Position numbers and translations under genes: made by a program. From the NCBI GenBank assembly GCA_947467605.1, contig CANIII010000014.1, positions 1 to 64,000 of the forward strand: a stretch of 64,000 bases of DNA, read 5' to 3'. The notes under the pieces were generated by a model. The model was not told where the DNA came from. It worked only from the letters and a program-made list of their open reading frames with translations, and ran no database searches. The stretch is from Acidobacteriota bacterium (GTDB lineage Bacteria > Acidobacteriota > Vicinamibacteria > Vicinamibacterales > SCN-69-37). This document shows positions 1-64,000 of this stretch, one piece after another (within the stretch, counting starts at the first letter, position 1; each line of letters starts with the position of its first letter).

Positions 1-1620
1 GCGTGATCGTGATCGTCGCCGCTGCGCTCGTGGCCGCCGTGTAATTACCCGACGCCGCGATGGAGCACGTCACTGTTGAGGAGCCCGCATCAACCGGAGC
101 CGAACCGCCGCTGTAGCTGGCAGTGGCGCCGGAAAGCGACGCACCGTTCAGACCGCTCACCGCGCACGAACCGCCGTGCGCCTGGCCGTCATACGGGAAC
201 GTGCCACCGGTCGCGACAACCGTCGGCGCGATTGGCGTGATCGTGATCGTCGCCGCTGCGCTCGTGGCCGCCGTGTAGTTGCCCGACGCTTCGATCGCAC
301 ACGTCACCGTCGAGGAACCGACGTTGACCGGTGCCGAGCCGCCGCTGTAGCTCGCCGCGGCGCCCGAGAGCGACGCGCCGTTGAGCCCCGTCGCCGCGCA
401 CGAACCGCCGTGCGCCTGACCGTCATACGGGAACATGCCACCGGTCGCCGTCACTGTCGGCGTAATCGGCGTGATCGTGATCGTCGCCGCTGCGCTGGTG
501 GCCGCCGTGTAGTTGCCCGAGGCCTCAATCGAGCATGTCACCGTCGAGGTGCTGACATTGATCGGCGCCGAACCACCGCTGTAGCTCGCTGTCGCGCCGG
601 AGAGCGTCGTCCCACTCAGGCCAGTTGCGGCGCATGAACCCTCGTGCGCCTGACCGTCATACGGGAACGTGCCGCCCGTGGCTACAACCGTCGGCGCGAT
701 CGGCGTAATCGTGATCGTCGCTGGTGCGCTTGTGGCCGCCGTGTAGTTGCCCGAGGCCGCAATTGCGCACGTCACGGTCGAGGAGCTGACATCGACCGGC
801 GCCGATCCACCGCTGTAGCTCGACGTCGCACCCGCAAGCGGCGCCCCATTCAGGCCAGTTGCGACGCACGAACCGCCGTGCGCCTGGCCGTCATACGGGA
901 ACGTGCCACCGGTCGCGACAACCGTCGGCGCGATCGGCGTGATAGTGATCGTCGCTGGCGCGCTCGTTGCCGCCGTGTAGTTGCCCGAGGCCGCGATCGC
1001 ACACGTCGCCGTCGAGGAACCGACGTCCACCGGTGCTGCACCGCCGCTGTAGCTGATCGTTGCAGTCAGCGACTCGTTGTTGACGCCCGTCGCCTCGCAG
1101 GAACCGCCATGCGCCTGCCCGTCATACGGGAACGTGCCACCCGTTGCCGTCACCACCGGTGTTGCCGGCGTGATCACGATCGGCGCCGTGTCGCTGGCGG
1201 CCGTGTAGTTGCCGGCCGCGTCGAGCGAGCAGGTGACTGATGTCGACCCGGCATTTGTCGGAGCCGCGCCACCGCTGTAGCTGATGGCCGCCGTGAGCGA
1301 CTCGTTGTTGACGCCCGCAGCCACGCACGAACCGCCATGCGCCTGGCCGTCATACGGGAACGTTCCGCCGGTCGCCGTCACAACCGGCGTCGCCGGCGTG
1401 ATGACGATCGACGCCGTGTCGCTGGCCGCGAGGTAGCTGTCATCACCTGCGAACGAACACGTCAGCGGGTAGCTGCCGACATTGGTCGGCGGCCCTCCTG
1501 CGGCAAACGCGATCGTGCCGAGCAGCGACGCGCCGCCCGAGCCCGTGACGGTGCACGTGCCGCTAAGAGCCTGGCCGTCATAAACAAACGTCCCACCCGT
1601 CGCTACAGCCGATGAGGTGC
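1..1620 (-). repeat. Tandem 234/231-bp repeats encoding 77-78-residue MBG-like domains
   Basis: The segment coding [12 protein letters not shown] recurs near 177, 411, 645, 879, 1110 and 1341, spaced 234 bp four times near the window edge and 231 bp for the next copies; a divergent copy with [11 protein letters not shown] lies near 1575. Each unit ends with a GNYTAATS-like strand and an ATITITP linker. The first four or five copies are much closer to each other in DNA than the later ones, so the array probably grew recently by unequal exchange. The array continues beyond the left edge. Confidence 0.92.
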
Positions 1621-4600
1621 GCTTCACAACCGTCACCGTCACCGTCGCCGTCGCCGTTCCACCATGACCGTCGCTGATCGTGTAGGTAAACGTGTCGGTG
1701 CCGGTGAAGCCCGCGTTCGGCGAGTAGGTAATGGTGCCGTCCGCGTTAACCGTCACCGCGCCGTTGGCCGGCGTTGTTGTCGACGACACGGTCAGCGTGT
1801 TGTTGTCCGGGTCGCTGTCGTTGCTGAGAACCGTGATCGTCACGGGCATACCCGCGAAGGTCGACGCCGAGTCATTGCCCGCCACCGGCGGCTGGTTGCA
1901 GGACGGATCGTTCGCCGCCAGCACCGTCACCGTGGTGAATTCGCTGTTGGTCGCGTTCTGGTTATCCACGACCTGGAGGCCCAGGTTGTAAGTGCCCGGT
2001 CCGAGCGTGGCAAACGCAGCTGACGCGTCAACTGTCGGCGTGGTGGCGTTAGGTGACGCGAAGTTGATCGTGCCCCAGCTCCAGCGATAGGCCGAGATCG
2101 TGCCGTCCGAGTCAACCGAAGTTGATCCGTTCAGCAGGAGCGGGCTACCCGAGCAGACCGTGTATGGCCCGCCCGCGTTCGCGTTCGGCGGAACGTTGGT
2201 GTCAACGATGGTGACAGGGCACGAGGCGGTGCCGGTGAGACCACGCGTATCGGTGACCGTTAATGTCGCCGCACGCGTCGTCGGATACGTCGCTGGCGCA
2301 CCGTAGTTGTGCGAGGTCGTGGCGCCGCTGCCGTTGGTCGAGTCGCCGAAGTTCCACGAGTACGACACGATCGACTGGGTGGAATCCGGGTGGAAGGATC
2401 CCGAGGCACTGAATGCGACGGTGCCGCCAGCTGTGCCGAGCGTTGCCGGCTCCACCGAGCAGACCGCGCTCGGCGGCAACTCGAAGAGTGACGGCGACAA
2501 CATGATGATCGCCCACGATGTTGACTGATCCTGATTGATCCCAGGCGTGCCCTGCGACTGGCTGAACGAACCGTCACCGTTCTGGTGCGAAGTCAACCAA
2601 TCGTCGTACGCCGCCTGCCAGTCCGTTGTGCCAGCCAGCAGCGTGTTCGGCGACGTGTCGCCCGACGAATCGCGCGCGGTGCGCATCGCCTTGGTGGTCT
2701 GGTACATCGTGTAGAAGTTGCCCATCGAATCGCCGAACGGGCTACCCGGTGCAAAGCGATCATTGAGGAAAGTCTCGGTGCAGGTGTAGCGCGGGTCGGT
2801 CTTCGCCGTGCCGTTCGCGTTCATCAGGATCAACCCGGCCGCAGCAACGTTCGTGCCACCATCCCAGATGTATCCCCTGCTGTCGGTATAGCCGAAGTGG
2901 CAATCGCCCGGATATTCCTGCATCAGCGGAATGCCAACATTGCGCTGCAGATCCTTGACCCATGTGGGTGCATCGAGCCCCCAGCTGTGTGACGCCAGCA
3001 CGCCGATACCCCACCAGTGCGAGGCCGACGTGTCGTTGCTGCCGTTCGTGCCCTGGAAGTAGTAGTACCAGCCGCCCCGGTCATCTGCCATGCCCCACGA
3101 GTAGCCGTCGAGCATGTCCTGGATGATGTCCTTGTAGGTGCGACCGCGGACATACGTCGGGACGCCCGTGACCGCGCGCCGGGTTGGCGTGCCGCTCGCC
3201 ACAATCGCGTCCATGACCTGACCGCTGATGTATGACGTATGGTCGTTCGCTGCGAAGTTCACGCCGAGGCCATAGCCGTTGCCGTTCGCGTCCGGGTTAT
3301 TGCCGTTCTGCATCGTGGCATTGAAGTTTTCCAAATGCCCGTGCTCAGAACTGAGGATGTAGTGCAAGCCGCGCGTGACGTCGTTCACATACGGATCGCG
3401 CGTGCTGTCACCCGACTCACGATGGTTGTTGATCTCGAAGGCCTGGACCGACGACGCCGTATGCGCCATCAGGTAGCTGCCGTAGTAGCCGTTCCAGTAG
3501 CCGGAAATCTCGCCATCGGACGTCGTCAACGTCAGGTTCTTGTGCAGATTCCACAGACCGCGATCGATCGCCATGTTCACGCGCGTCTCGCGTGAATCCG
3601 GGCGAATGACGACGCGGAACGTGTCCGTGAAGACGTTGCCACCCGTATCGACGACACGGACCGTTGCAATGAACGGCTGGTTGTTGTCACCAATATAGGT
3701 GTGCGTCAGTTCCAAATTGCGCGGGTTGCTGAAGTCGATGTTCTGCGGGCCCGAGCCGTCGCCTGGATCCCAGCTAGCCGCCTGAAGCGGTGTTGCCACG
3801 CCAGTGCCGGCATTGGTCGCCACAGCCTGCAGGATCACCGAACCGCCCGAGTACACCTCGTGCGAAAGCGCCTCGCTGCCTAGCCACGGCACCGCAACCA
3901 CGCCATCGGAGCATGCGTTGCCAACGCCGTCGTGGTTCGAGTCGAGCTGATCCGAGTTCGGCGTATCCGGGCAGTTGTCGTTCACGTTCCAGATGCCGTC
4001 ACCGTCGCGATCGTAGTTGTCGCAGGCATCGCCCTTGCCGTTGTGGTCTGTGTCCGCCTGATCGGCGTTCATCGTGAACGGGCAGTTGTCGATCGCGTTC
4101 GCGACGCCGTCGTTGTCGAGATCCGGATCGCTGCAGTCATTGATGCCGTCGTGATCTGTGTCGGCTGGCCCCTTGGCAAACGTGAGCGGATCGGTGTTGC
4201 CACCGTCCGCGTCTAGTGGTCCGTTCGGGCCGTAGCTGTAGCCGTTAAAGAGGTAGCGATCCTGACACGACCCGCCGTTAGCATTGTTGTTCAGCACGTC
4301 GGCGATGCAATAGCTCGTGGTGCCCGACGTCCACGTGTTGACCTTGAGTCGAACAAAGCCGAAGTACTCGTAGACGTTGTCTTTGGTGACCTTGATCAGC
4401 ACGCAGGAGAGATCACCTTGCAGCAGGTTCAGGTACTGGGCCGGGACCTCAAAGGAGAAGTTCGATGAGTAGTAGTTATTGTTATTGCCGACAACGCTGC
4501 CGATCTCGGTATTGCCGATGAACATGTGATAGCGGCCGCTGTAGCTGTAGGCCTCAAACTCAAACCGCGCGCTGCTGACCTCGCACGCGTCGCCATGACC

Positions 4601-5371
4601 GTCGTGGTTAGTGTCGGACTGATCGGCGTTCGACACGCTCGGGCAGTTGTCTGCCGCATTCAAAATGCCGTCGTTGTCAATGTCTGGATCAAAGCAGTTG
4701 TCGATGCCATCGCCGTCAGTATCCGCAGGCGTCTGACCAGAGAGGAATGTGTTGTAGTCCGTGTTACCCGCGTCCGAATCGGTGCCGTTGTAGTAGTAAT
4801 AAGAAGCGCCGTTCCAAATGTACCGGTCCTGACACGTTCCACCATTCGCGCTGCTGCCGCCGAGGAAATCGGCGAGGCACGACGTAGAAGGCGCTGATGC
4901 CCAATGCTCCACTTCAACGCGCGCATAGGCCAGTTGGTCCCAGTAGTAATCGCGCACCACCTTCAGCTGAATGCAGCTGATGTCTGAGCCCTGAAGGAGG
5001 CTGCGATACTGCGCCGGCACATCGAACACGACATTCGGCACGGAACCCGAAACCTGCGTCGCGCGCGCGGAACCAATCTCGGTGTTGCCGATGAAGAAGT
5101 GCAGCAAACCGCTGCCGTAGACGTTCACCATGAACCGCGCGGTCTTCACTTCACACGCGTCACCATGGCCGTCGTTGTTCGAATCCACCTGATCCAGATT
5201 CGCCACATCCGAGCAGTTGTCGACGCCGTTCAGAACGGTGTCGTTGTCGATGTCCGGATCGACGCAGTTGTTCAGACCGTCTCCGTCGGTATCCCCAATC
5301 GCGGGTGTCGAAAAAGTCGGCGAGTAATCAGAGTTGCTGCCGTCGACATACTGCACCCCCCCAATGCGCAA
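1..5371 (-). CDS. Giant secreted repeat protein, 3' end beyond window, 5' end truncated
   Basis: One minus-strand frame stays open from 5371 past the window edge (about 1790 codons; frame checked at about eight points). In order it encodes thrombospondin type-3 calcium-binding units ([18 protein letters not shown] and similar), two related cysteine-containing modules, an alpha/alpha-toroid-like region ([21 protein letters not shown]) resembling squalene-cyclase folds, two PKD-like domains, one cadherin-like domain ([12 protein letters not shown]) and at least seven MBG-like repeats ([12 protein letters not shown]). The content implies an extracellular, calcium-dependent surface or secreted protein. 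The 5' end is odd: a TGA at 5372-5374 precedes a possible TTG at 5371 or GTG at 5356, there is no signal peptide or ribosome binding site, and the frame begins in the middle of a repeat module. It is probably a 5'-truncated gene or lies at a rearrangement or assembly join. The exact function is unknown. Confidence 0.8.
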
Positions 5372-5507
5372 TCAATCATGGCGGAATCAAGCCCAACAAG
5401 TGTCCACATAGCGCCCCCTGTGATCGGGCTTGCACCACCTATACATCCTACGATCAAGCCACCTTTGGAGGGTTTAGCGTGGAGAACGGCGCCCGAATAC
5501 TGCTGAC

Positions 5508-5864
5508 GTGGGTGATGTGCAAACGCGGCTGGGCGCTCGGGTTCGCGAGTTTCGGACGCGGCGCGACTGGACACAGGAGAAGCTCGGCGAGGTGTCCGGC
5601 CTGAGCTACAAGTTCATTGGCGAGATCGAGCGTGGGAGCGCGAATCCAACGATCGACTCGATTGAGCAGATCGCACGAGCGTTCGGGATCGATGTCGGCG
5701 ATCTGTTCAGACGCGAGGCCGAGGTCACCTATCCGGCATTCAGCGCTCGCGACGTGGCGGAGATGCGCGATGCGCGGCAGTCGCTCAGTTCGATCGATGA
5801 TCTGCTGAAGCGCCTGGACGAGACAGCCAAGCCACGAGCCAAGCGACGCGGCAAGACTCGCTAG
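5508..5864 (+). CDS. XRE-family helix-turn-helix transcriptional regulator
   Basis: 118 residues from a GTG start. Residues about 8-65 form a Cro/CI-type helix-turn-helix (RRDWTQEKLGEVSGLSYKF, then IGEIERGSANPTIDSIEQIA), the usual SinR or restriction-controller arrangement. The C-terminal half is short and charged and ends in a basic tail (KPRAKRRGKTR). It probably works as a dimeric DNA-binding regulator; the targets cannot be told from the sequence. No restriction-modification genes are adjacent. The stop region overlaps the convergent tyrS gene by four bases. No good ribosome binding site precedes the GTG, so translation may depend on a very short leader, or the true start may be slightly downstream. 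Confidence 0.85.
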   Translation: MGDVQTRLGARVREFRTRRDWTQEKLGEVSGLSYKFIGEIERGSANPTIDSIEQIARAFGIDVGDLFRREAEVTYPAFSARDVAEMRDARQSLSSIDDLLKRLDETAKPRAKRRGKTR

Positions 5865-7087
5865 TCGGCCGCAGCGATCACGACGACCTTGACCGCACGA
5901 CGACCCACTTCCAGAATGAAATCGGCGCGACCATGCTCGATGCGAGCACGACCGTCGGTCACCTTCTCGCGATCCACCTTCACGCCGCCCTGTTGAATCT
6001 TGCGCGCGGCTTCCGCGGATGACGTGGCGAGCCCCGCCTCAACGAGCACCTTCGACAGAGCCACGCCGACGGCCGGCACCACCACGCGCACTTCTGTCAG
6101 CGTCTCTTCAGAGATCTCACCGCGCGTGAATCGAGCCTGAAACGCCTCAGCCGCCGCGGTCGCGGCATCCGCCGAGTGGAAGTCAGTCGTGATCCGCTTG
6201 GCGAGCGCAATTTTCGCGTCCTTCGGATGCACCGCGCCGGAGGTCACCTGCGACCGCACGGCCGTGACGTCCGCTTCCGACAGATCCGTGAGCAGCAAGT
6301 AGTACTTCCACATCAACTCATCAGTAATCGACATGAGCTTGCCGAACATCTCGCCCGCGGGTTCATTGACGCCGACGTAGTTGCCCAAGCTCTTCGACAT
6401 CTTCTCGACGCCATCCAGCCCCTCGAGCAGCGGCGTCGTCATCACCACTTGCGGTTCAAGTCCGTAGCCCGGCATGATGTCGCGGCCGACGTTCAGGTTG
6501 AAGAGCTGATCGGTGCCGCCGAGCTCAACGTCGGCTTTCAGAAACACGGAATCGTAGGCCTGCGCGAGCGGATACAGGAACTCATGCACGGCAATCGGCT
6601 TGCCGGCTTCGTAGCGCTGTTTGAAATCGCGCCGCTCAAGCATCTGCGCCACGTTGTAGCGCGCGGCCAGACGTACGAGACCTTCGGCGCCCAGCGCGGT
6701 CAACCAGCGCGAGTTGAAATCCACCACGGTCTTCTCGGGGTCGAGCAGTTTGAAGACCTGGGTTTTGTACGTTTCGGCATTGGCGGCGATCTCCTCGCGC
6801 GTCAACGCGGGCCGCGTTTTCGATCGCCCTGTCGGATCGCCGATGAGCCCAGTGAAGTCGCCGATCAGAAACACGACGCGGTGCCCGAGATCCTGGAAGT
6901 GCTTCATCTTGCGAAGGAGCACCGTGTGCCCGAGGTGCAGGTCTGGCGCGGTCGGATCAAATCCAACTTTGACGGTGAGCGGCGAGCCGGTCTTCGCGCT
7001 GCGCTCGAGCTTGGCGCGCACGTCGGTGAGGCGGACGATGTCCACGCACCCTTTGGTCAAATAGGCGAGCTGTTCGTCAATCGTCAT
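5861..7087 (-). CDS. tyrS: Tyrosine--tRNA ligase
   Basis: 408 residues, normal for the bacterial TyrZ/TyrS2-like class. It charges tRNA-Tyr with tyrosine in the cytoplasm using ATP. The class I signatures are visible: the HIGH-type motif DLHLGHTVLL near residue 50 and the KMSKS motif (VEKMSKSLGN) near residue 230. A C-terminal S4-like RNA-binding segment follows (SSAEAARKIQQGGVKVD). The ATG at 7087 gives a complete N-terminus. A perfect inverted repeat lies directly upstream of the start codon, and a TATAGT hexamer further upstream on the minus strand could be a -10 element, so a short structured leader is likely. Confidence 0.96.
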   Translation of the reverse strand: MTIDEQLAYLTKGCVDIVRLTDVRAKLERSAKTGSPLTVKVGFDPTAPDLHLGHTVLLRKMKHFQDLGHRVVFLIGDFTGLIGDPTGRSKTRPALTREEIAANAETYKTQVFKLLDPEKTVVDFNSRWLTALGAEGLVRLAARYNVAQMLERRDFKQRYEAGKPIAVHEFLYPLAQAYDSVFLKADVELGGTDQLFNLNVGRDIMPGYGLEPQVVMTTPLLEGLDGVEKMSKSLGNYVGVNEPAGEMFGKLMSITDELMWKYYLLLTDLSEADVTAVRSQVTSGAVHPKDAKIALAKRITTDFHSADAATAAAEAFQARFTRGEISEETLTEVRVVVPAVGVALSKVLVEAGLATSSAEAARKIQQGGVKVDREKVTDGRARIEHGRADFILEVGRRAVKVVVIAAAD

Positions 7088-7088
7088 G

Positions 7089-7112
7089 GGATGCCTGAGC
7101 GGTCAGGCATCC
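7089..7112. promoter_or_regulatory. Perfect inverted repeat between divergent tyrS and metallophosphoesterase genes
   Basis: Ten-base arms GGATGCCTGA and TCAGGCATCC are separated by four bases, one base upstream of the tyrS ATG. In tyrS mRNA this would form a hairpin immediately before the start codon. There is no classical ribosome binding site there, so it could act as an operator or as a translational control element. A TATACT/TATAGT hexamer at 7116-7122 could serve as -10 in either direction. The role is inferred. Confidence 0.55.
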
Positions 7113-7136
7113 TGACTATACTTCATGAGTTTCCCG

Positions 7137-7934
7137 ATGAAGCGGCGCGCCTTTCTTCGTGTGTTGACCGCCGCCGGTGCGGGTGCATTGGTGGGCGGCA
7201 CCAGCCTCGGCCTGCACGAGCGCCTGCGCATCGCGGTGACGCGCGCAACGCTCTCGGTGAAGGGGCTACCGTCGGCGTTCTCCGGCTTTCGCATCGCCCT
7301 GCTCACCGATCTGCACCGCAGCGGCCTCGTGCCGGCCGACCTGATCGCGGACGCCGTCGCGGTCACGATGCGCGAACGACCGGATCTGATCGTGCTCTGC
7401 GGTGACTACGTCACGCAGTTCGATACCCGGTTCGCCGGACCAGTCGCCGAAGTGCTGGGCCCTCTGTCGGCCCCCGCCGGTGTCGTCGCGGTGCTGGGCA
7501 ACCACGACGACGAACGGGTGGTGCCTACGGCGCTCGCGCACCGCGGCATCCGCGTCCTGCGCGAAGATCGACTGCGCCTGAACATCGGCGGTGATGCGGT
7601 GGACTTCATCGGCATTGGCTACTGGACCCAGCGGGCGGCGAAGATCGCGCCGCTGATCGAATCCGCGGCGGTACCCATTCTGGTGGCGCACGATCCACGT
7701 CGTCTCACTGAAGCGCACGCGTTGAAAATACCGCTCGTGCTGAGCGGACACACGCACGGTGGACAGGTCGTGCTGCCGCCGCTGGGGCCGCTGAACCGAT
7801 TCCGCTTCCCGATCGTCGCCGGCAGTCTGCGACGCGATGACACGCTGCTGTTTGTGAGCCGCGGCATCGGGACAATCTATCTGCCCGTACGCATCAACTG
7901 CCCGCCGGAAGTGGCGATCCTGACGTTGGCCTAG
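7137..7934 (+). CDS. Tat-exported metallophosphoesterase, YkuE/YaeI type
   Basis: 265 residues. The N-terminus MKRRAFLRVLTAAGAGALVGG is a twin-arginine signal peptide, which favours the ATG at 7137 over the in-frame ATG at 7125; a TATACT hexamer at 7117-7122 would also put the transcription start near 7129. The calcineurin-like phosphoesterase signatures are present: LTDLH, CGDYV (GD motif), LGNHDD (GNHD motif), AHDP and SGHTHGGQ. Family members hydrolyse phosphodiester or pyrophosphate bonds in lipids such as UDP-diacylglucosamine, but the substrate here is not known. It is expected outside the cytoplasmic membrane. Its end overlaps the convergent purN by four bases. Confidence 0.88.
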   Translation: MKRRAFLRVLTAAGAGALVGGTSLGLHERLRIAVTRATLSVKGLPSAFSGFRIALLTDLHRSGLVPADLIADAVAVTMRERPDLIVLCGDYVTQFDTRFAGPVAEVLGPLSAPAGVVAVLGNHDDERVVPTALAHRGIRVLREDRLRLNIGGDAVDFIGIGYWTQRAAKIAPLIESAAVPILVAHDPRRLTEAHALKIPLVLSGHTHGGQVVLPPLGPLNRFRFPIVAGSLRRDDTLLFVSRGIGTIYLPVRINCPPEVAILTLA

Positions 7935-8584
7935 CGAACAACCACGCGGCCATTCTCGAGATGGCAGCGACCCTCGATCACCCACTGCACCGCCTGCGGC
8001 AGGATGCGGTGCTCTTCCGACAGAATGCGCGTGGACAGCGACGCGACAGTGTCGTCGTGATGCACTGGCACGGCCGCTTGCACGATCACGGGACCGGCGT
8101 CGAGCGCCGGCGTCACGAAGTGGACGGTCGCCCCGCTGACGCGGACGCCAGCCTCGAGGGCCTGTCGCTGCGCATCGACACCTGGAAACGCCGGCAGCAG
8201 AGATGGATGCACGTTCAGAATCGCCTGCGGAAAGGCGTCGCAAAATCGTGGCCCGAGCAGGCGCATGAAGCCGGCGAGACACACGAGCGTGACCCCACGC
8301 GACTGCAGCGCGCTGACAAGCATTTCGTCATACGCCGCCCGACTGGGCGCGTCACGATGCGGCAGGACCAGCGTCTCGATCCCCGCCTTGGCCGCGCGCT
8401 GGAGCCCAGGTGCATCGGCGCGGTTCGAGATCACCACCGCGACACGGGCACGCACCCGACCATCCACAATCGCATCCAGAAGCGCCTGCAGATTGCTCCC
8501 CCGCCCGGAGATCAAGACACCAAGAAAACAAACGGGGTCAGAGCCCTTTTCCACAGGTTTGAGCAAATTAGGGACAGAGGTCAT
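7931..8584 (-). CDS. purN: Phosphoribosylglycinamide formyltransferase (GART), start within a transposable repeat
   Basis: Transfers a formyl group from 10-formyl-tetrahydrofolate to GAR, the third step of de novo purine synthesis. The family core begins at GVLISGRGSNLQALLDAI, and LAGFMRLLG and NVHPSLLPAFPG carry the catalytic His and folate-binding region. The first 18 codons (TSVPNLLKPVEKGSDPV) are not GART sequence: they are encoded by the left inverted repeat of the adjacent transposase element, and nearly the same peptide ends the transposase itself. Only the ATG at 8584 or a GTG at 8554, both in or at the edge of the repeat, can start translation before the first beta-strand. The insertion therefore replaced the native start, and expression may depend on sequence brought by the element. 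Confidence 0.93.
   Translation of the reverse strand: MTSVPNLLKPVEKGSDPVCFLGVLISGRGSNLQALLDAIVDGRVRARVAVVISNRADAPGLQRAAKAGIETLVLPHRDAPSRAAYDEMLVSALQSRGVTLVCLAGFMRLLGPRFCDAFPQAILNVHPSLLPAFPGVDAQRQALEAGVRVSGATVHFVTPALDAGPVIVQAAVPVHHDDTVASLSTRILSEEHRILPQAVQWVIEGRCHLENGRVVVR
8532..8579. repeat. Left inverted repeat of RAYT element
   Basis: 48 bases starting ACGGGGTCAGAGCCC and ending TTAGGGACAGAG. Pairs with 9258-9305 in inverse orientation with four mismatches. It is translated on the minus strand as the first residues of purN (VPNLLKPVEKGSDPV). Confidence 0.9.
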
Positions 8585-8661
8585 CGAAATAGGTCACCGG
8601 TGAATTCAGGCATATCGCTTGCAAAGAGAAGCCAACGTTCCATCTCTACCGAGAGGCCACT

Positions 8662-9321
8662 ATGCCACGTCGACCACGCACTTCCGCTGCCACTGGTTTC
8701 TATCACGTTGTGAATCGGAGCGTCCGCAAGGAAGCGTTGTTCACGCAACCCCGTGACTACAGGGCGTTTCTCGCCGTCCTCAAGGCTGGCTTGGAGCGAT
8801 ACAACGCCCCGCTCGTCGCGTACTGCGTCATGAACAACCACTGGCACTTGCTGGTTGGCCCATTGGGGAAGCAAGGACTCTCAAGGGTCATTCAATGGGT
8901 AACCGCTACCCACGCCGTACGCTGGCACAAATTCAAGGGCACTACCGGTCAGGGCCCGGTGTACCAGGGACGGTTCACGTCGACGCCTCTGGATGACATT
9001 GCCTCGGTGGTACCAATGTCTCGATACGTCGAGCGAAACGCGAAGTCGGCCGGCTTGGTTGAACGAGCCGAGGACTGGCCGTGGTGCAGCCTGGCCCAGC
9101 GACGCGTTGGAAATCCGCGCGTCCCGCTCGAGGCCGCGGAGTTTCTTTCCACGGTCACCTGGCTCGACTATGTGAACGCCACCCTGACTCGTCGAGAAGC
9201 GATCCGAGAGGCGCAAACACGTAACCAAGCCGTGCGTCAGCGTCCTGAAAAGAGGAGCTCTGTCCCTAAATTGTTGAAACCTGTGGAAAAAGGCTCTGAC
9301 CCCGTCAAGGACGACGAGTGA
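8662..9321 (+). CDS. REP-associated tyrosine transposase (RAYT, IS200/IS605-like TnpA_REP)
   Basis: 219 residues, in the usual RAYT range. It is a single-strand DNA nicking and joining enzyme of the HUH/Y1 class. The opening MPRRPRTSAATGFYHVVNRS is a typical RAYT start, MNNHWHLLVGPL carries the HUH metal-binding motif (HWH), and SRYVERNAKSAGLV contains the expected catalytic Tyr and its signature context. The end SSVPKLLKPVEKGSDPV is read out of the right inverted repeat, so the gene runs through the element edge and stops in flanking DNA. RAYTs are generally immobile or weakly mobile and mobilise REP-like hairpins. All recognisable motifs are intact, so the protein may be active. Confidence 0.92.
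   Translation: MPRRPRTSAATGFYHVVNRSVRKEALFTQPRDYRAFLAVLKAGLERYNAPLVAYCVMNNHWHLLVGPLGKQGLSRVIQWVTATHAVRWHKFKGTTGQGPVYQGRFTSTPLDDIASVVPMSRYVERNAKSAGLVERAEDWPWCSLAQRRVGNPRVPLEAAEFLSTVTWLDYVNATLTRREAIREAQTRNQAVRQRPEKRSSVPKLLKPVEKGSDPVKDDE
9258..9305. repeat. Right inverted repeat of RAYT element
   Basis: 48 bases beginning CTCTGTCCCTAAATT and ending CTGACCCCGT. It is the inverse of 8532-8579 with four mismatches, encodes the transposase C-terminus on the plus strand, and touches the methyltransferase stop codon at its right edge. Confidence 0.9.
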
Positions 9322-10111
9322 TGATGAAGAGGTAGTTGGGTGGATTGAGGATGACGTGTTCGAGGCCGATGGCGCGGACGAGGGTGCGGATCCAGCGTCG
9401 GGGTCCGGGGCGGGAGAGCACGTCCCAGAGGCGGACGTCGCAGGTGCCGATGTTGGCGTTGAGAATCACATACTCGAGTTCACCGAGCGTGTAGGCAATC
9501 TCCGTGTTCTCGGCGCTGAGTGCGAAGCACGCACGCCGGGCGGCGCGAATGCCGATCACCGACTTCGGATTCTCGAGGATGAAGATGGTTCCGTCTGGCT
9601 TCACGATGCGCGCGACTTCCTGAAGTGTCTTGATCGGCGACAGCGAGTGATGGATCGCGGCGAAAATGAACGCCGCGTCGACCGACGCGGTCGGCAGAGG
9701 AATCGCGTTGAAGTCGCTGGCGACGAACGTGATCTTGCTCGTGTCGGCACCCAGATGCGTCAGAATTCGCGCGCCCGTCGTCGTCAGAAAGTTTTCTGAC
9801 AGGTCAATCGGATAGACGGTGTCGACTTCCGGCAACTGTGACAGCTTCGCGCTGAGGATGCACGTGCCGGCACCGACGTCCATGACGGTGCCTTTGATCT
9901 TCGACCGCAGCGTCTGGTCGGCGAACAAGCGCGCGACCGCAGGGAATGCGGCCGGCTCGTAGGCCTTGATCACTTCCAGCCACGGTTCTTCGGCGGTGCC
10001 GCCCACGATCTTGGCGTCCGCGTCCGCCTTGCCACTGTTGTACTGGTGAAACTCTTTGTATTCGCCTTCCCATTGCTCGGGAATACGGCCGCGAATGACC
10101 GGGATCGCCAT
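9305..10111 (-). CDS. Class I SAM-dependent methyltransferase between purM and purN
   Basis: 268 residues. A Rossmann-type SAM-binding core is visible: motif I VMDVGAGTCILSAKL near residue 78, an acidic motif II (VYPIDLS), SDFNAIPLPTASVDAAFIFAAIHH, and a post-motif VKPDGTIFILENP. This pattern belongs to the Methyltransf_11/UbiE-like group; the substrate cannot be predicted. The ATG overlaps the purM stop codon (TAATG), so it is translationally coupled to purM. Its 3' end abuts the RAYT element, and the stop codon sits at the insertion edge, so the native C-terminus may have been changed slightly. The role in or beside purine synthesis is unknown. Confidence 0.82.
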   Translation of the reverse strand: MAIPVIRGRIPEQWEGEYKEFHQYNSGKADADAKIVGGTAEEPWLEVIKAYEPAAFPAVARLFADQTLRSKIKGTVMDVGAGTCILSAKLSQLPEVDTVYPIDLSENFLTTTGARILTHLGADTSKITFVASDFNAIPLPTASVDAAFIFAAIHHSLSPIKTLQEVARIVKPDGTIFILENPKSVIGIRAARRACFALSAENTEIAYTLGELEYVILNANIGTCDVRLWDVLSRPGPRRWIRTLVRAIGLEHVILNPPNYLFIITRRP

Positions 10112-11139
10112 TACCCGCGACCACCCACGTACTCGACACCGCGCTCACCTGCGGCAATGTGACCGAGCGACCACGCGTCTGGAATAGCCCTCAGCACGGC
10201 CGCGGCGTCGGCTTCGGCCACCGCAATCACGAGGCCAACACCCATGTTGAAGGCGCGCAGCATCTCGGCCTCAGCAATGCCACCACCATGCTGGAGCCAA
10301 TTGAAGAGCGGCGGCACGGTCCAGCTCCGGCGATCGATCACGGCGACGGTGCCCTCCGGCAACATACGGGGCGTGTTCTCCGTGAGGCCGCCGCCGGTGA
10401 TGTGGGCCATGCCTTTGAACCTGCCCGCGGCCAGCAGCGGTTGGACATCACGTAGATAGGACCTATGGGTACGCATCAACGCATCGCCGACCGTGGTGCC
10501 GAGCTCCGCGACGTGCGCGCTCACATCGACCTTCAGTGCATCAAACACGATCTTGCGGGCGAGCGAATAGCCATTGGTGTGCAACCCGGTCGACGGCATA
10601 CCGAGCAGGACGTCTCCGGCCGTGATGCGGCTGCCGTCGATCACGCGGGCACGCTCCACAACGCCGACGATGAAGCCGGCCACATCGTATTCGCCGTCGG
10701 TGTAGAAACCCGGCATTTCGGCGGTCTCACCACCGAGCAACGCGCAGCCGTTTTCGCCACACGCCCGCGCCACGCCTTTGACAATCTGCTCGGCCACGTC
10801 GGGCGACAGGCGCCCCGTCGCCAGATAGTCGAGAAAGAACATCGGCGACGCGCCCTGCACCAGAATGTCGTTGACGCAGTGATTCACGAGATCAGCGCCG
10901 ATGGTGTCGTGCACGCCGGTCATGAACGCCAGCTTCAGCTTCGTACCAACTCCGTCGGCGCTGGCGACCAGCACCGGCTCGGTGAGCGACGGATCCATGC
11001 GGAACAGTCCGCCGAAGGATCCGATTCCGGACAACACGTTCGGCGTGTAGGTGCTCCGCGCCAGCGACTTGATTCGCCGGACGACCTCGTTCCCTGCATC
11101 GATGTTGACGCCCGACTGCTTGTAGTCAATCCTCGCCAC
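10111..11139 (-). CDS. purM: Phosphoribosylformylglycinamidine cyclo-ligase (AIR synthetase)
   Basis: 342 residues, full length. It closes the imidazole ring of FGAM to AIR with ATP, the fifth step of purine synthesis. The N-terminus (ARIDYKQSGVNIDAGNEVV) and SADGVGTKLKLAF, the family signature for phosphate and ATP binding, are clear; GGETAEMPGFY and HITGGGLTENTPRMLP are also conserved. It lies three bases after the HEAT-repeat gene and overlaps the following methyltransferase start. purM is normally followed by purN; here a methyltransferase and a transposase element separate them. Confidence 0.97.
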   Translation of the reverse strand: MARIDYKQSGVNIDAGNEVVRRIKSLARSTYTPNVLSGIGSFGGLFRMDPSLTEPVLVASADGVGTKLKLAFMTGVHDTIGADLVNHCVNDILVQGASPMFFLDYLATGRLSPDVAEQIVKGVARACGENGCALLGGETAEMPGFYTDGEYDVAGFIVGVVERARVIDGSRITAGDVLLGMPSTGLHTNGYSLARKIVFDALKVDVSAHVAELGTTVGDALMRTHRSYLRDVQPLLAAGRFKGMAHITGGGLTENTPRMLPEGTVAVIDRRSWTVPPLFNWLQHGGGIAEAEMLRAFNMGVGLVIAVAEADAAAVLRAIPDAWSLGHIAAGERGVEYVGGRG

Positions 11140-11142
11140 GCG

Positions 11143-12354
11143 CTAGAACTCCAGTTTCTGAATCACGGCTTCGGCCACGCGCCGCGCCGCGGATCCCTCG
11201 GGCGCGGCCCAGTAGGCCCGCCGCACATCCACGTAGAACAACTCTTCCTCCAAGTCTTCTTCGAGCATGTCGAACGCATCGCGCAGCAGTTCGATGGCGG
11301 CGTCCTGGTCCTTGCGATCAGCGATCGCAGCGAGGAGGCCCGCCGGCGTGCGGACTGCCGCCACACCGAGCGCCAGCGCGATGGGCGCGCGTGCGGTGTC
11401 GCCGGCCGGAATGCCCACATCGAGGAGCGCCGTCATCGCGGCACGATTGCCCCGCCCGGCCAACTCGCCCAGCGCATGCGCTGTGCTGCGGAGCAACAGC
11501 TGGAATCCCGCCGTGTCCGCCGCGTACCGCAGCGTCTCTCTGAGAAACGTCTGGTGCGCGTCACAATTGGCGCCCAGCAGGCAGATTGCGGCCGCGATCG
11601 CCGGCTGTCGCTCGCGCGCCACCGTGCGCTGCAGCTGCGCCAACGACTCCATCACGGAAAAATCGCCCAGCTTTCCCAGCGCGAGCACGGCATCATCTTG
11701 CAACGGGCCGTCCAGTTTGGCGACGGCCAGTATGGCGTCGCGCGCACTCGTGACGCGATAGTCACCGAGGGCCTGGATCACCTCGGCGCGGAAGAAGTCT
11801 TCTCCACTGGTGACGAGCGGCAGCACGGCTGCGATGGCCCTGACGTCGTTCTTCTGCGCAGCGAGCGCACGAGTCAGAGAGGGCCGGACGAACTCAGATG
11901 TCTCGCGCGGCAGCGCCTCGAGCAACGCCGGCACGGCCGACGGTGAGGGGTGATGCTCGAACCACGCATACGCCACGGCGCGCAGCCGGTCATTGCGGTC
12001 CTTCATCAGCGACTGCATCACGTCGGGTGTCGCGCGGTCGTCGAAGCCGGCGAGCAGCACCAGCGCACGGTACTGCACAAAACTGTCGGCATGGCTTCGG
12101 GCGGCGGCCGCAAGTGCCGGTACGGCCAGCGCTGGTGCGGCCCGACGCACCGTACGCGAAGCGGCCATGCGCGCGGGAAAATCAAACGCGCCCAGCGTGT
12201 TGATGGCTGCCGCCAGTTCTTTGTCGGAAACCACCACGGCCGTCGGCGCCGGTTGCTGCGCGGCGCGCAGGGCCGTGAAGGCGCCGTACACGAGCACCGT
12301 GGCGATCGTCATCAGCGCCAGCGCACGCGGCGCCCAGCGGGCTGTCATGGTCAC
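11143..12354 (-). CDS. Secreted or membrane-anchored HEAT-repeat protein
   Basis: 403 residues. Residues about 10-32 (ALALMTIATVLVYGAFTALRA) are a signal peptide or anchor, followed by a Pro/Val-rich linker. The rest is built of Ala/Leu-rich paired helices typical of HEAT-like repeats (VPALLEALPRETSEFVRPSL, AVLALGKLGDFSVMESLAQL). These proteins are protein-binding scaffolds; no catalytic motif is seen. The start overlaps the end of purF by four bases and the gene precedes purM by three, so it is transcribed with the purine genes, although its likely extracytoplasmic location does not suit a purine enzyme. It may be a passenger. Confidence 0.75.
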   Translation of the reverse strand: MTMTARWAPRALALMTIATVLVYGAFTALRAAQQPAPTAVVVSDKELAAAINTLGAFDFPARMAASRTVRRAAPALAVPALAAAARSHADSFVQYRALVLLAGFDDRATPDVMQSLMKDRNDRLRAVAYAWFEHHPSPSAVPALLEALPRETSEFVRPSLTRALAAQKNDVRAIAAVLPLVTSGEDFFRAEVIQALGDYRVTSARDAILAVAKLDGPLQDDAVLALGKLGDFSVMESLAQLQRTVARERQPAIAAAICLLGANCDAHQTFLRETLRYAADTAGFQLLLRSTAHALGELAGRGNRAAMTALLDVGIPAGDTARAPIALALGVAAVRTPAGLLAAIADRKDQDAAIELLRDAFDMLEEDLEEELFYVDVRRAYWAAPEGSAARRVAEAVIQKLEF

Positions 12355-13754
12355 TTGACGAGTTTCAACGCGAGCTGCAGGTACGCCTTTTCGTTTCTCG
12401 GAAAGGCCACCGGATACTCAGCTGTGTAGCACGACGTGCAGTAGGCGTTGCGTGTGGGCCCCACCGACGTGAGCAAGCCCTCGAGGCTCAGATAGCCCAG
12501 CGAGTCCGCGCCAATGTATCGGCGAATTTCCTCGAGCGAATGCGTGGCCGCGATCAACTCCGCGCGACGTGGTGTGTCGACACCGTAGAAGCACGGCGAG
12601 ATGGTCGGTGGACAGGAGATGCGCAGATGGACCTCCTTCGCGCCGGCCGCCCGCACCATCTTCACGATCTTGCGGCTCGTCGTGCCGCGCACGATGGAGT
12701 CATCGACGAGCACCACGCGTTTTCCGGCGAGGATACTCTTCACCGGATTGAGCTTGACGCGCACACCGAAGTGGCGGATGTTCTGCTGCGGTTCGATGAA
12801 CGTGCGCCCGACGTAGTGATTGCGGATGAGCCCCATCTTCATGGGCAGCCCGGTCGCGACGGCGTAGCCCGTGGCCGCGCACACACCGGAATCAGGAATC
12901 GGCACCACGACGTCGGCATCGGCCGGCTGCTCAGCGGCAAGGCGCTCGCCGAATGCTGTGCGGACTTCATTGACGCTCTGGCCGAACACGTACGAGTCAG
13001 GCCGTGCGAAATACACGTGCTCGAACACACAGTGGGCTTTCGGCGCCTGTGGGAACGGGTGAATAGACTTCGTGCCCTCCGGGCCGGCGATAAACACTTC
13101 GCCCGGCTCGATGTCCCGGATCCACTTCGCATCGATCAGATCCAGCGCACACGTTTCGGAGCAGACGACCCAGCCACCGTCGAGCTGGCCGAGCGTGAGC
13201 GGGCGGAAGCCATGGGGATCGCGAACGGCAATCAGGCGATCTTTGGTCAGCAGCACGAGCGAGAACGCACCCTGCGCTTGCGAGACCGCTTCGACGAGCG
13301 CTTCTTCGGGCGTTGGTTTCTTCGACCGCGCGTAGAGATGCAACAGCACTTCCGTGTCGCTGGTCGTCTGAAAGATCGAGCCCTGTGACACGAGCATGTC
13401 GCGCAGTTCCTGCGCGTTGACGAGGTTGCCGTTGTGGCAGATGGCGATTTCGCCGTGCGCGCAGTCGATGAGAATCGGCTGAGCGTTCTTGAGTCCGCTC
13501 TCGCCGGCGGTCGAATACCGTACGTGCCCGACGGCACTCGTGCCCGCCAGCTTCAGGAACTCGGGTTCGCCGAATCCGTCAGCGACATACCCCATCGACT
13601 TGTGAGCGACGATGCGCGCGCCGTCCGAAGACGCAATGCCGGCGCTCTCTTGTCCTCGATGCTGCAATGCATACAACCCGAGGTACGTGAGATTGGCGGC
13701 CTCCGTGTGGCCGTAAATCCCGAAGACGCCGCATTCCTCTCGAAACTTGTCCAT
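12351..13754 (-). CDS. purF: Amidophosphoribosyltransferase
   Basis: 467 residues. It catalyses the first committed step of purine synthesis, making phosphoribosylamine from PRPP and glutamine. The N-terminal MDKFREECGVFGIYG fits the Bacillus-type enzyme, with a short propeptide cleaved before the nucleophile Cys8. The glutaminase domain (LYALQHRGQESAGI) is followed by a PRT domain with the PRPP loop VVLVDDSIVRGTTS. Cysteines in HCVFEHVYF, ISCPPTISPCFYG and YCTSCYTAEYP match the 4Fe-4S ligands of the oxygen-sensitive Bacillus type. It lies six bases after purL and overlaps the following HEAT-repeat gene. Confidence 0.97.
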   Translation of the reverse strand: MDKFREECGVFGIYGHTEAANLTYLGLYALQHRGQESAGIASSDGARIVAHKSMGYVADGFGEPEFLKLAGTSAVGHVRYSTAGESGLKNAQPILIDCAHGEIAICHNGNLVNAQELRDMLVSQGSIFQTTSDTEVLLHLYARSKKPTPEEALVEAVSQAQGAFSLVLLTKDRLIAVRDPHGFRPLTLGQLDGGWVVCSETCALDLIDAKWIRDIEPGEVFIAGPEGTKSIHPFPQAPKAHCVFEHVYFARPDSYVFGQSVNEVRTAFGERLAAEQPADADVVVPIPDSGVCAATGYAVATGLPMKMGLIRNHYVGRTFIEPQQNIRHFGVRVKLNPVKSILAGKRVVLVDDSIVRGTTSRKIVKMVRAAGAKEVHLRISCPPTISPCFYGVDTPRRAELIAATHSLEEIRRYIGADSLGYLSLEGLLTSVGPTRNAYCTSCYTAEYPVAFPRNEKAYLQLALKLVK

Positions 13755-13760
13755 GGCCCC

Positions 13761-16004
13761 TTATGCGGCGCTGCCGCCAAACCATTTCGACAACCCGTTG
13801 CTCCAGCGCGCTTCCGCGTCGAGTACCGGGCATTCAATCACAACACCGTGCCCATCAATGGCGATGGCGATCGTGCGGCCGCCCGTAACACCGATCTTCG
13901 CCGCTGGCACACCCAGTCGCCGCGCTGCGTCCAGAACCTTGGCAGTATCGCTCGGATTGACGCTCATAACGGCCCGCGACGCGGATTCGCCAAAGAGCGT
14001 CGCGGCCACCAGATCGACGCCGCCGTCACTCGAGGCGGCAGGCACGGTCACTGACACGCCGGTCGCGCCACTGTCAAAGCAGCACTCGGCCAACGTGACG
14101 GCAAACCCGCCATCCGAGCAATCGTGCGCGCTCTTCGCGTAGCCGGCACCGATCACCTCGACGAGCAGTTGATGCAGCGCCTTCTCCTGTGCGAGATCCA
14201 GCGCCGGCGCCTCCCCCCGCAGCAAGCCGTGCACAGTGTTCAGGTACTCACTGCCGCCGAGCTCGCCCAGGTTGCGACCGAACAGCACGACATCCAAGCC
14301 TGCGGACGGAAACACTCGCCCGACCACACGCTCAGCATCTTCGATCACGCCCACGATGCCAATGACCGGCGTCGGCAGAATCGCGCGGCCATCCGTCTCG
14401 TTGTAGAGGCTGACGTTGCCGCCCGTGATCGGCGTCTCCAGCGCGCTGCACGCTTCGCCAATACCGGCCACCGCTTCGGCGAACTGCCACATGACTTCCG
14501 GCTTTTGTGGATTGCCAAAGTTCAGACAGTTCGTCGCGCCAATCGGCAGCGCGCCCGTGCACGCCACGTTGCGCGCGGCCTCCGCCACGGCGAGCTTTGC
14601 GCCCTGACGCGGATTCAGTTCGCAGTACCGGCCATTGCCGTCCGCCGACATCGCCAACGCGCGCGGCGTACCTTTCACGCGCACGACGCCAGCCGTGAGA
14701 CCGGCGAGTGCAATCGTGTTACCACGCACCATGTGGTCGTACTGCCGATAGATCCACCGTTTGCTCGCAATGCCCGGGGCATCGAGCAAGGCCATGAGTC
14801 CGTCGTTCGCGGACGGCATCGGCTTGAGGTCGGCCTTGGAAAACACGAAGGCCGCAGCGCGGTTCGTCGGTTCGGCGTACGGTCGGTTGTACACCGGGGC
14901 TTCATCGGTCAGGGCCAGATTCGGCACCTCGGCCACGACCACGCCGTTGTGCTTGACGCGCAATTTGTCGTCCGCCGTGACTTCGCCGATGTGCACGGCG
15001 TGCAGATCCCACTTCTCGAAGATCGCTTCGACTTCCTTCTCGCGACCACGCTTCACAATGAGCAGCATGCGCTCCTGCGATTCGGAGAGCATGATCTCGT
15101 AGGGCGTCATTCCGGTCTCGCGCTGCGGCACCTTCGCCACGTCGATCTCCACGCCCACACCGCCCCGCGCGCCCGTCTCGCATGTGGAGCACACCAGACC
15201 GGCCGCGCCCATGTCCTGCACACCGACGCAAGCATCGGTCTTCATCACTTCGAGGCACGCTTCCAGCAGCAGTTTCTCCATGAACGGATCGCCGACCTGC
15301 ACCGCGGGGCGCTTCTCTTCCAATTTGTCGTCGAATTCCGCCGAGGCCATCGTGGCGCCGTGGATACCATCCCTGCCGGTCTTGGCACCTACGTAGTAGA
15401 TCGCGTTGCCGACGCCCGTCGCCGCGCCTTTCACGATCTCATCCTGTCGGGAAATGCCGAGGCAGAACACATTCACCAGCGGATTGCCGCTGTAGCGCGC
15501 GTCGAACATCACTTCGCCGCCCACCGTCGGAATGCCGATGCTGTTGCCGTAGCCGCCGATGCCGCGCACGACGCCATCAACAATGCGACGCGTCTGCGCC
15601 GAGTCGATGTTGCCGAAGCGCAGCGAATTCAACAGCGCAATCGGCCGCGCGCCCATCGTGAAGATGTCGCGGATGATGCCGCCCACGCCCGTCGCCGCGC
15701 CTTGATACGGCTCGATGAACGATGGATGGTTGTGCGACTCGATTTTGAAGACCGCCGCGAGGCCGTCGCCGATATCCACCGCGCCGGCATTCTCACCGGG
15801 CCCCTGCACCACGCGCTTGCCTTCGGTGGGCAACGTGCGCAGATGCACACGCGAGCTCTTGTAGCTGCAGTGCTCAGACCACATCACCGAAAACAGACCG
15901 AGCTCGGTGAGGTTGGGCTCACGGCCCATCAACTCCACGATCCGGTTGTATTCCTCGTGCGTGACGCCGTGCCGTTCCAAAGTGGCGTCGTCAAATGCCG
16001 CCAT
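13761..16004 (-). CDS. purL: Phosphoribosylformylglycinamidine synthase, large subunit PurL
   Basis: 747 residues from the ATG at 16004, which starts with the conserved region ([22 protein letters not shown]) and lies two bases after the purQ stop; a longer upstream frame inside purQ is ignored. This is the small-PurL type that works with PurS and PurQ to convert FGAR to FGAM using ATP and glutamine-derived ammonia. Signatures include [38 protein letters not shown] and the second-half repeat [14 protein letters not shown]. It is part of the tightly packed purS-purQ-purL-purF run. Confidence 0.97.
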
Positions 16005-16006
16005 CG

Positions 16007-16720
16007 TTACACCGCCTGCAGGGCGCCGCGAGTGGCCAGCGCGTCCATTGCCGATCGAAACAGAATCAGGCCGTCGTCGCTGCCCAAACGGCGTTCGCAC
16101 GCGCGCTCCGGATGCGGCATCAGGCCCACGACGTTACGCTGCTCGTTGCAGACACCGGCGATGTTGGCGACCGACCCGTTCGGGTTGGAGGCGTCCACCG
16201 CTTCGCCGTGCACATTGGTGTAACGGAAGATCACGCGACGATCTTTTTCGAGCTGATCAACCACCGCAGTCTCTGCAAAGAAATTGCCTTCGCCATGCGA
16301 GATCGGCACGCGCAGCACCTGGCCCGGCGTACAGAGCCGCGTGAACGGCGTGTCGGTCTGATCCACGCGCACGCTGATGTACTCGCAATGGAAGCGCAGG
16401 TCGCGGTTGCGCAACATCGCACCGGGCAGCAGCCCGCTTTCCTGTAGAATCTGGAACCCGTTGCAGATGCCGATCACCGGACCGCCGCGCTCCGCAAACG
16501 CTTTGACCGCGCCCATGATCGGCGAGAACCTCGCGATGGCGCCGGTGCGAAGGTAGTCGCCATGCGAGAACCCACCCGGCAGGATCACGACGTCCACATC
16601 GGACAGCGACGTCTCCTTGTGCCACACCATCCGGACCTGCTGACCGAGCACCGTCTCGGCCATGTACTGCGCTTCGTGATCGCAGTTCGAGCCTGGAAAG
16701 ACGACGACGGCGAAGGTCAT
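16007..16720 (-). CDS. purQ: Phosphoribosylformylglycinamidine synthase, glutamine amidotransferase PurQ
   Basis: 237 residues. It hydrolyses glutamine to supply ammonia to PurL. The class I amidotransferase triad is visible: nucleophile Cys in [14 protein letters not shown], and His/Glu in [21 protein letters not shown] at the N-terminus and [20 protein letters not shown] are diagnostic for PurQ. The start overlaps the purS stop by four bases, and the stop lies two bases before the purL ATG, so the three subunits are made from coupled genes. Confidence 0.97.
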
Positions 16721-16968
16721 TTCGCGGCTCCGTCCACTTCGATCGTGAAGCGTTCAATGACGGGATTCGCGAGAACCTTGTCGGCGATCTCTGCGGCCAT
16801 CTTCTCGGCCTCGGCGACGGTGGGCACGTTGAGGTCGAGCAGGAAGTACTTGCCCTGTCGAACATCAGCAGCCTGATCGTAGCCGAGCGAATGCAGGGCC
16901 TCCACAATGGCGCGGCCTTGAGGATCAAAGACCGACGGCTTCAGCGTGACAAATACACGAGCCTTCAA
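16717..16968 (-). CDS. purS: Phosphoribosylformylglycinamidine synthase subunit PurS
   Basis: 83 residues, the normal PurS size. It is a small structural subunit that bridges PurQ and PurL and helps pass ammonia. The pattern [20 protein letters not shown], then [19 protein letters not shown] and a closing beta-strand, is typical. The ATG follows the purB stop directly, and the stop overlaps purQ. Confidence 0.95.
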
Positions 16969-18300
16969 CTAGTGCCTCCTGTCTTCACGCGCGTCCGCGC
17001 GGAATACCCTGGCGAAGATAGCGTCGACATTGCGCAACTGCGCGCCGAGGTCAAACGCTTCTTCGATCACGTCGCGACCGACGGTCTTCATCACATCTGG
17101 ATCATTGAGCAACAGCGTCTTGAAATCGAGCTGTTCATGGAACGACTTCATGGCATTGCGCTGCACGAATTCGTAGGCCTGTTCGCGTGACACGCCGCGG
17201 CGCGCCAGTTCAAGCAGCACGGTGCCTGAGAACACCACACCACGAGAGCGACCGAGGTTTTCGAGCATGCGCTGCGGATACACGACCATGCCGGCTGCGA
17301 TGCGCGTGAAGCGGCGCAGCATGTGATCGAGCGCGATGAAGCTGTCTGGCAGAATCACGCGCTCCACTGACGAGTGCGAGATGTCGCGCTCATGCCACAA
17401 CGCGACGTTTTCAAAACCGGCAATCGCATTGGCACGCAGCAACCGCGCCAGGCCCACGATCTGCTCGCAACCAATCGGGTTGCGCTTGTGCGGCATCGCC
17501 GACGAGCCCTTCTGGCCCTTGGCGAACGGCTCTTCCACTTCGCCGATTTCTGTCTTCTGCAACCCGCGAATCTCGAGCGCGAACTTCTCGAGCGAGGCGG
17601 CGACGATGGCGAGCGCCGACAACAGTTCGGCGTGGCGATCACGCTGAATCACTTGGGACGACACGGGCGCCGGCATCAAGCCAAGACGCGCGCACACCGC
17701 CTCTTCGACCTTCGGATCCAGATGCGCAAACATGCCGACAGCGCCGCTGATCTTGCCGACGGCGATCGCCTCGCGGGCGCGGACCACGCGCGCGCGGCCG
17801 CGGGCGAGTTCGGCGTACCAGAGCGCCAGCTTCACGCCGAACGTCATCGGCTCGGCGTGCACCCCGTGCGTGCGGCCGATCATCGCCGTCATGCGGTGCT
17901 CTTCGGCGCGGGTCTTGATCGCGGCGGCCAAGGCGTCGATGTCTTTCAGGATCAGGTCCGTCGCATCGCGCAACTGAAGCGCCAGTGCCGTATCGAGTAC
18001 GTCTGATGACGTCAGCCCGAAGTGGAGCCAGCGCGCTGCCGGACCAACCTTCTCGGCCACGGCCGTCGTGAACGCGATCACGTCGTGGTGGGTGATCTGT
18101 TCGATTTCGTCAATGCGCGGAATGATCGCGTCGAGCTGCGCTTCAGATTCTTTGCGCAGCGTGGCGGCGTCAGCAGCCGGCACGAGGCCGTCGGCGACGA
18201 GCGCGTCGGTTGCGGCGAGTTCCACTTCGAGCCAGGCGGCGTACTTGCGGCGATCGCTCCAAATCGCGCCCATTTCGGGCTGGGTATAACGCGGAATCAC
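16969..18300 (-). CDS. purB: Adenylosuccinate lyase
   Basis: 443 residues. It cleaves fumarate from SAICAR and from adenylosuccinate, two steps of purine synthesis. The fumarase/aspartase-superfamily signature GSSAMPHKRNPIGCEQ is present near residue 265, with the catalytic His region TSSDVLDTALALQL and MIGRTHGVHAEPMTFG. The length fits the short bacterial (Bacillus/Thermotoga) form. The start overlaps the stop of the upstream M16 protease gene by four bases, and purS follows directly. Confidence 0.97.
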   Translation of the reverse strand: MIPRYTQPEMGAIWSDRRKYAAWLEVELAATDALVADGLVPAADAATLRKESEAQLDAIIPRIDEIEQITHHDVIAFTTAVAEKVGPAARWLHFGLTSSDVLDTALALQLRDATDLILKDIDALAAAIKTRAEEHRMTAMIGRTHGVHAEPMTFGVKLALWYAELARGRARVVRAREAIAVGKISGAVGMFAHLDPKVEEAVCARLGLMPAPVSSQVIQRDRHAELLSALAIVAASLEKFALEIRGLQKTEIGEVEEPFAKGQKGSSAMPHKRNPIGCEQIVGLARLLRANAIAGFENVALWHERDISHSSVERVILPDSFIALDHMLRRFTRIAAGMVVYPQRMLENLGRSRGVVFSGTVLLELARRGVSREQAYEFVQRNAMKSFHEQLDFKTLLLNDPDVMKTVGRDVIEEAFDLGAQLRNVDAIFARVFRADAREDRRH

Positions 18301-19596
18301 AGTTTCAATCTCCCGGCATCAAGCGGTTTGTGGTCAGGGCCGACGATCGTGGCACTGAGGTGTTCGTCGCGAAACATCTCGGCGGCCACGCGCTGAATGT
18401 CTTCAGCGGTGACCTGTTCAATGCTCGCGAGCGTTTCGTCCATCGTGTAGTGGCGCGTCAACGACATTTCCTGGCGCGCCAGATGGGACATGCGGCTCGA
18501 CGTGCTCTCGAGGCTCAGCATGAGCGAGCCCTTGAGGTGATCCTTGGCGCGTCGCAGTTCCTGCGGCGTCACGCGTGTTTCTCTCACGAGGCGCAACTCC
18601 GCAAGTGTGAGATCGACCACATCGCCGACTTTGTCGGCCGCGCAGCCGGCATACACCGTCAACATGCCCGCGTCGCTGTAGGACGTGAGGTTACTGAACA
18701 CCGAATACGCGAGCCCGCGCTCTTCGCGAATGTGCTGGAACAGACGCGAACTCATCGAGCCGCCGAGAATCGTGTTCAACACATACGCCACATGTCGATC
18801 GTCGTGCCCCTGCGACAGCGCGCCAGTGCCGAGACAAATGTGGCTTTGTTCGATGTCTTTGTAGCGCACGCTCAATCCACGCGAGATCGCGGGCGCTGCC
18901 GTGGGATACGTCGGCGTGTGCGTCGGCAGATCTGCGAACGCCTTTGACACCAGGTCGCGGAGGTGCGCGTGTTCGAAGTTTCCGGCGGCAGCGACAATCA
19001 GGTTCGACGCCGTGTAGGTTCGCGTGAAGTAGTCACGCAGCACCGGTGACGAGAACGACGATACGGTTTCCGGCGTGCCAAGAATCGGACGGCCCAGAGG
19101 ATGGTTGGACCAGAAGTGACGCGTGAACACTTCGTGCACGAGATCATCCGGCGCGTCTTCCACCATCTTGATCTCTTCCAGAATCACGCCCTGCTCTTTC
19201 ACCACATCGTCAGGCGCCATCGCCGGACGCATCACCATGTCGGCGAGCAGCTCCACAGCGAGGGGCAGATGCTCATCGAGCACCCGAATGTAGTAGGCGG
19301 CGTATTCCTTCGCGGTGAACGCGTCGAGCTGTCCGCCGATGGAGTCGATCTCTTCAGCGATATCTTTTGCGGAGCGTGTGGCGGTGCCTTTGAAGAGCAT
19401 GTGCTCGACAAAATGCGCGATGCCGCTCTCGATGTCGCTCTCATGGCGCGAGCCGCGCGACAGCCACACGCCAATCGTCACGGAGCGCACGTCGGTCATC
19501 GGCTCGGTGAGCAGCCGCAGTCCATTGGACAACGTCTCTAAGTTGTTTACTCTCTTGAGGTTAGGTGAGAGACTCAAGACAAAGATCCTATCATCA

Positions 19597-19619
<23 letters not shown>
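18297..19619 (-). CDS. M16-family zinc metalloprotease (processing-peptidase-like)
   Basis: 440 residues in the longest frame. The inverted zinc motif HFVEH (GIAHFVEHMLFKGT) near residue 70, with the downstream Glu in EEIKMVEDAPDDL, marks an active M16B subunit similar to YmxG/mitochondrial processing peptidase. A C-terminal M16 half follows (HIREERGLAYSVFSNLTSY). The gene is read into purB (four-base overlap), so it may head the purine operon. The ATG at 19619 overlaps the divergent rlmN start by 23 bases; a TTG at 19577 is an alternative. No signal peptide is visible, so a cytoplasmic location is likely. The substrate is unknown. Confidence 0.9.
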
Positions 19620-20619
<1,000 letters not shown>

Positions 20620-20985
20620 CTAGTACGGCACCCGCACGCCAGTGTGGTCCTTCGGAAAATCTTTGGTATTTCGCGTCACGAGCAACGCTGATTCTGCGCG
20701 CGCCGTCGCCCAGATCACCGCGTCCGGCAATTTCATGCGGTGAGTGCGACGAATCTCAACGGCCTCTCGCGCGATGCCGCGAGTGAGTTCGACGACGCGA
20801 AAGTCGCGCATGAACATCTCGATGACGTCAGCCTCTTCGGCGTTGTGCGAACCGGCAAGCATCTCCATCCAGGTGACGATGCTGATCAGGCGCTGGCGAT
20901 AGGACGCCAGTTCCTTCTTCGACGCGTCGTTGCCGTTGAGGTAGTCGATCAGGATGTTCGTGTCGAAGAGCGCGTTCACGACCAC
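20620..20985 (-). CDS. vapC: PIN-domain ribonuclease toxin, VapC family
   Basis: 121 residues, typical of VapC. PIN domains cleave RNA with metal-bound acidic residues: Asp in NALFDTNILIDYLNG, Glu in the VTWMEMLAG helix and Asp in KLPDAVIWATA are in the expected places, followed by LLVTRNTKDF. The start overlaps the end of the upstream antitoxin gene by about ten bases, as expected for a toxin-antitoxin pair. A GTG two codons later is an alternative start. The RNA target cannot be predicted. Confidence 0.9.
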   Translation of the reverse strand: MVVNALFDTNILIDYLNGNDASKKELASYRQRLISIVTWMEMLAGSHNAEEADVIEMFMRDFRVVELTRGIAREAVEIRRTHRMKLPDAVIWATARAESALLVTRNTKDFPKDHTGVRVPY

Positions 20986-21194
20986 TCCGCGCGGAGGCGT
21001 CGCTGATGGGCAACGCCATCCACGGGTTTGGCGCGCCAGAGACCGAAGGCCTGATCGGGCGCGGCCGCACGCTCACGCAGCAACATCTCAGCCACTGCGC
21101 GACGCACGGCTTCGGCCCGCGAAATGCCATCGCGTCGGCAGAGCTCGCTCAGGGCCTCAAGCTGCGTTTCGGGGAGTTCGACGATCGTCCGCAT
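20976..21194 (-). CDS. Ribbon-helix-helix antitoxin, VapB/CopG-like
   Basis: About 72 residues from the ATG at 21194. The start of the protein, MRTIVELPETQLEALSELC, then RDGISRAEAVRRAVAEMLL, is a ribbon-helix-helix DNA-binding fold; the C-terminal part is a charged toxin-binding tail. An ATG at 21215 would add seven residues (MTSYDDV), but these codons are the operator palindromes themselves, so the inner start is preferred. It should neutralise the adjacent PIN toxin and repress its own promoter. Confidence 0.85.
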   Translation of the reverse strand: MRTIVELPETQLEALSELCRRDGISRAEAVRRAVAEMLLRERAAAPDQAFGLWRAKPVDGVAHQRRLRAEWS

Positions 21195-21215
21195 GACGTC
21201 ATCATATGACGTCAT
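21193..21215. promoter_or_regulatory. Tandem palindromic operator at the antitoxin start
   Basis: Two identical perfect 10-bp palindromes, ATGACGTCAT at 21193-21202 and 21206-21215, have centres 13 bases apart. The first contains the antitoxin start codon. Two spaced dyads fit cooperative binding of ribbon-helix-helix dimers, the usual autoregulation of toxin-antitoxin operons. Binding is inferred. Confidence 0.7.
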
Positions 21216-21227
21216 CAGATGCCGCGT

Positions 21228-21725
21228 CTACCCTTTTGCCATCTTCGCGGCAGCCGCCTCGACCTTGTCTTCGAGCTTCTTCTTGTAGTCGACGAGCTTG
21301 GCGGCCATGGCTATATCGCCGAGCGCGATCATCTGCGCCGCGAGCACTCCGGCATTGGTCGCGCCAGGCTTGCCGATCGCGACCGTTGCGACTGGCACTC
21401 CTGGCGGCATCTGGACGGTCGAAAGCAATGCGTCCATGCCCTTCAGCGCCGACGAGTCAATCGGCACGCCGACGACAGGTCGCGTGGTGTGCGCCGCAAC
21501 AACGCCGGCCAAATGCGCGGCAGCGCCGGCGCCGACGATGAACACCTTCACGCCGCGATTGTGCGCATCCAGTATCAAGCGCAGCACGCGCGCGGGGGAA
21601 CGATGGGCGGACGCGACCGTCATTTCCCACGTGAGCCCAAACTCGTTCAACGCATCACCCGCGGCACTCATGATCGGTGCGTCGGAGTCACTGCCCATCA
21701 GAATCAACACATCCAGAGGCGTCAT
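21228..21725 (-). CDS. purE: N5-carboxyaminoimidazole ribonucleotide mutase, PurE
   Basis: 165 residues. It converts N5-CAIR to CAIR in purine synthesis. Signatures are VLILMGSDSDAPIM, VASAHRSPARVL (catalytic His), FIVGAGAAAHLAGVVAAHTTRPVVG and the GMDALLSTVQMPPGVPVATVA region. No purK is seen in the window, so whether it is the class I mutase (with PurK elsewhere) or acts on AIR directly is open. It follows purD by eight bases. Confidence 0.96.
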   Translation of the reverse strand: MTPLDVLILMGSDSDAPIMSAAGDALNEFGLTWEMTVASAHRSPARVLRLILDAHNRGVKVFIVGAGAAAHLAGVVAAHTTRPVVGVPIDSSALKGMDALLSTVQMPPGVPVATVAIGKPGATNAGVLAAQMIALGDIAMAAKLVDYKKKLEDKVEAAAAKMAKG

Positions 21726-21733
21726 CGTCGGTC

Positions 21734-23017
21734 CTATTGTCCAGTGAGGGCCTTGCGGCCGATGTCTTTGCGAAATTCCATTCGATCATACGAAACACGC
21801 GCAACGCCGGCATAGGCGCGCGACATCGCGTCGGCGTAGGACGCGCCGCGACCGACGACGGTCAACACGCGGCCACCAGACGTGACGATGCGACCGCCAT
21901 CCGTCGTCGTCCCTGCGTGAAAGACCACGACGCCGTCGAGCGCATTGGCCGCATCGATGCCATCGATCCCCTTGCCCATCTGCATCGGGCCGGGATAGCC
22001 ACCCGACGCCATAACGACGCCGACGAACTTGTCCGAGGAGAGTGTGAGCGCGGGCGCCTGATCGAGCATGCCATTCGCGCAGGCGAGGAGCGCCGTCGCA
22101 AACTCGCCCTCAATCGCCGGCAGCAGTACCTGCGCCTCCGGATCGCCGAAGCGCACGTTGAACTCGATCACCTGCGGCCCGGTCGGCGTGAGCATCAGCG
22201 AGATGTAGAGAAAGCCGCGATAGTCTCCTGCCCCATCCGCCTTCACGCCGTCGATGACGCGTTGCGCGATGTCGCGCATTGCCATCTCCTGCAACGCGGG
22301 CGTCATCAACGGGCTCGGCGCAAATGCGCCCATCCCCCCCGTGTTCGGTCCCCTGTCATCGTCGTACGCGCGCTTGTGATCCTGCGCGCTGCCGAGGGGA
22401 ATCGCGCGCGTGCCGTCGCAGAGCGCGAAGAACGAGACCTCAGGTCCGGTCAGACACTGTTCAATGACGACGGTTGAGCCCGCCGCGCCGAATGCACCGT
22501 CGAAACACGCGAGGACGGCCGCCTCGGCTTCAGCGCGATCCTGCGCCACGACGACGCCCTTGCCGCCGGCGAGTCCATCGGCTTTCACGACGACGGGGAA
22601 TCCGAAGTCGCGTCCCGACACGGCATCGAGCGCGGCCGCGAGTTCTTTGTGCACGACGAAGCGCGCTGTTGGTATCCCGTGCCGCTCCATAAAGGCTTTT
22701 GAGAACACCTTGGAGCATTCGAGTTGCGCCGGAATCTTGCCTGGCCCCACAACCGGGTGTCCTTCAGCCCTGAGTGCGTCTGCGACCCCGGCGTCGAGCG
22801 GAGCTTCGGGCCCAACCACGGTTAGGTCGATTGCCTGTTCTCTCACCAGGCTCAGAACGGCGGATGCATTACTAATAGATAGAGGATGGCACCGTCCGAT
22901 TCCGGACATACCCGGATTTCCGGGTGCGCAAATTACATTTTTGACATTTCTGTCCCTGGTTAGCCGCCAGGCCAGGGCGTGTTCCCGACCGCCAGATCCG
23001 AGAATAAGAACTCGCAT
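21734..23017 (-). CDS. purD: Phosphoribosylamine--glycine ligase (GAR synthetase)
   Basis: 427 residues. It ligates glycine to phosphoribosylamine with ATP, the second step of purine synthesis. ATP-grasp features are visible: the N-terminal VLILGSGGREHALAWRL, the central VVVKADGLAGGKGVVVA loop, RGPNTGGMGAFAPSP and the metal-binding FNVRFGDPEAQ. It is the first gene of the purD-purE pair and is divergent from rpsU, so a promoter must lie in the roughly 100 bases between 23018 and 23119. Confidence 0.97.
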   Translation of the reverse strand: MRVLILGSGGREHALAWRLTRDRNVKNVICAPGNPGMSGIGRCHPLSISNASAVLSLVREQAIDLTVVGPEAPLDAGVADALRAEGHPVVGPGKIPAQLECSKVFSKAFMERHGIPTARFVVHKELAAALDAVSGRDFGFPVVVKADGLAGGKGVVVAQDRAEAEAAVLACFDGAFGAAGSTVVIEQCLTGPEVSFFALCDGTRAIPLGSAQDHKRAYDDDRGPNTGGMGAFAPSPLMTPALQEMAMRDIAQRVIDGVKADGAGDYRGFLYISLMLTPTGPQVIEFNVRFGDPEAQVLLPAIEGEFATALLACANGMLDQAPALTLSSDKFVGVVMASGGYPGPMQMGKGIDGIDAANALDGVVVFHAGTTTDGGRIVTSGGRVLTVVGRGASYADAMSRAYAGVARVSYDRMEFRKDIGRKALTGQ

Positions 23018-23064
23018 GAGTCGTCCATTCTGGCCAGTTTCCTGCGTGATACGCTAGAAGTTTC

Positions 23065-23088
23065 CCGGGGCTCCTTTGGGCGCCCCGG
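23065..23088. promoter_or_regulatory. GC-rich inverted repeat in the rpsU leader
   Basis: Seven-base arms CCGGGGC (23065-23071) and GCCCCGG (23082-23088) lie about 30 bases upstream of the rpsU start, between the divergent purD and rpsU genes. In rpsU mRNA this would be a stable hairpin before the ribosome binding site; it might control S21 translation or be an operator. Function is inferred. Confidence 0.45.
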
Positions 23089-23119
23089 AGCATCTCGACC
23101 GGGAAGGGGGTGTATTGCC

Positions 23120-23317
23120 TTGGCAGAAGTAAAGATTCAGGAAGGTGAGTCCATTGAAAGCGCGCTTCGCCGTTTCAAACGGAAAGTGCAGCAGGAAGAC
23201 ATCATCAAGGACATCAAGAAACATTCCTTTTATCTGAAGCCGGGCGACAAGCGACGAGCGAAACAAGCGCTCGCGCGGAAACGCTCCCGGAAGAAGCAGA
23301 GACGGGATCCGGAATAA
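23120..23317 (+). CDS. rpsU: 30S ribosomal protein S21
   Basis: 65 residues from a TTG start; AAGGGGG at 23104-23110 is a strong ribosome binding site about nine bases upstream and decides the start. The sequence AEVKIQEGESIESALRRFKR and the basic C-terminal tail (ARKRSRKKQRRDPE) are typical of S21, which helps the 30S subunit recognise mRNA during initiation. A longer frame reaching back into purD antisense is not used. Confidence 0.96.
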   Translation: MAEVKIQEGESIESALRRFKRKVQQEDIIKDIKKHSFYLKPGDKRRAKQALARKRSRKKQRRDPE

Positions 23318-23348
23318 AGCAAGTTGGAAGTCGAAAGTTGAAAGTGAC

Positions 23349-23379
23349 AGGGGCGGGCTGAAAAGCCCGCTCCTTTTTT
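23349..23379 (+). terminator. Rho-independent terminator after rpsU
   Basis: An 11-bp stem (AGGGGCGGGCT / AGCCCGCTCCT, one mismatch) with a short GAAA loop is followed by six T residues. It follows rpsU and touches the convergent flhA stop codon, so it may also slow transcription from that side. Confidence 0.85.
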
Positions 23380-25384
23380 ATGTACGGGGGAGATACCGTG
23401 CGGCGTCGCGCGCGGGGATCACAATCGTGATTGTCGCGCCGCGACTCGCCGGCTGCGAGACGGTCAGCGCGCCGCCACTCTGTTGCACGATGCCGTAGGC
23501 AGTCGTCAGCGCGAGTCCGGCGCCGCGGCTCGGCTTCTTCCCGGTGAAGATCGGCTCAGTGGAGCGCGGCGCTGTCGCCACCGCGGTGTCGGACGCGCGC
23601 AAGACGACATCCGCCTGATGCCCGTGGCGCTCCACGGTCGTGGCAAACGTGAGGCGCCCGCCTTGCGGCATCACCTCGCGCGCATGCACAGCAATCGACC
23701 GCAGCACGCGCTCGTACTGCACGGCATCCACTTCCACCAGCGGCAACTCCAGCGCGAGATCGAACCGCACATCAATCTGCTCCCCCACAATCTGGCAGAC
23801 CGTCTCGGACATGTTGCGCACAAGAATATTGACGTCGACCGGTGAGGGCTTCAGTGACTGGCGTTGGCTGATCGCGAGCAGGTCACCGGCGACGCGCGCG
23901 CCCGACTCGGCGGCGTTCGACAGGTGCGTCGACAGTGCAGTGGTCGGATCAACGACGGTGAAGCCGGCACGGAGTGCGGCGTCGCGCTGATCGGTGCCAA
24001 TCCACAGTGCGGGCAGGCCGAACGCGGGTTCCTTGGTCGGCGTGCCTTCGAGCTGCACGTTCGCGCCACCGGCCGTGCCGGGGTTCACGGCGAGTAGCCG
24101 ATCGGTAAAGAGTTCGCCGCGCGCGACTTCCACGCCTCGCACGAGCAGACCGTAGGTGCGTGGTCCGCGCTGCAAGTTGTCGGTGACACGCACGGACGGC
24201 ACGACCAGGCCCGTTTCACCCGCGATCTGGCGACGGATCGCGCGCACGCGATTGAGCAACGTGCCGCCCTGCTTTTCATCGACAAGGCTGACGAGCGCGT
24301 AGCCGACTTCCACGCTGAGTGGATCCACCGAGACCACGGACTCGATCGCATCCGGCGATGGCACAGCGGCTTCTTCGGTCGCGGTGCCATCCGTGGACGT
24401 CGACGGCGCATCAACCGCATGTCGGTTGGAGTAGGCGGCAATCGCCAGAATGGCGGAGACCACGAAGAACGGCAGCTTCGGCAAACCCGGGATGCAGCCG
24501 AGGCCGAACAGCACGCCTGCGGCAACCGCCAGCGGGCGCGAACGGGCAAACAACTGGGTGGCGACTTCTTCGCCGAGGTGCGATTCCGACGCGGCGCGCG
24601 TGGTGATCAAGGCGCCCGACATCGACACGAGCAGGGCCGGAATCGATGTGACCAAACCTTCACCGACCGTCAGCAGAGTGTAGGTTTCGGCCGCCGCGCC
24701 GATTTCCATTCCATGCTGGACGACGCCAATGATCAGGCCGGCCACGATGTTGACGGCCGTGATCAGGATCGCCGCCATGGCATCACGCTGTGTAAACCGA
24801 ATGGCGCCGTCCATCGCGCCGTAGAAGTCGGCCTCACGACGCACGCGCTCACGCCGCGTCCGCGCCTGTTTCTCATCTATGACGCCGGCGTTCAGGTCGG
24901 CATCGATCGCCATCTGGCGGCCGGGCATGGCGTCGAGGGTGAATCGCGCCGTCACTTCCGAGATGCGCACCGCGCCGTGGTTGATCACGAGGAACTGAAT
25001 CGCGATCAACACGAGGAAGACCACGACGCCGACGACAAAGTTGCCGCCGACGACGAATTCACCAAACGCGTTGATCACCGACCCTGCCGCATCTACACCT
25101 TCCGCCCCATGCATCAGGATGAGGCGCGTGGACGCGACGTTGAGCGAGAGCCGGATCAACGTGAGGAGCAGGAGCAGGGACGGGAAGACTGAGAATTCCA
25201 CCGGCTGCTTGACGTAGATCGCCGTCAGCATCAGTGTGACGGCCAGCCCGATATCGACCGAGAGCAGCAGGTCGAGGAGGAGCGGCGGCAGCGGGACGAT
25301 CATCAGCAACACCACGGACATCGCGGCGGCTGGCGCCAGCAGATGGCTGATGTTTCGTCCGGGCATTCGGTTCGCTGTCGGCAT
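23378..25384 (-). CDS. flhA: FlhA-type flagellar export protein fused to a degenerate histidine-kinase ATPase domain
   Basis: 668 residues from the ATG at 25384 (an upstream in-frame start at 25450 adds 22 residues). The first half is clear FlhA: eight likely membrane helices and the FHIPEP region (RFTLDAMPGRQMAIDADLNAG, READFYGAMDGAIRF). The cytoplasmic part proceeds through SVDPLSVEVGYALVSLVD to DPTTALSTHLSNAAESG, where a normal FlhA would go on to the subdomains that dock chaperone-substrate complexes. Instead the last ~165 residues read LLAISQRQSLKPSPVDVN, then VLRSIAVHAREVMPQGGRLTF and GAGLALTTAYGIVQQSGGAL: an NtrB-type kinase ATPase domain. The N-box Asn is His and the G1 box reads DTAVA, so ATP binding is doubtful, and no phospho-acceptor His is present. 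The frame is uninterrupted. It is separated from flhB by two opposite-strand genes. Confidence 0.88.
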   Translation of the reverse strand: MPTANRMPGRNISHLLAPAAAMSVVLLMIVPLPPLLLDLLLSVDIGLAVTLMLTAIYVKQPVEFSVFPSLLLLLTLIRLSLNVASTRLILMHGAEGVDAAGSVINAFGEFVVGGNFVVGVVVFLVLIAIQFLVINHGAVRISEVTARFTLDAMPGRQMAIDADLNAGVIDEKQARTRRERVRREADFYGAMDGAIRFTQRDAMAAILITAVNIVAGLIIGVVQHGMEIGAAAETYTLLTVGEGLVTSIPALLVSMSGALITTRAASESHLGEEVATQLFARSRPLAVAAGVLFGLGCIPGLPKLPFFVVSAILAIAAYSNRHAVDAPSTSTDGTATEEAAVPSPDAIESVVSVDPLSVEVGYALVSLVDEKQGGTLLNRVRAIRRQIAGETGLVVPSVRVTDNLQRGPRTYGLLVRGVEVARGELFTDRLLAVNPGTAGGANVQLEGTPTKEPAFGLPALWIGTDQRDAALRAGFTVVDPTTALSTHLSNAAESGARVAGDLLAISQRQSLKPSPVDVNILVRNMSETVCQIVGEQIDVRFDLALELPLVEVDAVQYERVLRSIAVHAREVMPQGGRLTFATTVERHGHQADVVLRASDTAVATAPRSTEPIFTGKKPSRGAGLALTTAYGIVQQSGGALTVSQPASRGATITIVIPARDAARYLPRT

Positions 25385-25505
25385 TGGCTCTGTCTGTGAC
25401 GGTCCACCGACATCCCAGAGGCGTCTTCCCCTAGGAGCGATGTCCGGCAACAGTGACTAGAGCAAGGGGGGTGCCAACAGTTCGAGGTCCACAGTCCCGG
25501 GCCTG

Positions 25506-25529
25506 ATATATTCGTTCACGCGAATATAT
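25506..25529. promoter_or_regulatory. AT-rich palindrome overlapping the MIP channel start codon
   Basis: Nine-base arms ATATATTCG and CGAATATAT are separated by TTCACG, and the second arm contains the ATG at 25528. The shape resembles operators of ArsR-type metal(loid) repressors, and arsenic-linked MIP channels are often ArsR-controlled; no arsR gene is in the window. The transcript may be nearly leaderless. The regulator is inferred only. Confidence 0.5.
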
Positions 25530-26196
25530 GGACACACGCGCAGGCACAATTCGAGCGGTTGCGGCAGAGGGGCTGGGCACGGCCGGACTCCTCGCGGCGG
25601 TGGTCGGGTCCGGCATCATGGGGGCTCGGTTGTCGGGCGGCAACGTCGCGATCGCGCTTCTCGCCAACAGTCTCGCCACCGGCGGCGCGCTCGTCGTCCT
25701 GATCGCGACGCTGGCGCCACTCTCGGGCGCCCACTTCAACCCGGCCGTCACCGCCGTACAGGCCTGGTGCGGGCAACTGCGCTGGCCCGTGGCCTTCGCC
25801 TACGTCGCCGCGCAGATCCTCGGCGGCATCGCGGGCGTCGTCATCGCCCACGCGATGTTCGGTGAACCGCTGCTCGCCCTGTCGCATCACGCGCGGGCGG
25901 GCGCTGCCCAGATGTTCAGCGAAGGGGTCGCGACCTTCGGATTGCTGCTCCTGATTCTTGGGAGCGAGCGCCGCCCCGCTGAAGCCGTTGGCGCGTTTGT
26001 GGGTCTCTACATCATGGCGGCCTACTGGTTCACGTCGTCGACGTCGTTCGCCAATCCCGCCGCTACATTCGCCCGGGCGCTCACCGACACCTTCACCGGC
26101 ATCTCGCCGGCCAGCATTCCCGGCTTCCTCTTCGGCCAGGCCGCCGGCGGCATCGGCGCGGTCCTCGTCAGCGGCTGGCTGTGGCCTCGTAAGTAG
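25528..26196 (+). CDS. MIP/aquaporin-family channel
   Basis: 222 residues with about six membrane helices. Both NPA boxes are present: HFNPAVTA after the second helix and SFANPAATFAR near the end, the latter with the conserved Arg of the selectivity filter. Length and motifs match bacterial MIP channels of the type found near arsenic genes, which pass water, small polyols or metalloids; the substrate cannot be read. The gene lies on the opposite strand to the flagellar genes, between flhA and flhB, with an operator-like palindrome at its start. Confidence 0.88.
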   Translation: MDTRAGTIRAVAAEGLGTAGLLAAVVGSGIMGARLSGGNVAIALLANSLATGGALVVLIATLAPLSGAHFNPAVTAVQAWCGQLRWPVAFAYVAAQILGGIAGVVIAHAMFGEPLLALSHHARAGAAQMFSEGVATFGLLLLILGSERRPAEAVGAFVGLYIMAAYWFTSSTSFANPAATFARALTDTFTGISPASIPGFLFGQAAGGIGAVLVSGWLWPRK

Positions 26197-26262
26197 CTTT
26201 TTCAGACAACCTTCAGGTGGCGGTGCTCCAATCAGCCACACGTCGCTCCGGAGGTGACCTTC

Positions 26263-27465
26263 ATGACACACCGCATTCATCGTTTGGCATTCATCGCAGT
26301 GTTGGCCGCAACATACGGCGCGGCCGCCGGTTCGGCACAGAACGCCGCAACGGGCCCTTACAAAGTGCTCCAAACCGCGCGCGTCGGCGGCGAAGGCGGC
26401 ACCGACTACATCTTTGCGGACACGGCCGGACGCCGGCTCTACATCACGCGCGGCGCGGCAGCAGCCCGCGCTGCGACGGACACGACGCCCGCAGTCCCTG
26501 CGGCTGAGAAGCGCGTCACGATCTTCGATCTCGACACGCTCAAACCGCTTGGCGAAATTGCCGGCGTCGGCGGCAACGGCGCCGTCGTGTGCGGATCGGC
26601 CGGGCACGGATTCACGAGTGACCATCCAGCACCCGCGATGTTCGACGCGAAGGCGATGAAGTTCATCAAGAACATCGACCTGCCCGCGCCGGCTGCGGCA
26701 GGCGATGCGGTCTTTAGTGCGGATGGCATCTACTGCGACCCGTTCAATGACCGCGTCTACATCGGCAGCCATCCGACCAAAAGCCTGCTGGTGGTCGACG
26801 CCAAGGACGGCGCGGTCCTGGGGCACATCGCGCTCGGCGGTACGCCGGAACAGACGATTGGCGACGGCAAGGGCATGATCTATCAGGTGTTGCAGGAGCG
26901 GCCCGGTGGCGTGGCCGTGATTGACGCGAAGACCATGAAGCTGACGGCGACCTATCCGTTCGGCGACAACGGCGCGTGCAATGGCCTCGCGCTCGATGCC
27001 AAGAACAACATTCTGTTCGCGGCCTGCGGCGCCGTTGGTGCCGCACCCGCGCGGGGCACGCCAGGCCAGCCGGCAGCACCGGCACCGACACCGGATCCCA
27101 ACGCCAAACCACCGCAGGCGATGGTGATCCTGAATGCGAAGGACGGCAAGATTCTGACGCGCCTCCCTCTCGCGGGCAGCTCCGATGGCGCCACGTTCAA
27201 CGCGTCCACGATGGAGGCGTTCAGCACGCAGGGCAACGGCACGCTGACGATCATCAAAGAGACCAGCGCGACGACCTTTGAAGTGCTGCAGAACCTGCCG
27301 ACGATGGCGGGTGCCAAGTGCATCGCGATCGACACGAAGACCGGCCACATCTTCACGATGGCGGCCGAGCGTGGCCCCGCGCCGCCGCCACCCGCCGGTG
27401 GCGGCCGTGGCGGACAGGCTCCCCTGATCCCAGGCTCCTTCTCGATCCTCATGATCGGTAAGTAG
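26263..27465 (+). CDS. Secreted YncE-like beta-propeller protein
   Basis: 400 residues. A strong ribosome binding site (GGAGGTG at 26250-26256) selects the ATG at 26263. The N-terminus RLAFIAVLAATYGAAAGSAQ is a signal peptide. The body has repeated blade-like segments (IFDLDTLKPLGEIAGVGGNG, LLVVDAKDGAVLGHIALGG, AVIDAKTMKLTATYPFGDNG) as in the YVTN/YncE propeller family, with a Pro/Ala-rich insert (GQPAAPAPTPDPNAKPPQ) and a Pro/Gly-rich segment near the C-terminus. It probably acts in the periplasm or outside; binding partner unknown. It follows the MIP gene by about 65 bases and ends at a strong terminator. Confidence 0.85.
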   Translation: MTHRIHRLAFIAVLAATYGAAAGSAQNAATGPYKVLQTARVGGEGGTDYIFADTAGRRLYITRGAAAARAATDTTPAVPAAEKRVTIFDLDTLKPLGEIAGVGGNGAVVCGSAGHGFTSDHPAPAMFDAKAMKFIKNIDLPAPAAAGDAVFSADGIYCDPFNDRVYIGSHPTKSLLVVDAKDGAVLGHIALGGTPEQTIGDGKGMIYQVLQERPGGVAVIDAKTMKLTATYPFGDNGACNGLALDAKNNILFAACGAVGAAPARGTPGQPAAPAPTPDPNAKPPQAMVILNAKDGKILTRLPLAGSSDGATFNASTMEAFSTQGNGTLTIIKETSATTFEVLQNLPTMAGAKCIAIDTKTGHIFTMAAERGPAPPPPAGGGRGGQAPLIPGSFSILMIGK

Positions 27466-27511
27466 TTTATGGAGCGGCCGGGCTTCAGCCGGCCGGTGCG
27501 AAACGGTAAGA

Positions 27512-27562
27512 AACATCGGGAGTTAATTGGGAAAACCTTCCCAATTAACTCCCGATGTTTTT
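27512..27562. terminator. Bidirectional terminator with perfect 22-bp arms
   Basis: A 48-base perfect inverted repeat (27512-27559): 22-base arms beginning AACATCGGGAGTTAATT, with an AACC loop, then T residues on the plus strand (GTTTTT). It lies between the convergent propeller gene and flhB and is much more AT-rich than its surroundings. Confidence 0.85.
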
Positions 27563-28627
27563 CTACATGACCAGCTGTTTGATGCGGATGAGGTAGGCCA
27601 GGACTTCGGCCACGGCGCCGAAGAGGTCTGGTGGGATAAAGTCACCGACTTCGGCATTGGCGTGGAGTGCGCGCGCGAGGGGTGGGTTTTCCATGATCGG
27701 CACGTTGTGCTCACGTGCCGCGGCGCGGATCTTGAGCGCCATGGCGTCGGCACCTTTCGCGACGACGCGCGGCGCGGCCATTTCACCACGGCGATACTCA
27801 AGCGCCACGGCGTAGTGCGTCGGGTTGGTGATCACGACAGACGCCGTCTTCACTGACGCGAGCATGCGCCGGCGAGACATCTCGAATTGGACGCGGCGCA
27901 CGCGGTTCTTGATTTCCGGATTGCCTTCCATCAATTTCGATTCGTCTTTCACTTCTTGCTTCGTCATCTTCAACTGGCTCATCAGCTTGTAGCGCTGCAT
28001 GCCGTAGTCGAGGATGCCGAGGGTCGCCATCGCGATACCCGAGCGCCACAGAAACTTCCAGACATGGTCCCACGCCGTCGCGGCCGACTGCCCCGGCGCC
28101 ATGCCGGCCAACAGGCGCGCATCGACCACAAGATCTGCTACGGCCCGATAGCCGATGCACGCGATCACCGTCACGGCAATCGTCGCGCGAATCAGCTCGA
28201 ACCCGGCTTGACTCCAGCCGAGCCGCTTGATCCCGTTCGATGGTGAGAGCCGATCAAACTTGATGGCGAGTGCATCTTTGGCGAAGACCAGACCGTGCTG
28301 CGAGACCTGCGCGAACACCGCGACGCCAGCCGCCGTGAGCGCGAGCGGACCAACCACGAGCGCGAACGTTGCGCCATCGGCCCAGACAAGCGACGCCATC
28401 GTGTCGGCGGCCATGTCTGCCTTGGCGTTGTCGCCGACGAATCGCAGCCCTTGTGCCAGTCGCTCCGTCAGCGTGTGCAGCATGCGCGGTCCGAGCCAGC
28501 CCATGGCGATCGTGCCGGCCACCAGTGCCGCTGACGACGCCAGATCGCGACTGCGCGCGACTTGGCCGCGCTCTTTCGCCTCCTTGATGCGTTTTGGGGA
28601 AGGTTTCTCTGTCTTGTCGCTCGACAT
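27563..28627 (-). CDS. flhB: Flagellar type III export switch protein FlhB
   Basis: 354 residues. FlhB sits in the export gate and switches substrate specificity after self-cleavage. The N-terminal SDKTEKPSPKRIKEAKERGQVARSRDL leader, four membrane helices and the linker before the autocleavage site are present; the cleavage motif is NPTHYAVAL (cut between Asn and Pro). It follows fliR after six bases. Downstream, the usual flhA partner is displaced by a terminator and two inserted plus-strand genes. Confidence 0.96.
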   Translation of the reverse strand: MSSDKTEKPSPKRIKEAKERGQVARSRDLASSAALVAGTIAMGWLGPRMLHTLTERLAQGLRFVGDNAKADMAADTMASLVWADGATFALVVGPLALTAAGVAVFAQVSQHGLVFAKDALAIKFDRLSPSNGIKRLGWSQAGFELIRATIAVTVIACIGYRAVADLVVDARLLAGMAPGQSAATAWDHVWKFLWRSGIAMATLGILDYGMQRYKLMSQLKMTKQEVKDESKLMEGNPEIKNRVRRVQFEMSRRRMLASVKTASVVITNPTHYAVALEYRRGEMAAPRVVAKGADAMALKIRAAAREHNVPIMENPPLARALHANAEVGDFIPPDLFGAVAEVLAYLIRIKQLVM

Positions 28628-28633
28628 GGCGGG

Positions 28634-29386
28634 CTACTTGAACGCTCTCGCCGTTTCCATCGCGAGCTGCAGTGCGGCCGGCACCATGTGCGTGAGCAGA
28701 TTCGGCAGCGTCGCCGTGGTGATCGCGACGAGCAGCAACCCAATCGGCACGCGCAACGGCGCACCGAGCGTCATGATGTTGAGCGACGGCGCCACCTTCG
28801 TCATCAGGCCGAGCACGACTTCCACGAGCAGCATCACGACGAGCATCGGCGCAGCGAGCCGCATGCCAAAGACAAACACGAAGCCGAGCATGTGGGAGAC
28901 CGAACCCGCGACACCTGACGCGACGCCACCGATCCCCATCGGTACGCTCTGATATGACGCGACGAGCGCGCGCAGAAACACATGGTGCGCGTTGGTCACG
29001 AAGCAAATGATGATCGTCAGGTTCGTGTAGATCGCGGCAATCTGCGTGTTGCGCACGCCGCTCACCGGATCGATCATGGCGCCGGCCGACATGCCGCTCT
29101 GGTAGCTGCCGAGCTCACCGGCGAACTCCGCCACCGCTGTCAGCAAGCGAATCGCCAGGCCCAGCGACAATCCAATCGCGCCTTCACGACCCAACATCAC
29201 GGCGAGGCCCGCCGGCGAATGCACGTCTGGCAGCGGGACGAGCGGCGCCAGGGTGAACGCAATCAACAGCGACAGCCCCGCGCGCACCTGCGGCGGGGCA
29301 AACACCGCGCCGAAGAAGGGCGCCGTCAACATCATGAGTCCCGGCCGGACCAGGAGCAGTCCGAACTGGATCATCGTGTCGTTCAT
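28634..29386 (-). CDS. fliR: Flagellar export gate protein FliR
   Basis: 250 residues with six hydrophobic segments, the normal FliR length. It forms the export gate together with FliP and FliQ. Family features are the FxLxxxRxxxM start (IQFGLLLVRPGLMMLTAPFFG) and the central ELGSYQSGMSAGAMIDPVSG region. The start overlaps fliQ by four bases. Confidence 0.95.
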   Translation of the reverse strand: MNDTMIQFGLLLVRPGLMMLTAPFFGAVFAPPQVRAGLSLLIAFTLAPLVPLPDVHSPAGLAVMLGREGAIGLSLGLAIRLLTAVAEFAGELGSYQSGMSAGAMIDPVSGVRNTQIAAIYTNLTIIICFVTNAHHVFLRALVASYQSVPMGIGGVASGVAGSVSHMLGFVFVFGMRLAAPMLVVMLLVEVVLGLMTKVAPSLNIMTLGAPLRVPIGLLLVAITTATLPNLLTHMVPAALQLAMETARAFK

Positions 29387-29652
29387 TTTGCGAGTTCCGG
29401 CAACCGCCGAATCAACATGATCGCGAAGCTACTCATCTGCCGCAGCATCCACGGGAACGTCAGCGTGAACACCGCGAAGATCGCGGCCGCGCGCGGGATG
29501 AACGCGAGGACGTTGTCCTGAATCGACGTCACCGTCTGAAAGATGCTGACCAGCACGCCGGCCACCAGCCCGGCGAGCAGCAACGGCAGCGTGACCATGA
29601 CCGCCATCTCGACGGCCTGACGCATGATTCCAATGGCAACGGCTTCAGACAT
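29383..29652 (-). CDS. fliQ: Flagellar export gate protein FliQ
   Basis: 89 residues from the ATG at 29652. Two membrane helices with the signature EAVAIGIMRQAVEMAVMV and GLVAGVLVSIFQTVTSIQD, then TFPWMLRQM, are typical of FliQ. The start lies two bases after the fliP stop. A longer upstream frame reads antisense through the truncated peptidase and is not used. Confidence 0.95.
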   Translation of the reverse strand: MSEAVAIGIMRQAVEMAVMVTLPLLLAGLVAGVLVSIFQTVTSIQDNVLAFIPRAAAIFAVFTLTFPWMLRQMSSFAIMLIRRLPELAK

Positions 29653-29654
29653 GG

Positions 29655-29729
29655 CTAGAGAAAACTCCTCACAAGCGAACTGACCAGCAGGTTCCATCCG
29701 TCGATCATGACGAACAGCAGAATCGGCAA
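29655..29729 (-). pseudogene. fliP: 3' remnant of fliP (flagellar export gate protein)
   Basis: Minus-strand reading gives ILLFVMIDGWNLLVSSLVRS followed by FL and a TAG, which is the conserved C-terminal helix of FliP (LPFKLxLFVLVDGW in relatives). In the same frame a TGA occurs at once upstream (29730-29732), and nothing beyond resembles FliP. Only about 22-24 of roughly 250 codons remain. The break is shared with the start of the M28 peptidase gene on the other strand. Confidence 0.85.
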
Positions 29730-30981
29730 TCAGTATTGGGGCCGCATTGCGGGCACTCCCTACGATCGGATGGCGGCCGAATGGGTGATGGCGCAGTTCA
29801 AACGCGTTGGACTCGAACAAGTTCATATGCAGGAATTTGACCTGCCTGAACAGTGGTTCCCAACCTCATGGGACGTCACCGTAAAGGGTTCCGTAACCAC
29901 GGTTCCGATCAAGACCGCATTTCCACTCTACGCATCGGTGGGCACCAAAGGTGGTGAGACCGTATTCCTTGAGCCCGTCTGGGTTGGTACTGGCATGACC
30001 GCCGACTTTATGGGCCGCGATCTCAAGGGCAAGGCGGCCGTCGTGTACGGGTTTCCAAATCCAGGCGGACGGGAGAACTCGGCGATCACATTTCAAGCCA
30101 TTGCCCATGCCCAGGAGGCCGGCGCTGCCGCATTGATCATGGTCCTGGGCATCCCGGGCAATGTGATGAACGAACCTGCTGGTGGCGCAACGACGCCGCC
30201 AGCCACGATGCCGGTGTTCATCATCGGGAATCAGGATGGCACGGCCATTCGCGAAATGATCGAAAAGCACGAGTCGCCCAAGATTCAGGTTCGGCTGACC
30301 GTGGAAATGAAGACCGGCCTCAAGAGCGCGAGCGTCTTCGGCGTCCTGCCTGGCACGGGCGATGAAAACGTTGCACTGATGGCTCACACCGACTGCTTCT
30401 TTGAAGGTGCCATGGACAATGCGTCCGGGATGTCAACCATCATGGCCCTGGCGGAGCATTACGCGAAGGTGCCCAAGGCGCAGCGGAAACGCAGCATGGT
30501 GTTCTTCACAACATCAGCGCACCACTCGCCATCGGGACCAAACGGGGGCACGCAGTGGGTACGGGCCAACATGAAGGCGACGCTGGAAAAAACCGCTGTG
30601 CTCCTGAATGCCGAACACACGGCGCAAGTCGCAACATACTTGGTCGGCGGCACGATGTATGCCTCGAATCTCGTCAGCGCCCGCCGTTGGTTCGTCGGCG
30701 GCAGCGATCAACTCAAGGCGATCGTTGACCGGGTCTTCAAACAGTACGGCATGGCCCTGTACTCCACGCCGGAAACCCGCCCGGGCGGTGAACTCGGATC
30801 ACTCTCTACGATGGCGCCGAGTTTTCACATCATCGATCACACGGTCTACCACACTGACCTCGATACGCTGAAGGCGGTGCCGGCCTACGGCCTTGAGCAG
30901 AGTGCGCGAGCCTTTGCCAAGGTCATCGATGAAGTGAACAAGCTCCCGCTGAGCCAGTTGCGAGTGAACATTCCGCAGTAG
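29707..30981 (+). CDS. M28-family metallopeptidase, N-terminally truncated at a breakpoint
   Basis: 424 residues in the longest frame. From about residue 9 (QYWGRIAGTPYDRMAAEWVM) it resembles M28 peptidases, with a PA-like inserted domain (GRDLKGKAAVVYGFPNPGG) and M28 core pieces (VALMAHTDCFFEGAMDNASG with His and Asp for zinc, then HHSPSGPNGG and HIIDHTVYHTDLDT). The family normally has a signal peptide and 40-60 more residues; here the first seven codons are antisense to the fliP remnant and no export signal is present. The usual Glu-Glu after the DNASG helix is not obvious, so activity is uncertain. Probably an inactive or mislocalised 5'-truncated gene. Confidence 0.75.
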   Translation: MTNSRIGNQYWGRIAGTPYDRMAAEWVMAQFKRVGLEQVHMQEFDLPEQWFPTSWDVTVKGSVTTVPIKTAFPLYASVGTKGGETVFLEPVWVGTGMTADFMGRDLKGKAAVVYGFPNPGGRENSAITFQAIAHAQEAGAAALIMVLGIPGNVMNEPAGGATTPPATMPVFIIGNQDGTAIREMIEKHESPKIQVRLTVEMKTGLKSASVFGVLPGTGDENVALMAHTDCFFEGAMDNASGMSTIMALAEHYAKVPKAQRKRSMVFFTTSAHHSPSGPNGGTQWVRANMKATLEKTAVLLNAEHTAQVATYLVGGTMYASNLVSARRWFVGGSDQLKAIVDRVFKQYGMALYSTPETRPGGELGSLSTMAPSFHIIDHTVYHTDLDTLKAVPAYGLEQSARAFAKVIDEVNKLPLSQLRVNIPQ

Positions 30982-30990
30982 GTCCCCCTC

Positions 30991-31038
30991 AACAAGAAAC
31001 AGGCGGGATGAGCCGAGCTCATCCCGCCTGTCTTGTTT
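30991..31038. terminator. Bidirectional terminator between convergent peptidase and kinase genes
   Basis: Long stem: ACAGGCGGGATGAG pairs perfectly with CTCATCCCGCCTGT, extended by AACAAG / CTTGTT, with a CCGAG loop and a following TTTT. Convergent genes on both sides support two-way use. Confidence 0.9.
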
Positions 31039-31051
31039 TCGGCTGTCGTCA

Positions 31052-31759
31052 TCAATCCTGCGGCAATTCCATCACAAACGTCGCCCCACCATCGTTGCTG
31101 ACGAGCGTCAGCGAGCCACCCGCCCGCTCCGTCAACCACTTCGAGACAAACAGGCCAATGCCCGGACCATCGCCAGGTCCAAACGCATCAAACAAGGTTG
31201 GCAGCACCTCGGCCGAAACGCCGGGACCGGTATCGCGCACCGACAGCTGTACTCGGCCACCAACGACGTCGACCGAGAACACAATCTGTGCATCCGGCCG
31301 GCCCGTCACCACCTTCTCCGCATTCAACATGAGATTGGCGGCGACCCGAACGATATCGGGGCGCGACGCGCGGACCCAGATTTCCGGGGTCGCGGGGTCG
31401 GCCGGCGCCAGTGACACGCGAATGCGCGCCCGGCCAAACGACGACTTCCGCAGGCCAATCACTTCATCGACCAGCGCGCCGAGCTCGAAGCGGCTTGGCG
31501 CCACTGGCGCATCCTGCGCCATCAAGACCAGACCATGAAGCCGCTGCGTGGCACGATCCGAGTGCGTCAGAATCGCCCGTGACCGATCGCGCGACTTCTC
31601 CGGATCCGCCGACGTCTCGGCAAAGAGCTCCGCATGGCCAGTGACGATCTGGAGGGCATTTCGTGTGTCGTGCACAGCGCTGGAGAGCAGGCGGGCGACC
31701 ACGGTCAGTCGATTGATGACGTTCAGCCGCTCGGGCGGCAGGAGTTCACGGTTTTGCAC
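31052..31759 (-). CDS. Small orphan sensor histidine kinase without sensor domain
   Basis: About 235 residues from a GTG at 31759; a longer frame to 31909 has no ribosome binding site and covers the promoter region of the STAS gene. A dimerisation helix with likely acceptor His (AVHDTRNALQIVTGHAELF) is followed by an ATPase domain with N-box NLMLNAEKV, G1 DTGPGVS and G2 GDGPGIGLFVSKWL, all intact. There is no membrane helix or sensor domain, so it should be cytoplasmic and take its signal from a partner. No receiver gene is adjacent; the divergent neighbour is a STAS protein. The exact start is uncertain. Confidence 0.8.
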   Translation of the reverse strand: MQNRELLPPERLNVINRLTVVARLLSSAVHDTRNALQIVTGHAELFAETSADPEKSRDRSRAILTHSDRATQRLHGLVLMAQDAPVAPSRFELGALVDEVIGLRKSSFGRARIRVSLAPADPATPEIWVRASRPDIVRVAANLMLNAEKVVTGRPDAQIVFSVDVVGGRVQLSVRDTGPGVSAEVLPTLFDAFGPGDGPGIGLFVSKWLTERAGGSLTLVSNDGGATFVMELPQD

Positions 31760-31929
31760 GGCGACTGGCTGTACCCTAGCATGGCCCGGTCTGGCCTTGT
31801 GAAAGACAGGCGAAACACCTAGACTAAGGGCAATTTTCCGGGTTTTGGCGATGTGTCGAAATCCGCTTGGCGCCTCCACGGCGCTGTAGCAGTAAGTACT
31901 TACGGACACGAAAGTTAAAGGAGCTTCTG

Positions 31930-32268
31930 ATGCAGATTGAACAGCGCGCCGTTGGGTCGGTGATGATCCTCGACCTGAAGGGCAAAGTAACGCTCGGTGA
32001 GGGCGATGAAGTGCTCAAGGACAAGATCAACTCCTTGATCCTTCAGGGCCATAAAAAAATGCTGCTGAACCTGGCAGATGTCCCCTACATCGATAGCGCA
32101 GGCCTCGGCGAAATCGTCCGCACCTACACGACCGTGAGCCGTCAGGGCGGCCAGCTCAAGCTGGTCAACCTGACCAAGCGCATCACGGACCTGTTGATGA
32201 TCACGAAACTGCTCACGGTCTTCGAGACCTTCGACAACGAGCCGGAAGCGCTCGCGAGCTTCTCGTAA
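31930..32268 (+). CDS. STAS-domain anti-sigma factor antagonist
   Basis: 112 residues; AAAGGAG at 31917-31923 fixes the ATG at 31930. The whole protein is one STAS domain (SVMILDLKGKVTLGEGDEVL, MLLNLADVPYIDSAGLGEIV) with the conserved Ser that SpoIIAA-type proteins have phosphorylated by an anti-sigma kinase. It probably releases a sigma factor by partner switching. No anti-sigma or sigma gene is adjacent, though the divergent ATPase-domain protein could be a functional relative. Confidence 0.9.
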   Translation: MQIEQRAVGSVMILDLKGKVTLGEGDEVLKDKINSLILQGHKKMLLNLADVPYIDSAGLGEIVRTYTTVSRQGGQLKLVNLTKRITDLLMITKLLTVFETFDNEPEALASFS

Positions 32269-32298
32269 GCTCCGCCACCGGCGGCGTTCGTTCTGAGT

Positions 32299-32320
32299 GA
32301 CGAGGGGTTCGCCCCTCGTC
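32299..32320 (+). terminator. Hairpin after STAS gene (TTCG loop)
   Basis: Perfect nine-base stem GACGAGGGG / CCCCTCGTC closed by a TTCG tetraloop, 30 bases after the STAS stop. The T tract is weak (CATTT), so it could instead be a processing or leader structure for the next operon. Confidence 0.55.
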
Positions 32321-32347
32321 CATTTCTCAGCACTGCCGCTCGGCCAC

Positions 32348-33295
32348 ATGGCGCAAGAGAATATCCCGTCATCCGTGGTACCGGTCTCATCCGGCACCGA
32401 GGTGCGCGGTCGCTCGCTGGCAACAAATCTTCTGCTCGCCCTCAGGCCCGGACAGTGGACCAAGAACCTTGTGGTCTTCGCCGGGTTGATTTTCGGTCAG
32501 AAGCTGCTCAATCCGGCAGATGTCGCCACCGCGTCCGCGGCCTTCGGCCTGTTTTGTCTCTTCTCAGGCGTCGTCTACCTCATCAACGACATTCAGGATC
32601 GTGACGCCGACCGGCATCACCCCACAAAGTCTCGCAGGCCGATTGCGTCAGGCGCGCTCGGCGTTGGCACCGCCCAAGGCGCGGCACTGCTACTCGGCCT
32701 CGGCGCGCTCGTCGGTGCTTTCACCATCGACCGCGGCTTCTTCCTCGTGGGCCTCACCTACTTGCTGTTGCAGACGAGCTACTCGTTCTGGCTCAAACAC
32801 AGCGCGATCCTCGACGTCCTCGTCATCGCCTTCGGGTTCGTGCTGCGCGCCTACGCCGGCGCGGTGGTGCTGCACGTGCCGTTCAGTCACTGGCTGCTGG
32901 TGCTGACGCTGCTCGGCGCGCTGTTCCTCGGCTTCGGCAAACGCCGCGCCGAGTTATCAGCGCTTGCCAGCGGCGCGGGCTCCCATCGCCCCAGCCTCGA
33001 ACACTATTCCCTGCCGATGCTCGATCAGATGCTGTCGGTGGTCATGGCGTGCACGTTGCTCGCCTACGCGTTTTACACCATCAACCCGGAGACGGTGACC
33101 AAGTTCGGCACCGACCACTTGCTCTTCACCTTTCCACTGCCGATCTACGGCATGTTTCGGTATCTCTATCTCATTCACCGCGGCGACAGCCACGGGAACC
33201 CTTCGGACTTGCTCTTGTCAGACCGGCCGCTGCAACTGTGCATCCTGCTCTGGGGCGCACTCGTGGCCGCGATCATCTACGGACCCTTGAAGTAA
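32348..33295 (+). CDS. UbiA-family prenyltransferase, probable decaprenyl-phosphate phosphoribosyltransferase
   Basis: 315 residues from the ATG at 32348. The N-terminal LALRPGQWTKNLVVFAGLIF and the Asp-rich motif NDIQDRDADRHHPTKSRRPI match the UbiA subgroup that moves phosphoribose to a polyprenyl phosphate. About eight or nine membrane helices follow, with a second acidic/basic loop (GFGKRRAELSAL). The product would be a lipid-linked pentose donor at the membrane. It starts an operon with the Arg-rich protein and four glycosyltransferases, so a role in cell-surface polysaccharide is likely. Other UbiA substrates cannot be excluded. Confidence 0.82.
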   Translation: MAQENIPSSVVPVSSGTEVRGRSLATNLLLALRPGQWTKNLVVFAGLIFGQKLLNPADVATASAAFGLFCLFSGVVYLINDIQDRDADRHHPTKSRRPIASGALGVGTAQGAALLLGLGALVGAFTIDRGFFLVGLTYLLLQTSYSFWLKHSAILDVLVIAFGFVLRAYAGAVVLHVPFSHWLLVLTLLGALFLGFGKRRAELSALASGAGSHRPSLEHYSLPMLDQMLSVVMACTLLAYAFYTINPETVTKFGTDHLLFTFPLPIYGMFRYLYLIHRGDSHGNPSDLLLSDRPLQLCILLWGALVAAIIYGPLK

Positions 33296-33319
33296 TGACT
33301 TGTTTCAGGAGAACAACCC

Positions 33320-34384
33320 ATGGCTGAATTTCAGATCCGTGCCGACGCTGTTGACGTCGAACAGATCATGCGGCAGATCCGCGCGCGCATTCGTGAGAAG
33401 CGCGGCGCGGACTACACCGAGCAGGAAATCAAAGAACTCGCGAGCGTGAAGCTCGAGAAGTTCCTGGACCCGCGCGGCATCCGATCCAATCTCGTCGAAG
33501 AGTTCCGGCGCAACCGCGTGCCGAGCCCGGCCCCGCCGGCGCTCGACGTCCGCATCGAGGCGCTGACCGTCTCGGGCACGCACCGGTCCACGCTCGCCAG
33601 CATCCGCAGCCTGCTCGCGCCCGTGATGAAGCTCTTCATCAACCCGGTGTCGATCATGCACGACATCAACGCGGCCGTGCAGAAACTCGCCGCCACGCTC
33701 AACGACAAGCAGACGGAAATCAACACGGGGTTCCACAACCGCTTCCGCCAGCGCGAAGAGATGGACTCGCTCTACTACGAGGTCATCCACAACGTCGTCG
33801 TCGAACTCACGCGACTGAGCATCGAGAACAGCAACCTGAAGATGCGCGTGGAATCGCTGTCGAGCCGCATGGACTTCGACGAGCGTCGTGCACGCGCTCT
33901 CGAGACGGTCGTGCAATACAAGCCGGCGCCGCGCCAGCCCGATCGCCCGCAGCCAGAGCGAAATCAGAACGACAAGCCGCAGGGTGAGAAGCCGCAGGGC
34001 GATCGCCAGCCAGGCGACAAGCCGCAGGGCGAGCGCCAGGCACAAGGCGAGAAGGCACAAGCCGAACGCGCGCCGCAGGGCGAACGCACGCCCCAGCAGG
34101 CCAACGCCAGCGCCGATCCACAGCGTGCCGGACTCGAATCACGTGACCAGGGCGAACGCGGCGAACGCCGCCGCCGTCGTCGTCGTCGCCGTCGGCCCGG
34201 ACAGAACGCGGCGGGCGGTGGCGTCCCGGGCACGGAGTCTAACGTCCAGGGCCAGCCCGGTGTGCAGGGTTCAGGGGCCGAGAACGACTACGACGGACCA
34301 GATGACGACGGTCCGGACGAGTCGGGTGGAAATGAGTCCATCCCGGATCAGCCGCCGGCGTCCTCCGAAGGGCCGAAAGAGTGA
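33320..34384 (+). CDS. Unknown protein with coiled-coil region and Gln/Arg-rich tail
   Basis: 354 residues, not recognised. Residues 1-200 look folded and largely helical (VDVEQIMRQIRARIREKRGA; LYYEVIHNVVVELTRLSIEN, a likely coiled coil). Residues 205-290 are low-complexity PQGE/PQGD units (KPQGEKPQGDRQPGDKPQGE), then ten consecutive Arg residues, and a Gly/Asp-rich acidic end. No signal peptide or membrane helix. Its stop overlaps the start of the first glycosyltransferase by four bases, so it is coupled to that pathway. The basic tail might bind nucleic acid or polyanion; this is a guess. Confidence 0.7.
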   Translation: MAEFQIRADAVDVEQIMRQIRARIREKRGADYTEQEIKELASVKLEKFLDPRGIRSNLVEEFRRNRVPSPAPPALDVRIEALTVSGTHRSTLASIRSLLAPVMKLFINPVSIMHDINAAVQKLAATLNDKQTEINTGFHNRFRQREEMDSLYYEVIHNVVVELTRLSIENSNLKMRVESLSSRMDFDERRARALETVVQYKPAPRQPDRPQPERNQNDKPQGEKPQGDRQPGDKPQGERQAQGEKAQAERAPQGERTPQQANASADPQRAGLESRDQGERGERRRRRRRRRRPGQNAAGGGVPGTESNVQGQPGVQGSGAENDYDGPDDDGPDESGGNESIPDQPPASSEGPKE

Positions 34385-35664
34385 AGATCGCAATCGTCGT
34401 CCAGCGCTACGGCGCGGACATCAACGGCGGCGCGGAACTGCACGCGCGATACGTTGCGGAGCGCCTGGCCCGGCATGCCGAGGTGCAGGTGCTCACGACG
34501 TGCGCGCGCGACTACATCACGTGGAAGAACGAGTTGCCGGTCGGCGAAGAGAAGGTCAACGGGATCACGGTCCTGCGGTTCCCGGTCACCGCGCCGCGCA
34601 ACCCCGACGACTTCGGCCGCCGGTCGGTCGCCGTGTTCGAGAAGACGCACTCACTCGCGGACGAACTCGCGTGGCTCGAGAGCGAGGGGCCCACGAGCAA
34701 GGCCCTGATCAAGCACATAGGGCGCATTCAGGCCGACGTCGACTTCTTCGTGTTCTTCAGCGCGCGGTACTACCACGCGTGGCACGGCGTGCGATCCGTC
34801 GCCGACAAGGCCGTGCTCGTACCAACGGCCGAGCGTGAGCCATCGATCGGCGCCGCGATCTTCGGACCGATCTTCCGCGGCGTGCGCGCGATCATGTACA
34901 ACTCGCTCGAAGAGCGCGCCATGATCCAGGCGGTATCCAACAACCGCCAGGTTCCGGGCGTCGTCGTCGGTATCGGCTCCAACATCCCCGAGCGCGTGCA
35001 GCCGTGGCGCGCCAAGCGCAAGTTCAACCTCAAGCGTCCGTACGCCTTGTACATCGGCCGCATCGACGCCAACAAAGGCTGCGCGGAACTCTTCGAGTAC
35101 TTCCTGCGCTACGCGACGATGTATCCAGACGGGCTCGATCTGGTGCTCGCCGGTTCCGCCGTGTTGCCGATTCCCAAACACCCGCGGATCAAACACCTGG
35201 GCTTCGTGTCGGATGAAGACAAGTTCGACGCGCTCGGCGGTGCCGACTTTCTCGTGATGCCATCACCGTACGAAAGCCTTTCGATGGTGGCGCTCGAAGC
35301 GTGGGCACTCGGTCGGCCGGTGCTCGCCAACGGCACGTGCGATGTGCTGCGCGGCCAGGCCATCCGCAGCAACGCAGGCCTGTATTACGAGAGCTTCGAA
35401 GAATTCGCCGAGACCATGTACGCGCTCGAAGCGAGTGGACCGCTCAATCAGATTCTGGGTCGCAACGGGCGCGACTTCTTCAAACGCCATTACGCCTGGC
35501 CGGTGATCGAGCGAAAATATCTCGAGATGTTCGAGCGGCTCAAGAAGGAACCGTCCAAGACGACGATCGAGCCGCTGCCGGGCTGGTTTGCGCGTCGCAA
35601 GAAGAACGTCCCGCCGGCGGCCGGCGTCGTGGATGGGGCACCGAAGGGACCGGTGCTGCGCTAG
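34381..35664 (+). CDS. GT4-type glycosyltransferase A
   Basis: 427 residues, GTG start overlapping the previous stop (GTGA). It is a GT-B fold enzyme: the N-terminal half begins KIAIVVQRYGADINGGAELH and the C-terminal half has the nucleotide-sugar site YIGRIDANKGCAELFEYFLR and PSPYESLSMVALEAWALGRP, the E-x7-E motif of GT4. It resembles the fourth gene of the run (VLTTCARDYIxW shared), so the two are duplicates. It probably adds a sugar to a lipid-linked glycan in the cytoplasm; donor and acceptor are unknown. Confidence 0.88.
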   Translation: MKIAIVVQRYGADINGGAELHARYVAERLARHAEVQVLTTCARDYITWKNELPVGEEKVNGITVLRFPVTAPRNPDDFGRRSVAVFEKTHSLADELAWLESEGPTSKALIKHIGRIQADVDFFVFFSARYYHAWHGVRSVADKAVLVPTAEREPSIGAAIFGPIFRGVRAIMYNSLEERAMIQAVSNNRQVPGVVVGIGSNIPERVQPWRAKRKFNLKRPYALYIGRIDANKGCAELFEYFLRYATMYPDGLDLVLAGSAVLPIPKHPRIKHLGFVSDEDKFDALGGADFLVMPSPYESLSMVALEAWALGRPVLANGTCDVLRGQAIRSNAGLYYESFEEFAETMYALEASGPLNQILGRNGRDFFKRHYAWPVIERKYLEMFERLKKEPSKTTIEPLPGWFARRKKNVPPAAGVVDGAPKGPVLR

Positions 35665-35666
35665 TC

Positions 35667-36899
35667 ATGAAGCCGAAGGTCCATCAGATCCTCGCGACGC
35701 TCGGATACGGCGATGCGATTGGCAACGAAGTGCTTGGCATCTGCCGCACGCTGCGTGGCGCCGGCTACGAGTCGGAGATCATCGTCGACAACGCGGATCC
35801 GCGGCTCGAAGACCTGACGGTGGACTACCAGGACATGGTCAACGAGGTTGGGCCGGACGACATCCTCATTCACCACTTCTCGATCGGCTCGCGCGCGTCA
35901 CGCACGGCGTACGCCCTGCCGGCGCGAATGGTGCTGATCTACCACAACATCACGCCGCCGGAGTTCTTCCTGGGCGTGCATCCACAGCTCGTCAAGCAGT
36001 GCTATCACGGCCGCCGCGAGTTGACGGCGTACCGCGATCGCGTCGACCTCGCGCTCGGCGACTCGGAGTTCAACCGGCAGGAACTCGACGCTCTCGGCTT
36101 TTCACCGACGGACGTGCTGCCCGTCGTCCCCGACTTTGCGCATCTCGACGTCGCGCCGGACCAGCGCGTGCTCGATGCGTACGACGACGAGTGGACGAAC
36201 ATTCTGTTTGTTGGCCGCGTGATTCCGAACAAGCGGCCGGATGACCTGATCCGGTTCTTCCACGCATACAAGACGCTCTACAATCCGCGCGCACGGCTGA
36301 TCCTGGCCGGCGCACAGAACGGCGTCGACGGCTACGTCGCGCAACTCCATTCGCTCGTGGCGCGTCTTGGCGTTCCGGATGTCTACATCGTCGGCCAGGT
36401 TACCAACGCGGAACTGACGGCCCTGTACGATTGCGCGGATCTCTTTCTTTGCGCGAGTGAACACGAAGGCTTCTGTGTGCCGCTCATCGAGAGCTTCTAC
36501 AAGCGCGTGCCGGTGCTGGCGTACGCGGCCACGGCGATCCCGGCCACGATGGATGGTGGCGGGGTGTTGTACACCGAGAAGGATCCGGTCCGCGTCGCGG
36601 CGCTCATGCACGCGATCACCACGGACCACGCGATGGCCGACCGCATTCTGGAGGCTCAGGATCAGGCGCTCGATCGGCTGCTGGCGCATGATTTCAGCGG
36701 CACCGTGCTGCGCTTTGTTGATCGCGTGCTGTCGACGCCGCGCAAGCCGCTGCCGCCGATCGCGTACGACTTCTGGCGCCAGTTCAAACTGGCTGAGGAG
36801 CTCGAAGAACTCCGTCAACTGCGGCCGTCGGCGTTTCGTTCACTGCCGGTGGCTCCCGAAGAGTCGGCCGTGGCCGACCTGAGTCATCGCCGTGAGTAA
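35667..36899 (+). CDS. GT4-type glycosyltransferase B
   Basis: 410 residues from the ATG at 35667, two bases after the preceding stop; an upstream extension overlapping gene A is not used. GT-B features: VHQILATLGYGDAIGNEVLG at the start, NILFVGRVIPNKRPDDLIRF in the C-terminal domain, and CASEHEGFCVPLIESFYKRV, the donor-binding E-x7-E motif. It is a paralogue of the following gene (GDAIG and SEHEGFCVPL shared). The C-terminal 40 residues are extra and charged. Confidence 0.88.
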   Translation: MKPKVHQILATLGYGDAIGNEVLGICRTLRGAGYESEIIVDNADPRLEDLTVDYQDMVNEVGPDDILIHHFSIGSRASRTAYALPARMVLIYHNITPPEFFLGVHPQLVKQCYHGRRELTAYRDRVDLALGDSEFNRQELDALGFSPTDVLPVVPDFAHLDVAPDQRVLDAYDDEWTNILFVGRVIPNKRPDDLIRFFHAYKTLYNPRARLILAGAQNGVDGYVAQLHSLVARLGVPDVYIVGQVTNAELTALYDCADLFLCASEHEGFCVPLIESFYKRVPVLAYAATAIPATMDGGGVLYTEKDPVRVAALMHAITTDHAMADRILEAQDQALDRLLAHDFSGTVLRFVDRVLSTPRKPLPPIAYDFWRQFKLAEELEELRQLRPSAFRSLPVAPEESAVADLSHRRE

Positions 36900-37968
36900 G
36901 AGTGTGACGATCAACCAGTGGATCGCAGCCGCACACCGCGGCGACGCGATTGGCGACAACGCGCGCGTGCTGCGCGACATGTTCCGCGCCTGGGGCCACG
37001 AGTCGCACATTTTCTCGCTGACGATCGACAACGACATGGAAGGCGACGCGCTGCCGTGGACCGATGCGGCGTCGCGCGACGGCGACATCACGATCTACCA
37101 CTACGCGGTGCCGTCGCCGATGACCGAGGCGTTTGGCCGGCTGCCCGGCACGCGCATCCTGCACTACCACAACGTCACGCCGGCGCACTTCTTCGCGCCC
37201 TGGGACGCGGGCCTCGCCCGCTTCTGCCAGGTGGGTCGGGAGCAGTTAGCCACGATGGCGGACCGCACGGATCTGGCGCTGGGCGTGTCGGAGTACAACC
37301 GCGCGGAGCTTGAGTCGTTGGGATTTGGCGAGACGGGCGTGTTGCCCATCGCCGTGGATACCGATCGACTCCGGAACGCGGGGCCGGTGCCGGCGATCGA
37401 ATCGATTCTGGCGCACGACTTCGTCAACATTCTCTTTGTGGGCCGCATCGCACCGAACAAGAAGATCGAAGACGTGATCCGGCTGGCGGAAATCTACAAG
37501 CGCTACGTCGACTTCCGTTACCGCTTCATCTTCGTTGGCAAATACGACGCCGTGCCGAGTTACTACGCATCGATTCGTGGACTAATCTCCGAGTACCGCA
37601 TGATGAACGAACGGTTCTGGTTCACGGGGGCGGTGCCGGATATCGAACTGGCGGCGTACTACCGTCACGCGCACGCGTATGTGTCGCTGAGCGAGCACGA
37701 AGGGTTCTGCGTGCCGCTTGTGGAGTCGATGGCGATGGACGTGCCGGTGCTGGCGTATGGCGCGGGGGCCGTGCCGGAAACACTCGGCGGCGCCGGCGTG
37801 TGCTTCACGCCGAAAGATCTTGAGCAGGCGGCGGAGGTGTTGGCCGCGCTCATCTATGACGAGCCCTTCCGCACGCAGGTCATTACCGGCCAGCGTGCGC
37901 GGCTCAAGGACTTCAGCCGGGAGCGCCTGGAATCACAGGTGCGCTCGGTGCTGGCCGCGGTCGCGTGA
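36892..37968 (+). CDS. GT4-type glycosyltransferase C
   Basis: 358 residues from a GTG that overlaps the end of gene B by eight bases. It begins VTINQWIAAAHRGDAIGDNA and has NILFVGRIAPNKKIEDVIRL and SLSEHEGFCVPLVESMAMDV in the donor half. It is a close paralogue of B, so the operon is arranged as A-B-B'-A'. Probably cytoplasmic and acting on the same glycan as its neighbours. Confidence 0.88.
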   Translation: MSKSVTINQWIAAAHRGDAIGDNARVLRDMFRAWGHESHIFSLTIDNDMEGDALPWTDAASRDGDITIYHYAVPSPMTEAFGRLPGTRILHYHNVTPAHFFAPWDAGLARFCQVGREQLATMADRTDLALGVSEYNRAELESLGFGETGVLPIAVDTDRLRNAGPVPAIESILAHDFVNILFVGRIAPNKKIEDVIRLAEIYKRYVDFRYRFIFVGKYDAVPSYYASIRGLISEYRMMNERFWFTGAVPDIELAAYYRHAHAYVSLSEHEGFCVPLVESMAMDVPVLAYGAGAVPETLGGAGVCFTPKDLEQAAEVLAALIYDEPFRTQVITGQRARLKDFSRERLESQVRSVLAAVA

Positions 37969-37990
37969 GCGCCCGGCGACGGATGGATTT

Positions 37991-39457
37991 GTGAAAATCG
38001 CCTTTATCGTTCAACGGTACGGCACAGAGATTCTCGGCGGCTCGGAGTATCACTGCCGGCTGATCGCCGAACGTCTCGCGCCTCGGCATCAGGTCGAAGT
38101 GCTCACGACGTGCGCGCGCGACTACATCAGCTGGCAGAACGAATATCCCGAGGGCACCGATCGCATCCGTGGCGTCACGGTACGACGGTTCGCCTGCTCG
38201 CGCACGCGCAACCTCAAAGAGTTCAACGCCTACTCCGACTGGATCTTCGAGAATCGCCACACGCCGGCGGACGAACTCGAGTGGCTGAAACAGCAGGGCC
38301 CGTGGGCCCCAGGCCTGCTCGAGTACCTTGAGCGACATCATCAGCACTACGACGTCCTGATCTTCTTCACCTACCTCTACGCCCCGACCGTGCTCGGGAT
38401 GAAGATCGCGCCGGCCAAGAGCCTGTTGGTGCCGACGGCGCACGACGAGCCGGCGATCGGACTCAAGATCTACGAGAACGTGTTCGCCAGTGCGGCCGGC
38501 ATTGTGTGGAACACCGATTCCGAACGCCGCATGATCAACTCGAAATTCCGCCTCCGCGCGCTCGTCGAAGACGTCGTCGGCTGCGGCGTCGAGTTGCCGG
38601 AGGCCGGGCACAGCGTCGACGACGAAGACACCAGCGCCGCGGCGATGGTGACGCCGCAGGCCGCGCGCGAGGCGCTCCCGGCGCACATCGAAGGCCCAGC
38701 CAACGACTTCCGCCGGCGCCACCGCATGCACGGCCCGTTTCTGCTCTATGGCGGCCGCATCGATCCGGGCAAGGGCTGCGAGGAACTGCTCGAGTACTTC
38801 CAGAACTTCCTGCACGACGGGGGTGATGCGTCGCTGATGTTGATGGGCGTGAAGCTGATGCCGCTGCCCGACGATCCCCGCGTGCGTTTCGCCGGCCTGC
38901 TGCCCGACCAGGAGCGGCTCCACGCCTTACAAGCCGCGACCGTGGTGGTCGTGCCCTCACCGTACGAAAGCCTCTCGCTGCTGGCCCTCGAGGCCTTCGC
39001 CGTCGGCACGCCGGTATTGGCCAACGCGCGGGCCGAGGTGCTCGTGGACCACTGCCGACGCAGCAATGCCGGCCTCTTCTACGCCGATCGGTACGAGTTC
39101 TCGGAATCGCTGAAGATGTTGCTGAAAGATGCACCCCTGCGCGAAGCCATGGGCGTCAACGGCCGCGCCTACGTGGAGAAGAACTACGGGTGGGACGTGA
39201 TCATCTCGAAATACGAGCGGATGTTCACGCGGCTTCGCGGCGGTTCGGGCTCGGCGGCGGCCACGACGACAGCACATTCTCGTCGTGACGATCAATCAAC
39301 GTCACGTCGTGACGACCAAGCCGCCTCACGTCGCGACGAACGCTCGACGTCGCGTCGCGACGATCAGTCGGCGTCGGGATCGTCGAGCCGGTCATCGTCC
39401 GGCCGCGAGGGTGGGCGATCGTCCAACCCACGCTTCCGCCGCGGACGAATGTCGTAG
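37991..39457 (+). CDS. GT4-type glycosyltransferase D with repetitive Ser/Arg/Asp tail
   Basis: 488 residues from the GTG at 37991 (VKIAFIVQRYGTEILGGSEY), which matches the start of paralogue A; the longer frame through gene C is not used. The GT-B donor region is YGGRIDPGKGCEELLEYFQN and PSPYESLSLLALEAFAVGTP. The last ~60 residues are not catalytic: four copies of an eight-residue SRRDDQxx unit and a Ser/Gly/Arg-rich end. This tail is read antisense to the last 31 codons of the convergent regulator gene, so it probably arose by loss of an earlier stop. Confidence 0.87.
   Translation: MKIAFIVQRYGTEILGGSEYHCRLIAERLAPRHQVEVLTTCARDYISWQNEYPEGTDRIRGVTVRRFACSRTRNLKEFNAYSDWIFENRHTPADELEWLKQQGPWAPGLLEYLERHHQHYDVLIFFTYLYAPTVLGMKIAPAKSLLVPTAHDEPAIGLKIYENVFASAAGIVWNTDSERRMINSKFRLRALVEDVVGCGVELPEAGHSVDDEDTSAAAMVTPQAAREALPAHIEGPANDFRRRHRMHGPFLLYGGRIDPGKGCEELLEYFQNFLHDGGDASLMLMGVKLMPLPDDPRVRFAGLLPDQERLHALQAATVVVVPSPYESLSLLALEAFAVGTPVLANARAEVLVDHCRRSNAGLFYADRYEFSESLKMLLKDAPLREAMGVNGRAYVEKNYGWDVIISKYERMFTRLRGGSGSAAATTTAHSRRDDQSTSRRDDQAASRRDERSTSRRDDQSASGSSSRSSSGREGGRSSNPRFRRGRMS
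39278..39373 (+). repeat. Four 24-bp tandem repeats in the glycosyltransferase tail
   Basis: Units start at 39278, 39302, 39326 and 39350 and encode SRRDDQST, SRRDDQAA, SRRDERST and SRRDDQSA. Each keeps the core CGTCG(T/C)GACGA. The last unit enters the antisense end of the sigma-54 regulator gene. Confidence 0.9.
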
Positions 39458-40821
39458 CGCTTGATCATTTCGTTCAGAGTGGTCGGCTTGATGTGCAACA
39501 GCTCAGCCGCGCGCTTCTGCACGCCGCCGCTTGCCTCGAGTGCGGCTTCGATATATCGCTGACGCAGCGTTGAAATCACTTCATCGAAGTGAATGCCGTC
39601 GGCGGGAATGCTGACGTCGAGCGGTTCGAACGCAGGCGACCCGGCGACGTTGTCCGGGATCAGCTCGGGACCGATTTCGGTGCCCGGGCACAGGACCACG
39701 GCTCGTTCGATCGTGTTCTCGAGCTCGCGCACATTGCCGGGCCAGTCGTACGCACCCAGGCGATCCATCGCCGGCGCCGTGAGCAGGAGCTTCGGCTTCT
39801 TGTTCTCCTCGCCGTACTTCACGAGGAAGTGCTGCACCAGCAATGGAATGTCTTCCTTGCGTTCGCTGAGCGAGGGCAGCATCACGGCAATCACGTTCAG
39901 CCGGTAGAACAGGTCTTCGCGGAACTTGCCCTCATCCATCATCTTGCGCAGGTCGACGTTGGTCGCCGCGATGATGCGCACGTCGACCTTGATAGTGTCG
40001 ACGCCGCCGAGACGCATGAACTCGCGCTCTTGAATAACGCGAAGCAGCTTGGCCTGCGTATCGAGCGGGATGTTGCCGATCTCGTCAAAGAAGATCGTGC
40101 CCTTGTCGGCCAGCTCGAAGAGGCCCTTCTTTGGCGCCACGGCACCAGTGAACGCACCTTTCACGTGGCCGAACAGATTCGACTCAAGAAGGTCCGGCGG
40201 CAGGTTACCGGAATTGACCGTGATGAACGCCTTGTCGGCTCGCGCAGACTTCCGGTGAAACGCGCGCGCCACAAGCTCCTTGCCCGTGCCGCTCTCGCCT
40301 TGAATCAGCACGGTCGTGCGGCTCGGCGCGGCGCGCGAAATCAGATCAAACACCTCGCGCATTTTCGGGCTGCCGCCGATGATTTCGTCGAACCGATGCG
40401 AGCCGGTCTGGAGCCGATGCCGCAACTCGCGGTTCTCGCGCACCAATCGGCGACGATCCACCGCATTGCGCACGACGAGCAACACGTCATCGTTCTTGAA
40501 TGGTTTGGTGAAGTAGTGAAACGCGCCCTGCTTGGTCGCCGTCACCGCGTTGTCGATCGTGCCGTAGGCTGTGACCATCACCACAGGCAGGTCTTCGTCG
40601 AACCGTCGAATATCTTCAAGCACGTCGAGTCCGTTGCGGTCGGGCAGCATCAGGTCGAGCAGCACCGCATCGTAGGAACCCGACTGCAGCTTGTCGAGCC
40701 CTTCCATCGCCGTCGAGGCGCTGCGCACCGTGTGGCCGTCACCCGACAACAGCGCATCGAGCGCCTCGCGGATGATCTCTTCGTCGTCGATGATGAGGAT
40801 CGTGCCGTGGCTACGCGCCAT
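39364..40821 (-). CDS. NtrC-family sigma-54-dependent response regulator
   Basis: 485 residues. Receiver domain (ILIIDDEEIIREAL, phospho-acceptor Asp in AVLLDLMLPD, VMVTAYG, FTKPF), then an AAA+ domain with Walker A GESGTGKE, the sigma-54 contact loop GAFTGA and Walker B GTIFFDEIG, then a Fis-type helix-turn-helix (QKRAAELLHIKPTTLNEMIK). It should activate sigma-54 promoters when phosphorylated by the kinase encoded directly upstream, whose stop overlaps its start (TGATG). The Arg/Asp-rich C-terminal tail (RPDDDRLDDPDAD) overlaps the convergent glycosyltransferase gene. Confidence 0.95.
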   Translation of the reverse strand: MARSHGTILIIDDEEIIREALDALLSGDGHTVRSASTAMEGLDKLQSGSYDAVLLDLMLPDRNGLDVLEDIRRFDEDLPVVMVTAYGTIDNAVTATKQGAFHYFTKPFKNDDVLLVVRNAVDRRRLVRENRELRHRLQTGSHRFDEIIGGSPKMREVFDLISRAAPSRTTVLIQGESGTGKELVARAFHRKSARADKAFITVNSGNLPPDLLESNLFGHVKGAFTGAVAPKKGLFELADKGTIFFDEIGNIPLDTQAKLLRVIQEREFMRLGGVDTIKVDVRIIAATNVDLRKMMDEGKFREDLFYRLNVIAVMLPSLSERKEDIPLLVQHFLVKYGEENKKPKLLLTAPAMDRLGAYDWPGNVRELENTIERAVVLCPGTEIGPELIPDNVAGSPAFEPLDVSIPADGIHFDEVISTLRQRYIEAALEASGGVQKRAAELLHIKPTTLNEMIKRYDIRPRRKRGLDDRPPSRPDDDRLDDPDAD

Positions 40822-43682
40822 CAGTGCGCCACCGCTTCACTCACCCGCTGAGTCACGACAGGGAGTGTCAGGGTGAACCGCGTGCCGTGGCCAAGTGTGC
40901 TGTCGCAGGTCAGGGTTCCGCCGTGTTCCTGCACGATGCCGTACGTCACCGACAGGCCCAGCCCGGTGCCGCGACCGTCGGTCTTGGTCGTGAAGAACGG
41001 ATCGTAGATGCGCGAGAGATGCTCACTCGGAATGCCGGTACCAGTATCCGCCACTTCGACCAACGCGCCACGACCATCGTTGCGGGTCGTCAAGGTCAGC
41101 CAGCCGCCGCGCGGCATCGCATCGCGCGCGTTCAACAGCAGATTCAGAAACACCTGTTGCAACTTGTACTCGACGCCCTTCACATACAACCCGCTCGGCG
41201 CCAGTTCCTTCCGGACCTGAATCCGGCCATTACGGAACTGATGCTCGAGCAGCGACAGCACGTCGTTCACGATGACGTTGACGTCCACGAGCGTGGCCTC
41301 GCCATCCGACGGCCGCGCCAGATTGAGAAGGCTGTTGACGATCTTCGCAGCGCGGAACGTCTGCCGTTCGATCTTTTCGAGCAGTTGTGTGTTGGGATCG
41401 TCGGGTGACGAGCGCTCGAGCAGCATCTGCGTGAAGCTCGAGATGCCGGTGAGCGGCGTGTTCACTTCGTGCGCCACGCCGGCGGCCAGGAGCCCGATCG
41501 CCGCCATCTTCTCCGACAAACGCAGCTGCTCTTCGAGATTCGCGCGATCCGTGACATCTTCGAGCACGATGATCGAGCCGGCCGTGACGCCGTCGGCCGT
41601 CTTGAATGGTGCAATGCCGACGTTCACCAGCAATTCGCGCTGCTGCACGGTGAGCCGCACACGGTACAACGTCGCCGCTGCGGGTGACTGGCGACGTGCA
41701 TCGTAGAGGCTGTTGAGGAACGGTGTGTCAAACACCGTCGATAACCGTCGGCCGACCACGCGGCCTCGCTCGAGGCCGAGCAGATCTTCCAGGCGACGAT
41801 TCCAGCGCAAGACGCGATCCTCAAGGTCCACAACGAGGAGGCCGTCACTGAGCGATTCCACCACGCTGTCGCTGAACTGGCGCAACCGCTCGACTTCCTC
41901 GGCCTTCGAGCGAAGCGCGCTGTAGAGTCGCGCGTTCTCGATGGCGGTGGCCGCCTGCGCCGCGACGGCACCGAGCAGGGCCATGTCTTCGCTGCTGAGC
42001 GGCTCGAAACGGCCACGGCGACCAACAGCGAGCACGGCGATCGTCACATCTTTCGAGACGCACGGCACAAAACACTCAAGCCCCGCGTCACGCCATTCGG
42101 TGGCTTCTTCACCCGAAAACCTGCGGCTGAAAATCGCGTCGTCGACGACGCTGGTGTGGCCGGCGAGGAGGCGTTCACCAAGCGAGGACCCGCGGGCAAT
42201 CTTCGGCGCCGGCTCGTCGGCAAATCCTGTGGTCGCAACCGGAACGAAATCACCGTTCGGCTCGGCCGGGTCGGTCAGAAACAGAGCGAGGCGGTCGGTG
42301 GCGAGCGTGTCGCGCACGCGATCGACCAGCCGTGTGCTGAGGCGGTCGAGGTCGAGGTCGCTGTTGAGTTCACGCGCAAACGTCACGAGCGCGCGGCGGT
42401 AGTCGTAGCGCTCACGATAGTAGAGGCGATCAACCGCGGTCTGAATCGTGCGCCACAACCACGGCGCCACCAGCGCCACGAGCAGCGTGGCGAGCAGGGC
42501 GATCTTGTTGTTCTGGTCCGCATTCGTGCGAAACACAAAGCCGACGAACCTCGTGGTGCTGACGTAGATGATGACGAGGCCGAGCACCACCGACGCCGAC
42601 GCCAGGCCGCGCTTGATGATGACCTCAACATCGGTCAACCGATACCGCACGACCGCCGACGCAAACGCCAGCGGAATCACACCGAGAAGCAGAGACGCAT
42701 ATTCGCCACCCGGAATCGGACGACCAATCGCAAACGGCACGCCATAGCCGACGATGAACGGCACGGCGCCGACGGTTGATCCCCACACGATCCATCGGAG
42801 CTGGCGTCGCGCCGTCACCGACCGCAGGCGCCGTAGCACGCGGAGCATCACGCCGAGACCCGCCATCAGGGCGACCGAGAGATACAACATGTCGAGCTTG
42901 TCGAACAGCTCGAGCAACTGCGAACTCTGCGGTCCCAGCGCGCCGCGCGAGATCACGACGACGCGCGCGCCGCCGAGGATCAACGCAGGCAGGTAGAAGA
43001 GCGGAAGCATGGCGCGTCCGCGATCGGTGTCGACCCACGGCTGGGGACGATCAGGGAATACGAGTGCGAAGTGCAGAAACAGGCCGGGCAGCGCGAGCCA
43101 CGCCGACGCGTCTGCCCAATAGAAAAACCAGTCGCGTGTGTTGAACTCGCCGGTTTCCTTGAATGCGAGCCCGCCGAAAAACGCGACCGTGAGCCAGAAG
43201 AAATGCAGCGTGGCCTGATCGTTCGGCCGCCGCAGGCGCACAGAGGCGCCGACGATGAGGGTGAAGATGCCGACAGCGGCCAGCGCGTAGTAGAGGGTGT
43301 GATCGAGTGTCGGAATCGGCTGCAGCACCAGCGGCAGCATCTCGCGCGCAGAATCACGCGCCAGCTGATAGGTGACCGGTCCTGTCGCGTTGTGCAGATG
43401 GGTCGTGACGTCGCTCGGGTTGCGGATCTCCTGCTGATCAATCGCGAGCAGAACGTCGTTGACCTGGAGGCCTGCGCGCTCGCCGGCCGAGCCGGGCGCG
43501 ATCTCACCCGCGACGACGTCAGCGCCGCGCTGCTTCCACAGCACGCCGTCTTCCACTTCCTGCGTGGTAAACCGGTGGAAGAGGGCCACGTTCAGCACGG
43601 CCAGCCACACCAGAATCACGGCAATCGCCACGGGGAGGGCGACGCGGATCAGGGGCCGGAGCGGGGTCGTGGACGAGGTCAT
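40821..43682 (-). CDS. Membrane sensor histidine kinase with PDZ, GAF and PAS domains
   Basis: 953 residues. Order: a first membrane helix (about 12-35), an extracytoplasmic PDZ-like domain (about 45-115; GEIAPGSAGERAGLQVNDVL), seven or eight further membrane helices (about 125-410), a GAF domain (about 430-590), a PAS domain (about 605-715), a dimerisation helix with His near 735 (AGVAHEVNTPLTGISSF) and an intact ATPase domain (LLLNARDAMPRGGWLTL, DTGTGIP, GRGTGLGLSVTYGI). It should phosphorylate the adjacent NtrC-type regulator. The PDZ-membrane-GAF layout is close to kinases of the PrsK/EPS type that control surface polysaccharide, which suits the neighbouring glycosyltransferases. The signal is unknown. 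Confidence 0.93.
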   Translation of the reverse strand: MTSSTTPLRPLIRVALPVAIAVILVWLAVLNVALFHRFTTQEVEDGVLWKQRGADVVAGEIAPGSAGERAGLQVNDVLLAIDQQEIRNPSDVTTHLHNATGPVTYQLARDSAREMLPLVLQPIPTLDHTLYYALAAVGIFTLIVGASVRLRRPNDQATLHFFWLTVAFFGGLAFKETGEFNTRDWFFYWADASAWLALPGLFLHFALVFPDRPQPWVDTDRGRAMLPLFYLPALILGGARVVVISRGALGPQSSQLLELFDKLDMLYLSVALMAGLGVMLRVLRRLRSVTARRQLRWIVWGSTVGAVPFIVGYGVPFAIGRPIPGGEYASLLLGVIPLAFASAVVRYRLTDVEVIIKRGLASASVVLGLVIIYVSTTRFVGFVFRTNADQNNKIALLATLLVALVAPWLWRTIQTAVDRLYYRERYDYRRALVTFARELNSDLDLDRLSTRLVDRVRDTLATDRLALFLTDPAEPNGDFVPVATTGFADEPAPKIARGSSLGERLLAGHTSVVDDAIFSRRFSGEEATEWRDAGLECFVPCVSKDVTIAVLAVGRRGRFEPLSSEDMALLGAVAAQAATAIENARLYSALRSKAEEVERLRQFSDSVVESLSDGLLVVDLEDRVLRWNRRLEDLLGLERGRVVGRRLSTVFDTPFLNSLYDARRQSPAAATLYRVRLTVQQRELLVNVGIAPFKTADGVTAGSIIVLEDVTDRANLEEQLRLSEKMAAIGLLAAGVAHEVNTPLTGISSFTQMLLERSSPDDPNTQLLEKIERQTFRAAKIVNSLLNLARPSDGEATLVDVNVIVNDVLSLLEHQFRNGRIQVRKELAPSGLYVKGVEYKLQQVFLNLLLNARDAMPRGGWLTLTTRNDGRGALVEVADTGTGIPSEHLSRIYDPFFTTKTDGRGTGLGLSVTYGIVQEHGGTLTCDSTLGHGTRFTLTLPVVTQRVSEAVAH

Positions 43683-43847
43683 GAAATCGGAGACAACCGA
43701 TAAACGAATAGCAAAGCCTGTTCCGCTCGTTCAAGGACAGGCGTCAATGTAACTTCTATTGTATCAATCAGTTAAGCGAGTGCGACGAAACCTTGACCTC
43801 CCCGGATTCAATGGGGTGGAACCGAGATCCACTGGGTTGGAGCCGAG

Positions 43848-45752
43848 CTAGAAGCGAAGCTGAACGCCGCCGAGCAAACGGGTCGGCGGAGCCACGGTCA
43901 GGATCTCGTCGAAGAGCGATCCTGGCTGTCTGCGGTCGCGATAGAGATTACTGACGGCGACGAGCAGCTCGAGTCGTCCGCCGCGCAGTGGCTGGAATGG
44001 CAGCGCCTGATTGAGCTGCATGTCGAAGCGGCCACCAGGAGCCGGCGACGCCAGCGCACTATTCCGACTGAACGCGGCATTGAGGCGGTAGGCGAAGGAC
44101 AGACGCGTATCAGACTCAGGAATGGCGACGTCGATGGATGTCATGAGATCCTGGAGCCGATCGGTACCGCGGCGCACCACGGAAGGCGCCAGCATTTCTA
44201 CGCGATGCGCACTGCCGCCTGGCATCCAGTTGGTCGTACCAACCGAATACTCGACGCTGCCCGACAACCGCGACGACACCGATCCGGCTGCGCGCATCGA
44301 CCAGCCGTCAATGCTAACCGCACCAATCGAGGCCACGCTGTAGTGGCCGGCGGCCCACAGCGCGCCGTCAGTATTCAGACCAAAAATCGTTGCCGTCTGA
44401 TCATCCGTTTGCTGACGGAATCGGCGCACCGACAGCAAGCGATCAGGCCCGAACGCCTTCTCGACACCGAGATCGAAGTGACGAACACGCTCCGCGCGAA
44501 ACATACCGCTCCGCGAAAGGGATGAGAACGTGCGCTCGGGCGGCAGCCATGGGCCAGCCGACGAGGGCGGCAGGAATTCATTGCTGCCCGGCGCGACCAT
44601 GCGTTGGGCCGCGTCACCGACAATCGAGAACCGCTTGGCCACGTGGAGGCGACCGCCGAGGTGCGGACTCACCATGTTCGGTGCGTTGGCGACATAGGAG
44701 ACACGATCCCATCGCACGCCATAGTCGAGAGCGAAGCCCGGCGCAATCCGCCAGTGATCCGAGCCGTAGAGGCCGCCCACTGCGCGGGTCGTGGCAACGG
44801 CGTCGCTGGCAAACGCCAGCTGTGCCGGATCAGTGTAGGTCTGGGTGCTGTAGGCCATCCCCACCGCGAACGCGTGGCTGCGGGTTTGCCGCGCCGTGAA
44901 TTCACCGAGCACCACCCACGACGACAAGTCCGCCGCGTTCATGGCCCCGCGCACGCGCCAGTCGCCCACTTGCCCCACCGGCGCACTCAGCGCGACATAC
45001 GCGATGCTGCGCGGGCCTTCCGGCTGCGACCAACCAAGCGTCGAATCGAGCGCGCTTGTCGTCACAAAATTTACCTGACCGGTGAAGTTGGTGTCGGTAA
45101 TGAACGACGTCGCGAGTCGGGCAGAATTGACGAGGGCCCAACCAAAGAAGCCGTTGCTGTGTGGACGGAAATTCTGCGCTCGGACCGCTTCGGCGACGAC
45201 GGCGCCGCTGTCGCGGAGCACCGGACGCTTGATGTGACGCAGGCGCCACGCAGTCTCATCGTGCGGATGTTCGGGGTCGGGCTCCACAGCGCTGGCGGGA
45301 ATGAACGGACCACTCGACACACCGGCGACCATGACCGGCCGTGCGGTGGTGGCCGTGACCTGCTGACGCGTAATCGTGATCGTGCGTTCGATCGAGTTGC
45401 TCGGACGCACCATGACGATTTCGCGGCTGGATGACGCGTAGCCATCGCGCTGCGCGCGAATCACGTAGTCGCCTGACGGCAACGGCAAGGTGAAGCGTCC
45501 GGACCGATCGGAATACACGGTCGCGATCGTCGTCCCCACAGCGGAAATCCTCACACCGTCAACGGCCAGGCCGCGCTCGTCGCGCACAATGCCCAGCACC
45601 TTGCCGCCGGAGATCGACGCTTGCTGCCATTCGGGTTTCTTGATTTGCTTCGATGCGGCGGGAGGCGTCTGTGCGTGCAGCGCTGGAGTACACACTACGG
45701 CCACGAGCAGACCCACTGACACGTTGAGTTGAGCGCGTACGGACTTCGTCAT
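43848..45752 (-). CDS. Outer-membrane beta-barrel protein with carboxypeptidase-regulatory domain
   Basis: 634 residues from the ATG at 45752 (MTKSVRAQLNVSVGLLVAVV, a signal peptide; 45776 is an alternative). Residues about 55-125 form a carboxypeptidase-regulatory-like domain (VLGIVRDERGLAVDGVRISA, SDRSGRFTLPLPSGDYVIRA) as at the front of many Acidobacteriota TonB-dependent transporter-like proteins. The rest alternates as beta-strands and ends GGVQLRF, with the terminal Phe typical of outer-membrane barrels. No clear plug domain or TonB box is seen, so it may be a barrel without TonB gating. The substrate is unknown. It is divergent from eno. Confidence 0.8.
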   Translation of the reverse strand: MTKSVRAQLNVSVGLLVAVVCTPALHAQTPPAASKQIKKPEWQQASISGGKVLGIVRDERGLAVDGVRISAVGTTIATVYSDRSGRFTLPLPSGDYVIRAQRDGYASSSREIVMVRPSNSIERTITITRQQVTATTARPVMVAGVSSGPFIPASAVEPDPEHPHDETAWRLRHIKRPVLRDSGAVVAEAVRAQNFRPHSNGFFGWALVNSARLATSFITDTNFTGQVNFVTTSALDSTLGWSQPEGPRSIAYVALSAPVGQVGDWRVRGAMNAADLSSWVVLGEFTARQTRSHAFAVGMAYSTQTYTDPAQLAFASDAVATTRAVGGLYGSDHWRIAPGFALDYGVRWDRVSYVANAPNMVSPHLGGRLHVAKRFSIVGDAAQRMVAPGSNEFLPPSSAGPWLPPERTFSSLSRSGMFRAERVRHFDLGVEKAFGPDRLLSVRRFRQQTDDQTATIFGLNTDGALWAAGHYSVASIGAVSIDGWSMRAAGSVSSRLSGSVEYSVGTTNWMPGGSAHRVEMLAPSVVRRGTDRLQDLMTSIDVAIPESDTRLSFAYRLNAAFSRNSALASPAPGGRFDMQLNQALPFQPLRGGRLELLVAVSNLYRDRRQPGSLFDEILTVAPPTRLLGGVQLRF

Positions 45753-45781
45753 TAGAGCCTCCGCGTCAAAAGGCATCGTAG

Positions 45782-47167
<1,386 letters not shown>

Positions 47168-47172
47168 CCGTC

Positions 47173-47919
47173 ATGGCTCAGCTCGTTCTGCTCCGGCACG
47201 GTGAAAGCCAATGGAATCGCGACAACCGCTTCACGGGCTGGACCGACGTGGACCTGACCGACAAGGGCCGTGCGGAAGCGACCGACGCTGGTCGTCTGCT
47301 GAGACAGGACGGCTTCACGTTCGACATCGCGTACACCTCGGTGCTGACGCGCGCCATTCGCACGTGCTGGCTCGCGCTCGATGCACTCGATCTGCTCTGG
47401 ATTCCCGTGGAGCATCACTGGCGACTGAACGAAAAGCATTACGGCGTGTTGCAGGGGCTCAACAAAGCCGAGACCGCTGCCGAGCACGGCGATGCACAAG
47501 TCAAGATCTGGCGACGTAGCTACGACATCGCGCCGCCGGCCATCCCATTGAACGACTCGCGTCATCCATTGCACGACCGTCGCTACGCGACCGTGGCACC
47601 GGCCGACATCCCCGGCACGGAGTCACTGAAAGACACCGTCGAGCGCTTCCTGCCCTACTGGCACGGCACCATCGCGCCGGCCATTCAGCAGGGGCAGCGT
47701 GTGCTCATCGCTGCGCATGGCAACAGTCTGCGTGCGCTCGTGAAGTATCTGGACCACATCTCGGATCAGGACATCACCGAGCTGAACATTCCGACAGGCA
47801 TTCCGCTCGTGTACGACCTCGACGACCAGTTGCAATCCCGTGGCCGCCGCTACCTCGGTGACCCTGAGGCTGCTGCTCGCGCAGCCGAAGCCGTGGCCAA
47901 ACAGGCCTCCGGCCGCTGA
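47173..47919 (+). CDS. gpmA: 2,3-bisphosphoglycerate-dependent phosphoglycerate mutase
   Basis: 248 residues. It interconverts 3- and 2-phosphoglycerate. The catalytic motif [20 protein letters not shown] contains the phospho-His, and the second His is in [33 protein letters not shown] carries the catalytic Glu. It lies immediately downstream of eno. Confidence 0.97.
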
Positions 47920-47942
47920 TTCGTTCGTCGTTCCAGTCTTTG

Positions 47943-48257
47943 CTATTCGACTTCTTTGGGTGCCGGCTCGTCCGCCGCAATGCGGAGCGATTTGAGAAAC
48001 CGGCGATCGGTCGCCGTCATCTCAGCTGCGGCTCGCGGCAGCGAGCGGCGCTGAGCCACGGTCGTGAGCGTCGTCGCGGGGTCTGTCGTGGAAACAAATC
48101 CCACGGACGCGTCGAGTGAGAGCTTCAGCTCGTAGCCTTCGGCCCGAGCTTTCTCACGACACGCTTCGATCCGGGGATCCGCGGCGACCGCCGCGGCAAT
48201 GGCTTCAGATAACTCACGGGCGAGCTGTTGCATGACCGAATCGACGCGTGATTCCAT
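47943..48257 (-). CDS. Small hypothetical protein
   Basis: 104 residues, not recognised. The N-terminal half is an Ala-rich amphipathic helix (MQQLARELSEAIAAAVAADP), followed by a short beta-like part (YELKLSLDASVGFVS) and a helix (TATDRRFLKSLRIA). No signal peptide, membrane helix or catalytic motif. It stands alone, convergent with gpmA. Codon usage resembles the neighbours, which supports a real gene. Confidence 0.65.
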   Translation of the reverse strand: MESRVDSVMQQLARELSEAIAAAVAADPRIEACREKARAEGYELKLSLDASVGFVSTTDPATTLTTVAQRRSLPRAAAEMTATDRRFLKSLRIAADEPAPKEVE

Positions 48258-48445
48258 GCGACCCTCCGCCAGCCACCGGCCCCAAACACGTTGACCTGAT
48301 CACGGTCCAACGCTCAGGAGTCCGTCAATCTCCGATGCGTCATGCACCGTCTGGCGAGCATTGTACCGATCGGCTGTACAGAGTGTCAACGCGCCGCGCG
48401 GTGTTTCCCGCGCCCGGCCACGGGCTTTCCGTCTAGAATTTGCGG

Positions 48446-49939
48446 ATGGAAGCGCCGGGAGAATTTCCGTACACGCGCGGCATTCAGCCGACGATGTACC
48501 GTGGCCGGCTGTGGACGATGCGGCAGTATGCCGGCTTCGGTACAGCGGCTGAGTCGAATGCCCGGTACCGCTATTTGCTGGCGCAGGGCGTGAGCGGCCT
48601 CAGCGTCGCGTTCGACTTGCCGACGCAGATCGGTTACGACTCGGACCACGCCATGGCGGCCGGCGAGGTCGGCCGTGTGGGCGTGGCCATCGACTCGATC
48701 GAAGACATGGCGGTGCTGTTCGACGAGATTCCACTCGACCGCGTGTCGACGTCAATGACGATCAACTCGACGGCCATCATCCTGCTCGCGCTCTACGTCG
48801 GCGTGGCGCGCCGGCAGGGCGGGTCGCTCGCGCGGCTGTCGGGCACGATTCAGAATGACGTGCTCAAGGAATACATCGCGCGCGGCACGTTCATCTATCC
48901 ACCGCGCGCGTCACTGCGCGTGATCACCGATATCTTCGCGTGGTGTGAACGTGAACTTCCCAACTGGAACACCATCTCCATCAGCGGGTACCACATCCGC
49001 GAGGCCGGCTCGACGGCCGTGCAGGAAGTGGCGTTCACGCTGGCCAACGCGATTGCCTACGTGGACGCCGCGCGCGCGGCTGGGCTCGACGTCAACGCGT
49101 TTGGTCAACGACTCTCCTTCTTCTTTGCCGCACACAACGATCTGATCGAAGAAGTCGCCAAGTTCCGCGCGGCGCGCCGGCTCTGGGCGCGCATCATGCG
49201 CGATCGATTTGGCGCCACTCACCCGAAAGCCCAGCAACTGCGCTTTCACACACAGACCGGCGGCAGCACGCTCACGGCCCAGCAGCCCGACAACAACATC
49301 GTCCGCGTCGCCGTGCAGGCGCTGGCGGCGGTGCTCGGCGGTACGCAGTCGCTCCACTGCAACGGTCGGGACGAAGCGATGGCACTGCCGACCGAAGACG
49401 CGGCCAGGATCGCGCTCCGCACGCAACAGATCATCGCCGCCGAGTCGGGCGTCGCCAACACGGTCGATCCGTTTGGCGGTTCGTGGGAAGTGGAGCGGCG
49501 CACCGATGACATCGAGCAAGCAGCCGAGGCGCTGATCGCCAGCATCGACGAATCGGGCGGCACACTCGCCAACATCGAGACCGGGCGGATCCAGCGACTC
49601 ATTCAAGACGCCGCCTATGAGGCACAGAAGCGAATCGACAACGCCGAACAAATCGTGGTCGGCGTGAATCGCTTCCAGACCGATGAGGCGCCCACGATCG
49701 AACTCCTCCGCATCGATCCGGCCGGCGAAGCGGCACAGATCGCGCGCGTCCGTGCGGTGCGCGCGTCACGCGACGCGGCCGCCTGGCAGCAAGCCATGGC
49801 GGCGATCACGTCCGCCGCGACCGGTGGCAGCAACCTCGTACCGCCCGTCCTCGCGGCGATCGAAGCGCGCGCTACCCTGGGCGAAGTCGCTGATGCGCTC
49901 CGCGGTGTCTTTGGCGAATACCGTGAACGCGCCATCTAA
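48446..49939 (+). CDS. Methylmalonyl-CoA mutase-like large subunit, no B12 domain
   Basis: 497 residues. It carries the TIM-barrel domain of acyl-CoA mutases ([80 protein letters not shown]). The C-terminal cobalamin domain is absent, so a separate small subunit must exist elsewhere. It starts almost directly at the PYTRG motif, whereas many relatives have tens of extra N-terminal residues; an in-frame TAG at 48434 rules out a longer frame. TAGAAT at 48434-48439 looks like a -10 box six bases before the ATG, so the transcript may be leaderless. Whether it handles methylmalonyl-CoA or another acyl-CoA is open. Confidence 0.88.
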
Positions 49940-50924
49940 ACTCCCGGCCGCGGACCCCCTCCTCGACGTCTCCGGACTGACGACGGTCTTTGCCCTGGCT
50001 GGTGGCGGCGAAGCCGCCGCGGTCAACGACGTGTCGTTCACGGTCAACCGCGGTGAAACGGTTGGGCTGGTGGGCGAATCTGGCAGTGGCAAGTCGGTCA
50101 CGGCCCTGTCGATCATTCGCCTGGTGCAGCCGCCGGGCCGCATGACGCGCGGCCGCATCCTGTTTGAAGGACGGGATCTGGCCGCCCTCGACGAACGTGA
50201 ACTTCGGAAGATCCGTGGCCGCCGGATTGGCTTCGTGTTCCAGGAGCCAATGATCGCGTTGAATCCCGTCTACACGATTGGCTTCCAGATTCGTGAAACC
50301 CTCGAGGTGCACGGCCTGGCCAGAGGCGCCGCCGCGCGGCGTCGTGCGGTCGAACTGCTCGACGCCGTGCGCGTGCCCGATCCGGCACGGCGCGCCGACG
50401 ACTATCCGCACCAACTGAGCGGGGGCCTCCGCCAACGCGCGATGATTGCTCTCGCACTCACCGCAGAACCCTCGCTCGTGATCGCAGACGAGCCGACCAC
50501 TGCACTCGACGTCACCGTGCAAGCGGAGATCCTCGACCTGCTCCGCGACATGCGTCGTCAGTTTTCGTTGTCCCTGCTGCTGATCACGCACGATCTGGGC
50601 GTCGTCGCAGAAATGACGGATCGCGTCGCCGTCATGTACGGCGGCCGCGTGGTGGAACAGGCCGACACCGCGACGCTCTTCGCCGCGCCTGGACATCCTT
50701 ACACGCAGGGCCTGCTCGCGTGTTTGCCGGAGCGAGCCGCTGGTGGCCGCCTGACCGCCATTCCAGGCTCGGTCCCACCACTCGGTCAATGGCCAACTGG
50801 CTGTGCGTTCGCGCCGCGCTGTGGGTATCGTGAGCCCCGCTGTGAGGCCGCCGTACCCGACCTCGTCGGGGTTCACGCCACTCACCACATCCGCTGCATC
50901 CGGGCAGAGAAGTTCGTACGATGA
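49923..50924 (+). CDS. Oligopeptide/dipeptide-type ABC transporter ATP-binding protein, OppD/DppD type
   Basis: 333 residues from a GTG that overlaps the mutase gene by 17 bases; the longer frame antecedent is not used. Walker [10 protein letters not shown]-loop [10 protein letters not shown], signature [15 protein letters not shown] (G in place of Q), Walker [13 protein letters not shown] and H-loop ITHDLG. The C-terminal oligopeptide-type extension with cysteines ([20 protein letters not shown]) marks the OppD/DppD group. It pairs with the next gene. No permease or binding protein is in the window. Confidence 0.9.
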
Positions 50925-51796
50925 CACCGCTGCTCGATGTCCAAGGACTCGTCAAAGAATTCGGCCGTGGCGGCCTCTGGCGCGGCGGGGTCCCGGTGCG
51001 TGCCGTTGACGATGTCAGCTTCGCGGTCGTGCGGGGCGAGACCTTCGGCCTGGTCGGCGAGTCCGGGTCCGGCAAGACCACGACGGGCCGCTGTATCCTG
51101 CGCCTCATCGAGCCGACGAGCGGTCGGATTGTCTTCGACGGCCACGACGTGGCCGCGCTCAGTGCCGCCGAACTCCGCGCAGCGCGCAAACACTTTCAGA
51201 TCGTCTTTCAGGATCCGTACTCGTCGCTCAACCCGCGCATGCGCGTCGCGGACATCGTCGCTGAGCCCCTCGTCATTCATCGCCAGGGGTCCGGTGCGGA
51301 TCGCGCAGCCAGGGTCGCCGAGCTCTTTGAGCTGGTCGGTCTCAGCCGCGATCAACTCCAGCGATTTCCACACGAATTCAGCGGCGGACAACGACAGCGC
51401 ATCGGCCTGGCACGCGCGCTCGCACTGAATCCGTCCTTCATTGTTCTTGACGAGCCCGTGTCGGCCCTCGATGTGTCGGTCCAGGCGCAGGTCGTGAACC
51501 TGCTGCTGGACCTGCAGCAGAAACTCGGCCTGACCTATCTCTTCATCGCGCACGATCTGCGGCTCGTTCGTCAGGTGTGCAGCCGCATCGGTGTGATGTA
51601 CCGAGGTCGCCTGGTCGAGGTGGGCACCGCCGCCGACGTCTTCGACCGAGCGGCGCACCCCTACACGCGTGCGCTGCTGTCGGCCATCCCGCGCTTGCTC
51701 CCGGGCGCCAGACTTGACCGCATTGCCTTTGACGCCGCGACATTCACACGTCAGCCGCTGACCCAGATCAACAACGGCCACTTCGCCGCCATCTAA
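50921..51796 (+). CDS. Oligopeptide/dipeptide-type ABC transporter ATP-binding protein, OppF/DppF type
   Basis: 291 residues; start overlaps the previous gene by four bases. Walker [10 protein letters not shown]-loop [10 protein letters not shown], signature [15 protein letters not shown], Walker [13 protein letters not shown] and H-loop IAHDLR are complete. An OppF-type protein usually has a longer C-terminal Cys segment; here the tail is short. It ends at a terminator shared with the giant surface protein. With the preceding gene it forms a heterodimeric ATPase whose membrane partners must be elsewhere. Confidence 0.9.
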
Positions 51797-51814
51797 ACTG
51801 CCGTACAAATGAAG

Positions 51815-51856
51815 AAGAGGGCAACGGTCAGATTCCCGACCCTTGCCCTCTTTTTT
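51815..51856. terminator. Terminator downstream of the ABC ATPase pair
   Basis: Arms AAGAGGGCAA (51815-51824) and TTGCCCTCTT (51843-51852) pair perfectly, followed by a T run. It sits between the convergent ABC gene and the giant surface-protein gene and may serve both. Confidence 0.8.
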
Positions 51857-51890
51857 GCTTTCTTATCTTCTGCCTTCTGCCTTGCCCTAT

Positions 51891-53168
51891 CTAGTCTCGA
51901 CGATCTTCAACAATGGCCGCCGGGAGCAGTGCAACAGGAGCGGCATCGTTGCCGTCGCCCCGGTGCCGGTCGTGGCGGTCATCGCGGTCGGCACGGTCGT
52001 GATCGCAGTGGTCGCCTTCCTTGTGACCGTTGATGCGGCGGTCGTGGTCACAGGTGTCACCCTTCGTGTGCTTGGTGATGCGGTCGTGGTCGCAGCCATC
52101 GCCGTCCTTGTGACCGTTCTTCTTGCGGTCGTGATCGCAGTAGTCGCCGGAGTGATGGCCGCCACCCTGATCATCGTTGTCGCCCGAGTGGTGATCGTCG
52201 CTATCGCCGTAGTGGTGGTGATCCGTCTCGTTGGCCACGCACGCATTGTCGTCTGACGATGCGTCTCCACGATGCTCGTCGTGTTCACAACGATCACCGT
52301 CCGAGTGGCCGTTGACCTTGCGATCGTGATCGCAACCGTCGCCTGCACCGTGGCCGTGGCCTTCGCGCTCGTGCGCGCAGCCGTCGCCCTCGTTGTGACC
52401 GTTGGCGCCGCGCTCGTGATCACAGTCGTCGCCATCGTTGTGATGCGTCGTCTGCTTCTCGTGATCGCAACCGTCACCGGCGTAGTGCCACCACGAGTAC
52501 CAGCTGTAGCGCTCGTGCGAGCAGCCGTCGCCGTCGTAGTGCGTCGGGTCGCTCAGCTCGTGATCGCACTGGTCGCCGTTGTAGTGACCGTTCTGGCCGA
52601 GCTCGTGATCGCAGAGGTCGCCGTCGCGATGACGATGCAGGTCATTGTCGTGGCCGCAGCCGTCACCTTCGTGGTGGCCGTTGCGCTTGCGGTCGTGGTC
52701 ACAGCCATCACCCGCGTAGTGGCGGTCCATGGCCTTGTCATGGCTGCAGTGATCGCCATCCTGGTGACCCGACGCACGGCGGTCATGGTCGCAACCATCG
52801 CCGTCGTAGTGTGCCGTCACCATGATCGACACGGTCGCCGACGCGCTGACGCTGTTGTTGTAGGCCGAGCGGATCTTGTAGGTCAGCGAGTCGCTGCCGG
52901 CGTAGTTGGACGCCGGCGTGTAGATGAGGCTGCCATCCGCGTTGACCTTCACCGTGCCGTGCGCGGTGGAGGTCGTGCTGCCGACCTTGTAGGAGCTGCC
53001 GTTGACTTCCGTGACCGTGATGCCGCGGTCGAATGGATCCGCGTCGTTCGCGAGCACGCCACCCTCGGCCTTCAGCACCAGCGCGTGATTCTTGTTGGTC
53101 GCGTAGGTGTCGTCATTCGCCGAGAGCGAGCAGACCACTGAAGTAATGGTGATGGTGACGGTGGCCAC
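51891..53168 (-). CDS. C-terminal piece of giant surface protein: cadherin-like domain plus GDxCxHD repeat tail
   Basis: 425 residues in the frame after the frameshift near 53.2 kb. Residues 1-118 are the tenth cadherin/VCBS-like unit of the giant protein (NDDTYATNKNHALVLKAEGG, NYAGSDSLTYKIRSAYNNS). From residue 122 to about 402 there are about 16 copies of a 15-residue unit rich in Cys, His and Asp (GDGCDHDRKxNGHxD). The end is a short tail (APVALLPAAIVEDRRD) with no sorting signal I recognise. The GTG at 53168 is only the first possible start and has no independent N-terminus, so this is a fragment of the upstream gene. Confidence 0.8.
   Translation of the reverse strand: MATVTITITSVVCSLSANDDTYATNKNHALVLKAEGGVLANDADPFDRGITVTEVNGSSYKVGSTTSTAHGTVKVNADGSLIYTPASNYAGSDSLTYKIRSAYNNSVSASATVSIMVTAHYDGDGCDHDRRASGHQDGDHCSHDKAMDRHYAGDGCDHDRKRNGHHEGDGCGHDNDLHRHRDGDLCDHELGQNGHYNGDQCDHELSDPTHYDGDGCSHERYSWYSWWHYAGDGCDHEKQTTHHNDGDDCDHERGANGHNEGDGCAHEREGHGHGAGDGCDHDRKVNGHSDGDRCEHDEHRGDASSDDNACVANETDHHHYGDSDDHHSGDNDDQGGGHHSGDYCDHDRKKNGHKDGDGCDHDRITKHTKGDTCDHDRRINGHKEGDHCDHDRADRDDRHDRHRGDGNDAAPVALLPAAIVEDRRD
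51963..52805 (-). repeat. Array of about 16 units coding a 15-residue Cys/His/Asp repeat
   Basis: The unit is about 45 bp; typical peptides are AGDGCDHDRKRNGHH, DGDGCDHDRRASGHQ and EGDHCDHDRADRDD. Fixed positions are Gly-Asp, one Cys, His and Asp/Glu, and often a second Gly-His. One unit (near the middle) has a longer Ser/Tyr/Trp insert, and one is followed by a His/Asp-rich stretch of about 35 residues (DHHHYGDSDDHHSGDNDDQ). DNA copies differ at many third positions, so the array is not very recent and is under protein-level selection. Confidence 0.9.
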
Positions 53169-53176
53169 GTTGCTGT

Positions 53177-56100
53177 TCAGGCCCGACGCATCCTTGACGC
53201 GGTAAGGAAGCTATCGGAGCCGACGTAGTTGGTCGCCGGCAGGTAGCTGAACGAGCCATCCGCATTGAAGGTGAGCGCGCCGTGGGTCGTCGTGGCCACG
53301 ATTTGCGCCGTGATGACGTCCTGATCAGGATCGGAGTCGTTCGTCTTCACGCCCGGTGCGGAGATCGTCAACCGCGTGTTCTTGAGCGTCGAGTAGCCGT
53401 CGTTGACCGCGACGGGTGCGCGGTTCTGTGCCGCGCACGCGGCGTCCGCGAGCAGATAGCCGCGATCGGCGGTGCCGTTATCGAAGTTCTGGTTGATGGC
53501 ATCGACGATGCCGTTCAGATCCGAGATCGACACGTTCGTCGGCGGCAGGGTTCCGCCGAGCACGCCGTTCGCAATCGCCAGCACCTGGCCGACCGTGTAG
53601 CCTGCCAGCTTGCCAGACGCCAGAACCTTGGCCGCGAGACCGCCCTTGGTCACGCGCGCCGTCGAGAAGTCGACGTTCAGTTGCAGCGCAAGTACCTGAC
53701 CGGCGAACACGCCACCCTTGCTCGAGGTCGGGTTAACGACCGTGTACTGGAGCTTGTTTGGTGCGCCACCCTGCGGGAGGAACGCATCGATCGCAGCCAC
53801 ACTCGTGAAGGTCAGCGTACGACCGCCGCCGATCTGCACCGACCCGGCCGGATATACGGTCAAGAACTTCGAGGCCAGCAAGGCACCGGGGTTCGATCCG
53901 CTCGGCGAGGATCCCCATCCACCCTGCGTGAACGTCGTTGACGCGCCCGGCTCACATCCGGAGACCGTGATCGTGACCGTCGCCGTCGCCACGCCGCCGC
54001 GACCATCGCTGATCGTGTAGGTGAACGTATCCGTGCCGGTGTAACCGACGGTTGGCGTGTAGGAGAAGACATTGCCCACGCGTGTGACCGTGCCATGCGC
54101 AGGCGCGGTGTTGGCCGTCACGACCAGGGCGTCACCGTCCGGATCGCTGTCGTTGCTGATGACCGGGATTGACGTGGCGAAGTTCGCAAACGCCGTCACC
54201 GCGTCGTTGACCGCGACGGGCGGGCGGTTCGCCTGCGTGACCGTCAGCGTGCCATTGACGTAGGTGATCGCGTAGTTCGCCAGTCCCGTGCCGACCGCCG
54301 CGCTCGGCACGATCGGGTAGCTGCCGGCGGCTGCCGACGATGCCGCGCCCGTGCTGGTCAGCATCGCACTGGTGACGGTGTCGCCATTGATCAGGCCCCC
54401 TGCCGTGAACTCGGTCCCGACAAACGTGACCACCGTGCCGGATACCTTTGAGGTGCTGTTGGCCGTGATGGTCAGCGGCGCCTTCGTGACAGTGATCGCA
54501 CCGTTCACGTAGTTGATCGTGTAGTCGGTCAGGTTTGTGCCAACAACCGCGCTCGGCACAATCGCGTACGGCGAACCGGCGACTGGCGCCGTCGCCACCG
54601 CGCCGACCGTCGTCAGAGTCACCGCGCTGATCGAGTCAGTGCTGGCCAGACCCGACGATGTGAACACGGGCGTCACTGCCGTGCCGTAGACCTTGCTCAG
54701 TGGCGTGGCCGTGATGGTCAGCGGCGCGGGATTGATGCGCACCGTTCCGGTCGCCGAAGCGCTCAGGTACCGCCCGTCGCCAGCAAAGGCGCACGTCGCC
54801 GTGTAGGTCCCGACGTGCACAGACAACGCCGGCACGTAGGTCAACGTGCCCGGGAGTGCCGTGCCGTCGCCACCCAGAATCGCGCAGCTGGTGCCGTGCG
54901 AGAGGCCGTCGTAGGTCACGGTCACGTTGGGCACCGTGGCCGTCGTCGGGCCAAGAATCATGATGCTGACCGTCGCCAGGTTGCTGACGAGGCCGCCGGC
55001 GTCCTTCGCGCGATACGCGTAGGTGTCGACACCGAAGTAACCCGTGGTCGGCGTGTAGACGAGCGAGCCGTCCGCGTTCTGAGTCACCGTACCGTGCTGC
55101 GGTGTCGTGTTCAACGGCAGGTTCACCGTCAACGCACCACCCTCCGGGTCGCGGTCGTTGGTCAGAATGCCCGTGGCCGGCACCGTCAGCGCGGTGTTCA
55201 TCGACGTGACGTACGAGTCGTTGGCCGCGATTGGCGCCAGGTTCAGCGGCGGATTCGCGCTGCAGCCCGTGATGGCGGCCGGGTAGGCCACCGAGACTTC
55301 CCGAACCTTCGACGCCACCGTAAAGCGCATCGTCACGGCCGGCTTGGTCAGCTCAAATCCGTCCACGCCTTCGATCCAGAGGACCCCCGAGAGCAACCAG
55401 CCCGGCCAGTCGACCGGGAGGCCGGCCACAATCACCGTGCCCGGCCACACCACGCGGCCAGAGATCGGCTGGTTGGTGTCCGTGCGAACAATGCGGCTCG
55501 AGGAGTCGATCCAATCAATCTGCGCGGTCGTGCCAACTGGGAACGTGTAGTTCACCGGCGCGAGCGTGTAGTCGACAAACGCGGCGTTGGTCGCACACAC
55601 CGGCGTGGCCGTCGCGGTCATCGATGTTGGAATCACCGTGATGGTCACGGTGACCGTGTTGCTGACGCCGCCCTTCGAGTCGCGCACGAAGTAGGTGAAG
55701 GTGTCTGTGCCGGAGAAGCCAGTCGTCGGCACGTAAGTGAACGTGCCATCGAGACCGAACACCAGCGATCCGTGACCCACCGTGCTGACCATCGTCGCGG
55801 TCAGCGCCGTGACGTTGTCATCCACGTCCGTGTCGTTGCGCTGAATGAAGCCCTGCGCGGCGTTCGTGATCGCCAGCGTGTTGCCCTGCAGCACGGAGTA
55901 GCTGTCGGCCACGGCCACCGGCAGGTCATTGACCGGCGTGATCGTGATCGTCACCGTCGCCACATTCGCGCTCAGCGCACCGAGTTCGTCCTGCACGCGA
56001 TAGGTGTAGCTGTCGGTGCCGTTGTAGTTGAGCACCGGCGTGTACACCAGCGAGCCGTTGGCGTTCTGCGTCACGGTGCCGTGCGTCGGCAGCGAGACCA

Positions 56101-59100
56101 GCGGAAGCACCGCCGTCAGTGTTGAGCCGGCATCGGCGTCCGTGTCATTGGCCAGAATGCCGGCCACCGGAACCGTCAACACCGTATCCTCGGCCGTCGT
56201 GTAGCTGTCGTTGACCGCCACCGGCAGGGCGTTCACGCGAATCGTCACCGTCGCCGTGTTGCTCGAGAGGCCGTAAGGATCCGAGACCTTGTAGGTGAAC
56301 GTGACGTTGCCGGTCACGCCCACCGCGGGCGTGTAAGTGAACGCACCAGAGCCGGCCGTGAACGTGAAGGCGCCAGCCTGTGAGGGCGAGCTGACCAACG
56401 CCGCCGCCATCAGGTCGCGGTCGGGATCCGAATCGTTGAGCAGGAGGTTGCCGCCAGCGACCGTCAGCGTCGATCCGGCATTGACCACATACGAGTCGTT
56501 CACCGCCACGGGCGGGTTGTTGGCCGTCACGATCGAGATCGTCACCGTGGCGACGTTGCTCTGGTAGCTGCCGTTGGTCACGCGATACGTGAACGTGTCG
56601 GTGCCGACGTAGTTGTTGACCGGGGTGTAGGTGAACGTGCCGTCGTTGGCCGCGCTCATCGACAACGCGCCGTGCGACGGGTTCGTGAAGGAGAACACCG
56701 TGATGGGCAACCCGCGCGGGTCGGAGTCGTTGTAGAGCAAGCCGTTCCACGCAGCGCCGACCGTCAGCACGACGTTCTTCTGCGTCGAGAAGCTGTCGTT
56801 CACCGCCACCGGTGGCGCCGGGACCACAATCGTCACCGTCGCAGTGTTCGACTGCGCCTCGCCATCCGTCACCTTGTAGGTGAACGTGTCAGTGCCCGTG
56901 TAACCCACGACCGGCGTGTAGGTGAAGCTGCCGTCCGCGTTCACCGTGACCGAACCATGCGACGGCGCGGTCGACGATGCCACGGTCAGCGTCGTGTTTT
57001 CCGGGTCGGTATCGCGACCCGCGGCGTTCTGAATGATGCCGTTCGCCGCGTTGACGGTGAGCGAAGTGCCACCGGTCATCGTGTACGAGTCGTCACGCGC
57101 CACCGGGGCGCCGTTGATCGTGACCGTGACCTGGCCCTGATTGCTGACGCCGGGCACTCCGTAGTTGTCCTGAATCTGGTAGAAGAACGTCACCACGCCC
57201 GACGTGCCGGCCGGCGCCGCGTACTGCAGCTGACCCGACACCACGCTGACCGTGCCGGTCGGCTGGAGTGATGCGTTCATCGGCGTCGTTAGCGAACCCG
57301 CGATGATGCTCTTCACATCGCCCGCGTCCGGATCGGTATCGTTCGCCATCACGTTGATCAGCACCGTGCTACCCGACTGCGCGCGCGCCGTGTCGTTGAC
57401 TGCCACCGGGGGACGATTCGTGTTCGTGATCGTCCACGTGAACGCCGACGACACGGTCGCCGGCAACTGGCCGGTCTGGGTCCACGTGCCCGTCACCGCC
57501 ACGTTGTAGACGACTGGTGGCGCCGTGATGAGGTTCGCCACAATCGCGTACGCCGGTGTGCCGGTGATCTGTCCCGTGACGGAATTCATCGTGAGCCCGG
57601 GCGGCAGCCCCGTTGCCACATAGCTGAACGTCCAGGTGTCGCACGCCACGCCGGAGCACGGCAGCGGCACCGCCGCGATGTTCACCGAGTCACCTTCGGC
57701 GTTCTGACGTGCGCAGAAACCGGCGACCGACGGATCGGTCGGGCCGGACGTCGCGCAGGTCGCTGTGGGCGGCTGCTCGCCCGGGGCGTAGCAGGCTGGA
57801 TCGTTGTAGTCGACGAGGCCGTTGCCGTCGTCGTCACCGGGGGAGGTGATCGAGCAGATTTCGATGCGGAAGCAACCGTTGTCGATGACGCCATCGCCGT
57901 CATCGTCGAGACCGTTGCCGAGACCGTTGACACCGCAGTTTTCGCGGGCGGCGCGATATTCATTCATGACGCAGAGGCCATCCACGACCGTGCTCGTGTG
58001 GGCCACGCCATCAGTCGCGTGAATGCGGCTGCCAAGGACGGCGCCACTCGCGATGTCGAAGCGGTAGACATCCTGGCGCGTCGCGGCCCAGAAGGAGCGG
58101 CCGTCCGGCGTCACCGCCAGCGAGAACCAACCGTCCGCCGTGCCACCGCTGTAGGCGGCGTCGACCGCGTCGTAGGTCTGGATGATCAAGCCGTTACGGT
58201 CTAGACGCAGAATCTGCGCCTCCGTGCCCACCAGATAACCGCCCGTGCCATCGCCCGGAGGCAGTACGCGCACGCCGTAAATCGGCACATCGGTGATCGG
58301 ATGCGACACATCCGTCAGGGCGGCACCGCTCGAGAGCACCGTCGATCCGACGACCGGCTGCTGCACGCCCGTGGCAACGTTGAAACGATAGAGATACTGG
58401 TTCTCAGACGAGTAGATCATCGTCTGCTGATCGGCCATCAAGTCGAGCGCATCGGCACCCGTCGCACCGTAGCGGACGTTCGAGTAGGTCGTCGGGAATC
58501 CGGCCAGGTTCTTGCCGTAGCCGGTCGTGCCGACCGGATACTTGTGGATGTCCATGCCGGCCTGCTCGCGGAGCGCGATCTTCGCGCCGCCTGACGTGCG
58601 CAGGTAGGTGGCCACAAGGCCCGTCCAGGATTCGTAGAACCCGTCGGGCGACACAGCCTGATCCCACGGAATGTAGTTGTTGCCGGCCGACAGGAGCGCC
58701 GCGCCCGCGGCGTCCACCGTGATTAGACCCGCGCCTTCCTGCTTGCGCACGTTCCAGTCTGCCGTGAGCAGCGTGGTCCACGTGGTCTTGGCTTCGTTCC
58801 ACAACGTGGTCGTGATCGCCGGGTACGGATACGACGTTGACACCACCGTGCCGCCGTCGTCATACAAGGTCCCTGGCGTTGGCGAGGCCGTCGTCTTGTA
58901 GCGATTCCAGTCGACGTAGTAGCTGGTGGCGGCGTTGAACCGCGCCGCCAGCGTAAAGTTGTCGTCCATCCAGACCGCTTTGTCGTTGATGTCCGCCGGA
59001 TCGCCGTTGTTGTTGGCGTAGCCGAAGGAATGGCCGACATACATGTTTTGTGCGTTGTCGAACGCAATGCTCTCGACGTTCTGGTCGATCGGATAGATCG

Positions 59101-59218
59101 ATCCGGCCTTCGTGCGCAGCGTGCTGAGCCTGCGGCTGGCGTTCGTGTACGGCGCTGTGGGATCGCTCGTGTGACGCGTGATCACGTTGACGTCCGTATC
59201 GAAGTTGGTCGCCCACAC
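53177..59218 (-). CDS. Central piece of giant surface protein with nine cadherin-like units
   Basis: 2013 codons in one frame. It starts with propeller- or NHL-like text (GYGKNLAGFPTTYSNVRYGA, SPDGFYESWTGL), a Cys-rich stretch (CSGVACDTWTFSYVATGLPP, a putative-Ig domain), then about nine tandem units of the type AVNDSYxxxxxxxLxVxxxGxLxNDxDPD, interrupted by MBG-type domains (LTITATPLSKVYGTAVTP) and a conserved domain (TFTQGGWGSSPSGSNPG). Such proteins are adhesins or surface-layer components. The piece begins with GTG directly after an in-frame TAA at 59219-59221 and ends in a frameshift near 53.2 kb, so it is not an independent gene. Confidence 0.85.
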   Translation of the reverse strand: MWATNFDTDVNVITRHTSDPTAPYTNASRRLSTLRTKAGSIYPIDQNVESIAFDNAQNMYVGHSFGYANNNGDPADINDKAVWMDDNFTLAARFNAATSYYVDWNRYKTTASPTPGTLYDDGGTVVSTSYPYPAITTTLWNEAKTTWTTLLTADWNVRKQEGAGLITVDAAGAALLSAGNNYIPWDQAVSPDGFYESWTGLVATYLRTSGGAKIALREQAGMDIHKYPVGTTGYGKNLAGFPTTYSNVRYGATGADALDLMADQQTMIYSSENQYLYRFNVATGVQQPVVGSTVLSSGAALTDVSHPITDVPIYGVRVLPPGDGTGGYLVGTEAQILRLDRNGLIIQTYDAVDAAYSGGTADGWFSLAVTPDGRSFWAATRQDVYRFDIASGAVLGSRIHATDGVAHTSTVVDGLCVMNEYRAARENCGVNGLGNGLDDDGDGVIDNGCFRIEICSITSPGDDDGNGLVDYNDPACYAPGEQPPTATCATSGPTDPSVAGFCARQNAEGDSVNIAAVPLPCSGVACDTWTFSYVATGLPPGLTMNSVTGQITGTPAYAIVANLITAPPVVYNVAVTGTWTQTGQLPATVSSAFTWTITNTNRPPVAVNDTARAQSGSTVLINVMANDTDPDAGDVKSIIAGSLTTPMNASLQPTGTVSVVSGQLQYAAPAGTSGVVTFFYQIQDNYGVPGVSNQGQVTVTINGAPVARDDSYTMTGGTSLTVNAANGIIQNAAGRDTDPENTTLTVASSTAPSHGSVTVNADGSFTYTPVVGYTGTDTFTYKVTDGEAQSNTATVTIVVPAPPVAVNDSFSTQKNVVLTVGAAWNGLLYNDSDPRGLPITVFSFTNPSHGALSMSAANDGTFTYTPVNNYVGTDTFTYRVTNGSYQSNVATVTISIVTANNPPVAVNDSYVVNAGSTLTVAGGNLLLNDSDPDRDLMAAALVSSPSQAGAFTFTAGSGAFTYTPAVGVTGNVTFTYKVSDPYGLSSNTATVTIRVNALPVAVNDSYTTAEDTVLTVPVAGILANDTDADAGSTLTAVLPLVSLPTHGTVTQNANGSLVYTPVLNYNGTDSYTYRVQDELGALSANVATVTITITPVNDLPVAVADSYSVLQGNTLAITNAAQGFIQRNDTDVDDNVTALTATMVSTVGHGSLVFGLDGTFTYVPTTGFSGTDTFTYFVRDSKGGVSNTVTVTITVIPTSMTATATPVCATNAAFVDYTLAPVNYTFPVGTTAQIDWIDSSSRIVRTDTNQPISGRVVWPGTVIVAGLPVDWPGWLLSGVLWIEGVDGFELTKPAVTMRFTVASKVREVSVAYPAAITGCSANPPLNLAPIAANDSYVTSMNTALTVPATGILTNDRDPEGGALTVNLPLNTTPQHGTVTQNADGSLVYTPTTGYFGVDTYAYRAKDAGGLVSNLATVSIMILGPTTATVPNVTVTYDGLSHGTSCAILGGDGTALPGTLTYVPALSVHVGTYTATCAFAGDGRYLSASATGTVRINPAPLTITATPLSKVYGTAVTPVFTSSGLASTDSISAVTLTTVGAVATAPVAGSPYAIVPSAVVGTNLTDYTINYVNGAITVTKAPLTITANSTSKVSGTVVTFVGTEFTAGGLINGDTVTSAMLTSTGAASSAAAGSYPIVPSAAVGTGLANYAITYVNGTLTVTQANRPPVAVNDAVTAFANFATSIPVISNDSDPDGDALVVTANTAPAHGTVTRVGNVFSYTPTVGYTGTDTFTYTISDGRGGVATATVTITVSGCEPGASTTFTQGGWGSSPSGSNPGALLASKFLTVYPAGSVQIGGGRTLTFTSVAAIDAFLPQGGAPNKLQYTVVNPTSSKGGVFAGQVLALQLNVDFSTARVTKGGLAAKVLASGKLAGYTVGQVLAIANGVLGGTLPPTNVSISDLNGIVDAINQNFDNGTADRGYLLADAACAAQNRAPVAVNDGYSTLKNTRLTISAPGVKTNDSDPDQDVITAQIVATTTHGALTFNADGSFSYLPATNYVGSDSFLTASRMRRA

Positions 59219-59797
59219 TTAGCCAGTCTTCCAGTTGGCCGCACAACCGGTCGTGAACATCTCGGTCTGGGTCGGACCACCGAGTTTCACGTCGTATTTG
59301 AATTCGCCGTCCTTCGTGTACACCTGATAAGTCGACGAACCACCGCCAACGAACACGTCGCCGGAACCCCAGCGGCCAATATCCCAAGTGAAGGCATTCG
59401 AGACGCTGCTGTCGCTCGCCTGAATCGTGACCGTGTAGACGCCTTCAGAACCTGTGTAGCTGCCGGCGTTCGTCACCGGGTCGGTGCCCGCGCCGCCCCG
59501 CGCCAACGTGCCACGCAACACGCCACGCGAGTGCGCGCCCGTGCCGTCTGTGAAATTTTCTGTATCGATACGAATGCCGGTCGGAAGACCCGTGGCCGTG
59601 TATGTGAGACCTGCCGGTTGCGTCAACGCCGCGACGGCGATGGAAATAGTGTCGCCTTCACCGTGGATCAAATTCGGGAGGACGGGAAATCCAGCGCCAG
59701 CCGAAGAGAATGCATGAATGCCTGTGCGCGCGCCCGCAAGTACGCCAGCGAGTGCAACAGCCATTCCGAATCGAATCCACAAGCGACGTGTCGTCAT
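59219..59797 (-). CDS. N-terminal piece of giant surface protein with signal peptide
   Basis: 192 residues. The ATG at 59797 begins a signal peptide (RLWIRFGMAVALAGVLAGAR), followed by a beta-rich domain (YTGSEGVYTVTIQASDSSVS) and the start of a propeller-like segment (FVGGGSSTYQVYTKDGEFKY, MFTTGCAANWKTG). A TAA ends the frame, but the next codons in the same frame (VWATNFDTDVNVITRH) continue the domain without a gap. It is the start of the gene that continues in the two other pieces. An AT-rich region upstream probably holds the promoter. Confidence 0.85.
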   Translation of the reverse strand: MTTRRLWIRFGMAVALAGVLAGARTGIHAFSSAGAGFPVLPNLIHGEGDTISIAVAALTQPAGLTYTATGLPTGIRIDTENFTDGTGAHSRGVLRGTLARGGAGTDPVTNAGSYTGSEGVYTVTIQASDSSVSNAFTWDIGRWGSGDVFVGGGSSTYQVYTKDGEFKYDVKLGGPTQTEMFTTGCAANWKTG

Positions 59798-59905
59798 ATT
59801 GAGAGGTCTCGCGATCTAAGTTCGACCAATTACGCGAGGAGTTTGACACCCGAAATGTCGCTTGTGTCATATGAAAATGCCGGCAGACACAAAAAATGAC
59901 ATTAA

Positions 59906-59919
59906 GGTAAATATTTACC
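59906..59919. promoter_or_regulatory. Palindrome upstream of the giant surface-protein gene
   Basis: GGTAAATATTTACC is a perfect 14-bp palindrome within a larger AT-rich near-palindrome (TTAA on both sides), about 110 bases upstream of the surface-protein ATG. The 59.8-60.0 kb stretch is markedly AT-rich compared with its surroundings. It may be an operator; the regulator is unknown. Confidence 0.5.
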
Positions 59920-59971
59920 ATTAATGACGAATTGGGGTACGGGTATGTGAGGTGAGAAATTGGACTTAAAA

Positions 59972-59999
59972 CGTTACAGCGTAACGACTTAGTTACGCT
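59972..59999 (-). terminator. Hairpin downstream of the ABC ATPase gene
   Basis: AGCGTAAC (59978-59985) pairs with GTTACGCT (59992-59999); a second overlapping arm CGTTAC (59972-59977) can pair with GTAACG. On the minus strand a TTTT tract follows. It contains the stop codon of the ABC ATPase gene, so it is probably its terminator or an attenuating structure. Confidence 0.6.
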
Positions 60000-60679
60000 G
60001 CCTTGCGGCTGTCTTTCTCTACTTGACCGTCTTTAATGTGAATCACACGATCTGCGTGGGCGGCGATGTCGGCTTCGTGCGTAACCAGAACAATCGTGTT
60101 GCCGCCCTGGTGCAGCTTTGCGAAGAGCGCCATGATCTCTTCGCCGGTCCTCGAATCCAAGTTGCCCGTGGGTTCATCGGCGAGAAGAATCGAGGGGTTG
60201 TTGACGAGTGCGCGCGCGATTGCGACACGCTGACGCTGTCCACCAGACAACTCATTGGGACGATGGGTCTTGCGATCCTGCAGGTCCACGCGCGTCAACG
60301 CTTGCAGCGCACGCGCTTCGCGATCTTTCGATGACACGCCCGCATATACCAGCGGCAACTCGACGTTGTGCAGGGCCGAGGCCCGCGGCAGCAGGTTGAA
60401 CGTCTGGAAGACGAACCCGATCTCCTCGTTGCGAATGCGCGCGAGTTCATCGTCATTCATCTGGCTGGCTTGCTTGTTGTTGAGCAGGTAGGTGCCCTTG
60501 CTCGGCGTGTCGAGGCAGCCGATCAGATTCATCAGCGTCGACTTGCCTGATCCGGACGGTCCCATGATGGCCACATATTCGCCGCGCTGGATCTCGATCG
60601 ACACGCCTTTCAGCGCATGAATTTCTTCCGAGCCCATCACGTAGGTCTTCCACAGGTCTTTCGTCTCAATCAGCGCCAT
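59993..60679 (-). CDS. LolD/MacB-type ABC transporter ATP-binding protein
   Basis: 228 residues, full length. Walker [11 protein letters not shown]-loop FQTFNLLP, signature [15 protein letters not shown], Walker [14 protein letters not shown] and H-loop VTHEAD are all intact. The start ([20 protein letters not shown]) is typical of the LolD/MacB/FtsE-like group that powers mechanotransmission-type exporters. The partner permease is not in the window; a gene upstream (60739) is unrelated. Substrate cannot be told: lipoprotein release, peptide or macrolide efflux are all possible. Confidence 0.93.
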
Positions 60680-60738
60680 AAGGTGTCCGTTCTCTCTGCC
60701 TCGTCAGAATACGCGATCCCGACGTCGTGCGTTCCGCG

Positions 60739-61539
60739 TTATGCTCCACCGGCCGCCGCGGCCCAGGCCAGCTGCCGCCCGCAAATCTCGTCCGGGTCGG
60801 CATCCGCCGGTTCGGCGTCGCCAACCAGCCCCGCATCGAGCACGTCCACTTCCCGGTCGAGTTCCTCGACGATGGGCACCATGGCGGAGCGCAGATCAGG
60901 AAACCGGCCGCAGACGACGACGCGCATCGCACGCCCTTGAACGGCGAACACGCCCAAGTGCGGGGCGAGCCGGGCGGCGAACTGATAGCGATCGAGCAAT
61001 CGCGCCGATTCCGTCGCCGCCGGGGTCAGCGGCGACCAGTGCAAGTAGGTGGCCTCGGCCCCCTGCGGAGCAATCACGGCGACGCACGCGGCGGTCGGTT
61101 CCATCATGAGCACGCAGGCACTCGACCACCCTGCCAGCCGCACCAGGCGGGCCGCGGCTTCGTGTGGCAGGAGAATCTCCCGCACGTTGGCACCGCCACG
61201 CACAAGCGGGGCGAGGCGGTCACGAATCACACGGGCCTTGGGCAACGCGACCGCGCTTCGGCCGCGCGCGTCCAGGGCCACGACGCCGGCATCATTCGGC
61301 TCCGGCCACAGCACGGCCGAGGCGCGCGAGGGTAAACGCTCTCGTGTTCGGAACTCTCGGATCCGCTCCGCAAGATTTGCCACGACGTCATCATCGGGCT
61401 CCACCGGGGGCGCTGACACTGCGAGCGCCGCGAGGAATATGGCTCCGCGCTGTCGGCTTGGCGGCGCTGCGGAAACGAGCGTCCAGGCAGACGCGCCGCG
61501 ATCAAGAGCCAACGATCTGGATGGACCTAGCCAGCCCAC
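60739..61539 (-). CDS. Unknown protein, possibly PilM-like actin-fold
   Basis: About 266 residues from a GTG at 61539, one base after the acs stop codon; the longer frame overlaps acs. The sequence is not firmly recognised. It starts WLGPSRSLALDRGASAWTLV and has ALWP-type strands (ASAVLWPEPNDAGVVALDA), a possible nucleotide-binding turn (VCGRFPDLRSAMVPIVEELD) and a C-terminal strand-helix order that resembles PilM/GspL actin-like proteins. Catalytic residues cannot be picked out. If correct, it would be a platform protein for a type IV pilus or secretion system, but no such genes are beside it. Confidence 0.5.
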   Translation of the reverse strand: MGWLGPSRSLALDRGASAWTLVSAAPPSRQRGAIFLAALAVSAPPVEPDDDVVANLAERIREFRTRERLPSRASAVLWPEPNDAGVVALDARGRSAVALPKARVIRDRLAPLVRGGANVREILLPHEAAARLVRLAGWSSACVLMMEPTAACVAVIAPQGAEATYLHWSPLTPAATESARLLDRYQFAARLAPHLGVFAVQGRAMRVVVCGRFPDLRSAMVPIVEELDREVDVLDAGLVGDAEPADADPDEICGRQLAWAAAAGGA

Positions 61540-61540
61540 G

Positions 61541-63538
61541 CTACGACTCGATCGATTCGTATTCGTCTTTGAGACGTCGGACCACGGCGGGGTCCGCCAG
61601 CGTGGTCGTGTCGCCGAGCATCTTGCCTTCGGCGATGTCGCGCAGCAGACGTCGCATGATCTTGCCGGAACGTGTCTTCGGCAGATCGGCCGCAAACAGA
61701 ATCTGATCGGGCCGCGCGATCGCGCCAATCTTCCGCACGACGTGCTCCTTCAGTTCATCCATGAGCGACGCGCTGGGCGTGTGACCTTCCTTCAGCGTCA
61801 CGAAGGCGGCAACAGCCTGTCCCTTGATGTCGTGCGGACGCCCAACAACCGCCGCTTCCGCCACCGACGGGTGATCCACGAGTGCGCTTTCCACTTCCAT
61901 CGTGCCGAGTCGATGACCCGCAACATTCAGTACGTCGTCCACTCGTCCCATCAACCAGTAGTACCCGTCGGCATCGACGCGTGCGCCGTCGCCGGTGAAG
62001 TACACGCCGTCCTTCCACTTGGTCCAGTACTGCTCGACGAAGCGTTCCGGATCACCGTAGATGCCGCGCAACATGGCCGGCCACGGTTTGGTGAGGGCGA
62101 GGAGGCCGCCGCCTTCGGTGACGCGATCACCCGCGAGCGTGCGGATTTCGGCGGCAATGCCAGGAAACGGTCGCGTCGCCGATCCGGGCTTGGTGGTCGT
62201 GATGCCGGGCAACGGCGAAATCAGAATCTGTCCTGTCTCCGTTTGCCACCACGTATCGACGATCGGGCACGCGGTGCCGCCGATGTGCTCGTGGTACCAC
62301 ATCCAGGCTTCAGGATTGATCGGCTCGCCCACCGAACCGAGGAGGCGCAGTGAGCGCAAGTTGCGCCGTGCGGGCCATTCGGTGCCCCACTTCATGAACG
62401 CGCGAATCGCAGTGGGTGCGGTGTAGAAGATCGTGACGCCATAACGCTCGATGATCTGCCAGAAGCGATCCTTCTCGGGCCAGTCCGGCGCGCCTTCGTA
62501 CATCACGATCGTGGCGCCGTTGGCGAGTGGGCCGTACACGACGTAGCTGTGCCCGGTGACCCAGCCAATGTCGGCCGTGCACCAATAGACGTCTTCGTCC
62601 TGCAGATCAAACACCCAACGGGTCGACGCGTACGTGCCGACGAGATATCCGCCAGTGGTGTGAACGATCCCCTTCGGCTTGCCCGTCGTGCCGGACGTGT
62701 AGAGGATGTAGAGCATGTCCTCGGCGTCCATCACTTCTGGCGGACACTCGAACGCCGCATCCTCCATCAGTCGGTGATACCAGTGATCCCGCCCCTCGGT
62801 GATGTGGGCCGGCATCGGATCACCGGCGCGTCGCTGCACCACGACGACATGACGAATCGACGGCGTCGTCTTGAGCGCCTCGTCGGCCATGTGCTTGAGC
62901 GGAACAATTTGACCGCGGCGATAGCCGCCGTCAGCCGTCACGAGGATCTTGCACTGCGAGTCGTTGATGCGATCACTGAGCGCTTCGGCGCTGAAGCCGC
63001 CGAACACGACGCTGTGCACGGCACCGATGCGCGCGCACGCGAGCATTGCAATCGCGAGTTCGGGGACGAGTGGGAGATACAGCGCCACGCGATCGCCCTT
63101 GCCGACACCGAGCGACTTCAGAACATTCGCAAACTTGCAGACATCGCGATAGAGATCGAAATAGGTCAGCGTGCGGCGATCGCCCGGCTCACCTTCCCAG
63201 ATAAACGCGGCTTTGTTGCGGCGCGCCGTGCGGACATGGCGATCGAGGCAGTTGACGCTGGCGTTGAGCTGACCGCCGACAAACCACTGCGCGTGCGGCG
63301 GCTGCCAGTCGAGCACGCGATCCCAAGGCCGCATCCACTCGAGCTCTGCGGCAAACCCCGCCCAGAACGCTTCGGGATCCGCAGCGGCGCGGACATAGAT
63401 GGCCGGGTCGTTGATGCGCGCGCGCTTCCGCCAGTCATCAGACGGCGCGAAGCGCCGCGACTCGTGAAGAAGCGCGTCGATCTCAGGACGCTCTGCTGCG
63501 CGCCGCTCTGGCTCGGGGCGCTTCGCGCCGTCGTTCAT
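61541..63538 (-). CDS. acs: Acetate--CoA ligase (acetyl-CoA synthetase)
   Basis: 665 residues, normal length. It activates acetate to acetyl-CoA via an acetyl-adenylate. The AMP-binding motif [20 protein letters not shown], the substrate-pocket region [19 protein letters not shown] and the C-terminal [17 protein letters not shown] with the acetylatable catalytic Lys are present. It lies four bases after the inositol-phosphate synthase gene, so the two may be co-transcribed with the gene at 60739. Confidence 0.96.
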
Positions 63539-63542
63539 GGGT

Positions 63543-64000
63543 TTAGTCGTAGTACTCGCGACCGAGATGCGTGATCAGTTCTTCACCGCGCAGGTGCCGC
63601 AGCGTGTTCTTCAGCTTCATCAACTGAATGAAGAGATCATGCTCCGGATACAGGCCCTCGGCGTGCATCGGGTTCTTGAAGTAGAACGACAGCCACTCCT
63701 GAATACCCTTCATGTTCGAGCGGCGCGCCAAGTCCATGAACAGCGCGACGTCGAGCACGATCGGCGCCGCCAGAATACTGTCACGGCACAAGAAGTTGAT
63801 CTTCAGCTGCATCTTGTAGCCAAGCCAGCCGAAGATGTCGATGTTGTCCCAGCCCTCTTTGTTGTCGCCGCGCGGCGGGTAGTAGTTGATGCGCACGACG
63901 TGCGAGAGGTCTTTGTAGAGATCCGGATACAGGTGCGGCTGGAAGATGTAATCGAGCGCGCTCTTCTTGCTCTCTTCCTTCGTCTTGAATGACTCCGGAT
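63543..64000 (-). CDS. Inositol-3-phosphate synthase, C-terminal part (5' end beyond window)
   Basis: About 151 codons are visible, open to the right edge. The text [40 protein letters not shown] and [20 protein letters not shown] is the conserved C-terminal core of myo-inositol-1-phosphate synthase, which turns glucose-6-phosphate into inositol phosphate with NAD. The start and NAD-binding domain lie outside the window. The gene precedes acs with the same direction. Confidence 0.92.

Follow-up and report, generated by a model that had tools for sequence, protein, structure and literature searches.

An in-frame flhA-histidine kinase chimera, probably a deletion scar in a decaying flagellar gene cluster

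An open frame that begins as the export-gate protein FlhA and ends as the ATPase domain of a histidine kinase could be a maintained fusion or a by-product of the decay of an export locus. We asked which of these better explains such a frame in the window, by which we mean the whole 64,000-nucleotide stretch analysed (positions 1-64,000 of contig CANIII010000014.1, assembly GCA_947467605.1). The genome to which it belongs (G000) is a draft of 32 contigs and is 93.66% complete. It was compared with its nearest flagellated relative, a genome of the same genus (G002) whose flagellar genes were named from their sequences and gene order, and the distribution of the fusion was surveyed across the order (162 genomes) and the phylum (396 genomes). 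Our results indicate that the frame is very probably the scar of a deletion in a decaying flagellar cluster.

The fused frame and its junction

The original prediction described an uninterrupted 668-residue frame at 23378-25384 that passes from FlhA to HATPase. The open reading frame and the Pfam matches agree with this description, except that the frame lies on the minus strand (25384..23378, 668 amino acids and a stop codon). The FHIPEP profile matched residues 24-508 (profile positions 1-478 of 657, 640 bits), and the HATPase_c profile matched residues 553-659 with 28 bits, barely above the cut-off of 26.4 bits. The altered motifs that had been read from the frame are present (SIAVHARE at the N-box, with Asn changed to His, SDTAVA and GAGLALTTAYG), and the kinase part indeed starts at the end of a dimerisation helix, since it consists of the end of HisKA followed by HATPase_c.

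In alignments, the switch from FlhA to kinase is abrupt and falls at base 23918, after residue 489. When the window was compared with G002 by blastn, 23918-25479 matched one contig (C121) and 20621-23918 matched another (C99), both matches ending at base 23918 (Table 1). Up to this base the flhA part has 83.5% nucleotide identity to the G002 flhA (90% amino acid identity over 488 codons), and the kinase part has 71% amino acid identity to residues 82-263, the C-terminal 182 residues, of a 263-residue G002 kinase. No insertion element was seen at the join.

Residues 1-489 are those of an ordinary FlhA (FHIPEP, PF00771), with the membrane half, the linker and D1/D2. The best matches to solved FlhA structures end at residue 490-495 of the fused frame, which corresponds to about 493-496 of a 692-residue FlhA. 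By the D1-D4 boundaries of Salmonella FlhA, the frame lacks D3 and D4 and is cut short at the end of D1, a loss of about 200 residues of FlhA; these C-terminal residues were found in 78 of 80 FlhA frames of diverse bacteria. A scan of genome contigs gave ordinary FlhA relatives only. The cleft of FlhA that binds the chaperones FliT and FliS lies between D1 and D2 (PMC5932034). The statement that the substrate-docking domains had been replaced is thus inexact, as this cleft belongs to the part that is mostly kept.

Table 1. Features of the fused frame and its surroundings in the window
Feature	Position	Strand	Description	Basis
flhA 5' part	23918..25384	-	residues 1-489 (membrane half, FHIPEP region, linker, D1/D2); D3-D4 absent	Pfam FHIPEP and match to G002 flhA
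Kinase 3' part	23378..23917	-	G002 kinase residues ~85-263, end of HisKA and HATPase_c, without the H-box part	amino acid identity and blastn collinearity with G002:C99
Putative deletion junction	23917..23919	.	~1 nt common to both parents	base-exact switch between two G002 contigs
PIN-type gene, purE, purD, rpsU	20621..23317	.	kinase-side flank, order as in G002:C99	
Aquaporin (MIP) and beta-propeller-like genes	25528..27465	+	between flhB and the flhA stub	Pfam MIP
flhB	27563..28627	-	intact frame	Pfam Bac_export_2; collinear with G002:C111
fliR	28634..29386	-	intact frame	Pfam Bac_export_1; collinear with G002:C111
fliQ	29383..29643	-		Pfam Bac_export_3; 85% amino acid identity to G002
fliP remnant	29656..29720	-	last ~21 codons; putative second deletion scar	blastn match to G002:C111 begins at 29720, inside fliP
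M28 peptidase gene	29707..30981	+	abuts the fliP remnant, opposite strand	
Histidine kinase	31052..31909	-	counterpart of the G002:C395 kinase that adjoins the start of the G002 flagellar cluster	

Separate parents in the relative and missing genes in the genome

In G002, the two parents are separate and complete. Its flhA encodes 691 amino acids and is followed on C121 by flhF, fliA, fliM and many more flagellar genes; a complete and separate FlhA in relatives is what the original prediction had named as a sign of an artefact or a pseudogene. The kinase gene (C99, about 2856-3647) follows motA, motB and another kinase gene and faces rpsU, purD and purE, and the window from 20621 to 23918 is collinear with positions 72-3396 of this contig, with 77% identity over the whole match.

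The HisKA domain of the stand-alone G002 kinase, which is a degenerate NtrB-like protein, spans residues 44-105. The His in the N-box is already present in this protein and its glycine motifs are likewise altered, in a manner similar to those of the window copy, so that the motif changes preceded the fusion and did not arise as adaptations to it. The window copy differs in being without residues 1 to about 84, including the H-box region (SHDFNN). In genomes of other genera, the closest kinase has about 40% identity. With its normal H-box, its degenerate N-box and glycine motifs, and its position immediately after motAB and another hybrid kinase, the G002 protein might be the pseudokinase member of a pair that signals to the flagellum.

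Searches of G000 (32 contigs, ~94% complete) gave no match to the C-terminal part of flhA or to FliM, FlgG, FlgI, FliW, MotB and MotA, and none to FliF, FliG, FlgE or flagellin; the search with FliI recovered F1/Rho-type relatives only. The front of the kinase, with the H-box part, had no match elsewhere in the assembly. The export genes left are fliQ, fliR, flhB and the flhA stub. The genome has one FHIPEP gene only, and hence no injectisome relative of FlhA either. FliP is a core channel subunit, and its sole match in G000 (29655-29759) stops abruptly at 29720 at the DNA level. Because fliQ-fliR-flhB and the flhA stub alone remain, neither the export apparatus nor a flagellum can be built. 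Among the features of an export gate, the fused frame thus retains the FHIPEP membrane half, and a full D1-D4, a fliP partner and the genes of the basal body, motor and filament are lacking. Nor does it have those of an active histidine kinase: the phospho-accepting His of HisKA is absent, and the N-box Asn and the G1 and G2 motifs are altered.

Gene order, distribution and the proposed deletion

In three other genomes (G004, G016 and G017), flhA, fliM, flgG, flgI, fliW, motA and motB lie on the same strand, in the order given, over 29-46 kb, and fliR, flhB and flhA are adjacent; flhB and flhA are also adjacent in G008. The two G002 contigs are presumably linked as in other family members. On C121 the flhA break is 18.4 kb away from the contig end, and on C99 the kinase break is 3.5 kb away, which gives about 22 kb plus the gap between the contigs.

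We propose that the ancestor shared with G002 had the order flhA-flhF-flhG-fliA-fliM-...-fliD-...-motA-motB-kinase-kinase'-rpsU-purD, with flhA, motAB and both kinase genes on one strand. A deletion of about 20-30 kb (at least 22 kb, probably ~30 kb) would then have run from flhA after codon 489 into the second, already degenerate kinase gene, using almost no sequence homology. The frame would have been kept by a one-in-three chance, and since both parents are open, the well-kept frame that had been taken as a sign of maintenance is a weak one. Any protein made from the frame would consist of an FlhA stub anchored in the membrane and a kinase tail without catalytic activity; it would lack partners and is probably without function. 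The parents, intact and separate in G002, and the absence from G000 of those genes between them that were searched for are what a deletion scar would leave, and they strongly support the suggestion of a gene fusion during decay of the export locus. Although one deletion is the likely cause, an inversion or translocation could conceivably have made the join instead: no kinase-rpsU-purD block was found behind motB in G004, and the parent loci of G002 are on separate contigs.

A precedent for such a deletion is Xanthomonas fuscans subsp. fuscans 4834-R, in which 33 kb of the flagellar cluster was deleted and some export genes were left (PMC3826837). In that strain an insertion sequence marks the deletion, whereas in G000 two coding sequences are joined in frame. 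The G000 frame would illustrate neatly how, as flagella are lost, a large deletion can create an in-frame chimera resembling a designed domain fusion, and it cautions that openness of the frame and good codon usage do not prove a fusion to be maintained.

The fusion was found in one genome only, G000. The N-terminal part of flhA was present in 44 of the 162 genomes of the order and the C-terminal part in 42 of these; the exceptions were G000 and G050, in which the flhA match runs off the contig end. The same FlhA-HATPase architecture, for which a search of relatives had been suggested, was absent from the 162 genomes of the order and from the 396 of the phylum, where no match spanned the junction, and a literature search for a known FlhA-HATPase fusion brought up no relevant title among those listed. 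Three flhA genes occur in unusually long frames (G103:C102, 1040 codons; G113:C387, 1298; G122:C11, 1017); since the C-terminal part is present in them, they are not the same fusion. No flhA was found in the same-genus genome G001 (82% complete) or in any of the seven genomes of genus g2 (G003, G007 and G009-G013), and flagella seem to have been lost repeatedly in the family of G000.

Upstream of the flhA stub, flhB and flhA are split in both same-genus genomes (25480-27560 in the window; 2914-6495 of C111 and 1-9150 of C121 in G002). The cargo between them differs, with aquaporin and beta-propeller genes in the window and metal-efflux-like genes in G002. Beyond the fliP remnant, the M28 peptidase had no counterpart at E<=1e-30 among the 14 relatives searched, and 31294-31894 matched positions 605-12 of G002:C395 by blastn.

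Age of the join and alternative readings

The dN/dS values against G002 were 0.10 for the flhA part, 0.21 for the kinase part, 0.18 for flhB, 0.17 for fliR and 0.16 for fliQ, with 0.10 for purD and 0.07 for purE as comparison; they span the entire divergence from G002, most of which precedes the deletion if the deletion is recent. That flhB, fliR, fliQ and the flhA stub have unbroken frames and low dN/dS counts against decay, which must therefore be recent. At near-invariant FlhA positions, 4 of 95 were changed in G000 and 4 of 95 in G002, which fits a recent event. Single-gene relative-rate tests for relaxed selection were not significant for any gene. When four genes were pooled, the amino acid changes unique to G000 and to G002 were 61:35 (P = 0.010), 55:31 (P = 0.013) and 51:37 (P = 0.17) with three outgroups, although the pooling was chosen after the single-gene results were known and the excess is small and not significant with one outgroup. 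This modest excess in G000 is what would be expected if constraint was lost recently.

Because the assembly is a draft, incomplete and in 32 contigs, and the junction connects two genes that are separate in G002, an assembler might have joined the middles of normal flhA and kinase loci. Such a misjoin is unlikely: it should have left the remainder of flhA, the block with motAB and the front of the kinase elsewhere in the assembly, and none was found. Moreover, the other end of the remnant is also truncated, within fliP, with its continuation absent too, and parents with almost no common sequence at the join offer no repeat to confuse an assembler.

The reading favoured in the original prediction, a new and maintained export gate regulated by a pseudo-ATPase domain in place of D3-D4, could draw on the open frame without a stop, on the low dN/dS of both parts and on the near-invariant FlhA positions, kept as well as in G002. 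We consider it very improbable, since FliP (beyond its remnant), FliF, FliG, FliI, FliM and flagellin were not found in G000, D3-D4 are lost, a single genome carries the fusion, the kinase motifs were altered before it arose, and dN/dS mostly reflects the divergence that preceded it if it is recent. No more credible is residual use of the stub outside export, as a membrane-anchored regulator: the sequence of the membrane half and linker is undamaged and the kinase tail is still open, but the H-box part is lost, the motifs of the catalytic domain are degenerate, and no conserved partner gene accompanies a frame seen in one genome. That the frame is expressed and has been retained for a new role outside the flagellum, as a pseudo-kinase protein anchored in the membrane, is likewise very improbable; its maintenance would mean that an export-gate protein had been put to a different use.

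Apart from the flagellar remnant, the window contains two very long frames, at 1-5371 (1790 amino acids) and 53177-59218 (2013 amino acids). The first has DxDxDG-like repeats, and both probably encode surface or secreted proteins.

Follow-up and report, generated by a model that had tools for sequence, protein, structure and literature searches.

Thrombospondin type 3 repeats (PF02412) resemble the repeat tail described here: they are extracellular, short and rich in Asp, and they include a GDxC step; such repeats are present elsewhere in sister proteins. The tail is encoded in a 64,000-nucleotide stretch of an acidobacterial contig (CANIII010000014.1; hereafter, the window). It differs from thrombospondin type 3 repeats in having neither DxDxDG loops nor a Pfam match and in its two invariant His per unit and 15-residue period. 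In a published survey, His/Asp-rich low-complexity regions were over-represented among proteins related to nickel, cobalt and other metals (PMC6821194). With the His-rich metal-binding segments of Ni, Co and Zn proteins treated there, the tail, which is predicted to be disordered, shares a His/Asp-rich, low-complexity composition, but it has a strict motif with one Cys per unit, is located at the C-terminus of a giant surface protein, and binds metal only putatively. A planctomycete ArsP_1 permease (PF03773; L016:2687-3865) has a His-rich N-terminus that reads HHHGDECDHEHGHEH twice with a 15-aa period, so that HGDECDHE is repeated at the same spacing as in the tail; unlike the tail, this segment is N-terminal on a membrane permease, and the two proteins have no domains in common. 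The body of the window protein belongs to the tandem-95/Big_9 giant adhesin-like proteins (NF012211, PF17963), a family that is uninformative on the tail; the orthologues of the window protein in the genomes G001 and G007 are tailless.

The host gene and the array lie on the minus strand and comprise the following features:

51891..53168, minus strand: open frame with the last Big_9 domain and the array, ending in ...PAAIVEDRRD and a stop; open up to about 53210
51972..52811, minus strand: array of 16 HxxGDxCxH[DE] units with a period of 15 aa (motif count, DNA pattern scan)
52158..52253, minus strand: interruption of the array following unit 12; its two degenerate units, HHYGDSD and HHSGDND, have Asp in place of Cys
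52830..53120, minus strand: last Big_9 (bacterial Ig/cadherin-like) domain, immediately ahead of the array (Pfam; AlphaFold beta fold)
53177..53210, minus strand: overlap of the main-ORF frame with the frame of the array, marking a frameshift (frame comparison)
53177..59218, minus strand: main ORF of the giant protein, 2013 aa, with nine Big_9 stretches, MBG_2 and He_PIG (ORF and Pfam/NCBIfam)
59219..59797, minus strand: N-terminal 192 aa with a hydrophobic leader, ended by an in-frame TAA (59219-59221); open in the orthologues G001 and G007

The nine Big_9 stretches of the main ORF score 499.7 bits, with one more domain in the array frame, and the N-terminal leader reaches a hydropathy maximum of 1.74 over 17 residues. 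The earlier note, written from the sequence alone, had placed the array in the tail of a giant surface protein; the array is indeed the C-terminus of a Big_9 protein, but only if the frameshift at 53177-53210 is bridged. Two orthologues of the same family, 1749 aa long in G001 and 1525 aa long in G007, occupy the same locus beside oligopeptide-ABC genes, with a lolD-like gene on the other side in both G001 and the window; the two are open, also where the window gene has its in-frame stop. Because both orthologues lack the tail, it is dispensable to the basic role of the protein. The giant gene is either broken in two places or affected by two assembly errors. As assembled, the gene contains an in-frame stop and a frameshift, and the genome assembly, in 32 contigs, is 93.7% complete; on these grounds the array might be taken for decaying low-complexity sequence in a broken gene with no present function. 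We consider this very improbable: both lesions could be assembly errors, the array frame is open over 439 aa, the motif columns are under strong selection, and the motif is kept by intact relatives.

The array consists of exactly 16 GDxC units, where about 16 tandem copies of GDxCxH[D/E] had been noted, and all 16 fit the fuller motif HxxGDxCxH[DE]. The consensus of each unit is H-x-x-G-D-x-C-(D)-H-(D/E), opening with an invariant His three residues ahead of GD. The His of the frequent Gly-His pair, reported previously as part of the unit, is the invariant opening His of the next unit. The period of about 15 residues holds as well, with a unit-to-unit spacing of exactly 15 in 12 of the 15 intervals; the other three measure 14, 18 and 50 residues, the last being the array break that contains the two degenerate units. 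The measured span is 51972-52811; 51963-52805 had been given initially. When the tail residues were shuffled with composition kept, at most one HxxGDxCxH[DE] match was found in 5000 shuffles, against 16 in the real tail, and a two-unit DNA pattern with exact 45-base spacing matched 12 times in the window versus 0 in 100 shuffles.

The 16 units were compared as codons (codon identity, pN/pS). Codon identity at the fixed G/D/C/H columns is 0.61, near the 0.46-0.68 expected from codon usage, which bears out the drifted third codon positions remarked on before; unit identity does not depend on the distance between units. The pN/pS ratio is 0.057 at the GDxCxH[DE] columns versus 0.3-1.4 at the remaining columns. 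The G, D and C columns served to find the units and hence are partly chosen, but no such choice was made for His(-3), His(+5) and Asp/Glu(+6), which are invariant too. Saturation of the synonymous sites next to near-invariance of the GDxCxH[DE] columns marks the array as old and under strong purifying selection, and not as a recent duplication.

No tail matched Pfam, NCBIfam or PDB sequences, in agreement with the initial impression that the pattern has no named family; the only NCBIfam hit of the tails, to the zinc uptake protein ZrgA, is not significant (E 5.5). RTX GGxGxD and haem CxxCH motifs are both absent from the window tail (0 of each), and no description of the repeat was found in the literature, including for the literal peptide. 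By these comparisons, the repeat is an unnamed, new family of the general kind of Cys/His-rich, possibly metal-binding tails. A named candidate would be an acidic, calcium-binding repeat like that of thrombospondin type 3, given that GDxCDxD resembles part of TSP_3 and that one tail (C5 of genome G106) comes after TSP_3-like repeats. This assignment is highly unlikely: Pfam TSP_3 did not match any of five tails at E up to 10, although the same library finds TSP_3 elsewhere in one of these proteins (L015), outside its tail; the window tail has 0 DxDxDG calcium loops; and the invariant His is not a usual calcium ligand. With His invariant and the DxDxDG loop missing, calcium is unlikely as the bound metal.

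Relatives of the tail were sought by running the two-unit DNA pattern over about 85,000 species genomes. Six contigs matched, whereas a scan of genome contigs with tail peptide words gave no matches. Four of the six are acidobacterial. One (L014/G002), from the same genus as the window and next to the same ABC genes, has three Cys units, two of them with the full motif. The others (L015/G106, L018/G120 and L017/G075) have exactly two units each after a Big_9 domain, located at the very end of the protein in the first two and followed by a low-complexity stretch in the third. The sole bona fide protein outside the phylum was the planctomycete ArsP_1 permease described above; the match on the remaining contig (L019) lay in a frame that makes no sense as coding sequence and was attributed to chance. 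When the 162 genomes of the order were all searched with profiles, the tails gained were in a third G106 protein, with its tail after TSP_3-like repeats, as well as in G078, where the tail lies in a 137-aa open frame, and in G088. Weak profile matches in G085, G200, G240, G506, G049, G095, G112, G207, G229, G443, G285, G300, G376 and others were attributed from their context to chance or a wrong frame, and one alignment (A3) was discarded because overlapping stretches had been self-aligned and two rows were in the wrong frame.

Altogether, besides the window, six genomes of the same acidobacterial order carry tails at or near protein C-termini. A seventh, G105, is weak: its only unit is a weak one within an internal linker, and its C-terminus is of another kind, acidic and with Cys. 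Four of these genomes have 2-3 units of the 15-residue type, and three have a 13-residue sister form, HHDGDGCLPGxHGHW; copy number in the relatives is 2-8, compared with 16 in the window. Both forms occur in G106, which has three tailed proteins; the second giant protein of this genome (L064) ends in the sister form HHDGDGCLPGKHGHWAGDNDHG, repeated, and its array (L064:1801-2397) is built of 26-residue double units in which GDGC alternates with GDND. The aligned tails have an invariant H, G, D, C, D, H and then H, G, D, C, H; across five genomes, H, GD, C and H do not vary, and all 24 of the 24 units of the 15-residue type (five genomes, four genera) keep H(-3), D(+1), C(+3) and H(+5). A lack of Cys/His conservation in homologues, the outcome that the earlier note named as telling against its reading, was not observed. 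Samples totalling 396 genomes across the whole phylum yielded no further convincing tails, and plasmids, phages and viral contigs gave no match. The tail thus appears, as far as genome sequences indicate, to be lineage-restricted, occurring on giant, probably secreted proteins of one acidobacterial order and joined to varying upstream domains.

This distribution bears on the notion of a C-terminal sorting or attachment tag, in which a surface partner would recognize the HxxGDxC tail and hold several different secreted proteins. In every strong case the tail lies at the C-terminus or close to it; this position, its presence on Big_9, HYR-type and TSP_3 proteins and the three tailed proteins in one genome (G106) are compatible with such a role. 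We nevertheless find it distinctly improbable, because only about 8 of the 162 genomes of the order have any tail, mostly on a single protein per genome; there is no hydrophobic anchor (highest 19-residue hydropathy only 0.42), LPxTG or relevant NCBIfam CTERM model in the tail; and an expansion to 16 units would be odd for a tag.

The core common to 41 units is H-x-x-G-D-x-C, with Asp and Cys present in 41 and His in 38; among the exceptions lacking the core His, one is a true TSP_3 repeat. Where HxxGDx units lack Cys, the position holds Asp in 8 and His in 1, a count that takes in one HxxSD unit and leaves out HELSDPT, HDRSDHD and HGDDDGD as non-units. These replacements are pertinent to the possibility that the Cys residues of adjacent units or chains pair, stiffening the tail or tying stalks into a surface array, with His and Asp serving for solubility; the earlier note had raised inter-chain disulfides linking a surface array. 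In favor of such disulfides, two-unit tails contain exactly two Cys, and paired Cys in other domains of the protein family (for example, C-x5-C in G001) suggest a disulfide-forming location. However, the Cys count is odd in some tails (3 in G002, 3 in G078), the two His of each unit are invariant to the same degree as Cys, and Asp or His are the only replacements of a missing Cys, a pattern that fits cross-linking less well. Disulfide linkage is therefore possible but unlikely. Given that Cys is swapped only for metal-ligand residues and that each unit has two invariant His, metal coordination is favored over disulfides.

The explanation that we prefer, and to which we would give about an even chance of being correct, is that the array serves surface stalk proteins as a flexible tail that binds metal multivalently. 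Metal binding was already suspected in the earlier note; the conserved ligands, the selection on them, the replacement pattern and the surveyed association of His/Asp-rich regions with metal-related proteins speak for it, with the exception of calcium, which was among the metals then named. AlphaFold modeling (3 units; 425-aa frame, metal-free) gave no fold for the tail, with pLDDT mostly 35-48, so the tail is predicted to be disordered without ligand. The window array would then be an extended version of a C-terminal tail that is specific to the lineage and carried by giant secreted proteins, presumably flexible while free of ligand. Each unit could hold one transition metal ion (Zn, Cu, Ni or Co) through its His(-3), Asp(+1), Cys(+3), His(+5) and Asp/Glu(+6), perhaps jointly with the unit that follows, and the tail would thereby become a multivalent, metal-loaded polymer. 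Such a polymer might buffer metal at the cell surface or cross-link the tips of the stalks, either among themselves or with a matrix rich in metal. The likeness to the ArsP_1 permease is probably convergent and in keeping with a metal role. Several points count against the metal reading: this likeness may be a convergence of composition; the proteins are probably located outside the cell, where their Cys could be oxidized; the orthologues in G001 and G007 do without the tail; and no metal-related genes were seen in the surroundings of the tailed genes that were read, as judged by eye.

As an unnamed, strictly patterned Cys/His/Asp repeat, the tail has a clear family and boundaries, and a family model can be made now. 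If the tail binds metal, it would give bacterial surface fibers a natural means of multivalent metal binding, in a phylum where surface biology has received little study, and it might serve as a tag. A more speculative idea, which we hold to be unlikely, is that HxxGDxC tails are C-terminal modules of a new class, mediating metal-dependent attachment or cross-linking and common to several secreted proteins of one order, in which the number of units (2 to 16) sets the strength of attachment.

Two further features are of note. In L015, L018 and L046, Asp/Arg/Ser-rich linkers with two flanking Cys, such as CSVSTDNRSRDGRSGDNRSDDHSDDRSVDC, lie between the last two Big_9 domains. At the start of the window (positions 1-1375), a 234-base repeat occurs in six copies that are 80% alike; it belongs to another giant Big_9-containing repeat protein, which is cut by the contig start.
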